A stretch of 64,000 nt of DNA, taken from Sthenelais limicola (taxonomy: Eukaryota; Annelida; Polychaeta; Phyllodocida; Sigalionidae). Each line of letters starts with the position of its first letter. Position 1 is the first letter of the stretch. The translations under genes and the position numbers were made by a program. This document shows, piece after piece, positions 1-64,000 of the stretch. The notes below the pieces were generated by a model, which made no database searches, was not told where the DNA came from, and worked only from the letters and a program-made list of their open reading frames with translations. Location: positions 52,534,986-52,598,985 of the forward strand of contig OW804097.1 of assembly GCA_942159475.1 (NCBI GenBank), written 5' to 3'.

Positions 1-620
1 CATAAATTCAATAATGACATTATTAAGTGGGCTCGCGCTATGATTTTTTTGCTTTTAGCCACTGTCGCGAAATTCCAAACAAAGATTATCGCCACACTGA
101 CTTTCTTTTCGCCACAAACAAACCATCACCGCGCTCCCAAAATCAACTAATATAATTAACAACTTTTTGCTACATTCACCATCAGTGAAAAGATCCACAA
201 CAAACTATTAATTAGATATTAGATATTTTCTATATCTATATTTGTCCTTTTTCATTTGACTCCCGATCACTCACATGGTATTGGCCGTAAGACAGAAACC
301 ACACGAGAGTAATGAAATGATTAAACATATTCTTTTATTAGATATATATTGTTTTCGCCACTGTGGCTAAACCCAAATTTCCAAATTGAAATTTGTTTCT
401 CCAAAGTGATTTTCGTTTCGCCATTGGCGATGTGGCGAATGGCTAGTGACAGCCCATCATTATTAATAAAATCTTTACATTGCTCAGCCACTAAAATTCA
501 TTATCACCTTTAACCGTTCATAATTTTTCTTTTACTTATCTTTTTTCCCTTTGTCTATATTTATCTTTATTTTTTTTGGGGTAGTACATAGATGACCTTA
601 TTTCCTAATAAAATTAGATC
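1..620. other. AT-rich intergenic sequence with recurring cgccac motifs
   Basis: No gene is visible here. The motif cgccac, or its complement, recurs several times (about 86, 109, 356, 419 and 431). This suggests an old degenerate repeat. No open reading frame or splice structure is supported. Confidence 0.4.
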
Positions 621-687
621 GGGTAGAAAGATATTTTGTGGGCACATCATATTTAATATGATGTGCCCACAAAATATCTTTCTACCC
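621..687. repeat. 67-bp perfect palindrome (33-bp arms, 1-nt loop)
   Basis: The arm beginning gggtagaaagatattttgtg is followed, after a single unpaired T at 654, by its exact reverse complement ending ctaccc at 687. Such a perfect cruciform-capable palindrome is unusual. It could be the core of a small inverted-repeat element or of a stem-loop, but no protein or flanking target duplication was recognised. Confidence 0.85.
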
Positions 688-897
688 CATTCTTCACCAT
701 TTCCATCCTATTGTCTGATTATTTTTGTCCATTTCGATCATTCAATTTTAAACTAAAATGTGCCTTTGTTAACTTTTGACCTCCCATACCCAATAACTTT
801 TCCCTGCAAAATGACTTTATCTCCACTCCAAATACAAATGTAAGACACCATGCATCATGGGTTGGGATACACTACCGGTACTATTAAGTTAAGACCA

Positions 898-1857
898 TGA
901 CAGAGTAATCAAATGTGCAGATAAACTTGCGCCCTACAAAATCTTCAAGGCCAAAAGAGTGAACCCTCCATATTACACTCCAGCTCTTGTTACCCTGGGT
1001 AAAAACCGCGATAAGTTTTTTAAAAAAGCCAATAGGACTAAGAATCCAGATGACCTAAGAGCAGCTAGAGCTGCCAGAAACGCATGTAACCGAGCAATTG
1101 CTGTCGCTAAGTCTGATTACTTTAAGCAAATGTTGTTTACACATAAAAGAGACTCTAAAAAATTTTGGTCTGTAATTAATGACATTGAACGTAACTCGAG
1201 CGGGGATATATCAACCCTTTTAATTGAAGATACTATGGTTGAAAAAATGGATTTAGTAAACGGTTTAAACGATCACTTCTGCACTGTTGGTAGTAAGATA
1301 AATGGTAAGCTAGGAAACACTCCGGCTCGAGATACAATTCGAGAACGTAACATGTATAATTGGTCTGATGTAAATATTGCTGAAGCTGATGTATTGGAAT
1401 TAATTAATGGTATTGATACCAAAAAGAATTCATGATGCATTAACCTGAATAGTCGTCTATATAAGGATGTTTTCACTATTTTATCGAAACATGTGCTCCA
1501 TCTTTACAAAATGTCAATTATGTCTGGTATATTTCCTGACGCTTGGAAATCTGCTGTGGTATGCCCGATCCCCAAGATAAATATTCCAAAATCTCCTAGT
1601 GATGTTCGGCCTATTTCTCTTACCCATGTTGGTGGCAAACTTTTGGAACGTATTATAACACATAAACTGATTGACTATTTAGCAACTAATCGTATTTATT
1701 AGTACAAGCCAATTGGGGTTTCAAGCTGGCCACTCGACCACTGAGGCTTTATATAATTATATCTCCGATCTTAATATGGCATCACATGCTAAAAATTTCT
1801 CTGTAGCAATATATATTGACTTCTCAAAGGCTTTTGATTCAGTGATCCATGACAAAT
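898..1857 (+). pseudogene. LINE reverse transcriptase fragment, truncated and interrupted
   Basis: This is an internal piece of a non-LTR retrotransposon polyprotein. It runs from the linker after the endonuclease into the fingers and palm of the reverse transcriptase. Visible landmarks are a KFWSVINDI-like linker, the motif DVRPISLT (about 1600), a GFQAGHSTTEAL motif and IDFSKAFDSV (about 1820), which holds the first catalytic aspartate. The reading is broken by a stop near 1434, a frame change and stops near 1701. Homology ends abruptly at about 1857, before the YxDD box. What follows is unrelated DNA, so the LINE was cut by a rearrangement or insertion. The ends are approximate. Confidence 0.85.
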
Positions 1858-2022
1858 CTGACAAAGCCAAATGTACGAAACTCTTCATCGGAATAACTAA
1901 TAAATACTTTATTTTTGACCTCATACTTATAAACGATAAGATCTAATCAATACATCTGACAACATGATTTGAACCAGCAAAACAATGTCATGAATAAATA
2001 AAAAAATATAATCCCCTTAATA

Positions 2023-2145
2023 TCATACACACAAAATGCCACAAATTTGTTCCTTTCCCACTTCGCTTTTGCTTTGCAACTTCTCGTTGCCCACCACTTT
2101 AAACTTCTTCTCCCTGGCCTCCGGACAGTCCATTAGGCAACCCAT
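2023..2145 (-). CDS. possible 40-residue basic exon or micro-ORF, unknown
   Basis: This is an ATG-initiated frame of 40 residues, with a Lys/Glu-rich centre (EAREKKFKVVGNEK) and stop TGA at 2023-2025. GC content is higher than in the flanking DNA. It lies just downstream of, and on the same strand as, the coiled-coil gene that ends at 2302, so it could be an alternative 3' exon. No acceptor site keeps the upstream frame open, so the start rests on the ATG alone. Not recognised. Confidence 0.3.
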   Translation of the reverse strand: MGCLMDCPEAREKKFKVVGNEKLQSKSEVGKEQICGILCV

Positions 2146-2301
2146 CAGTCACTACATATGTACGAAAAAAAAATCATCTTATCTTTCTCAATATCATCTT
2201 CCAAACTTTTTTTCCCCACCGGATAACCACATCCAAATACAATTATCCAAGCCATATTTTTTTAATTCAACAATAAAGCACCATTTGAAATGATGCAAAA
2301 T

Positions 2302-2870
2302 TTAATATTCTTTTGTATAGAGCACGAGTCGCTGATAAGATGGCGTGACAAGATTGGGTGGTCTGGCTAATGTTTTTGGTCCGTTCTTTTGGGCGTGATC
2401 CAGGTGTCTTGTTTCGGTGACCAGTGTCCTCCCGAGGTCGTCGGCATGCTCCTTGAATATCTTTCTCCCACGCCTCTCTCTCCGGGCGGCAGACTGATTG
2501 CCCTTTGTGAAATTAATCCAACTATCTCCCGAAACTAACCTATGATTTCATTTACCTTTCATCTCTTTTCACCTCATCAACAATATTTGCCAACTCATTC
2601 CTTTCATTCTCTTTTCTTTCAATTCTCAAAGATATTCTCTACCCTCTACCCACTATATCCCGAACCCCATCCACACACGAAACAAACTTATAATTCCATT
2701 TACCTTCGATCTCTTCTCAACTCTTCCAAATCGTTTTGGAGCCGGTTGATTTTTTTCTCTTTCCTATCTATTTCGCTCTGGCACTCTTTCAGTACTTCCT
2801 CAACTTTTGACTCGCTTACATTCACGCATATGTCTACGTTTTCTTGCTGCATGAATCGCCTGTACGCCAT
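2302..2870 (-). CDS. basic coiled-coil protein, divergent partner of the KDZ transposase
   Basis: This is a three-exon model: 2870-2704, 2636-2556 and 2521-2302 (CDS 468 nt, 155 residues). Both junctions fall in phase 2. The donors are gtaaat; the acceptor of exon 2 has almost no pyrimidine tract and is the weakest point. Exon 1 starts at ATG in a good context (aaaATGGCG) and encodes a heptad-like coiled coil rich in Glu, Lys and Leu (residues about 20-55, ending LEELRRDR). Exon 2 continues the charged helix. Exon 3 is basic and ends TKEY. The gene faces away from the KDZ transposase across a 1.2-kb shared upstream region. The family is not recognised. The fragments of its exon 1 and 5' leader in the 32-37 kb array suggest it belongs to a mobile unit. 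Compare the gene at 41858-45039. Confidence 0.65.
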
Positions 2871-4081
2871 TTTCTTTTTCGTTGGCGCAATCTTAAAATT
2901 TACCGCGGGCCCATATCATGTGGGCGTGGCTTACCTATCTTTACTAATCACTTTTAGTACTCTATTTTAATCAGGACATTCGACTACCCCCTTTATTTAT
3001 TAAATGAATCTTATCTTTAAGATTATTTTTACTATTAATTTCTCTTACTACTTCTTTCTACACAGCAATGAGCGTAACCTTATATTGTAGCATCTGCTAA
3101 CTTAATTTATTTTCAATCACCTTATTCCCTCTTTTAACTACAGTCAGCGTCGCTACGACCATCTAACATTTTAGTTATATTTAGACTTTTATTGTTAAAT
3201 TGTTCTTTTTTATTTATAACAAGTCTATTTTGCTTCTTTCTAACGTTTAATTTTTCATTTGTTTCGCCCCTGTCAACCGCAAAAATTAAACATTATAAAT
3301 ATACACTATCTGACCCAAGACAACAAAACCATGCACTTTTCCATTTTTTAATATTCCTACATACAGGCATTATCTTAACGCCTTTTTACTCTTAAATAAT
3401 GAGTACATTTTGCTGTGGACGACTACCATTCCTCCTCTAATCGTCCACACTTACGACTACCAACACACGGCAACTTAAAACAGTATAAATTCTCTCACAA
3501 CGTTTCTTTTAAATATAAAAATAAATGGGCATTAAAGGCATTTTTGTCTTTTCTTCTTTCCCTCTCCCTCTCCCTCTCTCCCCCTGCATCCTTTCCCACT
3601 GCTTAGTCCTAAAACTCTCACCTTTATCAATACTCATAATAATGACTACAAACATTTTCCTTCCTAATCGCAATCATTCCTCTATAATTTTTGTTCATTT
3701 TCCCTCAATTGAATCAACTTGTCCATTATCACAATTACTTAAGCAATGTACAAATGAATAAATATAACATTTATAATTTTCATTTACCTTCGCCACAATC
3801 TTAGACACAACTCTACGATATTAAATATTTTTGGAAACATGAAATTGTGGCGTGCAAGCTGATTTGTTATATAATTTGGCCCTATGGGCAACCTACTTCC
3901 TTTCCGTAGTTTGACCACTGATCTATTTCTTTTTATATCCAGGATCATACCATTTGCCTAACTACACGCCATAATTCATTCTCTACCGCAACGAGGCACA
4001 AATTGATCATTCATCACTTTTTCCCAACGACAGACACTTTTACTTCTATTTCTTCTAATACAACTTCTACACTATCCCGAA
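2871..4081. promoter_or_regulatory. divergent intergenic region between the coiled-coil gene and the KDZ transposase
   Basis: This 1.2-kb region separates two divergent start codons, so it should hold both promoters. No exon was recognised. A hairpin is formed by cgccacaat (about 3791) and attgtggcg (about 3843). A CT-rich tract lies at about 3541-3590. The first 35 bases upstream of the coiled-coil ATG (ggcgcaatcttaaaattta) are repeated many times in the 32-37 kb array, so this leader is itself part of a dispersed unit. Confidence 0.5.
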
Positions 4082-7000
4082 ATGCCTAAAGTCAAGAAAC
4101 CTCGCCGAGGACGTGGTCGCATTGTCTCTAATTTCCATTTTTTTGGAACTGGAGAAGGGAGGCAAATTGAGCGAGAATATCCTTCTGCCAATTTGGAGAA
4201 AGTCGACTATTTCGATGTTCATACTGGCCAAAAAGAAACTTCTTACATTGACTTATCACGCAATAATGTCGAATTAACGGCCAAACCCAATGACAAACCA
4301 AAACAGATAAAGCGACTCATTTCTGGTACTGCTACCTTTTTCAATAATGGCTTATCAACGACCCAGCCATACTCCGTTGAAGTGCCCGATGAGGAACATC
4401 TCGCCATACAACATTCTGCTGATCGGCCCCTTGTTCAATTTGACCCACCACTTCCAGCTGACGAGCCTATTGGACTACTACATGAACATCCTTCCCCACC
4501 ATCACGAGCCTGTGAGTAACATTTATTTAACCTGCAAAAATCTGCCATATATATACCCTCTCATACAGCCAATATTCATATATCCAATTTTGACTTCAGT
4601 TAATATCACTTCCCTTTGTCCAAACAACGACATTATATTTAACACCCACCTTATTTTCTCTCCATTTTGTGGCGACTTTACTTATGATATTTATATCCTA
4701 TGCATTTTGTGTGAATACCCTACTCTTTACCTTTCATATTGTACTTTCGCATTGTCAAACGACTAATATGAACCTGATATATTCAGCTGACTATTAATCC
4801 TCTCAAATTGTCATAAATATTTGTAATTTCTATATTATTCCAATCTTGTCATAATATGTTAAATAACGTGTTCAAACTTATCAAATCATTTTCACCATAT
4901 CGCAATATATCAAAATTGCAAAATTAGTCAGCCAATCTATGGACAACATGCATGAGCCATTCGTAAGCACTTGTCCTTGGAGACATATACCCTCACTACT
5001 GTGACCACATCTCCCGACGTTCAACAAAAGCACAACAAAACAACCAACCAATATCTACCTACATTTACATTAACATTGTCCATTTTCTCTACTTCTATTT
5101 CAGCTCGGACATATGCCACTCGCCGTAACAAATTGAGCAATGCATGGGACTTATTCGAACTCCCTCTCATGGCCGAACACATCATGTCAAAAGCGCCCGT
5201 CCATTTAGTCTGCTCAATTTGCACCAAACACGATCCCAACATAATTCTATGTACCGACTGTGGGCCACAAACATACTACTGCTGCGAATGCGCACTTAAT
5301 GTGCACAAGCGATGTGTACTACATGTGCCACAGCGCTGGACCGTATGTATTTTCATTTTAATATTGTTATTTATTTTACTCCCAAAATTAAACTATCCAT
5401 TTTACTTATAATATTTATTTAAACAATCACTTTTCTTATTCAGTACAATCAGACACTATAATCGCTTCAATAACGTTTATTTTTATCGTCTAATTATTAA
5501 GGGTGAAGTTTTCGTCCCATTCCACTGGGAGAAAGAGCTGCCTTCCACCCCACATCAATGCGACGACAACTCCAAAATCATACGCTACCCACTTGTCCTT
5601 ATTGACAGCAAAGGTATGATCTATCATATCCCTCCATTCATAATATATAAATTATTGTATATAATGTACATAACTTTTTGATATTCACTTTTTTAATCTG
5701 CAACAGCCTGCATGACACATTTGTAATCAATAAAGATTATCCATCATTTTTCATCTGCATCGGCAACACACTCGACAGCCATCATTATGCCTTTTCCTTC
5801 AGCACTGTCACAAATTGTATATTAAATTGTATATTAAACATATTTTTGCAGGCCGTCAACATCAAGTAGTAATTAACGTTTGCACCTGTCGTAACTTGAG
5901 TGAAGCACTCATTTTGCATGGGTTTTGGCCTGGCACACCCGAGAAACCTACAACAGCTATACATCTTGACCTTATGTCCCAAGCCAGGGCATTCATGCTT
6001 GAGGGGACAATGTCATTACAATCTTTTTGTGCAAGCATCGAAACCAGCCTTGCCTACATACCTTCGTATGCACCACAAGTAATACACCTTTAATATATAT
6101 ACTCCTCTCATTCTCTCAATTATCATTCCTTAAATAATGAAATAGTTTATACAAAATTGCCCTTAACATAATGTCTTTACATACTTTACTAATTGCATAT
6201 CATTATTAATATATTTTGAAATAATTTTCTTTATTTCCCCGAAAGAAAAAAATTGGTCATGTACAGAAAACGTTACTTTTACTATTTCAGGTCGATTTGT
6301 ATAGAATTCTAGTAAATGAGTGTGCTGGACGACATCGTAAATTCTACCACGATCTCGCCCATATGAAAAAATTAGTTCCCCAATATCCGGATGGATCTCT
6401 TTGTCCAATATGTATTAAGGTATTGTCTATATTACCTATTGATATTGAATTAACATACATTCACAATTTTATTATTTCATATACATTGCCCCAAAAAATA
6501 TTTATTTATCTTCACTATCTTCACTCTCTATTATCAAATAATTTTTGATCATAATTGGATTAATTACATATTTCGTCACTTCATATTTTCAATAGCTAGT
6601 TCCCAGTCAGACCTTCCTATAATTTAATGTTGTTACTTACGGATAATTGCCCAAAATTATTTTCAATATCCTTTTGCAGACGGAGGACTCCTTACCTCGC
6701 CACTACAGCTTGGATGGAAACTTTCGGTTGGTCCGCAAGAAATCCTCTGGCCGAAGTCATCATCCCCCCCTTCACTCCGACACTTTTTTCATTGAAAAAT
6801 CGGACATGGACGATTACTTCACCCCCCCTCCTGTGACTAATCCCGATTTGAACAATGTGAGAAAAAAATTTTCTTCCCTTCCCCATTGTTTATATAGCCA
6901 CATCTGTTTTTTTTTGTCCGCATGTCAACATTCAATCGAATGATTTTGCTGACATAGCTGTTAAACAAGCGTTCAATGAACAAATCACCTTATTTTGTTT

Positions 7001-8392
7001 CCCTCCATCTGACTTGATGCCACTCATTAAAACAAATACCCATTCCATTTGGCTGGATGGGACCAATCCATTGACAACAAACTTAATCAAATACAACCAA
7101 TATTTACACAATCTTCACCTTCTTCCTTTAACACAATGCCTCAACAACTTTTTTCCTCTCCTTCTCTTATCGGACACACCAGAATGACCCATGTCCACCT
7201 GGTGCAGCGCGAACCAGACCATTAATTAATTCGCACTCACTGTCAAACAAATCGTACTGCAATGTGCATATTTTCAACATGCCCCTGATCAAATAATTCA
7301 ACCCTCCTAACCTCAACTCCTTCCTCTAGGAATGCCACGACTTCCGTGCCGGTGACCAGAAAAGGGCGTCATTCCGGACTGCGAAGTTGGATGTGACAGG
7401 AATTTTCGGCTCAGTTTGCATCCATGACTATCCATACTTATTCATTGACATGGACTCTGGCGAGAAGTATGTTTCAACATTCATCAAATAAATGAACTTC
7501 TATTAAAATGACCATTAAAATGAACCCACACCCTTCGCTCCATAGGCTTTGCACTCTCACAAAAAATGCCCAATTACGAAAAATCTGGCTCGAATCCCAT
7601 GGAGAACTTTTTCGATATCATAATATAGCATATTATCAACAGGAATCTGCTACAAAATCCATAACGAAAATAACTTTTTTGGCCTATTACCATCCCGAGC
7701 CATTACTTCGTCCCTTGCACGTAATTAAATCAACTAAATTATCTATCATTTCTATATCCCTTTTCAATATGTAATCATTTACAAATAATCGTTATAAATG
7801 TTCATCAGATATTTTATACAATATTTTCTCATTTTAGATTTGGCTATGCAGCATCGGTTATTGCTAAATCTCTTGAACTGGGTGCTCCCCTCAATATCAG
7901 TTATGATATTGCCTGCAAGTTGGAGACTTATTTGAAGGTATTTATGAAACAACTTTTATTTAATATTATACTAAATTCACACTCTAAATCGCTCAGCCAT
8001 ATGTTGAATAGTTGAGACACTTATGTTTGACCTAACGATTTAAACATAATGCTAACCCTATCTTCTCCCCTTTTTCCTAGTCCAACTAACTCTTTATCAA
8101 ATGAAATTGACACATACATACATACATACATACTCATTCTGAAAATTCAATTTGACTCACTAATTTCCTCTACTCATTGTCAATGTTAAAGTCATTTTTC
8201 ATTCGTCATAAATTAAACCATAACTTTTTTTTTCCCCCAGCGAATAGGTCTTTATAGTGACAAACTGACCCTGGCAGTTCCGGTTATGCATGGCTATGCA
8301 CATGAGGCGAAGTGTCAGGTAATATTAATTCTAATACAATCAAATTATTGACTATTTGTAATAAATTTGAATGTTAAATGGCATTTTTGTTT

Positions 8393-8432
<40 letters not shown>

Positions 8433-11400
8433 TATTTCTATATGTCTATTTCGTCCCTAATTCCATATCAACATAACCGAAACCCAAACCATTGCACATT
8501 CCACCTAAAATTTTTCCATCATTACATTGTGTAGGTGCAGTATAACCCCCGACTCCTACAAACATACCGAAATGCGGACGGGGAGAATATTGAAAGATTG
8601 TGGAGCTACTTGGGGAAACTGTGCTACATAACAAAAGAGATGACTGCATCTAATCGACGAGATTTGTTAGTACAAGCACTCTTGCACTACGGCGGGAAAA
8701 AAATTGCGAACTTTGGTATGTATTATCTAAATTTTATCTAATTGCATAATCAATCTTTCCCATTTTCATTATTTTGTTTTGTACTTAGTTCACATTGATT
8801 CATACGCGGATGCCATTTGTGTGATGGCGATCCTTCCTTATGTGAGAGCGATATATAAATATACCAAACTATATTAACGACATAATATAGAGATACAACA
8901 TTATTACTAATTTCGAACTTTTTATAATGTAGCAATCTTCTTCCCTCCAATTTGAGCCATCTAGTACTAAAACATCCCATTTTAGCATCGGAGCGTTTGC
9001 ACGTCTCAATATTTGACTCAATTGTTTATTTCTTCTAATCTATTTACAAGCAAAACGGATGACGTCTAAAATGGAAAGTGCAGTCGCTGTCCAGACTAAA
9101 TTTTTGGCTGAGCGGAGCATAGCTAAATTAGCACTAGAACGTATGTATAATTTTGTCACATCATTTACTCTATCTACTACATTACTTCATATTATCGTAG
9201 GGCCATTTCTATGACTATAACGATACGCTATGATAAATTGTGCACGCTTCCACATTACTTGTGCAACTTCTCTTACCAGACACGGGCCACAAACGCTAAA
9301 CTCAGAGCCCTCGCTCGTCTCTAGTCTTCTACATCCCATTTAAAAACGTCTGAGCGCCTTCACATATGTATATATTACTTTCTATTATAATCAACTCTCT
9401 TTCTTTTACTGTAAGCCTACCTGACTATAAATTGTGCGCGCTTCCAACTTACTTGTGCTACTACTCTTCCAAGACACGCGCCACAAACCCTCAATTCCCA
9501 TCCGTTGCGCCTCTCTTCTCGCACTGTCCTAACTTTGTGGCAGGGCGCCATCTTTATATAAATTGAGTCTTCGACCTACTCAAATAACTCACGCTCTGAG
9601 GAGAGGCGCCGCCTAGGCCCACCTTTATTAGTTGACTTACACTTGTGGCAAATGAATCGGGACATATTCAATCGTGTGTCATCAACGAGCAACCCATCTA
9701 TCACTAAATGTCATTACTTCCTCTGGGTCTGTTCTGTCTCCTACGCAACTTCTCTCTGATGTGTCTCCTTCCGAGGCCTTTTCTATTCTACTGCTATACA
9801 TCTTCGGAACAAGTGGGCCTCTTTCGCCCATATCAACAACGAAATCGGGCTTCATAGCCTTCGCCAACTGTCGGCCACCTTTATGCACCTACATTATCTG
9901 GGCGCAAGCTCACTTCTCTACTCTACCAACACCTGTACACAATTATTCTCACTAATCATAGACAGTGCATCGACTAGACATTTCCACTATGTCTAAATAT
10001 TTTATATTACATTACCTTTTACATTTACTTTATTCTCTTACATTTAAATCTACCATATTATATGTCTTTCCCACGATAAAATTCTTATTTCATCCAAATT
10101 ATATTGCTATCTTATCATTCACAAATAACAAAGTACAATGCACTTATGTGTTTGGCGTCATTTTTAACATATATTATTATATGTTGCCTCTCTAATTGAT
10201 TTATATCAATATTGCAGATGCAGGTTTTGTCATTACTGACGAAACAATTAAGACATGGACAGCAGACCTCCTGACTAACCTGAACACCTCCCGAAACAAG
10301 TCTACATGTTAGTTTTAACACGTATTTAATAACTACTTAGTTAATTTACTCTCTGCACATTAATTATTTATTTAAATTGTGCCATTAAAAAATGGACACC
10401 ACATCTACCAAACTGATATACTCACTGCCAATCACAGAAAAGAAAATGAATTCTAAAAATTTTGCTTTCATCCCTCAATTATCATTGAATTATTCAATTT
10501 TACTTTATTTAAATAGTAATATCATTTTCTCCAGCCAACTTGCCATATTTTTATTCATTTCACTATAGGGAAGACTTGGCAAGAGAAGTACGCACTTTTG
10601 CTCACCAGATACTACTTCTTGCGGTAAGATTATAAAGCACAATATGCCCTATTTCGAATATAACATAATTGCTAAATTGAATAGTCACCATTTATCAGTA
10701 ACTTCTTTAGCCAAATGTCCATATTTATTTTTTCCTATTAATCTTTCTATGGATTTTTGAATAATTATTTAATCCTCTTTATCTAATTTTTCTTTGTCAT
10801 CCCTTTTCATCTGACGTAATATATATTACATACGTCTATTGCTTTTTGAATAACTATTTAATCATTTTTAACTAATTTTTGTTTGTCATCCCTTTTCATC
10901 TGACGTAATATATATTACATACGTCTATGCTACTAAATAAAAAAAAACATCCTATTTTCCAGTCAGCAACTCGTTAGTCCAGCGTTGACAGCAGACGATA
11001 TTGAAAGACAAGTTGATTATGACAGGTTCGTTCTGCACCCATTCATTCCTAATTACGATTACTTCCTGCAATCCTATAACAACCATATTTATGATATATT
11101 TGCTCTTTGTCTTTTCTCTAGTATCGCCAATCAACTGGCTGCAATTGAGCGGAAACGCAAAATCACCCGATGGTTGGCGACAGATGACGATTTCCTCGAA
11201 CACTCTCGCAGTGCCACTAACAAGACGAATAGTGACTGTCTTAGAAAACTACATCGTGAGGCAGTAGAGCGACGGCACCACATACTGATCAAAAAAGGCG
11301 CTGTACAGAAAGGCCCCAGTACGTATGAAATTATAATACTCACTCCATACCTATTATTACTCACTAAATGTAAGCAATCCCATTAATATATTAGCTGGAT

Positions 11401-12494
11401 GAATCGACTAGTCTCTATACTTTTTAACTAAAACACTTCCTTGTCTCTACATTCATGTTGACAATTTATATTTTGTTGCAATAACGTCATCATTAAAAAT
11501 TACATTATATTGCTATCTAACTCGTTATACTCCTTGCCTTTACTTATCAACTCCATTATTTAATCACATCCTAATTTTTTCCACACAGAAACACATCCGA
11601 ATCATGACAATTAATTACATTTCGTGCATTATTATTTATATTTAACTCATTTTTTTGCTCTATTACATGCACTCGTGCCATTTCTTTTCTTTACAATAAC
11701 GTTGCTTCCAACCTACCCTTTCATTATTCATTTTGGTCTTTCCATTTAGTAATTAATTTGCTACTATATCGTTACATTTTATCACCATTTCCCTCGTGAT
11801 CGTACATCCCCCTCTAAATATATCGTATATTGGTCTTCGTTTATGTCTGCCTATTCCTATTGAATCATATTATTTCATACTATTTAAATCTATTCCAGGC
11901 GGGAGCGATGCTGCGAAACGTGTATCCAAGTCGTTAAAATCGGTAAATGACCGGCTCCACCGCCTGGTAAAACAGTATAACAGCGTGAATTCGCACTCTG
12001 TAATCACTTTTGATCAAGTTAAGGAAACCGACGCACGTATATACCGGGGCCTCAACCAACCTGATGGTATGGGAATACCGTACAATCTGATGAAAGAATT
12101 TGTTGTTGCCTCCAATCGTATCGACCGCTGCAATGAAGAGATGGCTGCTCTGGACATTGAATTTCAGGCTATACTTGAATTCTACAGGGAAAGCCATCGT
12201 CTACTCTCGAGCCAGATAGACCGTGATGATTGTACTGCTGCAGCAAGAGCGTTCATGATAGAAAAAATTATTGACAACGAAAAAGCTCAACAAAAAATTG
12301 TTTCCTGCATGAGACGCTTTGTCCGAATGAACGCTTTTGACACGGACCATGACACCGAATATTTGGCTAGGGTGGCAACAGAAGAAATAGATTTTGTTGA
12401 ACAGTTTAACAATCTTCGTTTGTACTTATCAGAATCTAGTATTTCTGATGTGGATACTGATGATGCGAATACGGATGATGAAGAAAATGTATGA
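4082..12494 (+). CDS. KDZ-family (Kyakuja/Dileera/Zisupton) DNA transposase, 16 exons, intact frame
   Basis: Exons: 4082-4511, 5104-5342, 5502-5613, 5852-6078, 6291-6419, 6680-6856, 7330-7466, 7838-7937, 8241-8318, 8535-8715, 9051-9140, 10218-10307, 10569-10623, 10963-11025, 11122-11318, 11899-12494. All introns are GT-AG, every phase agrees, and the CDS is 2901 nt (966 residues) with no stop. What is seen: a basic N-terminus, a cysteine cluster at residues 180-214, a CxC motif at 271-273 followed by WPGTP, a CPIC pair at 374-377, DGNFRLVRKK (about 391-400), DVTG with Asp459, SYDIAC with Asp507, an HGYAH...C motif (534-542) and DGENIERLWS with Glu560/Glu563. The C-terminal part is helical and acidic at its end. 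These motifs are characteristic of KDZ transposases, whose RNase H-like fold uses acidic residues for DNA cleavage and strand transfer. The assignment of Asp459, Asp507 and Glu563 as the catalytic triad is inferred. An intact frame suggests recent activity or selection. Confidence 0.93.
8397..8431. repeat. (TC)n microsatellite in KDZ intron 9
   Basis: This is an uninterrupted TC dinucleotide tract of about 35 bases inside the intron before exon 10. It may double as part of a pyrimidine-rich intron tail, though the acceptor used is about 100 bases further on. Confidence 0.9.
9213..9551 (-). other. duplicated antisense exon-like block inside KDZ intron 11
   Basis: On the minus strand, 9551-9453 reads as an open 33-codon exon starting aagATGGCG, with a C-G-A-C cysteine pair, ending CAA at a consensus gtaagt donor. 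A diverged copy of its last part lies at about 9297-9213 and again reads VCGPC...VAQ before gtaatg. Two copies with conserved reading suggest a real coding exon that was duplicated. A TATATAAAG element lies immediately before the ATG, which is too close for that ATG to be the first codon of a TATA-driven transcript. I could not find the exon it splices to. Confidence 0.4.
9682..9888 (-). CDS. terminal exon of an antisense gene nested in KDZ intron 11, unknown
   Basis: This is a 68-codon frame with higher GC than the surrounding intron, read antisense to the transposase. It begins after an acceptor (ataatgtag at 9889-9897) and ends at TGA 9682-9684. An AATAAA signal follows on the same strand (9624-9629), about 55 bases past the stop. 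The peptide is charged, with a Glu/Asp/Ser/Arg-rich second half (KASEGDTSERS). No domain was recognised. Upstream exons were not found, so the gene is partial. Alternatively, an internal Met codon could be the start. Confidence 0.45.
   Translation of the reverse strand: MHKGGRQLAKAMKPDFVVDMGERGPLVPKMYSSRIEKASEGDTSERSCVGDRTDPEEVMTFSDRWVAR
10757..10928. repeat. two tandem copies of ~85 bp in KDZ intron 13
   Basis: A unit containing cttttcatctgacgtaatat and acatacgtctat occurs twice head to tail. The second copy runs almost to the acceptor of exon 14. Its end, with exon 14, was later copied in reverse into the array at about 32070-32151. Confidence 0.75.
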
Positions 12495-13327
12495 TTGTCT
12501 AATTTGTAAAGTACATATATCTATAATTAGCCAATATGTCCACTTCAAGTTCATTCTTCGTTCATTTATACACATATTCAGTCTCATGTTGTTATTCTTA
12601 GTATTTCTGTGTAGAACTTAAATGTTATAGTGTCCAATTTTATGGTTTGTGTTATAGCGGTCAAAACTGGCTACTTTTCACAACAGGAAATATCTAAGTC
12701 CGAAGAGGAAAGCACATGGCAATTTTTCCGCCTTAAATGATGACACATTATTTGACTGAGTCGTACTTATTCAAATGCCGCAGACAATTACAATAACCAA
12801 CATCATGACACCGAATATGGTGATAAATGAACAAAGAATCCAATAATAAAAAATTGTTCAAATAATCTAATATGTACAAATGCATTCCTACTTTTCACAC
12901 TACGAAATATGTGACTACGAAGAAGAAAGGACATTTGTATTTGACTCTAGTCTACGTAGGCCCCTGCTCCACTTTTATCTGTGAGTGTGTGATAACTTTC
13001 TCGAGGTCATTTATATACAATTCCAAGCAATGATGGGTTCATATTGTCCTACTGATTATAATGTACAAAGATGATTAATATCGTATAGTACGTTACACTA
13101 CTAAATTTTCCAACCATTCAATGTCACTCCTTTATTATTGACCGTGTGAGAACGTAATCTGTACAATTTTAGATCATCTTTATTCGATTCAATTCAATTC
13201 AACAATGTCGATAAACATGTGTTCAAATACTTCCATTGGGTGCCTAATTCCTCTTTTTGAGACAATGACAATTTGGTGATATGCAACATTTTTCAACGTC
13301 CGCCAAATCGGCAAAAAACATTAAATG
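12495..13327. other. 3' flank of the KDZ transposase, no gene seen
   Basis: The DNA is AT-rich. A possible polyadenylation signal AATAAA lies at 12845-12850. Two diverged copies of a short motif around cttttcaca...gaaatat...gaagagga lie near 12677 and 12893. A segment at about 13065-13190 has a diverged relative at about 15795-15890. No coding exon is supported. Confidence 0.4.
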
Positions 13328-14812
13328 TTAACATAAAATAACTATCTACCTCTTATAATAGTGCGTTGATGTATAAACAATTTACCATCTCTCTGAGGTC
13401 TGAGTGGCAAGTGTTTTCATCCTGTTATTGAAAGTAGTTATAAAATTGCGAATCTAAAAACACCGCGAAGAGCAACACTACACCTATTTTTTATGTGTGG
13501 GTGGGTGTTCTCAAGTAACCTTTATATTTAATATATTGATACAAATTTGTCTTTAAATGTTGATCTGTAATGCTCCTTTTTTCTTGTCTATCTTTTTAAT
13601 GATGGAGGGTGCATAAACTGTTAATTACTACGTTGATATTTGGGGATCAGGGGTAACATTTGGACACTATGTGGGGTTGATATGAGGCAAAATACATAGC
13701 AAATGCGTTCATTTTAACATAAAATAACTATATACCTGTTATAATAGTGCGTTGATGTATAAACAATTTATCATCTCTATGATGTCTGAGTGGCAAGTGT
13801 TTTCATCCTGTTATTGAAAGTAGTTATAAAATTGTGAATCTAAAAACACCGCGAACAGCAACACTACACCTATTTTTTATGTGTGGGTGGGTGTTCTCAA
13901 GTAACCTTTATATTTAATATATTGATACAAATTTGTCTTTAAATGTTGATCTGTAATGCTCCTTTTTTCTGGTCTATCTTTTTAATGATGGAGGGTGCAT
14001 AAATTGTTAATTACTACGTTGATATTGGGGGATCAGGGGTAACATTTGGACACTATGTGGGGTTGATATGAGGCTATATACTTAGCAAATGCGTTCATTT
14101 TAACATAAAATAACTATATACCTCTTACAATAGTGCTTTGATGTATAAACAATTTACCATCTCTCTGACGTCTGAGTGGCAAGTGTTTTCATCCTGTTAT
14201 TGAAAGTAGTTATAAAATTGTGAATCTAAAAAGACCGCGAACCGCAACACTACACCTATTTTTGATGTGTGGGTGGGTGTTCTCAAGTAACCTTTATATT
14301 TAATATATTGATACAAATTTGTCTTTAAATGTTGATCTGTAATGTTCCTTTTTTCTTGTCTATCTTTTTAATGATGGAGGGTGCATAAACTGTTAATTAC
14401 TACGTTGATATTTGGGGATCAGGGGTAATATTTGGACACTATGTGGGGTTGATATGAGGCAATATACATAGCAAATGCGTTCATTTTAACATAAAATAAC
14501 TATATACCTGTTATAATAGTGCGTTGATGTATAAACAATTTACCATCTCTCTGACGTCTGAGTGGCAAGTGTTTTCATCCTTTTATTGAAAGTAGTTATA
14601 AAATTGTGAATCTAAAAAGACCGCGAACCGCAACACTACACCTATTTTTGATGTGTGGGTGGGTGTTCTCAAGTAACCTTTATATTTAATATATTGATAC
14701 AAATTTGTCTTTAAATGTTGATCTGTAATGCTCCTTTTTTCTGGTCTATCTTTTTAATGATGGAGGGTGCATAAACTGTTAATTAATGCGTTGATATTGG
14801 GGGATCAGCGGT
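13328..14812. repeat. tandem repeat, 386-bp unit, just under four copies
   Basis: Units beginning ttaacataaaataactat start at 13328, 13714, 14100 and 14485. The period is therefore 385-386 bp and the copies are very similar. The last copy is truncated at about 14812. High identity suggests recent expansion. No protein-coding frame is shared by the copies. It could be a subterminal satellite of a transposon or a local minisatellite. Confidence 0.9.
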
Positions 14813-14989
14813 AAGATTTAACATCGGTAGACGTTATATATTGTTCTGACCGGTGAGACATTCTTCTACAAAACAGTAGCATTTGCATGCAGGGTATAGC
14901 GTATGATACGTTGGTCGGACGTTTGTATATAGGGTGTGGTGGCGTTTTACCCTCCCATTTTCGCAGTCAACCCCAGTCCGCACAGTCAC

Positions 14990-16165
14990 GAAGCGCAGAC
15001 ACTTATAATTTTGTATTTTATTTATGTAGGCCTAAAGGGTGATAGGCTCTTTTCCTTTTATTTTTTGAAAGTATGTTTGTCGAGAATTTTTTTGGCATCA
15101 GTGTGCAGTTCATTCCACTTTTTTTGACATTCGTGGATCATTGAGTTGTTAATTTTTGTTCATTTTGAACAGAGGACCGAGATTTTTTTCCTGCAAGGGC
15201 CATGGCTCCTGGTGGAGATATTTTTTTTTTCAAGATTATGTTGATTTTGAGCAAGGTAGAAAGAATTGTCCAATATATGTTTGTCCCTACGTGCCTGAAG
15301 GGGCCAGATATTTAATTTTTTATTTTGTTGATCTACGTTTTCGTATTTTTATTTATTGGAGATTATTCTAAGGGCTCTATTTTTGTTGTGCTTGCAATTT
15401 CTGTAACATTGATTTGGGGGCACAGTCATATATAAAATGACAGAAGTATAGATTTGGAAGAATGGCCATTTTATATAAGTCGTATTTGGCTTTGGTCCTT
15501 AGTCATTGTCTGGCCCTGTAGAGCAGCCTTATTTTGGCATTTACTAGATTAAGTTTTTTTTGAGTGTGACTTTTAAAGGTAACAACGTTGTCTAGTGAGA
15601 AGCCTACCTATTTGTATTCATTGACCTGTTCTCGGATTGTGTGGTAACGTAGTCGGTAAAATTTTATGTCATTTTTAGAGCGAGGGCAGTTGACCCACGA
15701 TGATCTTCTCATTCAATATTTTATTAAAATTATATCTACTGGTGCTGCGGTCCTATCGTCTATTATAATACTCCTACTATTTATATAGTATAAAAAATGA
15801 TTAGTATCCTATAGTAGGGTACACTACTGAACTTTCCAAGCAATCAATATAACTGGTCATACTCACGTAGTCCGTACATTATATCAAAATGTGAACGAAT
15901 GATTATTTACACCTTATGTACACCTTTTTTTTCATCCAGAGGAGTTGACTGTCCCATTTTATTCCAATTTGGTCATGTCAGCAGGGACAGATTTAAAAGG
16001 GTGCACTTTGTTGTAAGTCATTGTCTGGCCCTGTAGAGCAGCCTGATTTTGGCATTGACTAGATTAAGTTTTTTTTGAGTGTGACTTTTAAAGGTAACAA
16101 CGTTGTCTAGTGTGAAGCCTACCTATTTGTATTCATTGACCTGTTCTCGGATTGTGTGGTAATGC
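14990..16165 (-). pseudogene. LINE reverse transcriptase C-terminal debris, partly duplicated
   Basis: Translated on the minus strand, 15720-15010 gives the C-terminal part of a non-LTR retrotransposon polyprotein with stops and frame changes. It includes GFTLDNVVTFKSH, AKIRLLYRAR, KAKYDLYKMAILPNLYF, a QKLQAQQ...RALRI stretch, LQARRDKHILDNSFYLA and KKWNELHTDAKKILD. A second copy of the first segment (tggccctgtagagcagcct...ctcggattgtgtggtaa) lies at about 16017-16163, duplicating about 15503-15645. The orientation is opposite to that of the LINE at 898-1857, so the two are not halves of one split copy. Confidence 0.8.
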
Positions 16166-16849
16166 ATTGCACTTTATTTTAAATATCTATCCATTTGTAC
16201 TTTTAGCTCCATTTTATGTCTATACCTTTTTTCATTTCGATATCTTTTGCCCTGCCTTTATTTTTACATTATTACTAATTATTATTCTCTCTAACTCACT
16301 CTGACCACATTACTGTTACATTGACACAAATAGTGGTATTTTTGTGTCGATATTTAAGGTCAAAATTTGTTAAAAGCCACAAGCAGTATCAATCCGTACA
16401 TATTGTCTGTTCAAATACGAGGGGAACACTTAGTAATAATATTTGTTTTTCGATTGAACAAAAAAGTGTTCGTTATGTAATATACAATGTTTTAATTTAT
16501 ATAATTATCCTTATGTAATATACAATTATTTAATCGATGTAATGTTCCTTATCTAATATAATATTATCTTCCTTATCTATAAACGCTCCATGGATGATTA
16601 TATACGAGCATGAATACTGCTTAAAGGATGTTCTCTGAACTGCAAAATTTAAAAGATATTGTATTTAATTACTTTTTGACATATATAATCTAACGGTTTA
16701 TAGAACATGCTGCTAGGGCCCGATATTTGCTCATAGCAAATGTCGCATCTTCCAATTAAAGGGGAAGACGTGCTTATTTTATTTTATTTTCACTTTTATT
16801 GCCTCGATCAACAACCACTATACGAATGGACATTTATCTTACAATTATT
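16166..16849. other. AT-rich gap, no gene seen
   Basis: The stretch lies between LINE debris and the terminal exon of the next minus-strand gene. Only very AT-rich sequence without stable reading frames or splice-flanked exons was seen. Confidence 0.4.
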
Positions 16850-17393
16850 TTATATTTTCCTCCATTCAGTCTGGTAGCGCGGCAACGTGGGAAAAGCTGA
16901 GGACGGAAGGAATTTAAGCAATCGTTCGCGCTCCCAATTGGCCATGTGTGCTCTACTAACATCGTCTGCCAAAATAGTAATCAACTGAAAGTGAGAGGAG
17001 GGCAATATTCATCACAAAGAGCAAACCAAATAACATTTATTGAAACTGTGTTAATGTAGCAACACTACTCATTTTATCCAGAGAGGACAAATGAAATTGA
17101 CTAGCCTATTACTATGCCTTAACACAGTAGCTCCGTTGTGCAGGAGGACACGGGGACCGAAAGTGTCTAGAAGGCGACGACTGACACTTCTCACTGTTGC
17201 TGGCTAGATTATCGACTAACGGAATTTAGACTTCATTTGCTATTATTTCGTGCACCTGTGAATATCAAAAGTATGAAATTCATATTATATGAGATATTTG
17301 GTAAAATAGTGAGCAAAATCTTTTTGCATACCAATCCGATATGCCAAAGTGGCCGTTTGGTTGACATCATGAATTATGTAACACCCATTTGAC
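16850..17393 (-). CDS. three 3' exons of an unrecognised gene (partial)
   Basis: Three minus-strand exons fit in phase: 17393-17332 (acceptor cccag, donor gtatgc), 17203-17124 (acceptor ctag, donor gttaag) and 16984-16850 (acceptor actttcag, stop TAA at 16850-16852). They give about 92 residues. The first exon is compact and protein-like (GCYIIHDVNQTATLAYRI). The second is Ser/Pro/Cys-rich. The last is helical, with Trp and Arg (MANWERERLLKFL). No family was recognised. A further upstream exon could be read inside the MITE at 17622-17814, but that is doubtful. The gene shares its strand with the HMG/chromodomain gene located upstream. Confidence 0.45.
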
Positions 17394-17621
17394 CTGGGTT
17401 TATCTTCTGACCCATTCACTAATGATTCAATAAAAAATTTCACACTATTCCCTGACTACTCATTTTAATTATCTTAGCCACTTTAAGGGTAATTTCAACA
17501 CAAGTTGTCTCGAGAGACAAAGTTTTTTCTGTTAGGCGTCTTTATTTGTATAATTAATATGTGGCGTTGAACGCTTCTCTTCCTCCTCCTATTTTATTTT
17601 ATTTTGGAATCATAGACATTG

Positions 17622-17814
17622 CCGTAGTGGCCCGTTTATAATCCGGGACCTTTTTAAAAGCCTATCTCAAATACAGACAGGGGCTGTGGGCGTCATGAAA
17701 AAATAAATTCATCTAAAATTTAATTCTATATTAAAAGGTTATGTCAATTGCAAGCCGGGGCTCAAGGGGGTTCGAAAAAAGTACAAGCGCGGGGTTATGA
17801 ACTGGCCACTACGG
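17622..17814. mobile_element. 193-bp MITE-like element with ~23-bp terminal inverted repeats
   Basis: The left end ccgtagtggcccgtttataa is matched by the reverse complement of the right end, ggttatgaactggccactacgg. Coordinates are exact to a base or two. The interior has no coding potential. A clear target-site duplication was not seen, so the superfamily is open. Confidence 0.6.
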
Positions 17815-18003
17815 TATATTAAATTTTTATCTATCTGCTCGCCTGCTGTGTGTGCTTGGTTGTCTGTCGTTCGGTTGAAATGTATTAAGAACTTTATTTT
17901 CTTCTTAGATGTGTCTTATTCCACAAAATTTGTAAATAGATTTAGGTACATCGTATATTCAATTTGTATCTATCTGCTGTTATTAAATAGCGCTCCGCCA
18001 AGC

Positions 18004-18170
18004 ACACGTCACAGGCAGCTACTTAATATTCATGAGGTAGCGGTGCCGAGTAGGGACAGCCAAACAAACTCCACGTGGGTGCGCATCCCTATGCTAAACC
18101 ATTGCACCAGCCCAAAACATACTCGTACAAAACTTCCTTTTAAGCATAATTTGGCAGCTTCCTTCCATTG
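18004..18170 (-). other. possible tRNA-derived SINE head
   Basis: On the minus strand TGGTGCAATGG (18109-18099) fits the polymerase III A-box consensus TRGYNNANNGG. The B box expected about 40-60 bases downstream is degenerate at best (gagtttgtttgg). There is no intact cloverleaf. It could equally be chance. Confidence 0.25.
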
Positions 18171-18179
18171 AAATTCACA

Positions 18180-19171
18180 CAGGTTGTCGAGAAAACATGT
18201 GGGATTTTAGTGATCCAGTTTTCTTAAGTAAATAGCCAAGAATTGTAGACGATTTCATTCGAGAAAGATGTAGGGAAATAGTGTGTGTTGTACATGCCTA
18301 TGGCCCATACTGCCTATGTGCATGCAGGTACTTTGATAATTTATATTATGAGAAATGTGGAAACCTACACATCTAGACAAAAAGTTGAATCGAAGGAAAG
18401 ATTAACAGACCCTTTTTCTAAAACATGAGAACTTTTGCATTGTATTTAAAGAAATGGCTAAGTTTGGAGCCTCCACCTTTATTCATCTATTCGGCCCACT
18501 TACACTGTCCCCATTCTAGAAGGGCCCAGTAGCGTAAGGAATGACGGGCTTTGAGCCTGCAAGTCCCGGTCATCCAATGGCAGGGTTAGGGGTATACTCC
18601 CGTCCCGTATGGTGTCTGGTGAGTGCCGTAGTGGCACTGTGTAAGTAGGTTTACTTGTTAAACCTATTTCATTTTAGTGATTAAGGAAATAATTTATATT
18701 TTAATGAGCCTCTCACTTTGGATCCTTATTGAACTTTCATTTACTGGTAAGCTGAGTATGTTAGACCAGATACATCGGGTTAGAGACAGCAGAGTTATAT
18801 CTGGAGACAGACAGTCACCCCTCCCCATTCCTCAGTATATTAAGTAAAAATATGGACTTATTATGGTTGTCCCAGGCGCCGCTGATATTCATATATATCA
18901 GCGACACTGTTTCCTCATTTAAAATGGGATTTTAAAGTTTTAAATCTAAGAAACATTGACAAAGATTGGTACTGTCTCATACACTAATGCAGTGAGCGTC
19001 TTAGACGTGCACCTCATGTTTGTATGCCCCTACGGTGGTCAGCTGTTTGACCCGTTGACCTCAATACTATAAATAGTTGGGTGGCGGCGCGCTAAGTTAA
19101 AATGGGGACACTAGCAGCTATCCTCTCCTCCGGTGTCTACGGATCGCACTATAGAACGAATGTCGGTAATT
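18180..19171. other. gap without a supported gene
   Basis: A TATAAATAG at about 19069 is followed on the + strand by a short ATG frame (from 19102) ending at a gtaatt that could be a donor. No downstream partner exon was found, and the minus-strand gene occupies the next 5 kb. The rest shows no exon. Confidence 0.3.
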
Positions 19172-19371
19172 TGTAATCAAAGAAGTCTAGGGTAGATGTT
19201 AACAATATTGCTCTTTATTTACAACTTGCACTCGAAATGACAGCCCTTAATGCACAAATGCCATTACCCCATTCTCCAGCCCTATTTATAATCCCTCTCC
19301 CCATTCTCCCCTCCTCACTCACAATGTGAGACCCATAGCGGCGCAGGCGACTAAATCTAAATTCTACCACA
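19172..19371 (-). repeat. solo-LTR-like segment forming the 3' UTR of the HMG/chromodomain gene
   Basis: Read on the minus strand, the segment starts TGTGG and ends TTACA. It has a TATAAATA box in the middle and AATAAA (19219-19214) some 42 bases before the end. This is the order of a short retroviral-type LTR. It begins 5 bases after the stop codon of a chromodomain-coding exon. Chromodomains are also the C-terminal module of Ty3/Gypsy chromoviral integrases. No polypurine tract precedes it and no second LTR was found. The LTR reading is inference; the AATAAA as the gene's polyadenylation signal is well supported. Confidence 0.35.
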
Positions 19372-19376
19372 CATTA

Positions 19377-22300
19377 TTAAGTCAATAATGAATGGTCACT
19401 AATGGCAGAGCTCGGTTCCCAAGTGTTGTCGGCGTTTGGAAAGCCACGCCATTTAATCCTGAACTCCTCCTCACCGGTCACCGGATTATTGCGGACGGCC
19501 ACGATTTTCTCCCACTCCCACTCCACGTCATCTCCTTCTTCTGGTCCATCTGTTTAACAAAAATTACAAATTAATTCCCTTATTATTAACCAAAATGACA
19601 AATTAAGTGCCTTATTATTATAAAATTTAGCGAGATCAACGTAACTTATCACCAATAATGTGACCTACGAACTGACATAATTCTTAATTACAGTGATGCC
19701 TGTCAATGTCAACAAAATTAATTGAAGACGTTTCGAGATGATATGAATACGATTTGCGGAATGGGGGGTATCGATTGATTGAGAGATTGTTAAACGTTCA
19801 AAACGAACTTACCACTGTGTCCATTAGATGTTTGTTTCTCCTGGTCATCTGCTTGTTTTTTTCCCTTAGCACGTTTATTTTTTCCTACTGTTTAATAAAA
19901 TGAGAAATTAGTGGTGAATTAAATTTATAATATATAATCACAAAAAATATAAATATGCTTCTTGGGACAAGCATGTTCAAGTGCCTTATTATTATAAAAT
20001 GTAGCGACATCAGCGTAACTTATCACCAATAATGTCACCTACCAACTGAGATAATTCTTAATTAGAGGGATGCCTGTCAATGTAAACAAAATTAATTGAA
20101 GACGTTTCGAGATGATATGAATAGGGTTTGGGGAATGGGGGGTATCGATTGATTGAGAGACTTTTAAACGTTCAAAATGAACTTACCACTTTTTCCCTTA
20201 GCTTTTTTTTTCTCCTTGGCATCTGCTTTTTGTGGTCCATTAGCCCGATTATTTTTTCTTGCTGTTTAATAAAATGAGAAATTAGGGGTGCATTAAATTT
20301 ATAATATATAATCAAAAAAAATATATTATCGCACTCGTCTGAATAGCGGACATCATTTAGTCATGACTTAATAAATATACTTTCCATTTCGAATACTAAC
20401 TAATTATTTAATTACATTTAAATTGTACATTTGGGCTAATTTTATTGACTTAATAATTTGTTATATGTGCACATTTGTAATGATTCATTCAGATATTATT
20501 AAAAGTTGGAAATGAACTTACCACTTGGTCGCTTAGCCATTTTCTTTTTTGTTTCTGTTTAATAAGATGATAAATTTGGGCTAGATTAAATTGATAATAT
20601 ATAATCAAAAAAAATTTATCAACTACAATTGTGGGGACAATTATATTTGACTGATTGTGTCTTGTCAAGGCTGGACAATGGAAAATTGTATCTGATGTCT
20701 AGAAGCTATTCACATTTTTATCGTGACTGAGAACAACTTACGTTGATATTTGATTTTTTACTAAACATTTAGACGTTGATTCTGTATAATATGGTTAAAA
20801 TACAGGCAGTATAAAGTATTTATTAATCGCGAAATTGACTCAAATGTACGGTGGATAATCGGTTAAAATGCACCGGGATCACACTCACATGGGCTTCTAA
20901 ATAGCCGAAGTGTTTCATTTTTCATTGTGTTGTGCTACAACGAGTCATTGATGGGCAACCATATTCCAAACCTTTGTTGCCGACTGGACAACCACGTTCA
21001 AATCGAATTAGGCAAGCGCTGGAATTAATTGATTTAATACCTTTTGTCTCGCTGGGCTCAGTTATTTCAAACTCGTCTATTGTTACTTGCCCTCCTTCAA
21101 CTACAAAATAAGGAAGACCAATATTTATATTTCGCACTAATACAAATCATATTTGCTATCCTCTGTCTATTGAGTTTAATTATTTCCATATTAATTGCTA
21201 TTTAATTATGTCACATTTTACATGTTACATTTTATAATTATATTTCATTATGTATGATCTGGGTCACGATTAAATATAGTGGCAATTGTCATAAAACGTC
21301 ACATCATGCATGCATGATGTCAAAAATAACTAATTTTCTAATTCAATAATAAATAACTTTTAATTTACAATACCTTGCTCGTCTGCCTCAACCGTCAGTA
21401 CATCGCCCCTTGCCACGCCAATAATTGCTCCACCTTCGCCTATAAAATAAATAAGTGAAATTTTTGTATTTATGTTACAATTAGTACGAAAATTGGACAA
21501 ATATATATATATCGCTATGACAATATAAACGGACGTACCTGCCGTAATATCAAGTCCGATTGCAATTGATTGTGGCTCTTCGTCAATTGGAACACTTTCT
21601 GGCACTTCTGGCTCGTCTTCAACTATATTATTGTTTAATAATAAGAGACAAATTAGGTAAAGTGATATTTCAGGAAACGACCCCACCACATCCATAAATG
21701 ACGAAATAAGAAATTAATATTGGTCTATGTCTTTTTTTGATATTATCTTCGTTTTTTTTTTATGAGATGAGCTAGTTACAGGCGCTATTTAATAATATAA
21801 TATACTGATATATTTACGCACGGTGCACAAATACGATCTCTGCATCAGCCATTGCGATTGCAGCATCCTTATTTAGCGCCCATGGGTTTGGAAGCTTATC
21901 ACAACCATCTGGGAGGCCCGTCACCCGAACTCTGAGTTTGCCCGCGTTCATTTTCGTGTATGGGAACACTTTGACACGTCTCCCCAGAAATTTGCCTTTA
22001 ATGAGAGTACAACAGTTAAATGAAATTGATATATTAATTGAGAAGTATTTAATTCATAACTAATCAATTTTGTATGCAAAATGTATATACATTTAGATAT
22101 TATGATATACATGTCTTTATCATAATATTTCTAATATTATATTTTGTGGCATTATAGTACATTTTCTCTATTAATATAAGTTGACTAAATCGTAATGATG
22201 TGAAATAATTTAATTTTAAAATATGACGTGTTGCCATACCATAAGCCTCTTTGATGCGCTCCTGCACGCGCTGGCGCAGCTGGTCCAGCGTTGGTTGTGG

Positions 22301-24596
22301 GGACGGGGCCTCATCACTGCGGCCATGCAACGACGCCATAAGTGCGGTCCGATACTCGTTCCAAGTATTGACCGCGTGTCTTGTGCCGATGGCATGGTTT
22401 GCTCCATTAAGGATCCCCACAAACAACGCCTTCTGGTCCAGCCGATCAAGAAGATCCACCTTTAATATGAACAGTAAAAAGTCGACATAATTCAACAATA
22501 ATATAATTTATAATAAATTTATCAATAATGTCTCTAAATGAAATGCACTAATAAAATAATAATGAACGTTTTGATTGACAGGTTGCTAATTTTCCGGCGC
22601 TAGACGCGGTGAGAATAGTGTTGGTAGGGGGATATGAGTGGGGGAGAGAGAGAGAGGGGGTGGTGGCGGTGTGGAGAGGAGAGGGTGGTGAGAGAGGGTG
22701 GGGTTGAGAAAGAGGGTGCGGTGGAGAGAGAGAGAGAGGGTGTGTTGAGGAGTGAGTTGCGACGAATAGCGGTGTGTATAGCGCTTATCGGTTATGGGAT
22801 GGTTCCCCATTTCCCTATAATACTCACGGGCTTTTGAGTCATGATTATATAAGGGGATCGGATAGATCATTTGAAAAAAGCATGAAGAATAATTTAGAAT
22901 GGATCACTTCCACGCCCTGCGGTATTGGAACGAAATTACGTATGCAAAGGAGACTTACCAAAAAATCCATTTTTTGGCCGATTTGCCTAACTTTTTTTTC
23001 TTTTTGGGCGGGAGAGAGTTTGCTTGGGCACTCTTCACGCTCTTCTTTCGCCTTTTGCCCGTACATTTCGCGTTCCTCGTCTGTCAGCGAGCGCCACTGC
23101 GTGCCGAAACTAGACAGGCGAGTGTTGCCTTGGGAGGAACCTGTATGAATAGAAATAAATGTCACTCGAAAGAAAAAGTTGGACATTTTTCGTCTAAGCA
23201 TTGCATATGTATCGATATGGCGATATGCTTCGATTCGTTTACCTATATCATATTGACAACCCAATCACCATTGAAAAATAAAGCAAGTTCGCACAAGTGT
23301 TAAGCCCAACTCGACGATTTGCACATAAAAAAAGGCTCTTATTTACCTATATCATATTTACTAAGGACAAAAAAGACCCCAATCACAATAAAAAAAACCC
23401 AGCAACTCCGCACAAGTGTTAAGCCCAAGTGGACCATTTGCACATAAAAAAGGGTCTTATCAGAATCACAGCGACTATTAAGAAATATGAGTGATATAAA
23501 GGCGTTAATTAGATCGCAAGATAGTATTGAAATGAACGCTATTAGTTGATGTTATAGCTTATATGGTATGTCTTTTTTAATGAAAAGTGCACCCACTGCT
23601 AGTAGCTTGTTCCCTCGTGAATAAGTTGTAGCCGTTGAAGCGTGACGTCTCCTTCTCTCTAAACTGGGATTTCTTGCTCTTTGTGGACTTCTCTTGCGCG
23701 CCAATTAAGTCCGGCAGCATGTTCTTGACTTTTTTCTGTAACGACAACATAATTTGAGTGCAAATTGAGTGTATTATGAATAATATAATAGTGGAGTCTG
23801 ATTAGGTATATGTCCTTTTTTTTTCTTTATAAAAGTCATATGTACAGATATTTGTTAAGGTATTGGCTAAGACGAAATTAGCGTGCAATTGTGCTACTGC
23901 AATAAAGGGGTCGGTTGAAGTTGAATCTGTTATCATGCATACCACGACAAATGTCCACTCCAGCCCCGTTTTGTCTACGAGAGCTTCGAGTTGGGGCCAG
24001 AACTGTTTCCCGGTCCCCCTCAAGCCGTTTGCAATAGCATCGACAAAGTGCTGCCGCTGCTCCGGCGTGCAAGGATTGCGGCGCACTTTCATCTTCTTTT
24101 TGGTTTGGCTGGAATATGTAATTTTGTAATTGGATTGCAATTGCATACGTACATAATAATAATATGTCGCTCAAAATGTTCTCTCTTAAAGTTCGACTAT
24201 TTGAGGTGTTATTAGGGCAATTTAAATATTTCGCTATGTTTGCTATGCTTGTCCAATTTAGGCGTAGACATATCATTAGGATATAAAAGCCACTAAGTAG
24301 ACTAACATTTCCTCCATAGCGTCGCACAATTCAGATGAGGAGTGGCATAATTTACTTAATTCATAAACATTTGCTTTATTTTGATAATGTGCTGATAAAT
24401 TGACGTGTACAAAACAAAATAAGACATAATTTTAGGCTTTGAGAAAGTGCAGAGCCATTCTAGAGGAAGCGTGGTGTAATTTTTTCCGCATGTTAATAGG
24501 ACGATATGAGAGAGTCATTATTAAAGACATAGCAAAATATTTGTCTTAAAGACAAATAAAAAGATCGTGTGAAAAGTAGAGTACTTACGTGGCCAT
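19377..24596 (-). CDS. HMG-box plus chromodomain protein, 13 exons
   Basis: Exons: 24596-24589, 24108-23943, 23735-23597, 23140-22959, 22459-22240, 21995-21822, 21622-21539, 21439-21374, 21100-21041, 20554-20522, 20261-20187, 19887-19813, 19549-19377. All boundaries are GT-AG, all phases agree and the CDS is 1455 nt (484 residues). Exons 5-12 all end in phase 1. Residues 1-87 are a basic, helical N-terminus. Residues about 88-138 are an HMG box split over two exons (RFNGYNLFT, then QWRSLTDEEREMYGQKAKEE with Trp120 and Tyr131). Residues 150-296 form an unrecognised folded region. Then come an acidic segment and three short Lys-rich exons with the look of duplications. Residues 438-477 form a chromodomain (EKIVAVR, FRIKWRGF, NTWEP); Trp438, Trp461 and Phe464 fit the methyl-lysine cage. 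The protein should bind DNA and methylated histone tails in the nucleus. HMG proteins accompany fungal KDZ transposons, which suggests a helper or targeting role (inference). Confidence 0.85.
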
Positions 24597-24599
24597 CGT

Positions 24600-26050
24600 T
24601 GTACGGTAATGTTAATAATTAGATGGTAGATAGTAGAAATGGGTATTAAGAGTATGAGTGGAGATTGTAGAGCAGGTCCAAAGCAGATGAGTGTGTGGTT
24701 TGGACTGACTCACTCGGTCGTTGTGCATGGTCATCGAGGTCAGCTCGCCATATGGGCAGTATCAGGTAAGACGTCACCAGACGGCGCAACAAGCGTTTAA
24801 TAAAGACGATCGATATTTAGTCAATTAATTCATCATAATGATCATTTCTCGTAAATTAGAGAGAAGAGTAACATTGGGCAAATATAAAATTGTACATAGG
24901 TCAAATGAATATTGTTAATTTGAATGAATGAATGACTGAATTAATAATTGATTAAAATATTTATAAACAAATGTATGAACTTAAATCGAGAAGAAAAAAA
25001 TGTCTAATTTATTGAAAGAAAATGCTAATTCATGGAGAAAAGTCCACTCTGACATTATAACAGTGTGAACGAGTAAAATGTATTGCTAAACTGTGTGCTA
25101 CATAACTTGTTTCAATTCATAAATATCTGAACAAAAATGATTATTTCACATGTCACCTGAATTAAATGTGCCTTTCCTTTTTATGGGTATCACATTTTCG
25201 TGGCGGTCTGAATTGAAAAAAAAAAATTACACACGAAAACGATTCTATGCGGCCGCATTAAGATGAACGTTTGAACAATCGGAAGATAAAATAATCGATC
25301 TCGCGCAGCAAATTAAAATTATATTCCAAAAATAAACGCAACATGAGTAGAGGGTAAGATGTAATATCATGTGATCGACCGCGTGAGAGAAAAAGGCTAT
25401 TTGTTAATAGATTCAATAAAAACTTAAAAAAAAAACAAAAAAACCCCCAAACATATACCTTGATTTACATAATAATTGATCGATCATTTAGGGTGAGTCT
25501 CACAATTTGTATAGAGAGGTACTTAGCTAATATTTAGGTTGTATTTTATTTTAAGACTTTTACATCACTGTCTGTTATATTAACATATGTTTCGTGGTAA
25601 TTACGGTATTTTTCGTACAATGTATAATGACAGCGTTGGAATAAATAATGATTCGTAAATTTCGTCTTTGAGCAATGTTATATCGTATAGTAGAGTAGTA
25701 AATGGGTAATATTTTAAAAATAAGATCACCCCACAATCCAACCCAATATGTCCACACATCGATATCTCAATATTTATAAATGTATTATTTACGTATGTAT
25801 TTAGACGGGGATTAAAGTCAACGTCTTTTAAACATTAACTTTTATGACAATATAATAGGACTGTATAGTATGGCGGTATAATATAAAATAGAGGACATGA
25901 CTAGTATGTGATAATAATGTCAATCAATTTGTAAGTGTTAGATTTAATAATGTATTTGTCCAGTTAAGAGGGATAAATTTGTTATAAATAAATGTTAAAA
26001 TTTTGTTGGACTGAAAGGTGTGACTTGTTACATGTAGGTTGTTCGATAGA
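24600..26050. other. upstream flank of the HMG/chromodomain gene, no gene seen
   Basis: The promoter of the minus-strand HMG/chromodomain gene should lie at about 24600-24850. The short GC-richer part at about 24650-24790 is the best candidate. A possible tiny + strand first exon (ATG at about 24752, donor gtaaga) was noted without a partner. The remainder is AT-rich. Confidence 0.35.
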
Positions 26051-26799
26051 AGTGTCATGCTATAGAGATAAAAATTCATAAACATTTCATTTTTTGGATG
26101 AGGAATTACCATCTTTCTTCCCTTAGTAATATTTATTAGTCAAATGCTTCTGAATTTAATAATGTACTAAATGTGTACAGCTGCCAATTGTACATTTTAT
26201 GAAAATATATCACATATGTCCTATATGCATAGTCGTATGAATGGGTATTTTGGTTCGTTAGCAACAGGAAGGATCAAACGAATGTTATGGCGCTCTCAAA
26301 GTGTCATGCTATAGAGATAAAAATTCATAAACATTTCATTTTTTGGATGAGGAATTACCATCTTTCTTCCCTTAGTAATATTTATTAGTCAAATGCTTCT
26401 GAATTTAATAATGTACTAAATGTGTACAGCTGCCAATTGTACATTTTATGAAAATATATCACATATGTCCTATATGCATAGTCGTATGAATGGGTATTTT
26501 GGTTCGTTAGCAACAGGAAGGATCAAACGAATGTTATGGCGCTCTCAAAGTGTCATGCTATAGAGATAAAAATTCATAAACATTTCATTTTTTGGATGAG
26601 GAATTACCATCTTTCTTCCCTTAGTAATATTTATTAGTCAAATGCTTCTGAATTTAATAATGTACTAAATGTGTACAGCTGCCAATTGTACATTTTATGA
26701 AAATATATCACATATGTCGTATATGCATAGTCGTATGAATGGTTATTTTGGTTCCTTAGCAACAGGAAGGATCAAACGAATGTCATGGCGCTCTCAAAG
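26051..26799. repeat. three tandem copies of a 249-bp unit
   Basis: Copies start at 26051, 26300 and 26549 with agtgtcatgctatagagata. The first two are essentially identical and the third differs by a few bases. This is a very recent triplication. No shared gene is visible. Confidence 0.95.
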
Positions 26800-27562
26800 T
26801 AGGCCGTCGGCATGTTAAATTATTTAAAAGAACAAACTTTTTTCTTTCGTCAATTGTGATGATTACTGTCATTATGTGTTATGAATAAGTATTATAAAAT
26901 ATAAAGTCATTGTGATTGTCAAATAAAATATAAAATTCAATTATTTTGAATGACTCGCAGTAATGTGTGTTTTTGTGGTGTTTATTGTGCTTCTTTTGCT
27001 CTTCGATTAGCTTCTCCTTGGCATATACATAGCTAAATGATAATTAATGACGATAGTTAGACGAAATTAAATGTAAAAAGAGACTAATTATTACCTATTT
27101 CAACACATTCACTATATAATGCCAAAATATGAGTGCTGTATCACTCACACTTTTCTATTTAAACTATTTTAAAGCCCTATAGGTATAAAAAGTTAGTTAA
27201 AGTCATTTTTAAAAATAGATTAAGTTCGATCTGACAATATATCTATTATGCTGCAGCGTGTCTTAATCTTTGTCGATTTCGGAGGCGGGGGTGGTTGGGG
27301 TGGGGTGGGGGGTGGGGGGGGGGCAAGACGGCCCAAAGAGGAAAAATAATAGCCACACGACCCCATCTTCTGACTCGATCGACTGCTCCAGTATGGACAC
27401 AATTATATTTTTCATTTTTTGAAATAATGTTCGTTCGCAGGAGTTATGTCACTAAGTAGTAACTAATATAGGGAAATTGGACTATAGATGATAATCAATG
27501 ATAAGCGCTATAAAGCTCAATTGAAAAATAATGGTAATGGGACTTATCATTTTGGTTATCGC
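26800..27562. other. gap with possible minus-strand exon traces
   Basis: Two minus-strand stretches look partly coding. About 27017-26880 is a Lys/His-rich frame after an atttag acceptor. About 27420-27270 has a hydrophobic run followed by a Pro/Thr tail encoded by a C-rich tract. Neither has both a convincing start or splice partner and a clear phase, so neither is called as a gene. Confidence 0.25.
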
Positions 27563-27844
27563 TTATGATAGGATATTGTCTGAGAGTACTAAGTCGTATA
27601 AGAGTTCCTCTATCATTGGTATCCTGCCAGCGCCTTCCTGCTCTTGTTGCTCCGGTCCATGTAATTGGCCCTGGGGCTCTGGAACATCCCCTTCTCTGCG
27701 TACACCAATATTTACAGGTTCCTCATAACAGTTTTCCTCCTCTGGTACTTCATCAAAATCCAAAACTGTCCTCACCTTGTCAGGTGCCGGTTTCCCTAAC
27801 ATTGCTACTTCGGTAATTGCTTGTCTTTGTTTATGATAACACAT
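27563..27844 (-). CDS. acidic terminal exon, unrecognised (93 codons)
   Basis: The frame begins with ATG immediately after a good acceptor (gcatatcag) and ends at TAA. The peptide starts with a basic helix (HKQRQAITEVAML) and continues Glu/Pro/Gln-rich (EVPEEENCYEEP, EQQEQEGAG) to a hydrophobic end (LLYDLVLSDNILS). The coding strand is GC-richer than its surroundings. An upstream exon in phase 0 would be needed if the acceptor is real; none was identified. No known domain is evident. Confidence 0.45.
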   Translation of the reverse strand: MCYHKQRQAITEVAMLGKPAPDKVRTVLDFDEVPEEENCYEEPVNIGVRREGDVPEPQGQLHGPEQQEQEGAGRIPMIEELLYDLVLSDNILS

Positions 27845-28157
27845 CTGATATGCATTAATTATGATTTTATGAATTAATATTGAACAAAAAGTGTCTCATC
27901 GATATTATTGATTTTTATATATAAAAATGGCAAAATTATAAAGTAATGGACGTTTATAGATAATATCATATTATCTAATATAATATTGAATAGACGAGAG
28001 TATATTCTATTGTGGATAGAATCATATTTATTTATGGGTTTATTTTTAGGGTGTATTTAGTGGACATCGCGATGTAAAGAAATGTAAATAATATAAATAA
28101 GAATTGGTTGACACAATTGGTTGACAATTAAGTTCTATTTATTACACACGTATTGGT

Positions 28158-29151
28158 TCACTGTACAATAAAATATGCCACAAATATGTGAAGGAGCAGC
28201 AGGATGAACAACAGGAGACACAGTAATAGTTGCATCGGATCGCGACTGCCTCTTTGGAAGGGAACTGAAATAATATTATGAGTGATTTAGTAACGCGATT
28301 ATATTGTACGTAATAAGCTATTTATTATGGATGTATAAATAAATGAAAGTAAATAATATCTAAAAAGTAACTATGTGATACAAAAAGTTAATCAATCGTT
28401 GGCAATATGTCATAACGACAAGTGTAAATGTCTTTATATTCGCGCGGATTAAAATTTAACCATTGTGTATGTAATAGTTATAGGTTCGCGTTGGATTCAA
28501 ATATCAGACTTAATGCAGAAATGACAAGTTGGCTAAGCATAATTCGTGCATGTATGAAACATAGGATAAAGGAGATATATTTTATTTATGAGTGCAATAA
28601 GAGAGTGATGATAAATGTTAATCGCACATAATAGGGGTAGCCGATATAAGAATGCTTAAACGAATTTAATAGGTGGAGCCCATTTGTTTACACAAACGGA
28701 TGAGAACATTTAATATCAAATGAGTGCAAATGCCGTGATCGTGCTTAAAATATGCATAATAAAGCAGGAGGAATAACATATTATAACGGTTTGCTCCCGG
28801 GCGCGTCTCACTCAAAGAAAATAATGAAGTAGCATAAAAGGTATACATTGAAAGAATGTTTGAAAGAACATTGATAATATTATCGATAAAAAGCAAAAAT
28901 ATCGAACAGCGATTTGGACATAATTTACTTTTGCATGTGGCGTGTGTGTTATGTAGTAGGCATGGCCAATTGTCTAATAACATAAGAAATGATATTGCAG
29001 CACATGAATAATGAATAATATCATGCATATGAAAAAGAATTTGCTTACTATCATCAAGATGGGTGAGATGGAGTCGGTGATGCTGGCACATCCATTTCAA
29101 ATGCATATGATGCACAGATTTCGCTTTTAAAATTATGCAGTTGTTTTCCAT
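28158..29151 (-). CDS. possible small membrane protein, two exons
   Basis: Exon 1 is 29151-29049 (ATG in aaaaATGG context, donor gtaagc). Exon 2 is 28264-28158 (acceptor atttcag, stop TGA). The phase agrees and the product is 69 residues. The N-terminal half is His/Lys-rich. The C-terminus is a strong hydrophobic segment (QLLLCLLLFILLLLHIFVAY) ending three residues before the stop, as in tail-anchored membrane proteins. AATAAA lies about 15 bases after the stop. The low-complexity Leu run and the odd amino-acid use of exon 1 leave doubt. Confidence 0.35.
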
Positions 29152-31417
29152 TTTTCGTTTGTTTTCGGTTGTTTGAGCAAAATGATTGGTAGTTGTTCTA
29201 TTGTTTGGGTGGTGTCAGTGTATTGGTAGTGTAGGTTGGGTTGTCTCTGTGTGTCTAGTGTTGCCGAGTCGTCCAATGGGTCGTTGAGGTAGCGTGGTGG
29301 AGGTTGTGTTAGGGAACTCGGGTGTATCGGATAAGTTAATATAATTAAATTAATTGTTGAGACAGTTCTTTTTAAGAAAATGATAGACGGCGCGTTGGGC
29401 GCTCTTTTAGGAATGAATTTAAGCTATGTACGAGCCAAAAGAAAGAAATTTTTTATTTCAGTCACAGCAGAGACAAATTTATTTTATTCGGTCTATTGAT
29501 GAATATAATATATCAAATGTAGTATAGTGTAAGGCGGTTATCGTGGACACATTTGTCAAAACACTTTTGTCCACAAAGAATGGTGAGAAATAGTCAAAAA
29601 GTGATCTCATCCTAGTAAGAATGGAATTAACTTTCCCATAACCCAAGATGCTGGTCAGCTTCACCCACCCATAAAAAAAAATGTGTTTTAAACATCAGGG
29701 GCATGGGAACTATGACCCTAGACATATGTGTTCACCATCATGAGCTGAAACAATACACCAACTCAAAGGATGTGACTAGCCCAAAAAAGAAAGTGTGAAG
29801 TGTAAATTGTCATGCTGGCGAAGCACATTCTGGTTCCGCCTGTCACCATTAACAGTCCATAAAATTCAATGAAATTCCAGCCATCTAACCCTAACGAACC
29901 CCTTATCTTTGGTTCAGAGCGTTGTAGAAATAAGGGATATCATGCCCTGTCAGCAGGAGTGACGCACGATGACCTAGACAACGTGCTATGACCCAGATGA
30001 CCTGAGCTGAACGGCACCACACTGCCCCGCCGGCCACGCGCGGACAACATCTTTCACGATGCGAACGGGACATTTAATTTAATGACTTAGTGAAATTTTT
30101 TTTAACGTACAGCTAATATAATGTTGTAGGTCATAAGAAGGATGGTAACGTATTTTTGTATATTGTACATGTGTAACTTAAGCGAAATAAATTATTTTTC
30201 AATTATATTCAATTCTCGCGGTTCCTGATAGGCTGTATAGGGCGCGAATTTAACACCAGGGGCATGTTTGACAAGCCTCAGGCTTCCTGCGCTAAGGCGG
30301 GAGCTTCCGGTGCGGCTGAAGTGTATGGTTACAAACAACAATAACAACAAACATAGCAAACTTTTCAGGGTCAGAAAACATGAAATAAAATAACCATCCG
30401 GTTATACACACAACCAGAATGAGGAATCTGGTCAATCCTTGACAGAATTTTTAATTTGATTATCATTATTTGATTTAGAATCCTGTGATTTTTAGAAGTT
30501 TGACCTCTTGTTTTGGTCGATTATGTGCAGAGAGCGGATGTTATAGTCTCCGCTGGATGACGTAATATTTGAAACACTAGGTGGCGTGACGCTCTAATTA
30601 GCCTAACTGGGGTAACGAGAATTCAATTCAATATGTTTCAATCTAATATCGCTGAATATAAAAGGTAACGGCATGACGAAGATGACAATTATAATTATAT
30701 TTTTGTGAGATAAATAGTGTCTTTTAACGTGAATAACATTTTGTCCAAAAAAAAAAGAAAAGAGAAAAGAAAAAGAAAAGTAAAGAGAATAGAATATTTA
30801 TATATATATGAACATTTTTATTCAAGTTGATCAGAGTACAGTTAAATGAAATGGACAGGAGTGTGTGCGAAGAGATGTTCCATATCGGCCCATCGTATAT
30901 ACATATTACAATATCCAGAATAACAAGTAAAAATTGTGGATAAATTATATATATATATAAAGATTTTTATTCAAGTTGATCAGTATAGTTACATGAAACA
31001 TCCGCCAATCGGATATAGTTACTCGAATCTCAAGAATAACAAAATAAAATACAAAACACCACTTCTGGATAGATTAGTCTTCAAGTTAAAGCTAATACAG
31101 CACCAATTTACAATGAAAAATCAACACAGAGTCTATTAATATGATATGTGATATAATGAGTAATAATTATCTTGTGTGAGACATTAACCAAATAGACCTC
31201 TTATAATGATAATTGGTTAGTAAAAATTGTTTACTATGTATTATTGTGAGCAATAATTGTCTATGACAATAAATTAATACGAGCAAACATTAATGAAAAT
31301 AATAGTTGCTCCATAAACTTGTTCAATGACCATAAAATGAATCAGTCTTACATCAGTCATTAATATCATGAATTAAAAGACCTAACATATGGAAAAGAAC
31401 AGCAACAACATAATTTG
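29152..31417. other. intergenic stretch without a supported gene
   Basis: This is a mixed AT-rich region with a purine microsatellite-like tract at about 30747-30790 (aaaagaaaag...). Two near-copies of a short segment containing tttttattcaagttgatcag lie at about 30817 and 30965. Short ATG frames on the + strand (for example from 29708) lack support. Confidence 0.4.
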
Positions 31418-31756
31418 ATATTTGATTTGAATAATTATTGCAATTTGAGACAGATTTGGGCGTCTTTCTCTCCCTTATGTTGCTAACTGTGTTGCACTAA
31501 TTAAGAATATATTATCAATATTTATTTAGCAACATTACATTTTATATTGATACACTCATAATGAAATCAATTAATATTATTGGTGCTATGACTTTGGTTT
31601 TGGGAGAAGAACATATTGTAACGATATCTGTTTCCAAATTGTATAGCGAAGACTAACGTTAAAAAGACCATAGAGTTTTATCAGGTATAGGTGGATCAGA
31701 TCAAAGTAGGCGTACTTGTCTACGGTTGTACCAATGATTGTACAACGTGTAACTGT
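31418..31756 (+). repeat. left arm of a ~340-bp inverted repeat
   Basis: This arm matches the reverse complement of 38905-39263 with a few substitutions and one 15-bp length difference near the outer end. The outermost shared sequence is atatttgatttgaat. The inner end carries the palindromic motif gttgtaccaatgattgtacaac, and a second copy of that motif follows immediately in this arm only. Confidence 0.9.
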
Positions 31757-32069
31757 CGGTGTCTGCGGTTGTACAAATGATTGTACAACGTGTAACTGTC
31801 GGTGTGACTGACACTCTACAACCGTTTAAAGACAACTGAAGCACCCACGCGCCGGAGTATAATAGTCAAGTCTAAAGGTGATGGCGACAAGACTGCTCGC
31901 GTCCCTGATGCAACTTGCCAGTTGACTTTCAGGAACAAGACTTGTGGTCTGCAATGCATGCTATACTCCTGCAGCGAGTCATTAGGGGTGTGGGGGCATG
32001 GCCCCGAAGAAAAATTATGAGAAATGAAAAATGTCAGCCATGTAAGTGGCAGAAATTATGAGTAAAATT

Positions 32070-32151
32070 CTGTCAACGCTTGACTAACGAGTTGCTGACT
32101 GGAAAATAGGATGTTTTTTTTTATTTAGTAGCATAGACGTATGTAATATAA
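32070..32151 (-). pseudogene. captured KDZ transposase fragment (intron 13/exon 14)
   Basis: The segment is the reverse complement of about 10913-10990, with one or two changes. It includes the intron end, the acceptor and the first codons of exon 14. It contains the exact strings gcatagacgtatgtaatata and gagttgctgactggaaaata. The presence of intron sequence shows DNA-level copying, not retroposition. Confidence 0.9.
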
Positions 32152-32523
32152 GTGTATGGAGTCGCATTAGGGTGGTGTGGGGGGATGGCCCCGAAGAAAA
32201 AGTATGAAAAATGAAGTGTGGACAAGCCACTGATGGAAGCGCGAAGGTCGCGCTCCCGAATTAGGACTTTGTTCAGTCTGTTCATGACAGAAGGGAAGGT
32301 AGGAGATTTATAACTGACAAGAGAATGCCCTAAGTGTAAGTAGTTAAATGTGAAATGGCGAAGCATTTTCCTTTTCCGTGGCGCAATCTTAAAATTTACT
32401 GATATAAGCGCCAACGTCGCATCAGGGTGGTGTGGGGGGATGGCCCCGAAGAAAAATGAAATGTGGACAAGCCACTGATCGCAGCGCGAACGTCGCGCTG
32501 CTGAATTAGGAATGAGGTTGATG

Positions 32524-32722
32524 ATAAAAAGTGCGAAATTAGTAATAATGTTGTATCTCTATATTATGTCGTTAATATATTTTGGTATAAGTGTCTATTT
32601 CGCTCTCCCATAAGGAAGGATCGCCATCACACAAATGGCATCCGCGTATGAATCAATGTGAATTAAGTACAAAACAAAATAATGAAAATGGGAAAGATGG
32701 ATTATGCAATTAGATAAAATTT
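32524..32722 (-). pseudogene. captured KDZ transposase fragment (intron 10)
   Basis: The segment is the reverse complement of about 8728-8925, with few differences, for example ggaaggatcgccatcacaca and gcatccgcgtatgaatcaat. A second, shorter copy of its left end lies at about 37196-37282. All lies within the intron between KDZ exons 10 and 11. Confidence 0.9.
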
Positions 32723-33057
32723 ACGAAATTGTAGCACCCACGCGCGAACGTCGCATTAGGGTGGTGTGGGGGGATGGCCCCGAAGAAAAAGTCTGTTCAT
32801 GACAGAAGGGAAGGTTGGACATTTAATTATAAGTGAAAAGAGAAATTATGAGAAATGAAAAATGTAAGTTATTAGGAAGTTGTTCAGTGTGTTCATGACA
32901 GAAGGGAAGGTTGGATATTTATAAGAGAGAAATGAAAAATGTAAGTTATTAGGAAGTTGTTCAGTGTGTTCATGACAGAAGGGAAGGTTGGATATTTATA
33001 AGAGAGAAGAAAAATTATGTGAAATTAAAAATGTAAGCTATGCCCTAATTGTAAGGA

Positions 33058-33160
33058 GTTGAATGTGGTGGAGCCGGTTCATTTGTTCCTCTTTCCTATG
33101 TATTTTGGTCTGGCACTCTTTCAGTACTCGCTCAACTTTTGACTGGCTTACATTAAGGCA
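33058..33160 (-). pseudogene. captured fragment of coiled-coil gene exon 1
   Basis: This + strand sequence is a diverged copy of about 2740-2830 in the same orientation, so it is antisense as the gene is (key string tctggcactctttcagtact). Further copies lie at about 34018-34120 and 36475-36577. All are flanked by the same array units. Confidence 0.85.
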
Positions 33161-33856
33161 AAGCGCGAAGGTCGCGCTGCCGAATTAGGACTTTGTTCAG
33201 TCTGTTCATGACAGAAGGGAAAGTAGGATATTTATAAGTGACAAGAAGCAATGTAAGTGTAGAATGTATTCATGTAAATGTTCATTAGGACAAAGCGTCT
33301 CATGCAGGAAACAAAGTGTAAATGTGGCGAAGTGTTTAAAAATGTAAAGTATGCCCTAAGTGTATGGAGTTAATTGTGAAGTGGCGAAGCATTTTCTTTT
33401 TATTTGGTGCAATGTTGAAATTTACTGATAGAAGCGCCAACGTGGCATTAGGGTTGTGTGGGGGGATGGCCCCCGAAGAAAAAGTATGAAAAATGAAATG
33501 TGGACAAGCCACTGATCGAAGCGCTGACCGAAGAAAAGGTCGCGCTCCCGAATTAGGAGTTTGTTCAGTCTGTTCATGACAGAAGGGAAGGTTGGAGATT
33601 TATAAGTGAAAAGAGAATGCCCTAAGTGTATGGAGTTAATTGTGAAGTGGCGAAGCATTTTCTTTTTATTTGGTGCAATGTTAAAATTTACTGATAGAAG
33701 CGTCAACGTGGCATTAGGGTGGTGTGGGGGGATGGCCCCCGAAGAAAAAGTATGAAAAATGAAATGTGGACAAGCCACTGATCGGAGGCGGTTGTGTTGC
33801 CCGAGGATGTTCATATGCTAACCGCAATTGGGGTTCAGTCGGCTGACCAAAGAAAA

Positions 33857-33927
33857 GGTCTTATTTAGCGCCCATGGGTTTGGAAGCTTATCACAACCAT
33901 CTGGGAGGCCCGTCACCCGAACTCTGT
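33857..33927 (-). pseudogene. captured fragment of HMG/chromodomain gene exon 6
   Basis: The segment is identical over about 68 bases to 21869-21936 (tttggaagcttatcacaacc). That is the coding part around residues 265-285 of the HMG/chromodomain protein. It is inserted between array units. Confidence 0.9.
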
Positions 33928-34902
33928 GTTCATGACAGAAGGGAAGGTTGGATATTTATAAGAGAGAAGAAAAATTATGTGAAATTAAAAATGTAAGCTA
34001 TGCCCTAATTGTAAGGAGTTGAATGTGGTGGAGCCGGTTCATTTGTTCCTCTTTCCTATGTATTTTGGTCTGGCACTCTTTCAGTACTCGCTCAACTTTT
34101 GACTGGCTTACATTAAGGCAAAGAGCGAAGGTCGCGCTGCCGAATTAGGACTTTGTTCAGTCTGTTCATGACAGAAGGGAAAGTAGGATATTTATAAGTG
34201 ACAAGAAGCAATGTAAGTGTAGAATGTATTCATGTAAATGTTCATTAGGACAAAGCGTCTCATGCAGGAAACAAAGTGTAAATGTGGCGAAGTGTTTAAA
34301 AATGTAAAGTATGCCCTAAGTGTATGGAGTTAATTGTGAAGTGGCGAAGCATTTTCTTTTTATTTGGTGGCATGTTGAAATTTACTGATAGAAGCGCCAA
34401 CGTGGCATTAGGGTTGTGTGGGGGGATGGCCCCCGAAGAAAAAGTATGAAAAATGAAATGTGGACAAGCCACTGATCGAAGCGCTGACCGAAGAAAAGGT
34501 CGCGCTCCCGAATTAGGAGTTTGTTCAGTCTGTTCATGACAGAAGGGAAGGTTGGAGATTTATAAGTGAAAAGAGAATGCCCTAAGTGTATGGAGTTAAT
34601 TGTGAAGTGGCGAAGCATTTTCTTTTTATTTGGTGCAATGTTAAAATTTACTGATAAAAGCGCCAACGTGGCATTAGGGTGGTGTGGGGGGATGGCCCCC
34701 GAAGAAAAAGTATGAAAAATGAAATGTGGACAAGCCACTGATCGAAGCGCTGACCGAAGAAAAGGTCGCGCTCCCGAATTAGGAGTTTGTTCAGTCTGTT
34801 CATGACAGAAGGGAAGGTTGGAGATTTATAAGTGACAAGAGAATGCCCGAAGTGTAAGTAGTTAAATGTGAAATGGCGAAGCATTTTCCTTTTGTTTGAT
34901 TT

Positions 34903-35094
34903 GATATTTAATTCATAACTAATCAATTTTGTATGCAAAATGTATATACATTTAGATATTATGATATATATGTCTTTATCATAATATTTCTAATGTTATA
35001 TTTTGTGGCATTATAGTAAATTTTCTCTATTAATATAAGTTGACTAAATCGTAAGGATGTGAAATAATTTCATTTGAAAATATGACGTGGTGCA
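34903..35094 (-). pseudogene. captured fragment of HMG/chromodomain gene intron 5
   Basis: The segment matches about 22045-22232 with a few substitutions (for example atttagatattatgatatat). It is intronic sequence only, joined to array units on both sides. Confidence 0.85.
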
Positions 35095-35751
35095 ATGTTA
35101 AAATTTACTGATAGAAGCGCCAACGTGGCATTAGGGTGGTGTGGGGGGATGGCCCCGAAGAAAAAGTATGAAAAATGAAATGTGGACAAGCCACTGATCG
35201 AAGCGCTGACCGAAGAAAAGGTCGCGCTCCCGAATTAGGAGTTTGTTCAGTCTGTTCATGACAGAAGGGAAGGTTGGAGATTTATAAGTGAAAAGAGAAT
35301 GCCCTAAGTGTATGGAGTTAATTGTGAAGTGGCGAAGCATTTTCTTTTTATTTGGTGCAATGTTAAAATTTACTGATAGAAGCGCCAACGTGGCATTAGG
35401 GTTGTGTGGGGGGATGGCCCCCGAAGAAAAAGTATGAAAAATGAAATGTGGACAAGCCACTGATCGAAGCGCTGACCGAAGAAAAGGTCGCGCTCCCGAA
35501 TTAGGAGTTTGTTCAGTCTGTTCATGACAGAAGGGAAGGTTGGAGATTTATAAGTGAAAAGAGAATGCCCTAAGTGTATGGAGTTAATTGTGAAGTGGCG
35601 AAGCATTTTCTTTTTATTTGGTGCAATGTTAAAATTTACTGATAGAAGCGCCAACGTGGCATTAGGGTGGTGTGGGGGGATGGCCCCCGAAGAAAAAGTA
35701 TGAAAAATGAAATGTGGACAAGCCACTGATCGAAGCGCTGACCGAAGAAAA

Positions 35752-36115
35752 GGTCTTATTTAGCGCCCATGGGTTTGGAAGCTTATCACAACCATCTGGG
35801 AGGCCCGTCACCCGAACTCTGAGTTTGCCCGCGTTCATATTCGTGTATGGGAAGACTTTGACACGTCTCCCCAGAAATTTGCCTTTAATGAGAGTACAAC
35901 AGTTAAATGAAATTGATATATTAATTGAGAAGTATTTAATTCATAACTAATCAATTTTGTATGCAAAATGTATATACATTTAGATATTATGATATACATG
36001 TCTTTATCATAATATTTCTAATATTATATTTTGTGGCATTATAGTACATTTTCTCTATTAATATAAGTTGACTAAATCGTAAGGATGTGAAATAATTTCA
36101 TTTTAAAATATGACG
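35752..36115 (-). pseudogene. captured 364-bp fragment of HMG/chromodomain gene (exon 6 and intron 5)
   Basis: This is a nearly identical copy of about 21869-22232, spanning most of exon 6, its acceptor and most of intron 5. The two smaller fragments at 33857 and 34903 are subsets of this segment. The array was therefore probably seeded once from the gene and then shuffled. Confidence 0.92.
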
Positions 36116-37235
36116 TGGTGCAATGTTAAAATTTACTGATAGAAGCGCCAACGTCGCATTAGGGTGGTGTCGGGGGATGGCCCCCGAAGAAAAAGTATGA
36201 AAAATGAAATGTGGACAAGCCACTGATCGAAGCGCTGACCGAAGAAAAGGTCGCGCTGCCGAATTAGGACTTTGTTCAGTCTGTTCATGACAGAAGGGAA
36301 GGTTGGACATTTATAAGTGAAAAGAGAAATTATGAGAAATGAAAAATGTAAGTTATTAGGAAGTTGTTCAGTGTGTTCATGACAGAAGGGAAGGTTGGAT
36401 ATTTATAAGAGAGAAGAAAAATGATGTGAAATTAAAAATGTAAGCTATGCCCTAATTGTAAGGAGTTGAATGTGGTGGAGCCGGTTCATTTGTTCCTCTT
36501 TCCTATGTATTTTGGTCTGGCACTCTTTCAGTACTCGCTCAACTTTTGACTGGCTTACATTAAGGCAAAGCGCGAAGGTCGCGCTGCCGAATTAGGACTT
36601 TGTTCAGTCTGTTCATGACAGGAAAGTAGGATATTTATAAGTGACAAGAAGCAATGTAAGTGTAGAATGTATTCATGTAAATGTTCATTAGGACAAAGCG
36701 TCTCATGCAGGAAACAAAGTGTAAATGTGGCGAAGTGTTTAAAAATGTAAAGTATGCCCTAAGTGTATGGAGTTAAATGTGAAATGGTGAAGCATTTTCC
36801 TTTTATTTGGTGCAAAGTTAAAATTTACTGATAGAAGCGCCAACGTCGCATTAGGGTGGTGTGGGGGGATGGACCCGAAGAAAAAGTATGAAAAATGAAA
36901 TGTGGACAAGCCACTGATCGAAGCGCGAAGGTCGCGCTGCCGAATTAGGACCTTGTTCAGTCTGTTCATGACAGAAGGGAAGGTAGGAGATTTATAAGTG
37001 ACAAGAGAATGCCCTAAGTGTAAGTAGTTAAATGTGAAATGGCGAAGCATTTTCCTTTTCCGTGGCGCAATCTTAAAATTTACTGATAGAAGCGCCAACG
37101 TCGCATTAGGGTGGTGTGGGGGGATGGCCCCGAAGAAAAATGAAATGTGGACAAGCCACTGATCGCAGCGCGAACGTCGCGCTGCTGAATTAGGAATGAG
37201 GTTGATGATAAAAAGTGCGAAATTATTAATAATGG

Positions 37236-38170
37236 TGTATCTCTATATTATGTCGTTAATATAGTTTGGTATAAGTGTCTATGGATATATTGTGTGTAAA
37301 TGTGGCGAAGTGTAAATGTGCCAGAATTCATTTTCTGCATTTAAACAGAACGATTTGATAGAGTTAATTTATGTGTTGTTCTAAAGTAAAAAACATTGTA
37401 CAGTTTAACATTTATAAAATCTAAGTGGCCTACTATGGGTGTGGGGGCGATACAGCTACCCTGTCACTGACAGTAAAACGATCTTAGCACTTCGAGCTAA
37501 AACAATTTCTTTCATTTTTAGATGACGATGAATGCTGTATCGTCGATGTCTCTCGGGCATGACAGAAGGGAAGGTTGGAGATTTATAAGGAAAAGAGTGT
37601 TGTAGCGTTTTAAAGATGGTTTTGATCGCCTAATATAGTTTGGTATAAGTGTCTATGGATATATTGTGTGTAAATGTGGCGAAGTGTAAATGTGCCAGAA
37701 ATCATTTTCTGCATTTAAACAGAACGATTTGATAGAGTTAATTTATGTGTTGTTCTAAAGTAAAAAACATTGTACAGTTTAACATTTATAAGATCTAAGT
37801 GGCCTACTATGGGTGTGGGGGCGATACAGCTACCCTGTCACTGACAGTACAACGATCTTAGCACTTCGAGCTAAAACAAGCGCGAACCTCACGCTGCCAC
37901 ATTAGGGGTGTGGGGGCATGGCATGAGCCCCAAGAAAAATTATGAGAAATCGGCAAACAGTCAAGATTGAAGCTTGAAGCTTGAAGCTATTAACAAAAGC
38001 AAGATTGAGTGGTCGCCACAGGGAGATTTGTAGGGATTTGTAGTGAATTGTATTAATAAAAGATAAATTAAATAAGTGAGGTTGTTCAGTCTGTTCATGA
38101 CAGAAGGGAAGGTTGGAGATTTATAAGGAAAAGAGTGTTGTAGCGTTTTAAAGATGGTTTTGATCGCCTA
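37236..38170. repeat. tandem duplication with ~371-bp period
   Basis: The segment tatagtttggtataagtgtc...cacttcgagctaaaacaa at 37261-37505 recurs at about 37632-37880. The piece agaagggaaggttggagatttataaggaaaagagtg recurs at about 37565 and 38103. An exon-like scrap after a tttttag acceptor (about 37522) codes for DDECCIVDVSRA and a stop. Beyond 38170 to the right arm the DNA is AT-rich without a clear gene. Confidence 0.75.
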
Positions 38171-38904
38171 TGATAATATAAATATCGTATTGTAATTGTT
38201 TGTAGGAGGGTATAATTTAGTTAGGAAAGTTGTATCCACAATAAAATAAATTTTATTTCATTGCACAAGAGAGCGCAGTCAAAATTAAACAAAAGATGGC
38301 CAAGTGGAAGTGGCCCCATTTTGCAAGGGTTAAGAAGAAGTGGAAGAAGATGCTGGCCCAATAATGGAGGTATCCACATGTGCACGTGATGGAGGATAGT
38401 GGATTAGGCGATAAACAAAAAGAAAAGAAAATTGCCCGGCGTCATGACAAATTGTTATGGAAGAGTGAGGTGTATAAAATTATGTATATGTATAAAATGA
38501 ATTATATGTGCAAGAGATTCGAAGTTAAGTGAGTGAGTGAGATTGGTTTGTTTAGGCCGTTATTAATATATTGAAGAGTGTTTTATAGGTGAGGTGAAAT
38601 GGAGGGACGTTATGAGAATAGACAGTAAAAAGAGATAGATAAAAAGGCAGAGAGAGACGAAAAAAAAATAGAAATGCATTTTATGGTCATAGGACAAAAG
38701 TGATAGGATGGATAATATAAAGAAAAAAGAGTTAGAGTTAGATAAGAAGGGAGAGAGAGAGAGAAAAGAGAGAGAGGCACTTTATGGTTTTAGCCAGGAC
38801 AAAAGTGATAGAAATAAAAAAGAAATAGATAAGAATGGAGACCTATAGGCAAAAGAGACAGATAAAAATGTTTATGGTCAGTCATACAGAGGACAAAAGT
38901 CAGA

Positions 38905-39263
38905 CTTACAGTTACACGTTGTACAATCGTTGGTACAACGGTAGAGAAGTACGCCTACTTTGATCTGATCGACGTATATCTGATAAAAGTCTATGGTGTT
39001 TCTTACATTAGTCTTCGCTATACAAGTTGGAAAAACATATCGTTGCAATATGTTCTTCTCCCAAAACCAAAGTCATAGCACCAATAATATTAATTGATTT
39101 CATTATGAGTGTATCAATATAAAATGTAATGTTGCTAAATAAATATTGATAATATATTATTAATTAGTGCAACACAGTTAGCAACATAAGGGAGAGAAAG
39201 ATGCCCACATAGATCTATCTGAAATTAATAATTGTCACGGGAAAAATGATTCAAATCAAATAT
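38905..39263 (-). repeat. right arm of the ~340-bp inverted repeat
   Basis: This is the reverse-complement partner of 31418-31756. It shares, for example, the string for ccaaaaccaaagtcatagca. Outside 39263 the homology with the left flank stops. Confidence 0.9.
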
Positions 39264-39284
39264 GAAAGTGATAAATGCGTCCAT

Positions 39285-39750
39285 TACCAAGGGGTCGCCA
39301 CACATTAGTCGCCAGCTATTAATGATTGTAGGTAGTAAGTCACCATCGCAGGGATGTCCTAATTTTTGTATTAGGAAAAGGGTGGATAAGTCGACACATT
39401 GATGCGCTATTAGAGTTGGTGCGATTTGTCATGCTGGATCAAGTTTGCAGGGGTCGCCACCAATTAGTCGCGATGTATTAATAATTGTAGGTAGTAAGTC
39501 CACATAGCCGGGATGTGCTCATTTTTAGAGATTGTCCAATTTGTCATGATGAATCGACTTCGCAGGGTGGTCCTGGTTTTGTCCTGATTTTTGTATTAAG
39601 AGATGGGTGCATAAGTCGACAGATTGATGCACTATTATAGATGGTCGCATTTGTCAGGATGGATGAATTTCGCAGGGGTCGCATAGGAGGGATGTCGTGA
39701 TTTTGGTATTATGAGAAGGGTCGATAAGTCGACACACATTGATTGGCGAG
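39285..39750. repeat. degenerate tandem repeat, ~110-170-bp spacing
   Basis: The core elements ggggtcgccac...attagtcgc, ttgtaggtagtaagtc and ataagtcgacac/gattgatgc recur three to four times with variable spacing. It lies directly outside the right inverted-repeat arm. Confidence 0.7.
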
Positions 39751-39953
39751 GATCTGAAAAATATAAAATAAAAAAAGGTCAAGAAACGAAAAGATGCAAT
39801 ATTTTATGTGTTGAACACTATGGAGTTTGACATGAATGTATGATGAATTTTGAAAATGATTGCTTTAGGATTTTTTCCATAGAAAAGCACAATGGATTAT
39901 TTAATATTTAAATATTTAAATTGTTCATTCTCATCATTGACAAGGTTATAGGG

Positions 39954-40306
39954 TTAAGGTTTTATTATAATTAATTGGGAGTATCTTCCCGTCGCGAAGA
40001 GTTTCTGTTTAAAATAAACAAATAATGGGAAAAATAGACTAATTGAATGAGATGGGCATAGGGTGTTTAAATAATAATAATGCCAGGGCAAGAGATAGGA
40101 CAAAAAATGTGAATGGTATGTCATTTTCATTTCATGTTTGAAAATGGACAAAAAAAATAAATTGACTTACTTTTTTTCCCTTTTCTGTTTGATTTTTAGC
40201 GCGCAAGTTGTCAATTTTTTTTAGAGAATGTGGCTGAGAGTGTCTAATTCTCGTTGTCAAGCTTTTGCTGATGCTCCTCCACTTGTGGCAAAAAATTATT
40301 TTCAAG
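39954..40306 (-). pseudogene. decayed coiled-coil gene (two 3' exons)
   Basis: Exon 40306-40171 (acceptor cttttag, donor gtaagt) reads first as a coiled coil in one frame (LPQVEEHQQKLDNEN, then a stop). After a run of eight A's it reads in another frame (KKIDNLRAKNQTEKGKK). This is as expected if a base was gained or lost and a stop mutation followed. Exon 40004-39954 completes a short C-terminus, with AATAAA overlapping its end. The composition resembles the two basic coiled-coil genes at 2302-2870 and 41858-45039, so this may be a dead relative. Confidence 0.4.
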
Positions 40307-40537
40307 CTAAAAGAAGGAGATGAAAAAATGAATTAAAATGTGTTTGGTAAGGATAAAATAATAAATATAATGCATTGCCGATTTATTGATTGTGCAGAAT
40401 AAATTAAAGTAGTGAATGCTTCATGATTAAGCAATTTTAAATGTAATAAAGATGGAATAAAATTATTTTTACAAAAAGAAGTACAAATTAGGGAATTGCA
40501 TGATAGTTTATTATAAAAATGTACACACTTTTTGTAT

Positions 40538-40698
40538 TTATTTTTGGTGTTGTAGGAGTAATGGCTTGTAGCCGGTCATATGTTGTCTAATATTGTTTTC
40601 ATGATTATGTTCGCTTTGCTGCTGAGTGAGGATTGAAGTTGTGCGGATTGTTGCAAAGTTGTTCGCTTGAGATGACGACTCGCAATCACCCCACAAGG
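40538..40698 (-). CDS. terminal exon of an unrecognised Gln/Asn-rich protein (partial)
   Basis: The frame starts after acceptor ttatttgtag (two bases, then Leu-Trp-Gly-Asp), runs 52 codons and ends at TAA 40538-40540, with AATAAA overlapping the stop. It is polar, with Gln/Asn/His stretches (TQQQSEHNHENN). The preceding exon must end in phase 1. It would lie at or beyond the GA microsatellite and was not found. Confidence 0.4.
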
Positions 40699-41061
40699 CT
40701 ACAAATAAAAAAGGAGAAAGAAATTATAAATGTGCATATGTAAAGAAATGTAAATGATTTCGTAATGAATGACCCTTAAAGTTATCATAATGCATTTATG
40801 AGTGGATGTCTTTTTATTTTTGTATTTGTGATCGTGTCGTGTAGGAAATGTGTTTTAGTAATATGTGTTTAAAGTGTGTTATTATTGATAATAATAAAGA
40901 AAAGGAAGAATATATTAAGACAAAAGGTGCAGGGTGGTAAATAGCCACTCGCCCAATCGCATTTGCAAGTGAAAGGTGTGGTGGGCGAGTAGGAGTGTGA
41001 GTGCAGTGAGTGGTCCGTATTGTATATTAACAAAATGGATTCGAATAAAAAATAAAGGATT

Positions 41062-41550
41062 GTCTACAATTAAAAAGAGAGAGAAAAAGAAGAGAAAGAG
41101 AGACAGAGAAAGGGAGAGAGATAGAAATAAAAAGGGAGAAAAAAAGAGATAGAATAGGGAGAGAGAGAGAGAAAAAGAGAGGGAGAGGGAGAGAAAGAGA
41201 AGAGACATATAGAGAGAAGAGAAAGAAAGAGAGAGACAAAGGGAGAGAGATAGATAGACAAAGAGAGAGAGAGAAGAGACAGACAAAGAGAAGAGAAATA
41301 GAGAGAGACAGAGAGATAGACAGACAAATGGAGAGAGATAGAGAGAAAAAGGGAGAAATAAAGAGAGAGAAGAGGAACAGAGATAGAAGAGACATATAGA
41401 GAGAAGAGAAAGAAAGAGAGAGAGAGATAAAGGGAGAGAGATAGATAGACAAAGGGAGAGGGACAGAGAGAAGAGACAGACAAAGTGACAGACAAAGAGA
41501 AGATAAATAGAGAGAGACAGAGAGATAGACAGATAAATGGAGAGAGATAC
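41062..41550. repeat. (GA)n-rich microsatellite, ~490 bp
   Basis: This is an imperfect gagaga/aaagag tract with embedded gaca and gata units. It produces long spurious Ser/Leu-rich frames on the minus strand. It lies about 300 bases upstream of the small + strand gene. Confidence 0.95.
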
Positions 41551-41652
41551 CGGTAATCGTAGTTTTTCGCGGGGAGCCGAGTGCACTATCGCGGAAGGAG
41601 CAAATCACTTCTTTGGCCACACCCCCCCCCCGGAAATATTTTTGTCAGAATT

Positions 41653-41688
41653 GTAAGCGCCGTCACCGTAAGCGGTGAGGGCGCTTAC
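41653..41688 (+). promoter_or_regulatory. 36-nt GC-rich hairpin upstream of the coiled-coil gene
   Basis: The segment consists of gtaagcgcc, then tcaccg, a taag loop, cggtga and ggcgcttac. It forms a 15-bp stem interrupted only by one G-G mismatch. A third partial copy (gcgtaagcgc) follows at about 41693. It lies 170 bases before the ATG at 41858, so it may be a promoter or 5' leader element. Confidence 0.6.
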
Positions 41689-41857
41689 AGCAGCGTAAGC
41701 GCAACGGAAAACATCATTATTATTAAAATGATAATGATGTGTATTAGTAAAATGATAATTATGTATTAGGATTCGGTGAGAGAGGTTAAAATAGAGAGGT
41801 TAAAGAAAAATTGATTGCGAAATAACGCGAGACTTAGGAGAGAGTAAAGAAGACAAG

Positions 41858-44800
41858 ATGGCGTCACTTGAACAGATCACCAAGTGCCTTTTAACAAATA
41901 AACAAGTGGACAGGAAGTTGAAAATGGCGAGAAAGAGGGTTTGGAAGATCAAGGAGAAGTTACGAAGGTTGGTTCGAAGGAAGGCGATACTGAATGCAGA
42001 GTTCGATTTGTGGAAATTCAGACGAGATAGAAAGTAAGTAAATGGAATTTGGGATGCCGGCAACAGTTTTGTGATTGTACAATGTACGTACTGGCTTTAT
42101 TTGCCTAATCGCTAGACAGAGTTTCCGTCCCCGTATCCACCCGCACCCCGGAGCGGGGAGTCGAGGCCTAGTATAGGCTACCTAATCGCCATACAAGGTT
42201 TTCCTTTCACGCAATGTCTGCCTGTCTGTATGTCTGCCTGTCTCTCCCCCCATCTCACTCTCACTCACCCTTCTTTCTCCGTCACTCTCACTCACCCTGC
42301 TTTCTCCCCCACTCACTCACACTCACCCCCCCCCCCCCCCACCCTTCTCTCACTCACTCACTCACTCACTCACTCTTAGTATATCGCTTGTGAAATGTCC
42401 CTTGTAGTTTGTGAAAGGTGGACATGTGCATCTATAAAATGCTGCGATCATGATAGATTCGAATTTGGAGGGATGGGTTTTACCGTTTACGTAAAGGTTA
42501 GCCCACGTTGCTGGCCTTGAATCCCCGATCAAGGCCAACAAGCATATCGGTTGACTGTCTCACACCAAATCGCTCCCTCAGTCAATAAATTAGTCACTCG
42601 ATCACTAAGTAAATTTATCTCACTCACTCCCTCGATGACTGACTGAATAAATGATTGACACACTCACTCTCGTAGTGATTATATAAGTATGTCACTAAAT
42701 AAATGAAGGAGTGTCATAGTAATTCAATCTGTCTGAGTCACTCACTCGTTCAATCACTCTCTCCATTATTTACTAAGTGTGAGTGAGTAAGTAAATGTGT
42801 CTCAATCATTCCCTCCCTCATTCGCTAATTGATTAAATCACTCGTAGTCATTGTATAAGTATGTCACTGACTCACTCACTGAGGGTCTCAGTCACTCACT
42901 CTATCTCACTGATTAACTCCCTCCATCATTCTGTCACTCACTCGCTCCCGCACTCTCTCACTCAGTAAAAATTAATGACTGACTAAATGTCTCTGACTCA
43001 CTCCCTCCCTCATTCATTAAGTAAGTCTCGTACTCATTGTATAATTATGTCAATAAAAAATGGTTTTTGAAATAGTAATGAGCGTAAAAAATGGTTGTTT
43101 ATGCGCATAAAGTGAGGCAGAGCGCATTATATGAATAAGATTATTATAATATTAGGTCAAATGTTTTAAATAGTATAGTTTAGGTGTGCGTCGGATGTAG
43201 ATGTTGATTGGAGTATGATATAGATTTTTAATTGTGTGTAATGTACATTTTTCGTTGCGTCTGATATAGATGTTTTGTTTGTTCGGATGTAATGTCAAAT
43301 TATGGAGATAAAAATTGCTAAATTAAAATGATTTGTTTATAGAGTTTGGAAAGAGGAGGTGGCCAGGAGGAGTGAAGAAATGCTAATCAAAATCAAGCAG
43401 GAGGAGAGGGAAAGAATAGCATGGAGAGCGCGAATGCAGATGGAGTATGAAAGTAAGTTTGTAATGCATTGAATAATAATTGTCTGCTAATGTGATTTAA
43501 TGAAGGAAAATGATGTTCGTAATTTATGGAATAATTAGTATATGTAAGTAAAAGTCATTTGTTATAAGTTAGATCATTTATTTATTTTACGTTGGTTTAA
43601 TATATGATATGATATGATATGATATGATAAATCTTTTATTTGTCGTGAATAGGTATAAGTTAGATTGAAAATGACAAATTGGTCCACAGAGTTCTGGGAT
43701 AGTCCCAGTTCTTCCAGTCGTTCCCATGTTTTTAGAAGATAAACTAAGGTACTATAGAGGCTAGTGTTTTTAAACGATCAATTCGGGACTAAGCAATATA
43801 AGTCTTGGGTTAATCAATTAATTAATTATATAATTAACTGCTAGTGGATAGTCATTTCCTAATTATTATGACTACAACGTTTGCTATGTTAATCATACGG
43901 TACAGTACGATTAAGTAGATAGTATGGCAAGGTTAAAGGTAATAATAATAACATTAACAAAGTATAATATAGTAAAACATATAGATATGTTGGTTTACAT
44001 GGTTTCATTTTTCTCTTTTTTCCTTTATCTTTCTGTACAGAGAGACACTTTTAAGTCGGTATTTAATGATGGCTTGTCAGATATACTTCTGTTATGCCTT
44101 ACATTATAGGAGCTTGTAGGGACTAAGCAATATAAGTCTTGGGTTAATCAATTAATTAATTATATAATTAACTGCTAGTGGATAGTCATTTCCTAATTAT
44201 TATGACTACAACGTTTGCTATGTTAATCATACGGTACAGTACGATTAAGTAGATAGTATGGCAAGGTTAAAGGTAATAATAATAACATTAACAAAGTATA
44301 ATATAGTAAAACATATAGATATGTTGGTTTACATGGTTGCATTTTTCTCTTTTTTCCTTTATCTTTCTGTACAGAGAGACACTTTTAAGTCGGTATTTAA
44401 TGATGGCTTGTCAGATATACTTCTGTTATGCCTTACATTATAGGAGCTTGTATTCTTTCTACTGAATACAAATGTCGGTTGTTAAAGACAAGTAGCTTAA
44501 TTAGATTTACTTCTAATCAAACTTTACAATTCTGGGTATCAATTATCAGATACAGATTTAAGTAAAATAAGGTGCGAGATATGATATACATATATAAGTG
44601 TTAATAAATAGGCTTGTTAGATGTACTTCTGTCCAAACCTTACATTGTGTGTACCAAAATGGCACAGAACTTAAAGAGTTCGACTTTAAATATCAACCTA
44701 AACAATGATACTGATAAAATGATGTATAAGAGAGGTCTATACTCTTGGCCTTATGATATTATTTTTTATATTGTAGTTCAATTTGTTTTTTGAATTGTTT

Positions 44801-45039
44801 TTTCGATTCTTGAGATTGTATTTCTGTTTTTAAAGAGTTCGAGGCTGTTTTTGCTCTGTATGAGAAGCTATTTAGGTATAAGGTGGATTTTGGGTGATTT
44901 ATTATTAAGTTTTTTCTTTTCTTTGCATGGCTTCTAGTTAATCTATTTATAATAAATTATGTGATTTGCTTTTTTGACAGGGACGGTAGCAGGGAAAAGA
45001 CGCAGGCTTGTGAGACCTCCGCGAACAAGTGAGCAATAA
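41858..45039 (+). CDS. small basic coiled-coil protein, three exons, with histone-type 3' end
   Basis: Exons are 41858-42033 (ATG in acaagATGGCG, donor gtaagt), 43343-43452 (acceptor tttatag, donor gtaagt) and 44981-45039 (acceptor ttgacag, stop TAA). The phases are 2 and 1 and agree, and the product is 114 residues. Residues 20-100 are almost continuous charged helix, rich in Arg/Lys with Trp (RKRVWKIKEKLRRL, KIKQEERERIAWRARM). The tail is AGKRRRLVRPPRTSEQ, probably nuclear. The exon 1/2 junction reads FRRDR-K, very like LRRDR-R at the equivalent phase-2 junction of the gene at 2302-2870, which suggests a family. AATAAA overlaps the stop and a histone-like stem-loop follows at 45062. Function unknown; it could bind DNA or RNA. 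Confidence 0.75.
42230..43040. repeat. CTCACT-rich degenerate minisatellite in intron 1
   Basis: Dense cactcact/ctccctca tracts, including a poly-C run at about 42327-42340, occur within the first intron of the gene above. No exon is hidden in it. Confidence 0.85.
43786..44455. repeat. tandem duplication of a ~334-bp unit in intron 2
   Basis: The copies 43786-44118 and 44119-44455 are nearly identical, with one visible change (ggtttcattt versus ggttgcattt). A 61-codon frame in each copy is hydrophobic, lacks gene context and is probably incidental. A gatat(g) microsatellite lies just upstream at 43608-43628. Confidence 0.92.
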
Positions 45040-45061
45040 ACGTACCACCCACAAAAAAAAA

Positions 45062-45077
45062 AGCCCTTTTCAGGGCT
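45062..45077 (+). ncRNA. histone-type mRNA 3' stem-loop
   Basis: The sequence AGCCCT-TTTC-AGGGCT forms a six-base-pair stem with a four-base UUUC loop. It has an A-rich 5' flank and a 3' flank of ACCA. This matches the metazoan replication-dependent histone mRNA terminator (stem 6, loop UUYM, flanks AAA and ACC). It starts 22 bases after the stop codon of the basic three-exon gene on the same strand, which is the normal distance. A purine-rich stretch (caagagga) lies about 13 bases downstream, where the U7-binding element would be. Confidence 0.75.
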
Positions 45078-45229
45078 ACCAAAATGTGTCAAGAGGATTG
45101 TTTATTCATTAGAGAAGCCCCGTGTTGTTTTATTTGAAAAAAAGATGTATATGCACCGGGATGTATGGGCCAAGGTATGGATTGATAGGGACAAAGGCCG
45201 GCTCGCGTTGGATTTATAGGGTAAGGGAT

Positions 45230-46913
45230 TTATAGGCCCAGAAAAATACTAAACGATAGCAAAAAGAAGATTACAAATAAGCGTAAATTTGTTCTCATAT
45301 GTGAGTAAAGGTAAGAGTAAAGTGTCGAGAGTAAACAATGACTAATAAAATAACTATTTCAATAAAAACATATATGACTAACCTTTGAAGGGGGGTTATA
45401 AGTCCCAAAGGCGTGTAATGGTCTGGCCGTTTAAGTGCAGAGGTGGCCCCATAGGTCAAAAGGGGTGGGCGTAACGGGATCATAAGTCGAATGCGCCGTG
45501 CAAATGGGTGACTCGTGCGCGCGGATATAGGTGGGCAGCCAGTCCCTGTGATAAATAATAAAATAATAAATTTAATATTAATATGTGTAGAAAAGTATCA
45601 ATTTGATAAGTCAAATAATTGCATGTATAAATGATTGGGAGTAATATAAATTTAAGAAGTGTGCTAAATGGATGTATAGATGATTGGGAGTAGTGAGATA
45701 TTAAAATGGATTGAACATGTGCGTATTGGCGTGGTTGAGATAATTCCAAAGTGTCCGGACTCAAAATATGTGAAAGGGTAGAGGGAATGATTAATAAATA
45801 TGTAAAGGTCGCGAGAGATATAGTGAGGGAATAGGTATATTGTTAATTAAAGTAATACAAAATTAAGGAGAGTAGTAAATAAATAGTAGATGTAAGAATA
45901 AGGGGCACGACATTTTATGTCGTCCACAGGTAGCTAGAGGATTAGAAGTAGGTCAAGGGATAGAATGAAGGTAGTTGTAAATATTGCAGAATAAGAAAGA
46001 AGTAGATATGAAGTAATGTACAAGTAAATAGGGTTATGTTATCGCATTGGTTTATAAAGTAGGCACGCTAAATAGTAAAGATAAATAGGAAGGTTAGTAA
46101 ATAAGTAAGCTAGTGCGAATAAGAGGGACGCCATTTGGTCCGCCATTTTATGTCGACAGGGACTTAGACGATTTGAAGTAGGTCAAGGGATAGAATGAAG
46201 GTAGTTGTAAAGATTGCACAATGATAAAGGAGTAGATATGAAATAATGTACAAGTAAATAGGCGTATGTAAGGTTATCGCATTTGTTTATAAAGGAAAAG
46301 GAAATAGTAAAGATAAATAGGAAGGTTAGTAAATAAGTAAGGTAGTGCGAATAAGAGGGACGCCATTTGGTCCGCCATTTTATGTCGACAGGGAGTTAGA
46401 CGATTTGAAGTAGGTGAAGGGATAGAATGAAGGTAGTTGTAAAGATTGCACAATAATAAAGGAGTAGATATGAACTAATGTACAAGTAAATAGGCTTATG
46501 TAAGGTTATCGCATTTGTTTATAAAGGAAAAGGAAATAGTAAAGATAAATAGGAACGTTAGTAAATAAGTAGGGTAGTGCGAATAACAGGGACGCCATTT
46601 TATGTCGACACGTAGTTAGAGGATTAGAAGTAGGTCAAGGGATAGAATGGTAAATATTGTAGAGTAACGAAGGCTATATATAAACTAAGGTAAAGGTAAA
46701 TTGGTTCGTTTGGTGCATAAAATGGTAGAATAAATTAGAGAAATAAAGATTCGTTGATAAAGTAGGCGATAGACATAGTAAATATAAGTAGGAAGGTGAC
46801 GGTTATGGAGAGAGAGGGAGGCGGTTGGTACTTACAGTGGCCGAATGAAGGTAATATAATGGAGAGTGTGCGTAAGATGTTAGGCCGTATTTGTACAAAT
46901 GATGCGACTTCTG
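45230..46913 (-). CDS. partial minus-strand gene, three 3' exons, unrecognised
   Basis: Exon 46913-46839 (acceptor taatctcag, donor gtaagt), exon 45545-45383 (acceptor tatcacag, donor gttagt) and exon 45248-45230 (acceptor gtttag, stop TAA) agree in phase. They give about 85 residues: a hydrophobic helix (RTLSIILPSFGH), then a Pro/Arg-rich stretch (RIRLMIPLRPPLLTYG). The frame of the first exon stays open upstream to about 47180, so the exon may be longer. AATAAA follows at about 45135-45145. The gene converges on the stem-loop gene. No known domain. Confidence 0.45.
45890..46680. repeat. tandem repeat, ~232-bp unit, three to four copies
   Basis: Copies begin near 45895, 46117, 46349 and 46581, each with gaataa...ggacgccattt and later tgtacaagtaaatagg. 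Each carries a cgccattttatgtcg box resembling a YY1-type site. The array lies in the long intron of the minus-strand gene above. Confidence 0.9.
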
Positions 46914-46997
46914 AGATTAGGTAGAAAGCTATCCAGTTCACAATTCCAATCATTGCATGTATCGTTGATTGGTAGTAATGGGAGATGGACAAGTAGC

Positions 46998-47154
46998 ATG
47001 TCGAAGAAGCAAGGTGTAGTCGGCGCGGTGGCGGAGCGAGCTTTGTTGCGATTGGCGCGTGCACGTGGACAAGAGGAATGTGGAACAAGGTCAAGGACGA
47101 GGGAGAGAAAGAAAGTGGCGTGGTATAGTAGTCATCGTAGCATCGTAGGGGATT
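46998..47154 (+). CDS. possible first exon of a basic protein (competes with the antisense frame)
   Basis: The 52-codon frame starts ATGTCGAAGAAGCAAGG and ends at a consensus gtgagt donor. The product is Arg/Lys-rich (RTRERKKVAWYSS). The segment is GC-richer than its surroundings. The opposite strand is also open here, so only one reading may be real. No downstream exon with the required phase was found. Confidence 0.3.
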
Positions 47155-47908
47155 GTGAGTGAAAAATAATTATTAATTTTGGGGAAGAAATATTTGAATA
47201 TTGATGAATTATGTATTAAATAATGTAGTAATATGATATAGTTTACAAAGTAAGCCTATTAAGGAATATATGTAATAGAGTAATATATTTCGATTGTAGG
47301 CATGATATGCGATTTTAAGTGCAAATATGGGTTGGGCGGAATAAAGATAATAATAAATTCAAAGGTGACAAAATTATAATTTATATTTGCAGAATAAGGC
47401 ATTAAATTAAAGGCAATATTTATGGTAAGGCGTAAGGTTAGGTTCAAATGGATGTAGGGGTAGTATAGGGGTAAATATAATTAAATTCGGTTTGAGGATG
47501 ATTGGCTAAATTTATTAAGATGGTAAGTAATTATAAAGAGAAATAAGTTATTGGTTTGGGCGAATAGTAGGTTCAAATGAGATATAATGAATATATAGGG
47601 TAATATAGTAGGCGTAAATCGAAATGGGTTTGTGGCGGGAAGTGGCGCCATTGTAGCGTGGCAGTAAGGAGAAATGATTTTAATGAAAGGTGCAGTTTGA
47701 TGCGCGGATCGTCCGCGAGTGGTGTGCTGGTGTTGTTGTTGTCGCCCATATAGACCAGGAGAAGAATGAAAGAAGGTCTAACGAAGTGGGTAAAGTACTG
47801 CTCCAAGACCCCTTTTAAGTAAAACCCCAGCCTTACATTGGTCTAATGTTTTAAAGAAAGACAGGTCTGAGAGTAGTAAGTCCCAAAAACATCCAAAAAC
47901 ATCCAAAA

Positions 47909-48290
47909 TATCATGCAAATCGTCAGCCTTTCTATGAGACCGGAAGTGATTGCACTGCTTTAATCGCAACCTATATAATACCGCGACGGCTGACCGAATG
48001 AAGCTTCAGCCACAACAGCCAATCAGAGGAGCATATTCGCTAATGTTTATGTTCAGCCAGCCGGCCTGTTTTCGCAAGGTTCCGCTGCTTGCTATCCAAA
48101 GCATCGGACACCGCTTTAATCGAAACCTATATGATACCGCGACGGCTGGCCAAGTGAAGTGGGCGGGGCTTAGCGGAGAAACAGCCAATCAGAGGTGCGT
48201 ATTCGCTAATGTTTATGTTCAGCCAGCCGGCCTGTTTTCGCAAGGTTCCGCTGCTTGCTATCCAAAGCATCGGACACTTCCGGTTCTCAA
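47909..48290. promoter_or_regulatory. duplicated promoter-like block (octamer, ETS, CCAAT, GC and TATA motifs)
   Basis: An octamer ATGCAAAT at 47911-47918 is followed by ACCGGAAGTG (ETS/GABP type) at about 47939. Two copies of a ~160-bp unit follow (about 47951-48109 and 48110-48270). Each has cctata(t)ataccgcg, agccaatcagagg and gttcagccagccggcctg; the second also has gggcgggg. The block ends with the inverted ETS motif acttccggt. The motifs are read directly. A promoter role is inferred, with no transcript start assigned. Confidence 0.5.
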
Positions 48291-48640
48291 ATGCCGTGTT
48301 GCGTGTGTATAGGGACTTAAAATAGAAATAAATAAAAGATTTGAATCGGTAGAAATGTTTTAAATAGTGTTTGAGCCCGATAGCGAAGATTTAGTCGACG
48401 GGAATCGAGTAATAAATGAATGGCCAGTTCAGAAGCTCTACGTGCTTACGTTTCGTAGACCGGAAGAGATGTGGAGATCCTTCGGCATACCCACTCATGT
48501 GCACGTTCACTTGGCGTTGCATTGTGTACGGTAGTCTATATAGCGCACGGAGGATTTCATTCGAAAGTGACCCGCAACTAGCAACTAGGCTTCTAAATTA
48601 GTTTCAAACACATACGCTAGATGTCAGCACCAACTTAGGG

Positions 48641-48905
48641 AGAAGTTGATCTATGGAGACGAAAGTATTGATCTATGGAGACGAAAGTATTGATCTATGG
48701 AGACGGAAGTATTGATCTATGGAGACGGAAGTATTGATCTATGGGGAAGTCTTGATCTATGGAGACGGAAGTCTTGATCTATGGAGACGGAAGTCTTGAT
48801 ACTGATCTATAGGGACTGATACTGATCTATAGGGAGTCTTGAGACTGAACTATAGGCTTGATACTGATCTATAGGGACGGATTTATGGGGACGGAAGTGG
48901 TTTAG
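48641..48905. repeat. minisatellite, ~21-26-bp unit (ttgatctatggagacggaag)
   Basis: About ten units of tgatctatggagacg(a/g)aagt and shortened variants (tgatactgatctatagggac) occur. Copies degenerate toward the right. It marks the boundary between the gene-dense region and the LINE. Confidence 0.92.
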
Positions 48906-49276
48906 AGGGAATCTATAAAGAAAAAAAACCTCCCAGAATCTCATCAGATCGATTCTAAATACAGCTAAAGTTAGAGTGCCGATCAATAATTCAATAATGC
49001 AATAATTTGAATGATGGAGGGCCTCATTAGTAGGTCCATTCCTTTAACTATAGCAGACCCTATAGGCAATGGCCACAAACAATAATAAATTGTTCACAGA
49101 AACTAGAACAGGGATAAATAAAGATTTACTATAGAACCAGGAACGAAGATATTGTACAAGATACAGTATAGTATCTTACAAATCCGAATCAAATATGGCA
49201 TTGAGTGATGTGAGAGTAGTGTCATTGGAGGGATTTATTCTGTTAGGGGTTGGTCAAACTGTCAATCCTAATTTGG

Positions 49277-52230
49277 ATGACACCAAATGGATTTGGGACA
49301 ATGGATAATGTATGTAGTCAAGCACCGAAGGTAGTTGTTGGGACGAGCAAGGACCAAATTGATGTTTTTAAAACTTTAAAAGGGCTCAAATTCATGTCAT
49401 GGAATATTAGGAGTTTGTTGCAAAAAAATGAACAGATTGAAGAATTTATGTTTAACACCGAACCACACATATTGTCATTTCAAGAAACATGGCTGAATAA
49501 AAAGATATCAGACAGTACAATAGCGAAGAGGGGATATAATATAGTACGACTAGATAGGACTAGGAAGAGAAGAGGTGGAGGATTAATATCCTATGTCCAC
49601 TCGTCACTGAATGTTAACACTCACGAGTTTGTAAAGATGAATACCTCTAACGAGCACATCGAAATACAGGTATTCGAAATAGGGAAGAAATTTATGAAAA
49701 GCAAGGTAATCCTGAATGTCTACAGACCTCCACAGGGGAAAATATCAAAAGCAATTGAAGGAATCGAAGAGATTCTGGAAAACTTAAACACAACGAAAGA
49801 AATTATTATAATGGGGGATTTTAATTATAACGCAGAAACGGTAGAAGAAGGTACATCGGCAGGGGCAGAGAAATTTAGAAATATACTTAATAAATTCAAC
49901 CTTCAACAATTAATAACAGTCAATACAAGGATCAGTAAGAGTTCCTCAAGTATAATAGATCATATCTATACGAATATCAAAAATGTTAATAAAAGAGGCA
50001 CGATTAATATAAATCTAAGCGATCACCTTCCGATATACGTCCAAATAAAGAAAGAACGGACAAGTTATAAAACCGAATCATTTACAGCAAGGAATACAAA
50101 ATGCCTTGATTTACCTATACTAAAACAAATCATTTCTGACCTTGATTGGACGGAATTATACGAAACAAGGGACGTGAACGAAGCTTGGGAAATAATTTAT
50201 AACAAGATAAATACTATACTGAACAGAATGTGCCCAGTGAAATGGTTTAGGAAAGTTAGGGCGATACCCTCGTGGTATGTAAAATCTATTATTGAACTGG
50301 GGAAACAAAGAGACAAGGCATTCAGGATTGCCCATAAATCAGGGAAAGAGGTTGATTGGCAAAAGGCAAGGCAACTTAGAGGAAGAGTGAATACCGAAAT
50401 CAAAAATGCGAAAAACAAATACCTAAAAGAAAAGATCCGAGAAAATAGAAATAACCCACACAAATTCTGGGAAATACTAAAACCCTTAATATCTGAGGGA
50501 AAAAGTAAAATATCAGAAAATATAACTATACATAAAGATGGGGAGAAATTGGAAGGAGCTCAAGCGGCAGAGGCTATTAATGATTATTTTGTAAATATAG
50601 GCCCAAACTTGGCTAACAAAATAAAAGTAGTCGCTGAAACCGATTCTGAGAAAAATGTGGAACATCAAAATATTATCTCGGAGGGATTATTTGATTTTAG
50701 GGAAATAAGCAGAGCTGATGTAGAAGTCGCTTTAATGAAAGTAGGAAATTACAAAGCCTCCGGCCTTGAACTGATGCCAACCAGAATATTTAAACCATGT
50801 ATGTTGGCACTTAGTGTGCAGTTCGCTTATTTGTACAATCTTTCGCTGTCTAATGCTGAGATACCAAGGGACTTCAAGAAAGCTAGCGTCACTCCGTTGT
50901 TTAAGGAAGGGAACAGATATGACCCTGGGAATTATCGGCCGATATCTTGCATTAGTCTCCCCGCAAAGATCCTAGAGAGCTGTGTGCAGTCACAACTTGC
51001 GCATTACCTCGAAAGCAACTCAATGTTGTCTGAGGACCAGTTCGGTTTCAGGGCAGGAAAATCCATAGTAGAAGCTCACGATAATTTACTTACGATAACC
51101 TTAACACAAAAAAAGCAACAGATCTTATTTTCCTCGATTTTAAAAAAGCTTTCGACACGGTAAATCATGAATTATTATTACAGAAATTATTAAATTATGG
51201 AGTAGTAGGAAATTCTTTTAATTGGTTTAGAAATTATTTGACAGAAAGGTATCAAAAAGTGACTATAAGCGGTGGATCTTCCGCACTGAAACCAGTAATA
51301 TGTGGGGTGCCTCAGGGGACATCGTTGGGCCCTCTTATGTTCTTGATATATATCAACGACTTACCAAGAGTGGTTAAAAACAGCAGAATACAATTATTCG
51401 CCGACGATACGGTGGTGTATCAAACTAGATCGCTAGGGAGTCCCAGTATACAAGGACTACAACAAGATTTAGATAATATTGTACGATGGTGTGCATTAAA
51501 TAAAATATCGTTGAATATAGGGAAATGTAAGAGTCTAACGATAAGGACAAAGGAGGACCTCAATAATATAGTATCTTACAATATTGACGATCAGGAGTTA
51601 GACAATGCGGCGAGTTATAAGTACCTTGGTATCGAAGTAGACAAACAGCTAACTTTTAAGAAATTTATGATTAAGAAAGAAAACACTGTGAGAACAAGGG
51701 TGAAAGCCATGTCCAAGTTGTACGGGGCCTGTGATAAAAGTACATTATTGTTAGTATACAAGGTTATGGTAAGACCCATAATAGATTATGGGGATGTGTT
51801 TTACTCTGCTACAGCACTAACTCGTCTACAAAAACTGCAAACATTGCAGAATTCGGCCTTAAAGATAGTATTACACTTACCTAAATTGACAAGTACGGAG
51901 CAGATACACAAGACACTTAACATAACAACTCTCCAAACAAGACGCGACTCACACATATTGGACATGGCATTCCTACGTTCCTTAAACATTGAGTTACTGG
52001 ACTCAAAAAGCGTGAATTTAAGGCGGTTAGCTAAAGGAAAGAAACTAATAGTTCCTTGTCCAAAAAATGAAACATTTAAAAGATCGTACGTTTATAAAAT
52101 GACCCAACTCTGGAATAATCTTCCAGATGAGGTTCAATTGATCAAGGAGAGAAAGAATTTTCGACATTATTTGAAATACAAATATGTACAAACGTATGAC
52201 AGATTTCTTAGAGTAACACAAGAAGAATGA
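49277..52230 (+). pseudogene. non-LTR retrotransposon (LINE) endonuclease-reverse transcriptase with one frameshift
   Basis: This is an APE-type endonuclease followed by a reverse transcriptase, together about 980 residues. Landmarks in order: MSWNIRSL, FQETWL, GDFNY and SDHLPIY (endonuclease); NYRPIS, GFRAGKS, LDFKKAFDTVNHE, GVPQGTSLGPL and FADDTVVY (reverse transcriptase); and a C-terminal TRLQKLQTLQNSALK region. The first part runs open to 51163, but the true frame shifts by one base in the A-run near 51105-51112 and continues to TGA 52228-52230. No other lesion is seen, so this is a young copy of a jockey/CR1-like clade. The first ORF (gag-like) seems absent, and the start at 49277 is only the first ATG in an open frame. 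Confidence 0.92.
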
Positions 52231-53130
52231 TGTATATAGGTTAGAACATAATATCTTTACAGGCGCTCGGTTGAACCCTGTACACTAATACACTAATAGG
52301 TATGACTGAATATCCTAAGTGTTCAGTGTTAACCTGGTACGATGAGTAGTATATGACAGCAACTGTGTTAATTCTTAAGACCATAAGTGAATTTATAGAC
52401 TAGATGGAAATGTGTTAGCTAAAAAATTTATACTGTCCAGGAAAGTTGTCGATGAAGTTGTCGATGAAGGAAAGTGAAGAGATAATGTTAAAACCAACAT
52501 TAAACAATAGTATCCGTCCATGAATGAATGATAAAACCCGAAAGGTTAACAAATGCCGTCCGTAGTTTTGAAATGAACTTTATTTTGAATATGTAATGGG
52601 ATTGTAAACCCATCTAACAAGTGAAGGTCGATATAACGACAGGGAAGGGGAAGGGCAGGGGAAGTATCACTTTGTTATGCTATATTGGAGATATGTCAAT
52701 TAGCAGTTGGGAGGGGAGGTGGTTCATGTTTTACATTTATGGAAGTAGGGGGTTGAGTGAAAATTATCGATAAAATTCAACTTACTCAATGTATTAACAA
52801 GAGCGATAAGCCATGAAGTAGATCATAACGCTCTGTTATAATGAAAGAAGCTGACTTATTACGTTTACTTAATATTTCAACCGCGAGATAGAATATAAGG
52901 TAAACCTAAAACAAATTGTTAGCGTTAAGAATTGTAACCGTGATTGATGTTCTGTTATATTATATTATTATTTAATGGGAGGTCGTTTGGAAGACCTGCA
53001 TTAACGCAGATGTCCTTACCCACTTCCTGGATATTAGAATTGATGTTATTAAGTGATAATACTATAATGAACAAGTCAAATGTAACTGTATAATAATCCT
53101 GAATAAAAATATTATATATATATATATACT
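52231..53130. other. 3' flank of the LINE, no gene seen
   Basis: This probably includes the LINE 3' UTR. A short repeated gtcgatgaa(g) lies near 52450. A (TA)n run at about 53110-53129 abuts the next element. No open frame is supported. Confidence 0.45.
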
Positions 53131-53655
53131 ACACAACCGAAGTGAATCGTTGCGAACTGGTTTATACAATTTGTACCATGCAGACTGTACTCAGAAAGCG
53201 CTTTGAAGCGCTTTCACTATAAGTCGGTTCTATTCAGACTACAAGCATGGTCGCTGTACACTTTCCTATGTGTTTATAAGATCGATGACGTCAGAAAACA
53301 CTTCGCTTCACCTCAGTTCCATTCACACTAGCAGAATTAGCACTGAAAAAGCGAAGTGAAGCGAAGCGGTTTATATAATTCACCTTAAGTAGGTGGATTG
53401 TAGAAAGGGCTTTGAGAGGTGTAGTGTGAAAGGGGTATAATTCTGCTAGTGTGAATGGAACCGAAGCAAAGCAAAGTGGTTTCTGACGTCATCAATCAGC
53501 TGCGTTGCTTATAAACACATGGGAAAGACTAGCAACTTGCCTGCAGTCTGAATAGAACCGACGTAGTGAAAGCGCTTTGAAGCGCTTCTCTGCTGCAGTA
53601 TGAATGGTGCGCATTAGATAAACCAGTTCGCAACGATTCGCTTCGGTTGTGTAGA
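53131..53655. mobile_element. fold-back MITE, ~525 bp
   Basis: The left end ctacacaaccgaagtgaatc...gcgaactggtttat matches the reverse complement of the right end over about 37 bases. Further inverted segments follow (gaaagcgctttgaagcgct; ttccattcacactagcagaatt), so most of the element can fold on itself. A smaller internal fold with gtgtagtgtgaaaggggtat suggests nested copies. No coding sequence. Confidence 0.9.
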
Positions 53656-55985
53656 GTGAAAGGGGTATTAGTAACGGTTTATTTTGTCTTTTGAATCTAC
53701 ATCAGATCTCCGTGGAGACAATACTACCATGTATGGTTTTCATTGTCCCTAATTAAAGTATTTAAGATTTGCACAATGTAATTTTACATATAAATTGTGT
53801 AAAGTATATATAAAACTCTAGAGCAGTACAACCAGATGTTTATGATGAAAGACCAGACACGGTTTAAAGGGTCAGTCAACGGGTTCATGGTCACTTTTAG
53901 GACAAAAAACTTCATGGAGGCATAAATACAACACCCAAGTCTCGATTTTTTTACTTCCATTTATGTCTAACTTATAGTCACTTACAGGCATAAATTGAGA
54001 AATCCTAGTTGAAAAAGTCTGTTTAGCACAAGAGGGCACTGAGAGTGCTGTGTGACATCATAAAGCTGCGCCAGAAATGAACATAATATCTCTACCTTCC
54101 CCCTCCAATCTCCCAGCAATTGAAACAGTTTGTTTTGGTATGCACACCTGTGTTGTTCAATGTCCTTCTGCCCACCCCACACTCCTTCTTTCTAGCAGCA
54201 ATTATGAGAGTTGTTTATTATGTTCATTGCATGTACATTTCTAGATTGGTGCACCTTTATGACGTAGGCAAACAGTGGTGCCTTGAATGGAGTGTTAAAC
54301 TGTGGAACTACGTTTTCACTCATTTAAATGGGTAAAACTCACTAAATAATAACTTGGATTAAGTAAAACCGGGGTGGTTACATTTCCATAATAGCAAGGA
54401 AATGGATTTGCTCATAATATTTGGGGGTTTACTGACACTTTAACACAGAAAAGAATAAAGGGATCATGTTGAGACTCGAGTGAAATACAATGAAAATGAA
54501 AATAATAGACAGACATAAAACGGTCCTGCTACATTCTTTTTGTTCTCCCTGGTCAAGGGACATAGGGACGAGTTTAAGCCGACAAGGCAACCTTGATTTC
54601 ATGTATCGATGTGTTATTGATTTGTTGTCATGGGTCTCCACGAATCTGACACGAGAACCAACTTTGTGTCCCCTGTTCATCCATACCATGCCAGGCGGAA
54701 ACTTGCTCAAGCGCAGCTAACCATGGATGAGATACATTTTGGAGTATAACATTATAGATTTAAGGTATGTATGTATGTATGCAGAGAAAGGACCATCAAT
54801 ATCTATTTGTGTTTAAATATCTTTGTTCAGCAGAAATATTATGCATGGTTTACTTAAATTTAGACTTTAGAAAAATATTTATATTCAAAAAGCCTATCTA
54901 GGCTGCCGAGTAAACATTCTCGTTCACGTAAAATAAAATAATGTACACATCGAATAAATGAAATATGTCATCAATAGGATAAGGATACAACACATCATCT
55001 GGTATCAATCTTGAAAGAATCATGACATACCAAAGTAGTGAGTACAATCTAAATCAAATTTCATATCAACTTTCATATTTTCATCCCCATGTGCAGATCA
55101 GTTTACGAAGGGCAAGGCAACATCGAGAGTAATAAACTTAATCCTCTAGATTGATAATCAGGTCTAATCAGATCTAATTTTCCTATAATCACTTATTCAC
55201 GAGGTTTTCTTTTTTCCCATGATTTCATCACGGAGCCAATGGAATTGATAGGATAATAATAATAACAGACATCATGATCTAGATTCAGACATAATCTTCT
55301 TTATTTTCTCCCCATTTTAAAACAACACTATATCCATGTCATATCTCATATCTCGATTATACAGGACAACATAATCGCCATCCCTTTAATTCTGATAGGA
55401 TTTGTCTCGCTAGGAGCTAGCACCTCCCGTCCAGAAAGCTCATGAATTTATATGACTTACATGCAAGTCCCTAGCAATGTCTAGTGCAGAGACTATGCAA
55501 ACCCAAGGGAAAGGCTATGCAGTCGCTTGTATTATAGTATTACCATCTTATAATAGCTGTATTCCCTTGATTCACTGCTGGATTTACAATTCTATTATTC
55601 ATATTGTATGATGGACTGAGCCATATCAAAGGATTGATATCTCTTGTACCTAAGAACTACATTGGCATAATTTGAGCGATAGATGCATTCAGAATTGGGG
55701 TCTATTTGAGCTTGGGATTGTGGGTTATATATATGCAAAACAACAGGGTGACATCTTCTACAGTTTTGCGCAAAGGACTTTCAGATGGATTTCTCATCTG
55801 ACCCACACAGTGCCTGGCCACTTGGCTCATCATAGGCCGGCTGTGTGTGTGGCTGCCTGTGGCACTATATATAATATACATGTTCAAACGATCCATTGCT
55901 TATATTCCAAAGAGTAGGGTTTAGCACCCATTAGCATGTTTCCTCTCCAATATAGATGGTAGACTACCTAAGGAGGTATAGTGGA
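53656..55985. other. no gene recognised
   Basis: This is mixed-composition intergenic DNA. Short frames on both strands at 54429-54720 and 55672-55917 overlap each other and show no domains or splice context. A gtat(g) run lies at about 54765-54780. Confidence 0.4.
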
Positions 55986-56384
55986 TGACCATAGATGATA
56001 ACATTGAATTGAATTGAATTGAAAAAACATTTTATTGCAAGATTTCATTGCCAATCAAAGGGGATCTCCTGCAAATTGGGAGGTTTCAACTCCCCTTCTG
56101 ACTTGTCGTACATTCTTCTGAGGTAGAGTAACAATGTCATCTCAGTCATTGACTGCCGATGATTCTCTACATGAGCGCAATAGTGTTATAAAAAATGGTC
56201 AATCATAAGAAGGCGCAATATTTTACAAGAGGTTTCACTCGAGTAATTGTTTCTGTTTTTCTCTGCTTGGTTAACTGTAGGTTGTTGGATGTTTTACAGT
56301 CATACATACAATACAGGGTCAGACAAGATAAGGCAATACAGGACAACTCAGTATGGTACAATACATTTCGTGTCACAGCAGTAT

Positions 56385-56430
56385 GGAATATATAATATAA
56401 TATAATATAATATAATATAATATAATATAG
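56385..56430. repeat. (TATAA)n microsatellite at the LINE 3' end
   Basis: About nine taata units lie immediately downstream, in minus-strand sense, of the LINE fragment. Many LINE clades end in such short tandem tails. Confidence 0.9.
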
Positions 56431-56449
56431 AGGTGTAGTTATGAATGTT

Positions 56450-57870
56450 TTTCAGTGGGTAATAGATGATTATTATTCAACAAGTCAGATAAAGTAATCG
56501 TCGTTCCAAATAAAAATAGATTTTGCTTGACTTTTAAAAACCTTAGGGTCTACAATACAATGGGCCATCGTGGGGAGCCTATTCCAGGTGGTAGGAATTT
56601 TGTTATAAATAGATCTTTTTATTTGTTCCGATTTTGGTATTGTTTGTGACAGTATTTTCCTTCCTTCTAGGAAATTTCGGGTATTTATTGTTCTGAGATC
56701 AATATTTTCGTGATTCAGCGCCCTACGATGGCCAGCTTGTAACAGGTGTAAGCATCTACGGTACTTCAGGGGGAGAAGTCTCTTTGCTATATGTAAGTCT
56801 CGTACACTGGCTCTTGGAGGTAGTCTATATATAGTCTTCAGGATTCTATTTTGTAAGATTTGATGTCTATGGAGGTTAGTTCCCCCATGAGAGTCAAGTA
56901 AAATGTCGGCTTGGTCTAATACTGGGAGTACCATAACCTTATAGATCATGAGAAGGGTATTTTGGGGTAATTTTCTTTTAATTTGGCAAATTGCCAACTT
57001 TTATAGCTTAGTGTATTAGTCATCTTTGTAATCTGATCTTGGAATTTTAGTGTGCTATCAATCGTGGTTCCTAAATATTTATATGTATAGATGTCCTCTA
57101 GAGTTACACCATTAAGCATTAGCTTATGTTCTGGCAGATTTGCTTGGTTCTGTGAGACCCATCTTGATCTGAGGGAGGGGCGTGGGAATATTGTTTGCAC
57201 CTTGGTTTTATTTAGGTTTAAAGAAATTTTATTTAGACTACACCATTGACCCAGATTGGTTAGTTATTCTGTAGCTTTGTGGTAATTTCATTTAGATCTT
57301 TTCCAGAAGTATAAATGATGGTGTCTTCTGCAAACATTTGTATATTCAAGTTTATTATACAGTTAGGGATGTCGTTTATGTATGTTGAACAATAGGGGTC
57401 CCAGGGTGGTTCACTGTGGGACTGCACATGTTGTTGCTGTGGTCGGAGAGAGCAAGTTATTTACTTTAACTTGTTGGTCTCTATTGGTCAAGTAACTTTT
57501 AAGCCAGTTTAGCTCTTTTCCTTCAATTCCGAAGTTTTCTAATTTCAAAATAAGTCTAGAATGCTTAACTGTATCAAATGCCTTCCTCAGATCGAGATAT
57601 CTCGCTCTCACTGTATCGCCTTCATTGAGGGCTTGATACACATTTGATAGGTATGAGATTAATGCATCTTGTGTAGACTGCCCCGCCCTGAAGCCGTATT
57701 GGTGCTTATATAATAAACTATAATCCTCTATATATATGCTGTGAGTTGTTTGTGCAACACCTTTTCCAACACCTTTGCAGGTAGTTGGATTGTCGACACT
57801 GGTCTATAATTCCCTGGGTCAGTGAATATACGTTTAATACCTAGTTTTTTTATATGCGACAAAACTAAAA
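56450..57870 (-). pseudogene. 5'-truncated LINE reverse transcriptase, several frameshifts
   Basis: On the minus strand the order is DPGNYRPVSTIQLPAKVLE (about 57810), YLDLRKAFDTVKHSRL (about 57590), a broken GDPG/GPLLFNI region, AEDTIIY in place of YxDD (about 57330), WCSLNKISLNLNKTK, YKYLGTTID and the C-terminal LHRHQILQNRILK region to about 56485. At least three frame changes and several stops occur, so it is dead. It is a different subfamily from the LINE at 49277. Confidence 0.85.
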
Positions 57871-58107
57871 TCAACCTCCACTCCCTTCAAAACTGCTACC
57901 ATGTACTGAGAGAAGGAACTCTCTCTTGACGACGGTGTAATTTACCTTGCTACTGTCTATGACATCATAGACAGGTGCACTCGTTGCCAGGTGTGATGTC
58001 AGAAATTAGATGACACCTGGAAAACACATCCTTATTATTTTTGAAGGTTAAATAATGGATGTAGGCCCCAATATCCCAAGTCAAAATAATTGATTGTACA
58101 AAAATGT

Positions 58108-58193
58108 AATTCCGTTAAGCTGGCATAAGGCAATGAATATATAACGAAACAGTGTATGGGCTGTGAGAGAACAAGTTGCCTTGATCCCCCTTT
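58108..58193. repeat. 86-bp direct repeat, copy 1
   Basis: The segment containing agctggcataaggcaatgaa and gaacaagttgccttgatccc recurs at 58908-58993 in the same orientation. The second copy abuts the broken end of the DIRS-like element. Confidence 0.9.
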
Positions 58194-58907
58194 TATTCAA
58201 CAAAACACAACAAAAGAAAAAGTTTCAATGTGGTGGTCAGCTCTGTGGCTGAGAAGAGAATGAATGAGTGAAGTGCTGGCTGAGCACTGGTGCGCAGAGG
58301 CCACGCTCGACTCTTTGTGACAACCGCTTCTGAAAGAAGCTGCTATCAGCAGATATCACTACCCCCAACACCGTCACGCCTGCCATTACGGTCATCACGC
58401 ATATATATACAGATGTGATACTTATCCCCCTCTTTGCCTACACAATGATATTCCCCCGCATATTGTACCTTCAATAATGACAATCTAAAGACGTTTTCCT
58501 CGCAGTTTTGGCCGGAATCGATACATCAATACTGTATGTATACAACGATAGGGTCAGGTATAGCTCGAAAGATCCCCTCGGGAAGATTCGAATCGACGGC
58601 CATTGCCGCGAAATATATCAACATGCGCCGAAAATGGTGTCTCCCAATACCGCCGCAAGCGCCCTGCACGCAGGCATGAATATCCCATACACACAACGCC
58701 AGTGGCGGTGTGTGTATGGGACACTATGTAGGATGGGGCTGGGTGGAGGGGCGTGCGTCGGCAAATGTTTTTCTTTATTCATATAACCTAACAATAACCA
58801 TAGCAAACCTTACACAAATCGTAATATCTCCTCGCTGTTATACTCTAGACCTCTAGCGACCTCTAGCAATTACACTGGTCACACCCCCTAGTGTGTGTGA
58901 TCCACAG
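58194..58907 (-). other. 714-bp segment between direct repeats, LTR-like features
   Basis: Read on the minus strand, the segment begins near TGTGGATCACACACACTAG. It has AATAAAG and ends near a Lys/Thr-type A-rich stretch. It carries an inverted pair cccatacacac...gtgtgtatggg. No protein is encoded. It may be a solo LTR or the tail of an inserted element that disrupted the DIRS copy. Confidence 0.35.
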
Positions 58908-58993
58908 TAATTCCTTTAAGCTGGCATAAGTCAATGAATATATAACGAAACAGTGTATGGGCTGTGAGAGAACAAGTTGCCTTGATCCCCATA
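58908..58993. repeat. 86-bp direct repeat, copy 2
   Basis: This is the partner of 58108-58193. It is joined directly to the codons of the DIRS RNase H region after the PEDN motif, so homology to DIRS proteins ends here. Confidence 0.9.
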
Positions 58994-60330
58994 CAATTAT
59001 CCTCAGGTGAAATTCTTAGAGGAACCACAGTAATATTGAAAATAGCACAACACCAAAATAACTCTCTCAACAAACCCATTGCAGTGATATTTGTACTTTT
59101 ACCAGTAGTTAACATGCGTTCTACCTGTGTATTATCAGTATACACCAATACCTTGTGATTACTCAAAACACCAGACCATTTTTTAATAGCCGCTATAACA
59201 GGCCTAACTCAAGAACATTTATATTCGTAGAGGTGAGGTTATTATATATCATATTTCTACATGCTTACAATGTCCAGCATCCTCACACCAAGTACCAAAT
59301 AAATAGTCATCATCTAAAACAGCACCAAAACCAGATAGAGAAGAATCTGTATAAATAGTTTTAACTGGACTATTGTCATCAATAATCTTTCGTTTACCAT
59401 TGAAGATGGTCAAGAAACTACTCCACCATCTCAAGTCTGATTTAAACATATCAGAGAGTTTGACAGTGCGTTTATCTTTAGTAGCCTTCAATAAGGCGTG
59501 CAACCTTCTACAAAATATTCGGCCACCTTTTACCAACACCGAGCAATGAGCTAAGAGGCCAGTGAGCCTTTCCAGATCATTCCGGACGCAAGAAGATTTT
59601 CCTAAGAAGAATTCCACACACTCCTTAGTTTTCAGAAGTTTATCTTTGGGTAAACTCAATTGCATATTAATCAAATCGATAATCACTCCCAAATATTTAG
59701 GGGTGGAAGACGGACTGACCGCTTTCTTGAAATTAATGTAAAACCCCATGTATCATAGTACTGACATCAACAGCTGCTGCTTTGAGGCACACTCTTCTAA
59801 AGTAACCCCAGCTACAAAAAAATCGTCAAGATAATTGAGACAGGGGACGTTTAATTTATTCATAACCTTAGACACAAAGTCTGTAATAGAATTAAAAATA
59901 AAGGGGCCGATTTGATACCAAAGCACATCATATTATCTCTAAACACCATTGCCTCATTAGAGGCCCAAGGCCAACAAAACCCTAAAAAATTTCAATCAGC
60001 TGGATGTATACAAACACTTCTATATGCATTAGAGATATCTACCACCACACCAAAACCATCACGACAAACCGTGTCAACAGCATCGTCTACACAAATAAAG
60101 GTAAATTTGTTAGCAGTGGAAACCATACAATCGTTTACCGAAATCAAAGGTCTAGAACAATCAGTGATAGGATGAAGACGCCCATCAGCTTTCTTAACAG
60201 CACCCATGGCGTGAATACATGATTGAAAGTCAGATGCGATTGAAATCTTTCTTTCTTGTAACTCTTGAGAAATAGAGTTTGACATTTGAGCCACAATACT
60301 AGGTTCTAAAATGGAACTATAATTCGGCAA
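58994..60330 (-). pseudogene. DIRS-type reverse transcriptase and RNase H, with stops and frameshifts
   Basis: Minus-strand landmarks are DISNAYRSV (first catalytic Asp, about 60030), FGIKSAP, NYLDDFFVAG (the YxDD box, about 59830), FYINFKKAVSPSSTPKYLG, TDSSLSGFGAVLDDDYLFGT (RNase H, about 59350) and VYTDNTQVERML...RISPEDN (about 59130-58995). A stop after HPAD (about 59995), a one-base shift before the YLDD box and a stop before YMGFYINF break it. The tyrosine recombinase that should follow is absent, because the element is cut at 58993. Confidence 0.85.
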
Positions 60331-60363
60331 ATCGTATTGTAAACCAACATCGTCATCAATAAT

Positions 60364-61130
60364 TTAAAAACCTCTACACACACCATTAAGAATAAAATTA
60401 TTATGGTCTAAATCATGACCGCATTCATCCACTGTACAGGCGAACCAACACGGTTTGAGCTGAGTCGGAATGCCATCCAGAAAGTAAACACAAGTGCACA
60501 AACCATCATAACAACCCTGTTTTAAATGTAAGTATTGATCCGGGTAAACTTTAACACTTTTCACATAACTATCAGGTAAATAGGCAACACGATCAAGTAA
60601 GTTTGCATCGTCTAAAGGTGAACAAAAAGAAACATCACCCACATTTGATCAGTGAAAATCACTGTCTGCCATCTGTGGCCGCCATGTTGAAGAATGAAAA
60701 CAACTTCTGGGTCACAAGGTTGTGACACTTCCGGGTCATTCGACAAAAGATCAGTTTCCGAATGACAAACAATACTATTAATGTCTGAATACGGTAAATT
60801 ATTTCTATTCATAACTGTGAAAGAAAAACTATCATTACCTTTGTCGCTTAAAACTGTGCAAGAAGGAAAACTGTACAAATTCTCGGTAACCGGAAGACCA
60901 CAATCCGCCGTAAAACCAACATGGCGGACACCGAAGGTTTCAGTGTCACAAACGTCAAAACAATATGAAACTTTGCCATATAAAGGACTAAATACACTTT
61001 CAGGTAAGGCTTGTTCTGATGAATCAGCCATATTAGACCCCTCTGGTACATTAAATTCAAACTCTACTGGTGTGGAATTACTATAAAGCACTGTACCATC
61101 GGAAACACAGACCCCACATGTTGTCCCCAA
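60364..61130 (-). pseudogene. DIRS-like element: region between gag and reverse transcriptase
   Basis: Two overlapping minus-strand frames (61130-60612 and 60642-60364) are joined by a frameshift near 60630. They are Cys- and Asp-rich (SVFSPLYGKVSYCFDVCDTE; CWFACTVDECGHDLDHNN). They lie between the zinc-knuckle gag and the RT core. In DIRS elements the N-terminal extension of the RT occupies this place. I do not recognise a specific domain. Confidence 0.55.
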
Positions 61131-61133
61131 AAC

Positions 61134-62443
61134 CTAGGCTTGGTTACCCGCACCGACAACAACACGGCAAGTGCGACTTGTATGAGAGGCGTCAAAACAC
61201 TTACCACACACATGTGGGAACTTACAGTTAGTCGAAAGACAACCATCTCTATTATGACCCCAACAATGTATACAGTTTAGAGCCCTTCGAATCTTTGACT
61301 TTCTTAGAAACTGCTTTAGAGTTACTGGCACTTTGGTGTGAGTATTCATGGGAAAGAAATCTCATTGCCAAGCCCATGTCACCGGCGGTATAAGCCTTAA
61401 TAACCCTCTCACGTGCTACCTCCCTTACAGCTTCATCATATTTGCAAATACGAGCAGAAAGATATGCCATAGACCCTGACTTTTCAGCGAGATAAATGCT
61501 ATGCTCTAACATACCCTCTATGTTCTTCCGTTTATGATACATTTCAAGAGTAAGACTATCATGGCAAAACCAAAGTTTTTCAGTCGTAAACAATTTCCTC
61601 ACGAGGTAAAAAACGCTTTATCTTAAACATTTTCTTACGTTCAGCTTTGCGTGTAGAAGCAGTCTTGGACTTGGTCTTTATGTGTCTCTTCTTTCTCTTC
61701 ACAATTGACGACAGGCCAGAAGAACTAGAAGAGGAAGACGAGCTCACAGTCCTAGTAGAGGAGTCAGAGGAGGGTTCCCTAACCCTCCTTCGGCGTGACT
61801 TGGCACCAGCCACGCTCCCGTCAGAAGAGGAGCCGTCACTAGAGTTAGCCAGTTGCGGCTTCCTCACCCCACCAACAGCACGCCCTGCACCTTTTTCCGG
61901 GGACCTCTCACGTTCAGCGGATTTCTTAGCAGCAGGTTTCTTGGTCAAAGGCTTTAGAGCCTCCCTCACACACCTCATAAGATCTTGGTCAGATTACAAA
62001 TCAGAATAGTTGTCAGGGAAGGGACCGGACATTGCCAAGTTGGATAACAAATTCTCAATAGTTGAAATTTTGTCCGTGGATGACTGGACACTCAAGTGCA
62101 GACGTGAGTCATGTTGCATTCCAACAACTAAACTATCCATGTTACCAACAGTTTTAGGGGGGCCAACACCTGCACCACGCCCTACCGGCCCTGACTTACT
62201 TTTCTCAATTGAACTGTCTCTGACCATTTGCTCCCAGCTACGACCACGGCCAAAGTTAGGGACACATAACGGAGGCCACTGACTGGCGTCAGCTAATGGA
62301 GAAACCTTCGGTGGCATAGAAGGTTTCTGGTCTTCCCAGTCCGAACATTCATCCACTACATCCTCCAAGCCAACAATATGAAGGCAATTCTTGCCATTAA
62401 GGAGGATAGTGCTTGGTCCCGCACGTTTTGCACGACCTTGCAC
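61134..62443 (-). pseudogene. DIRS-like gag with C-terminal zinc knuckles
   Basis: The frame from 62443 has a stop at 61994-61996, then continues in the same frame through a Ser/Arg/Lys-rich basic domain (SSSSSSSSSGLSS, KRKKRHIKTK). It shifts frame near 61590 and again near 61300. The end has a CxxCxxHxxxxC-like knuckle (CIHCWGHNRDGC) and a perfect CxxCxxxxHxxxxC knuckle (CGKCFDASHTSRTC). It is the nucleocapsid-like, RNA-binding part of the element. The 5' end was not fixed; no ATG starts the open frame at 62443. Confidence 0.75.
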
Positions 62444-63027
62444 TTTTGGCTTACTCTAGTGACGGCTCCTCATAGCTTGTCCATGCTGAAGTTTCATTGC
62501 CTCCTGGCCCATTCATTACACTCATTCAAGAATAGACCTGTATTAAATGAAAACATAATGTACAATGTAGATTGTACTCCTATATCATTACCGCATATAT
62601 CCTAGGATTAAACCGAAATAGTTTCAAGAGGTTTCAGGACTACTGAATTTAATGAGAAGAGCTAACTAAAACACACTTTACATGCATCATCATATTTCCC
62701 CTGCACATCCGGAAAATATTACCAAGTGGTAATTTGAAATCTTGAGAGGTTTTAAATCACTGGATTTTAAATTAAGACATGAGGGTTTTATGTTTCAATC
62801 AGTTTAATATTCCTAGTGTCCCTCAGAATTTCGCTGAATAAAACAAAGATTTTACGGTCTCAATCAAGACCTTTTATGGCCTCATCACTAAAAAGAAAGT
62901 AGCTTGTCGAATCATATTACTGGTACCTGTTCCTATGCCTACGCTCTGACTGACTAAAACTGTAGAAAGTAATTTTGTATTTAGTCTAGATTTTCGTGAA
63001 ATAATTATTTTGTTAAAGAATGGCTTA
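62444..63027. other. no gene recognised
   Basis: This is probably the 5' flank or leader of the DIRS-like element followed by intergenic DNA. A poly-C run lies at about 63033-63041. No exon is supported. Confidence 0.35.
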
Positions 63028-63339
63028 TTAGCCCCCCCCCCTCGATGAGATTAACCAGAGATTGTATAAAGTTGCAAAGGCCTCATATCCTGGCCAAATC
63101 CTGTCTTTAAAATTCTGCCTCACAAATTCCATGACGCTTTGGCCCTTAACAAAAGAAGCAATATGCAAGGCCAAAATAACCCATGAAACTTTGAAAACCT
63201 TGAATTTTCTAAGTTCATAGATTTGCACAAACCCAATAGGGTGAGTGCAATATTCTACGAACCAAAGGTGCTTATGGTCTTGATGAGCCTCCTGTTCATT
63301 CCTGTTCACTTCTGTGAAGTTTACAGTATATTTGTACAT
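63028..63339 (-). CDS. 103-codon open frame, unknown
   Basis: The frame starts at an ATG and is uninterrupted to a Gly-rich end encoded by the poly-C tract. The composition is plausible for a protein (aromatic residues, a hydrophobic segment SWVILALHIASFV). No domain, repeat relation or splice context was found. A chance frame is possible. Confidence 0.25.
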   Translation of the reverse strand: MYKYTVNFTEVNRNEQEAHQDHKHLWFVEYCTHPIGFVQIYELRKFKVFKVSWVILALHIASFVKGQSVMEFVRQNFKDRIWPGYEAFATLYNLWLISSRGGG

Positions 63340-64000
63340 TCATTTTTTATCGTTTAATTTGATTTATATATATTTTGGTGAATAGTTTGGAATTAATTTG
63401 TACATTAATTTTCACTATTTCTATTATTTATTATAATTAAATATCCCGAATATAGGTGGAGAAAATCAAAATTGTTGCTTCTCCGACCTACCAGATCCGA
63501 GATAATAACTACCTTCGGTAAATCCATAAACAATCAAAAGAATGCTTTGGTCATGTTTGAGCGTCACCCGTGAGGAAGAGCTCACCTGAGGCAACTAAGA
63601 AATAGCAGTAATTATCATAATAGTATAGGCCTATAGGCGTTTCTAATGAGTATGGGTTGGAATTGTTTTGGCTGAGGTTTAGGTCAGTTCTCTGCAGCAC
63701 CCAAGAAGGTCTAGGTAGGAGCCAGAGCACAGAATATGGCTGTGACACCCAGTGCTCACACACGCACAGCACACCCTGTGCTGGTGGCAGCCGCCAATGC
63801 TACTGCATGCATACTCAATACGCAGTGACATCTGGCGAGGGCAGGGAGCAAAACGTAGCGGGGGCAGCCAATAGGGGATTTGCATATGCCTCAGGTTGGG
63901 TGCTGAATCACATCATTGATTGAATGAATGAATGCTAAAAATGGATACATGATTCTGAAAAAGGTTTTTATGGTCTTTCAGCATGCATCGTGCATAATCG
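63340..64000. other. no gene recognised
   Basis: Overlapping short frames lie on both strands at 63550-63920 in a locally GC-richer patch, with no domain. The DNA is otherwise AT-rich. Confidence 0.35.

Follow-up and report, generated by a model that had tools for sequence, protein, structure and literature searches.

A predicted HMG box, GTF2I-like and chromodomain gene carried within a giant KDZ transposon of Sthenelais limicola

Thirteen short exons on the minus strand of a 64,000-nucleotide stretch of Sthenelais limicola DNA (contig OW804097.1; hereafter the window) share their neighborhood with a KDZ transposase gene, raising the question of whether they form a genuine gene and what such a gene might do for a transposon. 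A preliminary description of the locus had proposed a hidden gene fusing an HMG box to a chromodomain. Our best overall explanation, to which we assign a probability of roughly 0.62, is that the predicted product is an adaptor encoded by a giant KDZ element, linking KDZ transposition to DNA and chromatin as a companion of the transposase.

A 51.6-kb element and its two genes

The companion gene sits within a 51,642-bp transposon at window coordinates -3759 to 47882, with positions 1-47882 falling inside the window. The left end (GAGCCGGCC...) lies outside the window at L030:6241 (window -3759) and the right end (...AGTAGTAAGTC) at 47882; homology among copies ends sharply on both sides, and the right copy of the 7-bp target duplication CCAAAAA occupies 47883-47889, its left counterpart being at L030:6234-6240. 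Among 18 loci with both ends, 17 displayed an exact 7-bp target duplication, compared with 0 of 306 crossed pairs, consistent with the 7-8 bp expected of the KDZ superfamily. The companion is the second gene of a giant element, carried between both of its ends. The termini read GAGCC...AAGTC (GA..TC) and form no terminal inverted repeats, the first 10 bases of the two ends matching at 2 positions; a weak 29-bp inverted match (83%) is located about 100 bp inward of both ends. The motif GGCCGGCTC at 45196-45204, which mirrors the left terminus and resembled a terminal inverted repeat, was ruled out as the right end because the homology of three copies continues to approximately 47882, where the target duplications are found. 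Elsewhere in the element, visual inspection of all six frames (frames of at least 55 or at least 62 residues) yielded only fragments and no third clear gene. The element surrounding both genes had been overlooked in the preliminary description. The host genome contains Wnt genes and is that of an animal, not of a basidiomycete.

The predicted transposase gene (4082-12494, plus strand) comprises 16 exons and encodes an open product of 966 residues. Its exons lie at 4082-4511, 5104-5342, 5502-5613, 5852-6078, 6291-6419, 6680-6856, 7330-7466, 7838-7937, 8241-8318, 8535-8715, 9051-9140, 10218-10307, 10569-10623, 10963-11025, 11122-11318, and 11899-12494. Pfam searches identified the KDZ domain (PF18758; 142 bits, cut-off 26.6, profile positions 4-211 of 217) together with the cysteine clusters CxC2 (34.6 bits, cut-off 27) and CxC1 (30.5 bits, cut-off 26.9), and the predicted frame was open in six of the seven copies read. 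Protein database searches returned no match at E 0.001 for the transposase (5,699 candidates) and none at E ≤0.01 for the companion (7,986 candidates), negatives of little weight, since animal genes may be sparse in that database.

The companion model, running on the minus strand from 24596 to 19377, reproduced the 13 exons and 484 residues proposed earlier, with GT-AG boundaries at all introns and consistent phases. Exon 1 (ATGGCCAC; 24589-24596) and exon 2 (23943-24108) precede the HMG box, which is split between exon 3 (23597-23735) and exon 4 (22959-23140). A GTF2I-like repeat begins at the end of exon 5 (22240-22459) and is encoded mostly by exon 6 (21822-21995), whose donor must be GTGCGT, as a GT slightly downstream (GTAAAT) breaks the frame; part of this exon and its upstream intron (21868-22234) recur as a 98.6% duplicate on the minus strand at 35755-36121, within a tandem array. 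An acidic linker in exon 7 (21539-21622) is followed by exons 8 (21374-21439) and 9 (21041-21100), by basic linkers in exons 10 (20522-20554), 11 (20187-20261), and 12 (19813-19887; a tandem duplicate of the exon 11 segment), and by exon 13 (19377-19549), containing the chromodomain and the stop codon. Seven of the 18 copies (the window and six others) were read for the companion, and in all seven the frame and splice dinucleotides were intact and the exons free of indels, while the introns were less uniform, five copies having deletions of 13-37 bases and three a net insertion of about 190. This pattern indicates that the model is more than chance, and we regard the predicted gene as real, with exons 1-2 and linker exons 7-12 less well supported than exons 3-6 and 13.

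Domains of the predicted companion protein

Profile searches recovered both domains of the postulated fusion. The chromodomain (PF00385; residues 441-480, cut-off 25.1) scored 36.4 bits in the whole protein and 40.9 bits when cut out, and the HMG box (HMG_box_2; residues ~93-141, cut-off 22.4), which spans the exon 3/4 junction, scored 26.1 bits cut out versus 19.4 in the whole protein; exon 4 by itself reached 22.5 bits in a genome scan (E-value 0.19). A further domain that had escaped the preliminary description, the GTF2I-like repeat (PF02946; residues 226-294, cut-off 27), crosses the exon 5/6 junction and scored 27.9 bits cut out versus 23.4 in the whole protein. The HMG box and this repeat thus pass their curated cut-offs solely as cut-out segments. 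Pfam revealed no catalytic domain in the companion.

The suggestion that the chromodomain carries a plausible methyl-lysine cage was borne out by aromatic residues at the aligned positions W438, W461, and F464, and all three positions were aromatic in each of five aligned chromodomain exons, three of which (window, L003, and L008) adjoin a KDZ match. When the predicted chromodomain model was compared with the PDB, the 50 matches listed of 345 were all chromodomain proteins (best E 2.3e-3), including HP1 Y24W with a trimethyllysine peptide, whose tryptophan aligns to W438. In HP1 numbering, the companion has W in place of Y24 and F in place of Y48. HP1, CBX, and CDY chromodomains were the nearest solved structures by sequence and fold, and the companion matches them in having an aromatic residue at each of the three cage positions in the alignment. 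For the cut-out GTF2I-like repeat, the four best PDB matches were GTF2I-family domains (best E 4.3e-4); a structure model of the GTF2I-like exon (pLDDT 46.9) was left out of the evidence. The HMG box and the GTF2I-like repeat are probable DNA-binding domains, and the chromodomain probably reads chromatin marks as a putative methyl-lysine reader.

Relatives, selection, and insertion positions

An HMG, GTF2I, or chromodomain match was present within 25 kb at 24 of 49 KDZ loci, where about 0.45 would be expected by chance, although 16 of the 24 belong to family 1, whose copies are not independent; the remaining 25 loci had no companion. Rather than being consistently absent from other KDZ copies, or failing profile searches, the gene was traceable by its HMG exon at 16 of 17 family-1 loci. 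The expectation that the same gene would stand beside other KDZ transposases held only in part outside this family, with a companion-type match at 8 of 32 loci and none at 24. The relative in family 3, beside another KDZ family, shares the domain order and exon/intron phases of the companion, with 64 of 216 identical residues (30%; blastp E 4e-17) and a score of 64.3 bits versus at most 19.6 in 60 shuffles; Pfam did not find GTF2I in it. The complete domain set was found in two families only, and three further families show parts: the family-2 relative has a GTF2I match (PF02946; 32.1 bits) and no HMG box found by Pfam, family 4 a sub-threshold HMG match only, and a fifth family a chromodomain only. 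The KDZ exon peptides of these five families are 44-85% identical and fall in two deep groups.

Among the recent copies, companion exons varied at 15 of 1455 sites and introns at 36 of 3765, with 12 nonsynonymous and 3 synonymous changes, whereas transposase exons varied at 15 of 2901 sites and introns at 80 of 5512. With exon variation as high as that of introns and a 12:3 ratio of changes, recent constraint on the companion is not visible, unlike that on the transposase. Measured against two older relatives, exon 4 gave a dN/dS of 0.25. Compared with random points, family-1 copies lay closer to chromodomain matches of the gypsy type (p 0.004), in an analysis based on hand-made lists, some estimated contig sizes, and an HMG control list of 26 that included an older relative (C5:94477790). 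Other KDZ loci exhibited the same closeness (p 0.013), so insertion positions do not discriminate targeting, and any preference is inseparable from general transposon clustering.

Possible roles and comparison with known systems

That the model is an artefact of picking exons by eye is hardly credible: the exons are short (8-220 bp) and predicted from splice signals, but two domains cross splice junctions, exon phases recur in a relative only 30% identical, and no exon indel occurred in any copy read. A captured host chromatin gene, riding as a passenger with no role in transposition, would fit the lack of excess exon conservation among recent copies, and in a brown alga giant transposons, KDZ elements included, often bear extra genes and nested insertions (PMC12477816). 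Against it stand the relatives, whole or in parts, that accompany five KDZ families from two deep groups, the domain order and phases conserved in the one relative fully read, and the exon 4 dN/dS, which together make a passenger quite improbable; we consider it very probable that the companion is a genuine gene kept for the use of the element.

The companion may help KDZ transposons choose or escape chromatin. As an adaptor, it would use its HMG box and GTF2I-like repeat to bind or bend DNA, either at the ends of the transposon or at the target, while its chromodomain would bind methylated histone H3; it could thereby anchor the KDZ transposition complex on marked chromatin and so bias the insertion site or let the complex act on silenced copies. 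Tethering at the target site as its main job is a tentative proposal, close to evenly balanced. The companion could instead act at the element itself, binding silenced copies via histone marks and opening them or activating their transcription, much as has been proposed for the TET/JBP dioxygenases that fungal transposons carry. HMG and GTF2I domains do occur in chromatin proteins and transcription factors, and the sequence does not separate donor from target binding; moreover, TET/JBP genes occur on transposons of fungi, KDZ elements among them, probably as a means of evading silencing (PMC12730594). The companion differs in having no catalytic domain detected by Pfam, and we hold such anti-silencing to be possible but not favored.

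Compared with described elements, the adaptor-bearing transposon resembles fungal Kyakuja in its 7-bp target duplications and lack of terminal inverted repeats, yet Kyakuja termini are CA..TG (PMC12730594), and the element was not filed as Kyakuja because its own are GAGCC...AAGTC. Zisupton is characterized by terminal inverted repeats and 8-bp duplications (PMC12730594), in contrast to the absent repeats and 7 bp observed here. At 51.6 kb, it exceeds the sizes given for KDZ elements in another study (30.3 kb, the Ectocarpus maximum, and 31.7 kb in Chlamydomonas; PMC12477816), and it is a very large addition to the DNA transposons, its ends and target duplications being clear. Fungal KDZ elements frequently carry accessory genes (PMC12477816), and the window element also has a second gene, although this encodes an HMG/GTF2I/chromodomain protein and the fungal accessory is TET/JBP. 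Among the literature matches listed, with subscription papers mostly outside, we found no KDZ element joined with a chromodomain or GTF2I gene; in the one study where KDZ and chromodomains were both frequent, the chromodomains belonged to Gypsy elements (PMC12477816). Our findings suggest a two-gene plan for animal KDZ elements.

HMG companions of KDZ elements in basidiomycetes were reportedly described by Iyer in 2014. In those cases an HMG-box gene reportedly adjoins the KDZ transposase, as it does here; the companion described here differs in its animal host and in combining the HMG box with a GTF2I-like repeat plus a chromodomain in one protein.

The companion contains one repeat akin to those of the TFII-I (GTF2I) family; TFII-I has several, and the single repeat sets the companion apart from that family. 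To our knowledge, the origin of the TFII-I repeat is unsettled, and a KDZ companion is a possible source. The genome has three GTF2I matches at E ≤0.001, each 10-17 kb from a KDZ match, the pattern predicted if the repeat originated in transposons. This exon-by-exon scan, in which 7 candidates were scored, could miss a host GTF2I gene, since the split repeat of the window was itself unlisted. We consider it unlikely, taken as a whole, that animal KDZ transposons have for a long time encoded their own chromatin adaptor (HMG, GTF2I-like, and chromodomain), a targeting module in its own right, and also gave rise, by domestication, to the GTF2I repeats of vertebrate TFII-I.

The chromodomain integrases of gypsy retrotransposons (chromoviruses and others) offer a close parallel for a chromodomain encoded by a mobile element, and Gao in 2008 is said to have reported that such chromodomains direct retrotransposon integration to heterochromatin. 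Retrotransposon targeting relies on a reader joined to the integrase, a recombinase, whereas here the chromodomain belongs to a DNA transposon and sits on a protein of its own; if the adaptor reading is true, a reader encoded as a second protein, and represented by relatives near other KDZ families, would constitute a separable targeting factor.

Domain architecture of the companion gene

The companion is a real gene. The 13 exons assembled in the preliminary description were reproduced on the minus strand (window 24596-19377), with every intron bounded by GT-AG, consistent phases, and a product of 484 aa; the exon 6 donor, GTGCGT, is in frame, and the next GT downstream loses the frame. The proposed chromodomain was recovered by Pfam at residues 441-480 (36.4 bits; cut-off 25.1). 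The proposed HMG box passed the cut-off only in isolation, scoring 26.1 bits with residues 86-145 cut out and 19.4 bits in the whole protein (cut-off 22.4). A GTF2I-like repeat that had been overlooked was found at residues 226-294 (Pfam; 23.4 bits whole, 27.9 bits cut out, cut-off 27). Searching the sequences of solved structures with the companion returned HP1-type chromodomains (E ~4e-5), a GTF2IRD1 repeat (E 0.0057), and, at E 0.01, mitochondrial transcription factor A, in agreement with the Pfam calls, and the top four matches of the cut-out GTF2I-like repeat were GTF2I-family domains (best E 4.3e-4). A 374-bp tandem duplication (window 19605-20325; copies 89% alike) contains exons 11 and 12, indicating that the basic linker was enlarged by duplication. 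A 98.6% copy of partial exon 6 and the intron upstream of it occupies window 35755-36121, inside a tandem array of the element that spans roughly window positions 32161-37282.

A 51.6-kb transposon carrying two genes

The companion is convergent, across 6.9 kb, with a Kyakuja-Dileera-Zisupton (KDZ) transposase gene on the plus strand (4082-12494; 16 exons spliced, 966 aa; KDZ domain 142 bits, with CxC2 and CxC1 clusters). Six more copies showed 98.8-99.8% identity to the window in aligned blocks >2 kb across the 30 kb fetched per copy. Homology stopped abruptly 3,759 bp to the left of the window (comparison of two copies) and at 47882 on the right (three copies), delimiting 51,642 bp. The left end occurred at 21 genomic sites and the right end at 24; both were present at 18 loci, spaced 43-103 kb, and 17 of these 18 carried exact 7-bp target duplications, compared with 0/306 when left and right flanks were crossed between copies. 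The sole exception, C8:8.88 Mb, has masked bases near its right end. The element is thus a transposon, and both genes lie within it. It has no terminal inverted repeat (TIR), the first 10 bases matching at 2 only; a 29-bp inverted match (83%, E 2.8e-4) situated ~100 bp inside each end, at 6341-6369 of the left-end sequence L030 and at window 47762-47790, is possibly a transposase binding site.

Other mobile sequences were observed in and around these copies. A two-ended copy of the window element's family (family 1), 102.5 kb long (C5:123160141-123262666), contains a further KDZ match (C5:123193212-123196271), apparently nested. Non-LTR retrotransposon frames lie directly beyond the right end of the window's copy (49247-52230), with endonuclease and reverse transcriptase profile matches at 49247-51163, and a fragment at 893-1943, within the element, resembles a non-LTR retrotransposon by eye. 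The genome of the window (1.13 Gb, in which the window occupies C4:52534986-52598985) yielded 45 Wnt exon matches; the Wnt family is not known outside animals.

In all seven copies read (the window and six fetched, of 18), the companion was open, with intact splice dinucleotides and no exon indels, and the transposase was open in 6/7; the copy at C1:70.3 Mb has a premature transposase stop at codon 158 and an open companion. An HMG exon was present at 16/17 family-1 KDZ loci (15 above the curated cut-off, one slightly under; E-values 0.13-0.49 in a scan run to E 10). The seventeenth family-1 KDZ match, C5:47.73 Mb, carries an extra stop. At C1:61.74-61.81 Mb, the eighteenth locus with both ends, KDZ matched weakly and HMG not at all. 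Among the 150 candidates scored of 556, the chromodomain exon was found at 14 or more loci. Differences among recent copies numbered 15/1455 exon sites versus 36/3765 intron sites in the companion (12 nonsynonymous, 3 synonymous) and 15/2901 versus 80/5512 in the transposase, a pattern showing constraint on the transposase, with none visible on the companion. Two older relatives of the element, at C2:17.64-17.72 Mb and C5:94.45-94.48 Mb, have right ends 85% and 82% identical, and each has an HMG exon; of the two, only the C2 locus showed a KDZ match. Against these relatives (C2:17.68 and C5:94.48 Mb), companion exon 4 (54 codons) gave dN 0.20-0.21 and dS 0.80-0.84 (ratio 0.25), and the ratio between the two relatives was 0.55. 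Constraint on the companion is therefore seen over longer times only, from this one exon.

Companion relatives beside other KDZ families

The association with KDZ transposons raised in the preliminary description extends beyond this element: relatives of the companion adjoin other KDZ families. Among 57 KDZ matches at 49 loci, 24 loci had a companion-type match (HMG, GTF2I, or chromodomain) no more than 25 kb away, against ~0.45 expected by chance, a figure that uses all 150 chromodomain matches and assumes uniform positions, same-family copies not being independent. The count drew on 18 HMG matches (3 under the curated cut-off) and on 17 chromodomain matches picked after all 150 had been compared with the KDZ matches. 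Sixteen of the 24 loci belong to family 1, and the other eight were grouped by KDZ exon into family 2 (C1:62.9, C1:66.9, and C8:14.07 Mb), family 3 (C1:3.08 and C1:149.7 Mb), family 4 (C7:12.4 Mb and contig C32), and a fifth family (C7:98.25 Mb). KDZ exon peptides, one locus per family, were 44-85% identical across the five. Companion-type and KDZ matches are convergent in family 3 and the fifth family, like the window, and on one strand in families 2 and 4.

The family 3 relative at C1:3.06 Mb (7.6 kb read) follows the window order: pieces of the HMG box come first, followed by an exon 5 region and a GTF2I-like region, then by a basic linker rich in KP, and the chromodomain exon is the last one. 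Its core shares 64/216 residues with the companion (E 4e-17; 64.3 bits versus ≤19.6 in 60 shuffles), and intron phases agree for the exons matching 3, 4, 5, 6, and 13, with one additional intron. Pfam gave its chromodomain 54 bits and its HMG box a sub-threshold 18.8-21.6 bits, and did not find GTF2I. The family 2 relative scored 32.1 bits for GTF2I in Pfam; it had no Pfam HMG match, an HMG-like and an exon-5-like exon being recognized by eye only, and no chromodomain within the 26 kb read. The three genomic GTF2I matches at E ≤0.001 (C1:66891232, C1:62943745, and C8:14049818) all belong to family 2, 10-17 kb from KDZ, and no host TFII-I-like gene was among the GTF2I matches listed in the genome scan. 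The sole companion part seen was an HMG match of 22.0 bits in family 4 and a chromodomain of 48.8 bits in the fifth family. Taken family by family, these findings establish the full domain set for two families.

Proposed function and comparison with known elements

Chromodomain exons from the window and four other loci (L003, L004, L008, and L001) all carried aromatic residues at the three cage positions (5/5). L004 and L001 have no KDZ match within 60 kb; L001 (C9:61849672), a terminal exon of the KDZ-companion type, topped the genome scan at 57.3 bits (150 scored of 556) and is a host gene or else a companion that has been domesticated. The chromodomain model was of modest confidence (pLDDT 68.7), and the best 50 of 345 PDB chains matching it at E ≤10, none at 0.001, were all chromodomain proteins, many bearing H3K9 or H3K27 methyl peptides. 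These included an HP1 Y24W variant, and the window protein has W at the aligned place. Given the cage positions and the chromodomain-type model matches, we infer that the companion would read methyl-lysine through its chromodomain and, with two probable DNA-binding domains attached, may serve the KDZ transposase as an adaptor.

A targeting role for such an adaptor is plausible, and we place the probability that it selects targets at roughly 0.45; that the companion instead acts on silenced copies is a somewhat less likely reading. Family-1 copies lie closer to gypsy-type chromodomain matches than random positions (median 1.44 versus 4.28 Mb, p 0.004), as do 31 other KDZ loci (p 0.013); for 26 other HMG loci no such nearness was seen (p 0.61). 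The nearness of family 1 fits that of any transposon gathering in repeat-rich DNA.

Accessory genes in KDZ elements are already known. Among the papers listed in our literature search, none was seen with the HMG/GTF2I/chromodomain combination, and the term HMG is absent from the available portion of a nematode Zisupton study (PMC9297572). The mammalian hAT fusion GTF2IRD2 (PMC10641963) is a distinct matter. Fungal Kyakuja elements have CA..TG ends, 7-bp duplications, and no TIRs, Zisupton has TIRs and 8-bp duplications (both PMC12730594), and Cryptococcus KDZ elements have duplications of 4-8 bp and TIRs of 139-241 bp (PMC12810828). The window element resembles Kyakuja in duplication length and absence of TIRs but differs in its termini, and is therefore assigned only to KDZ. 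KDZ elements are counted among the largest DNA transposons, and at 51,642 bp the window element exceeds the examples of 30.3 kb and 31.7 kb given in PMC12477816. In sum, a giant KDZ transposon carries a companion gene with this domain set, whose relatives stand beside other KDZ families.
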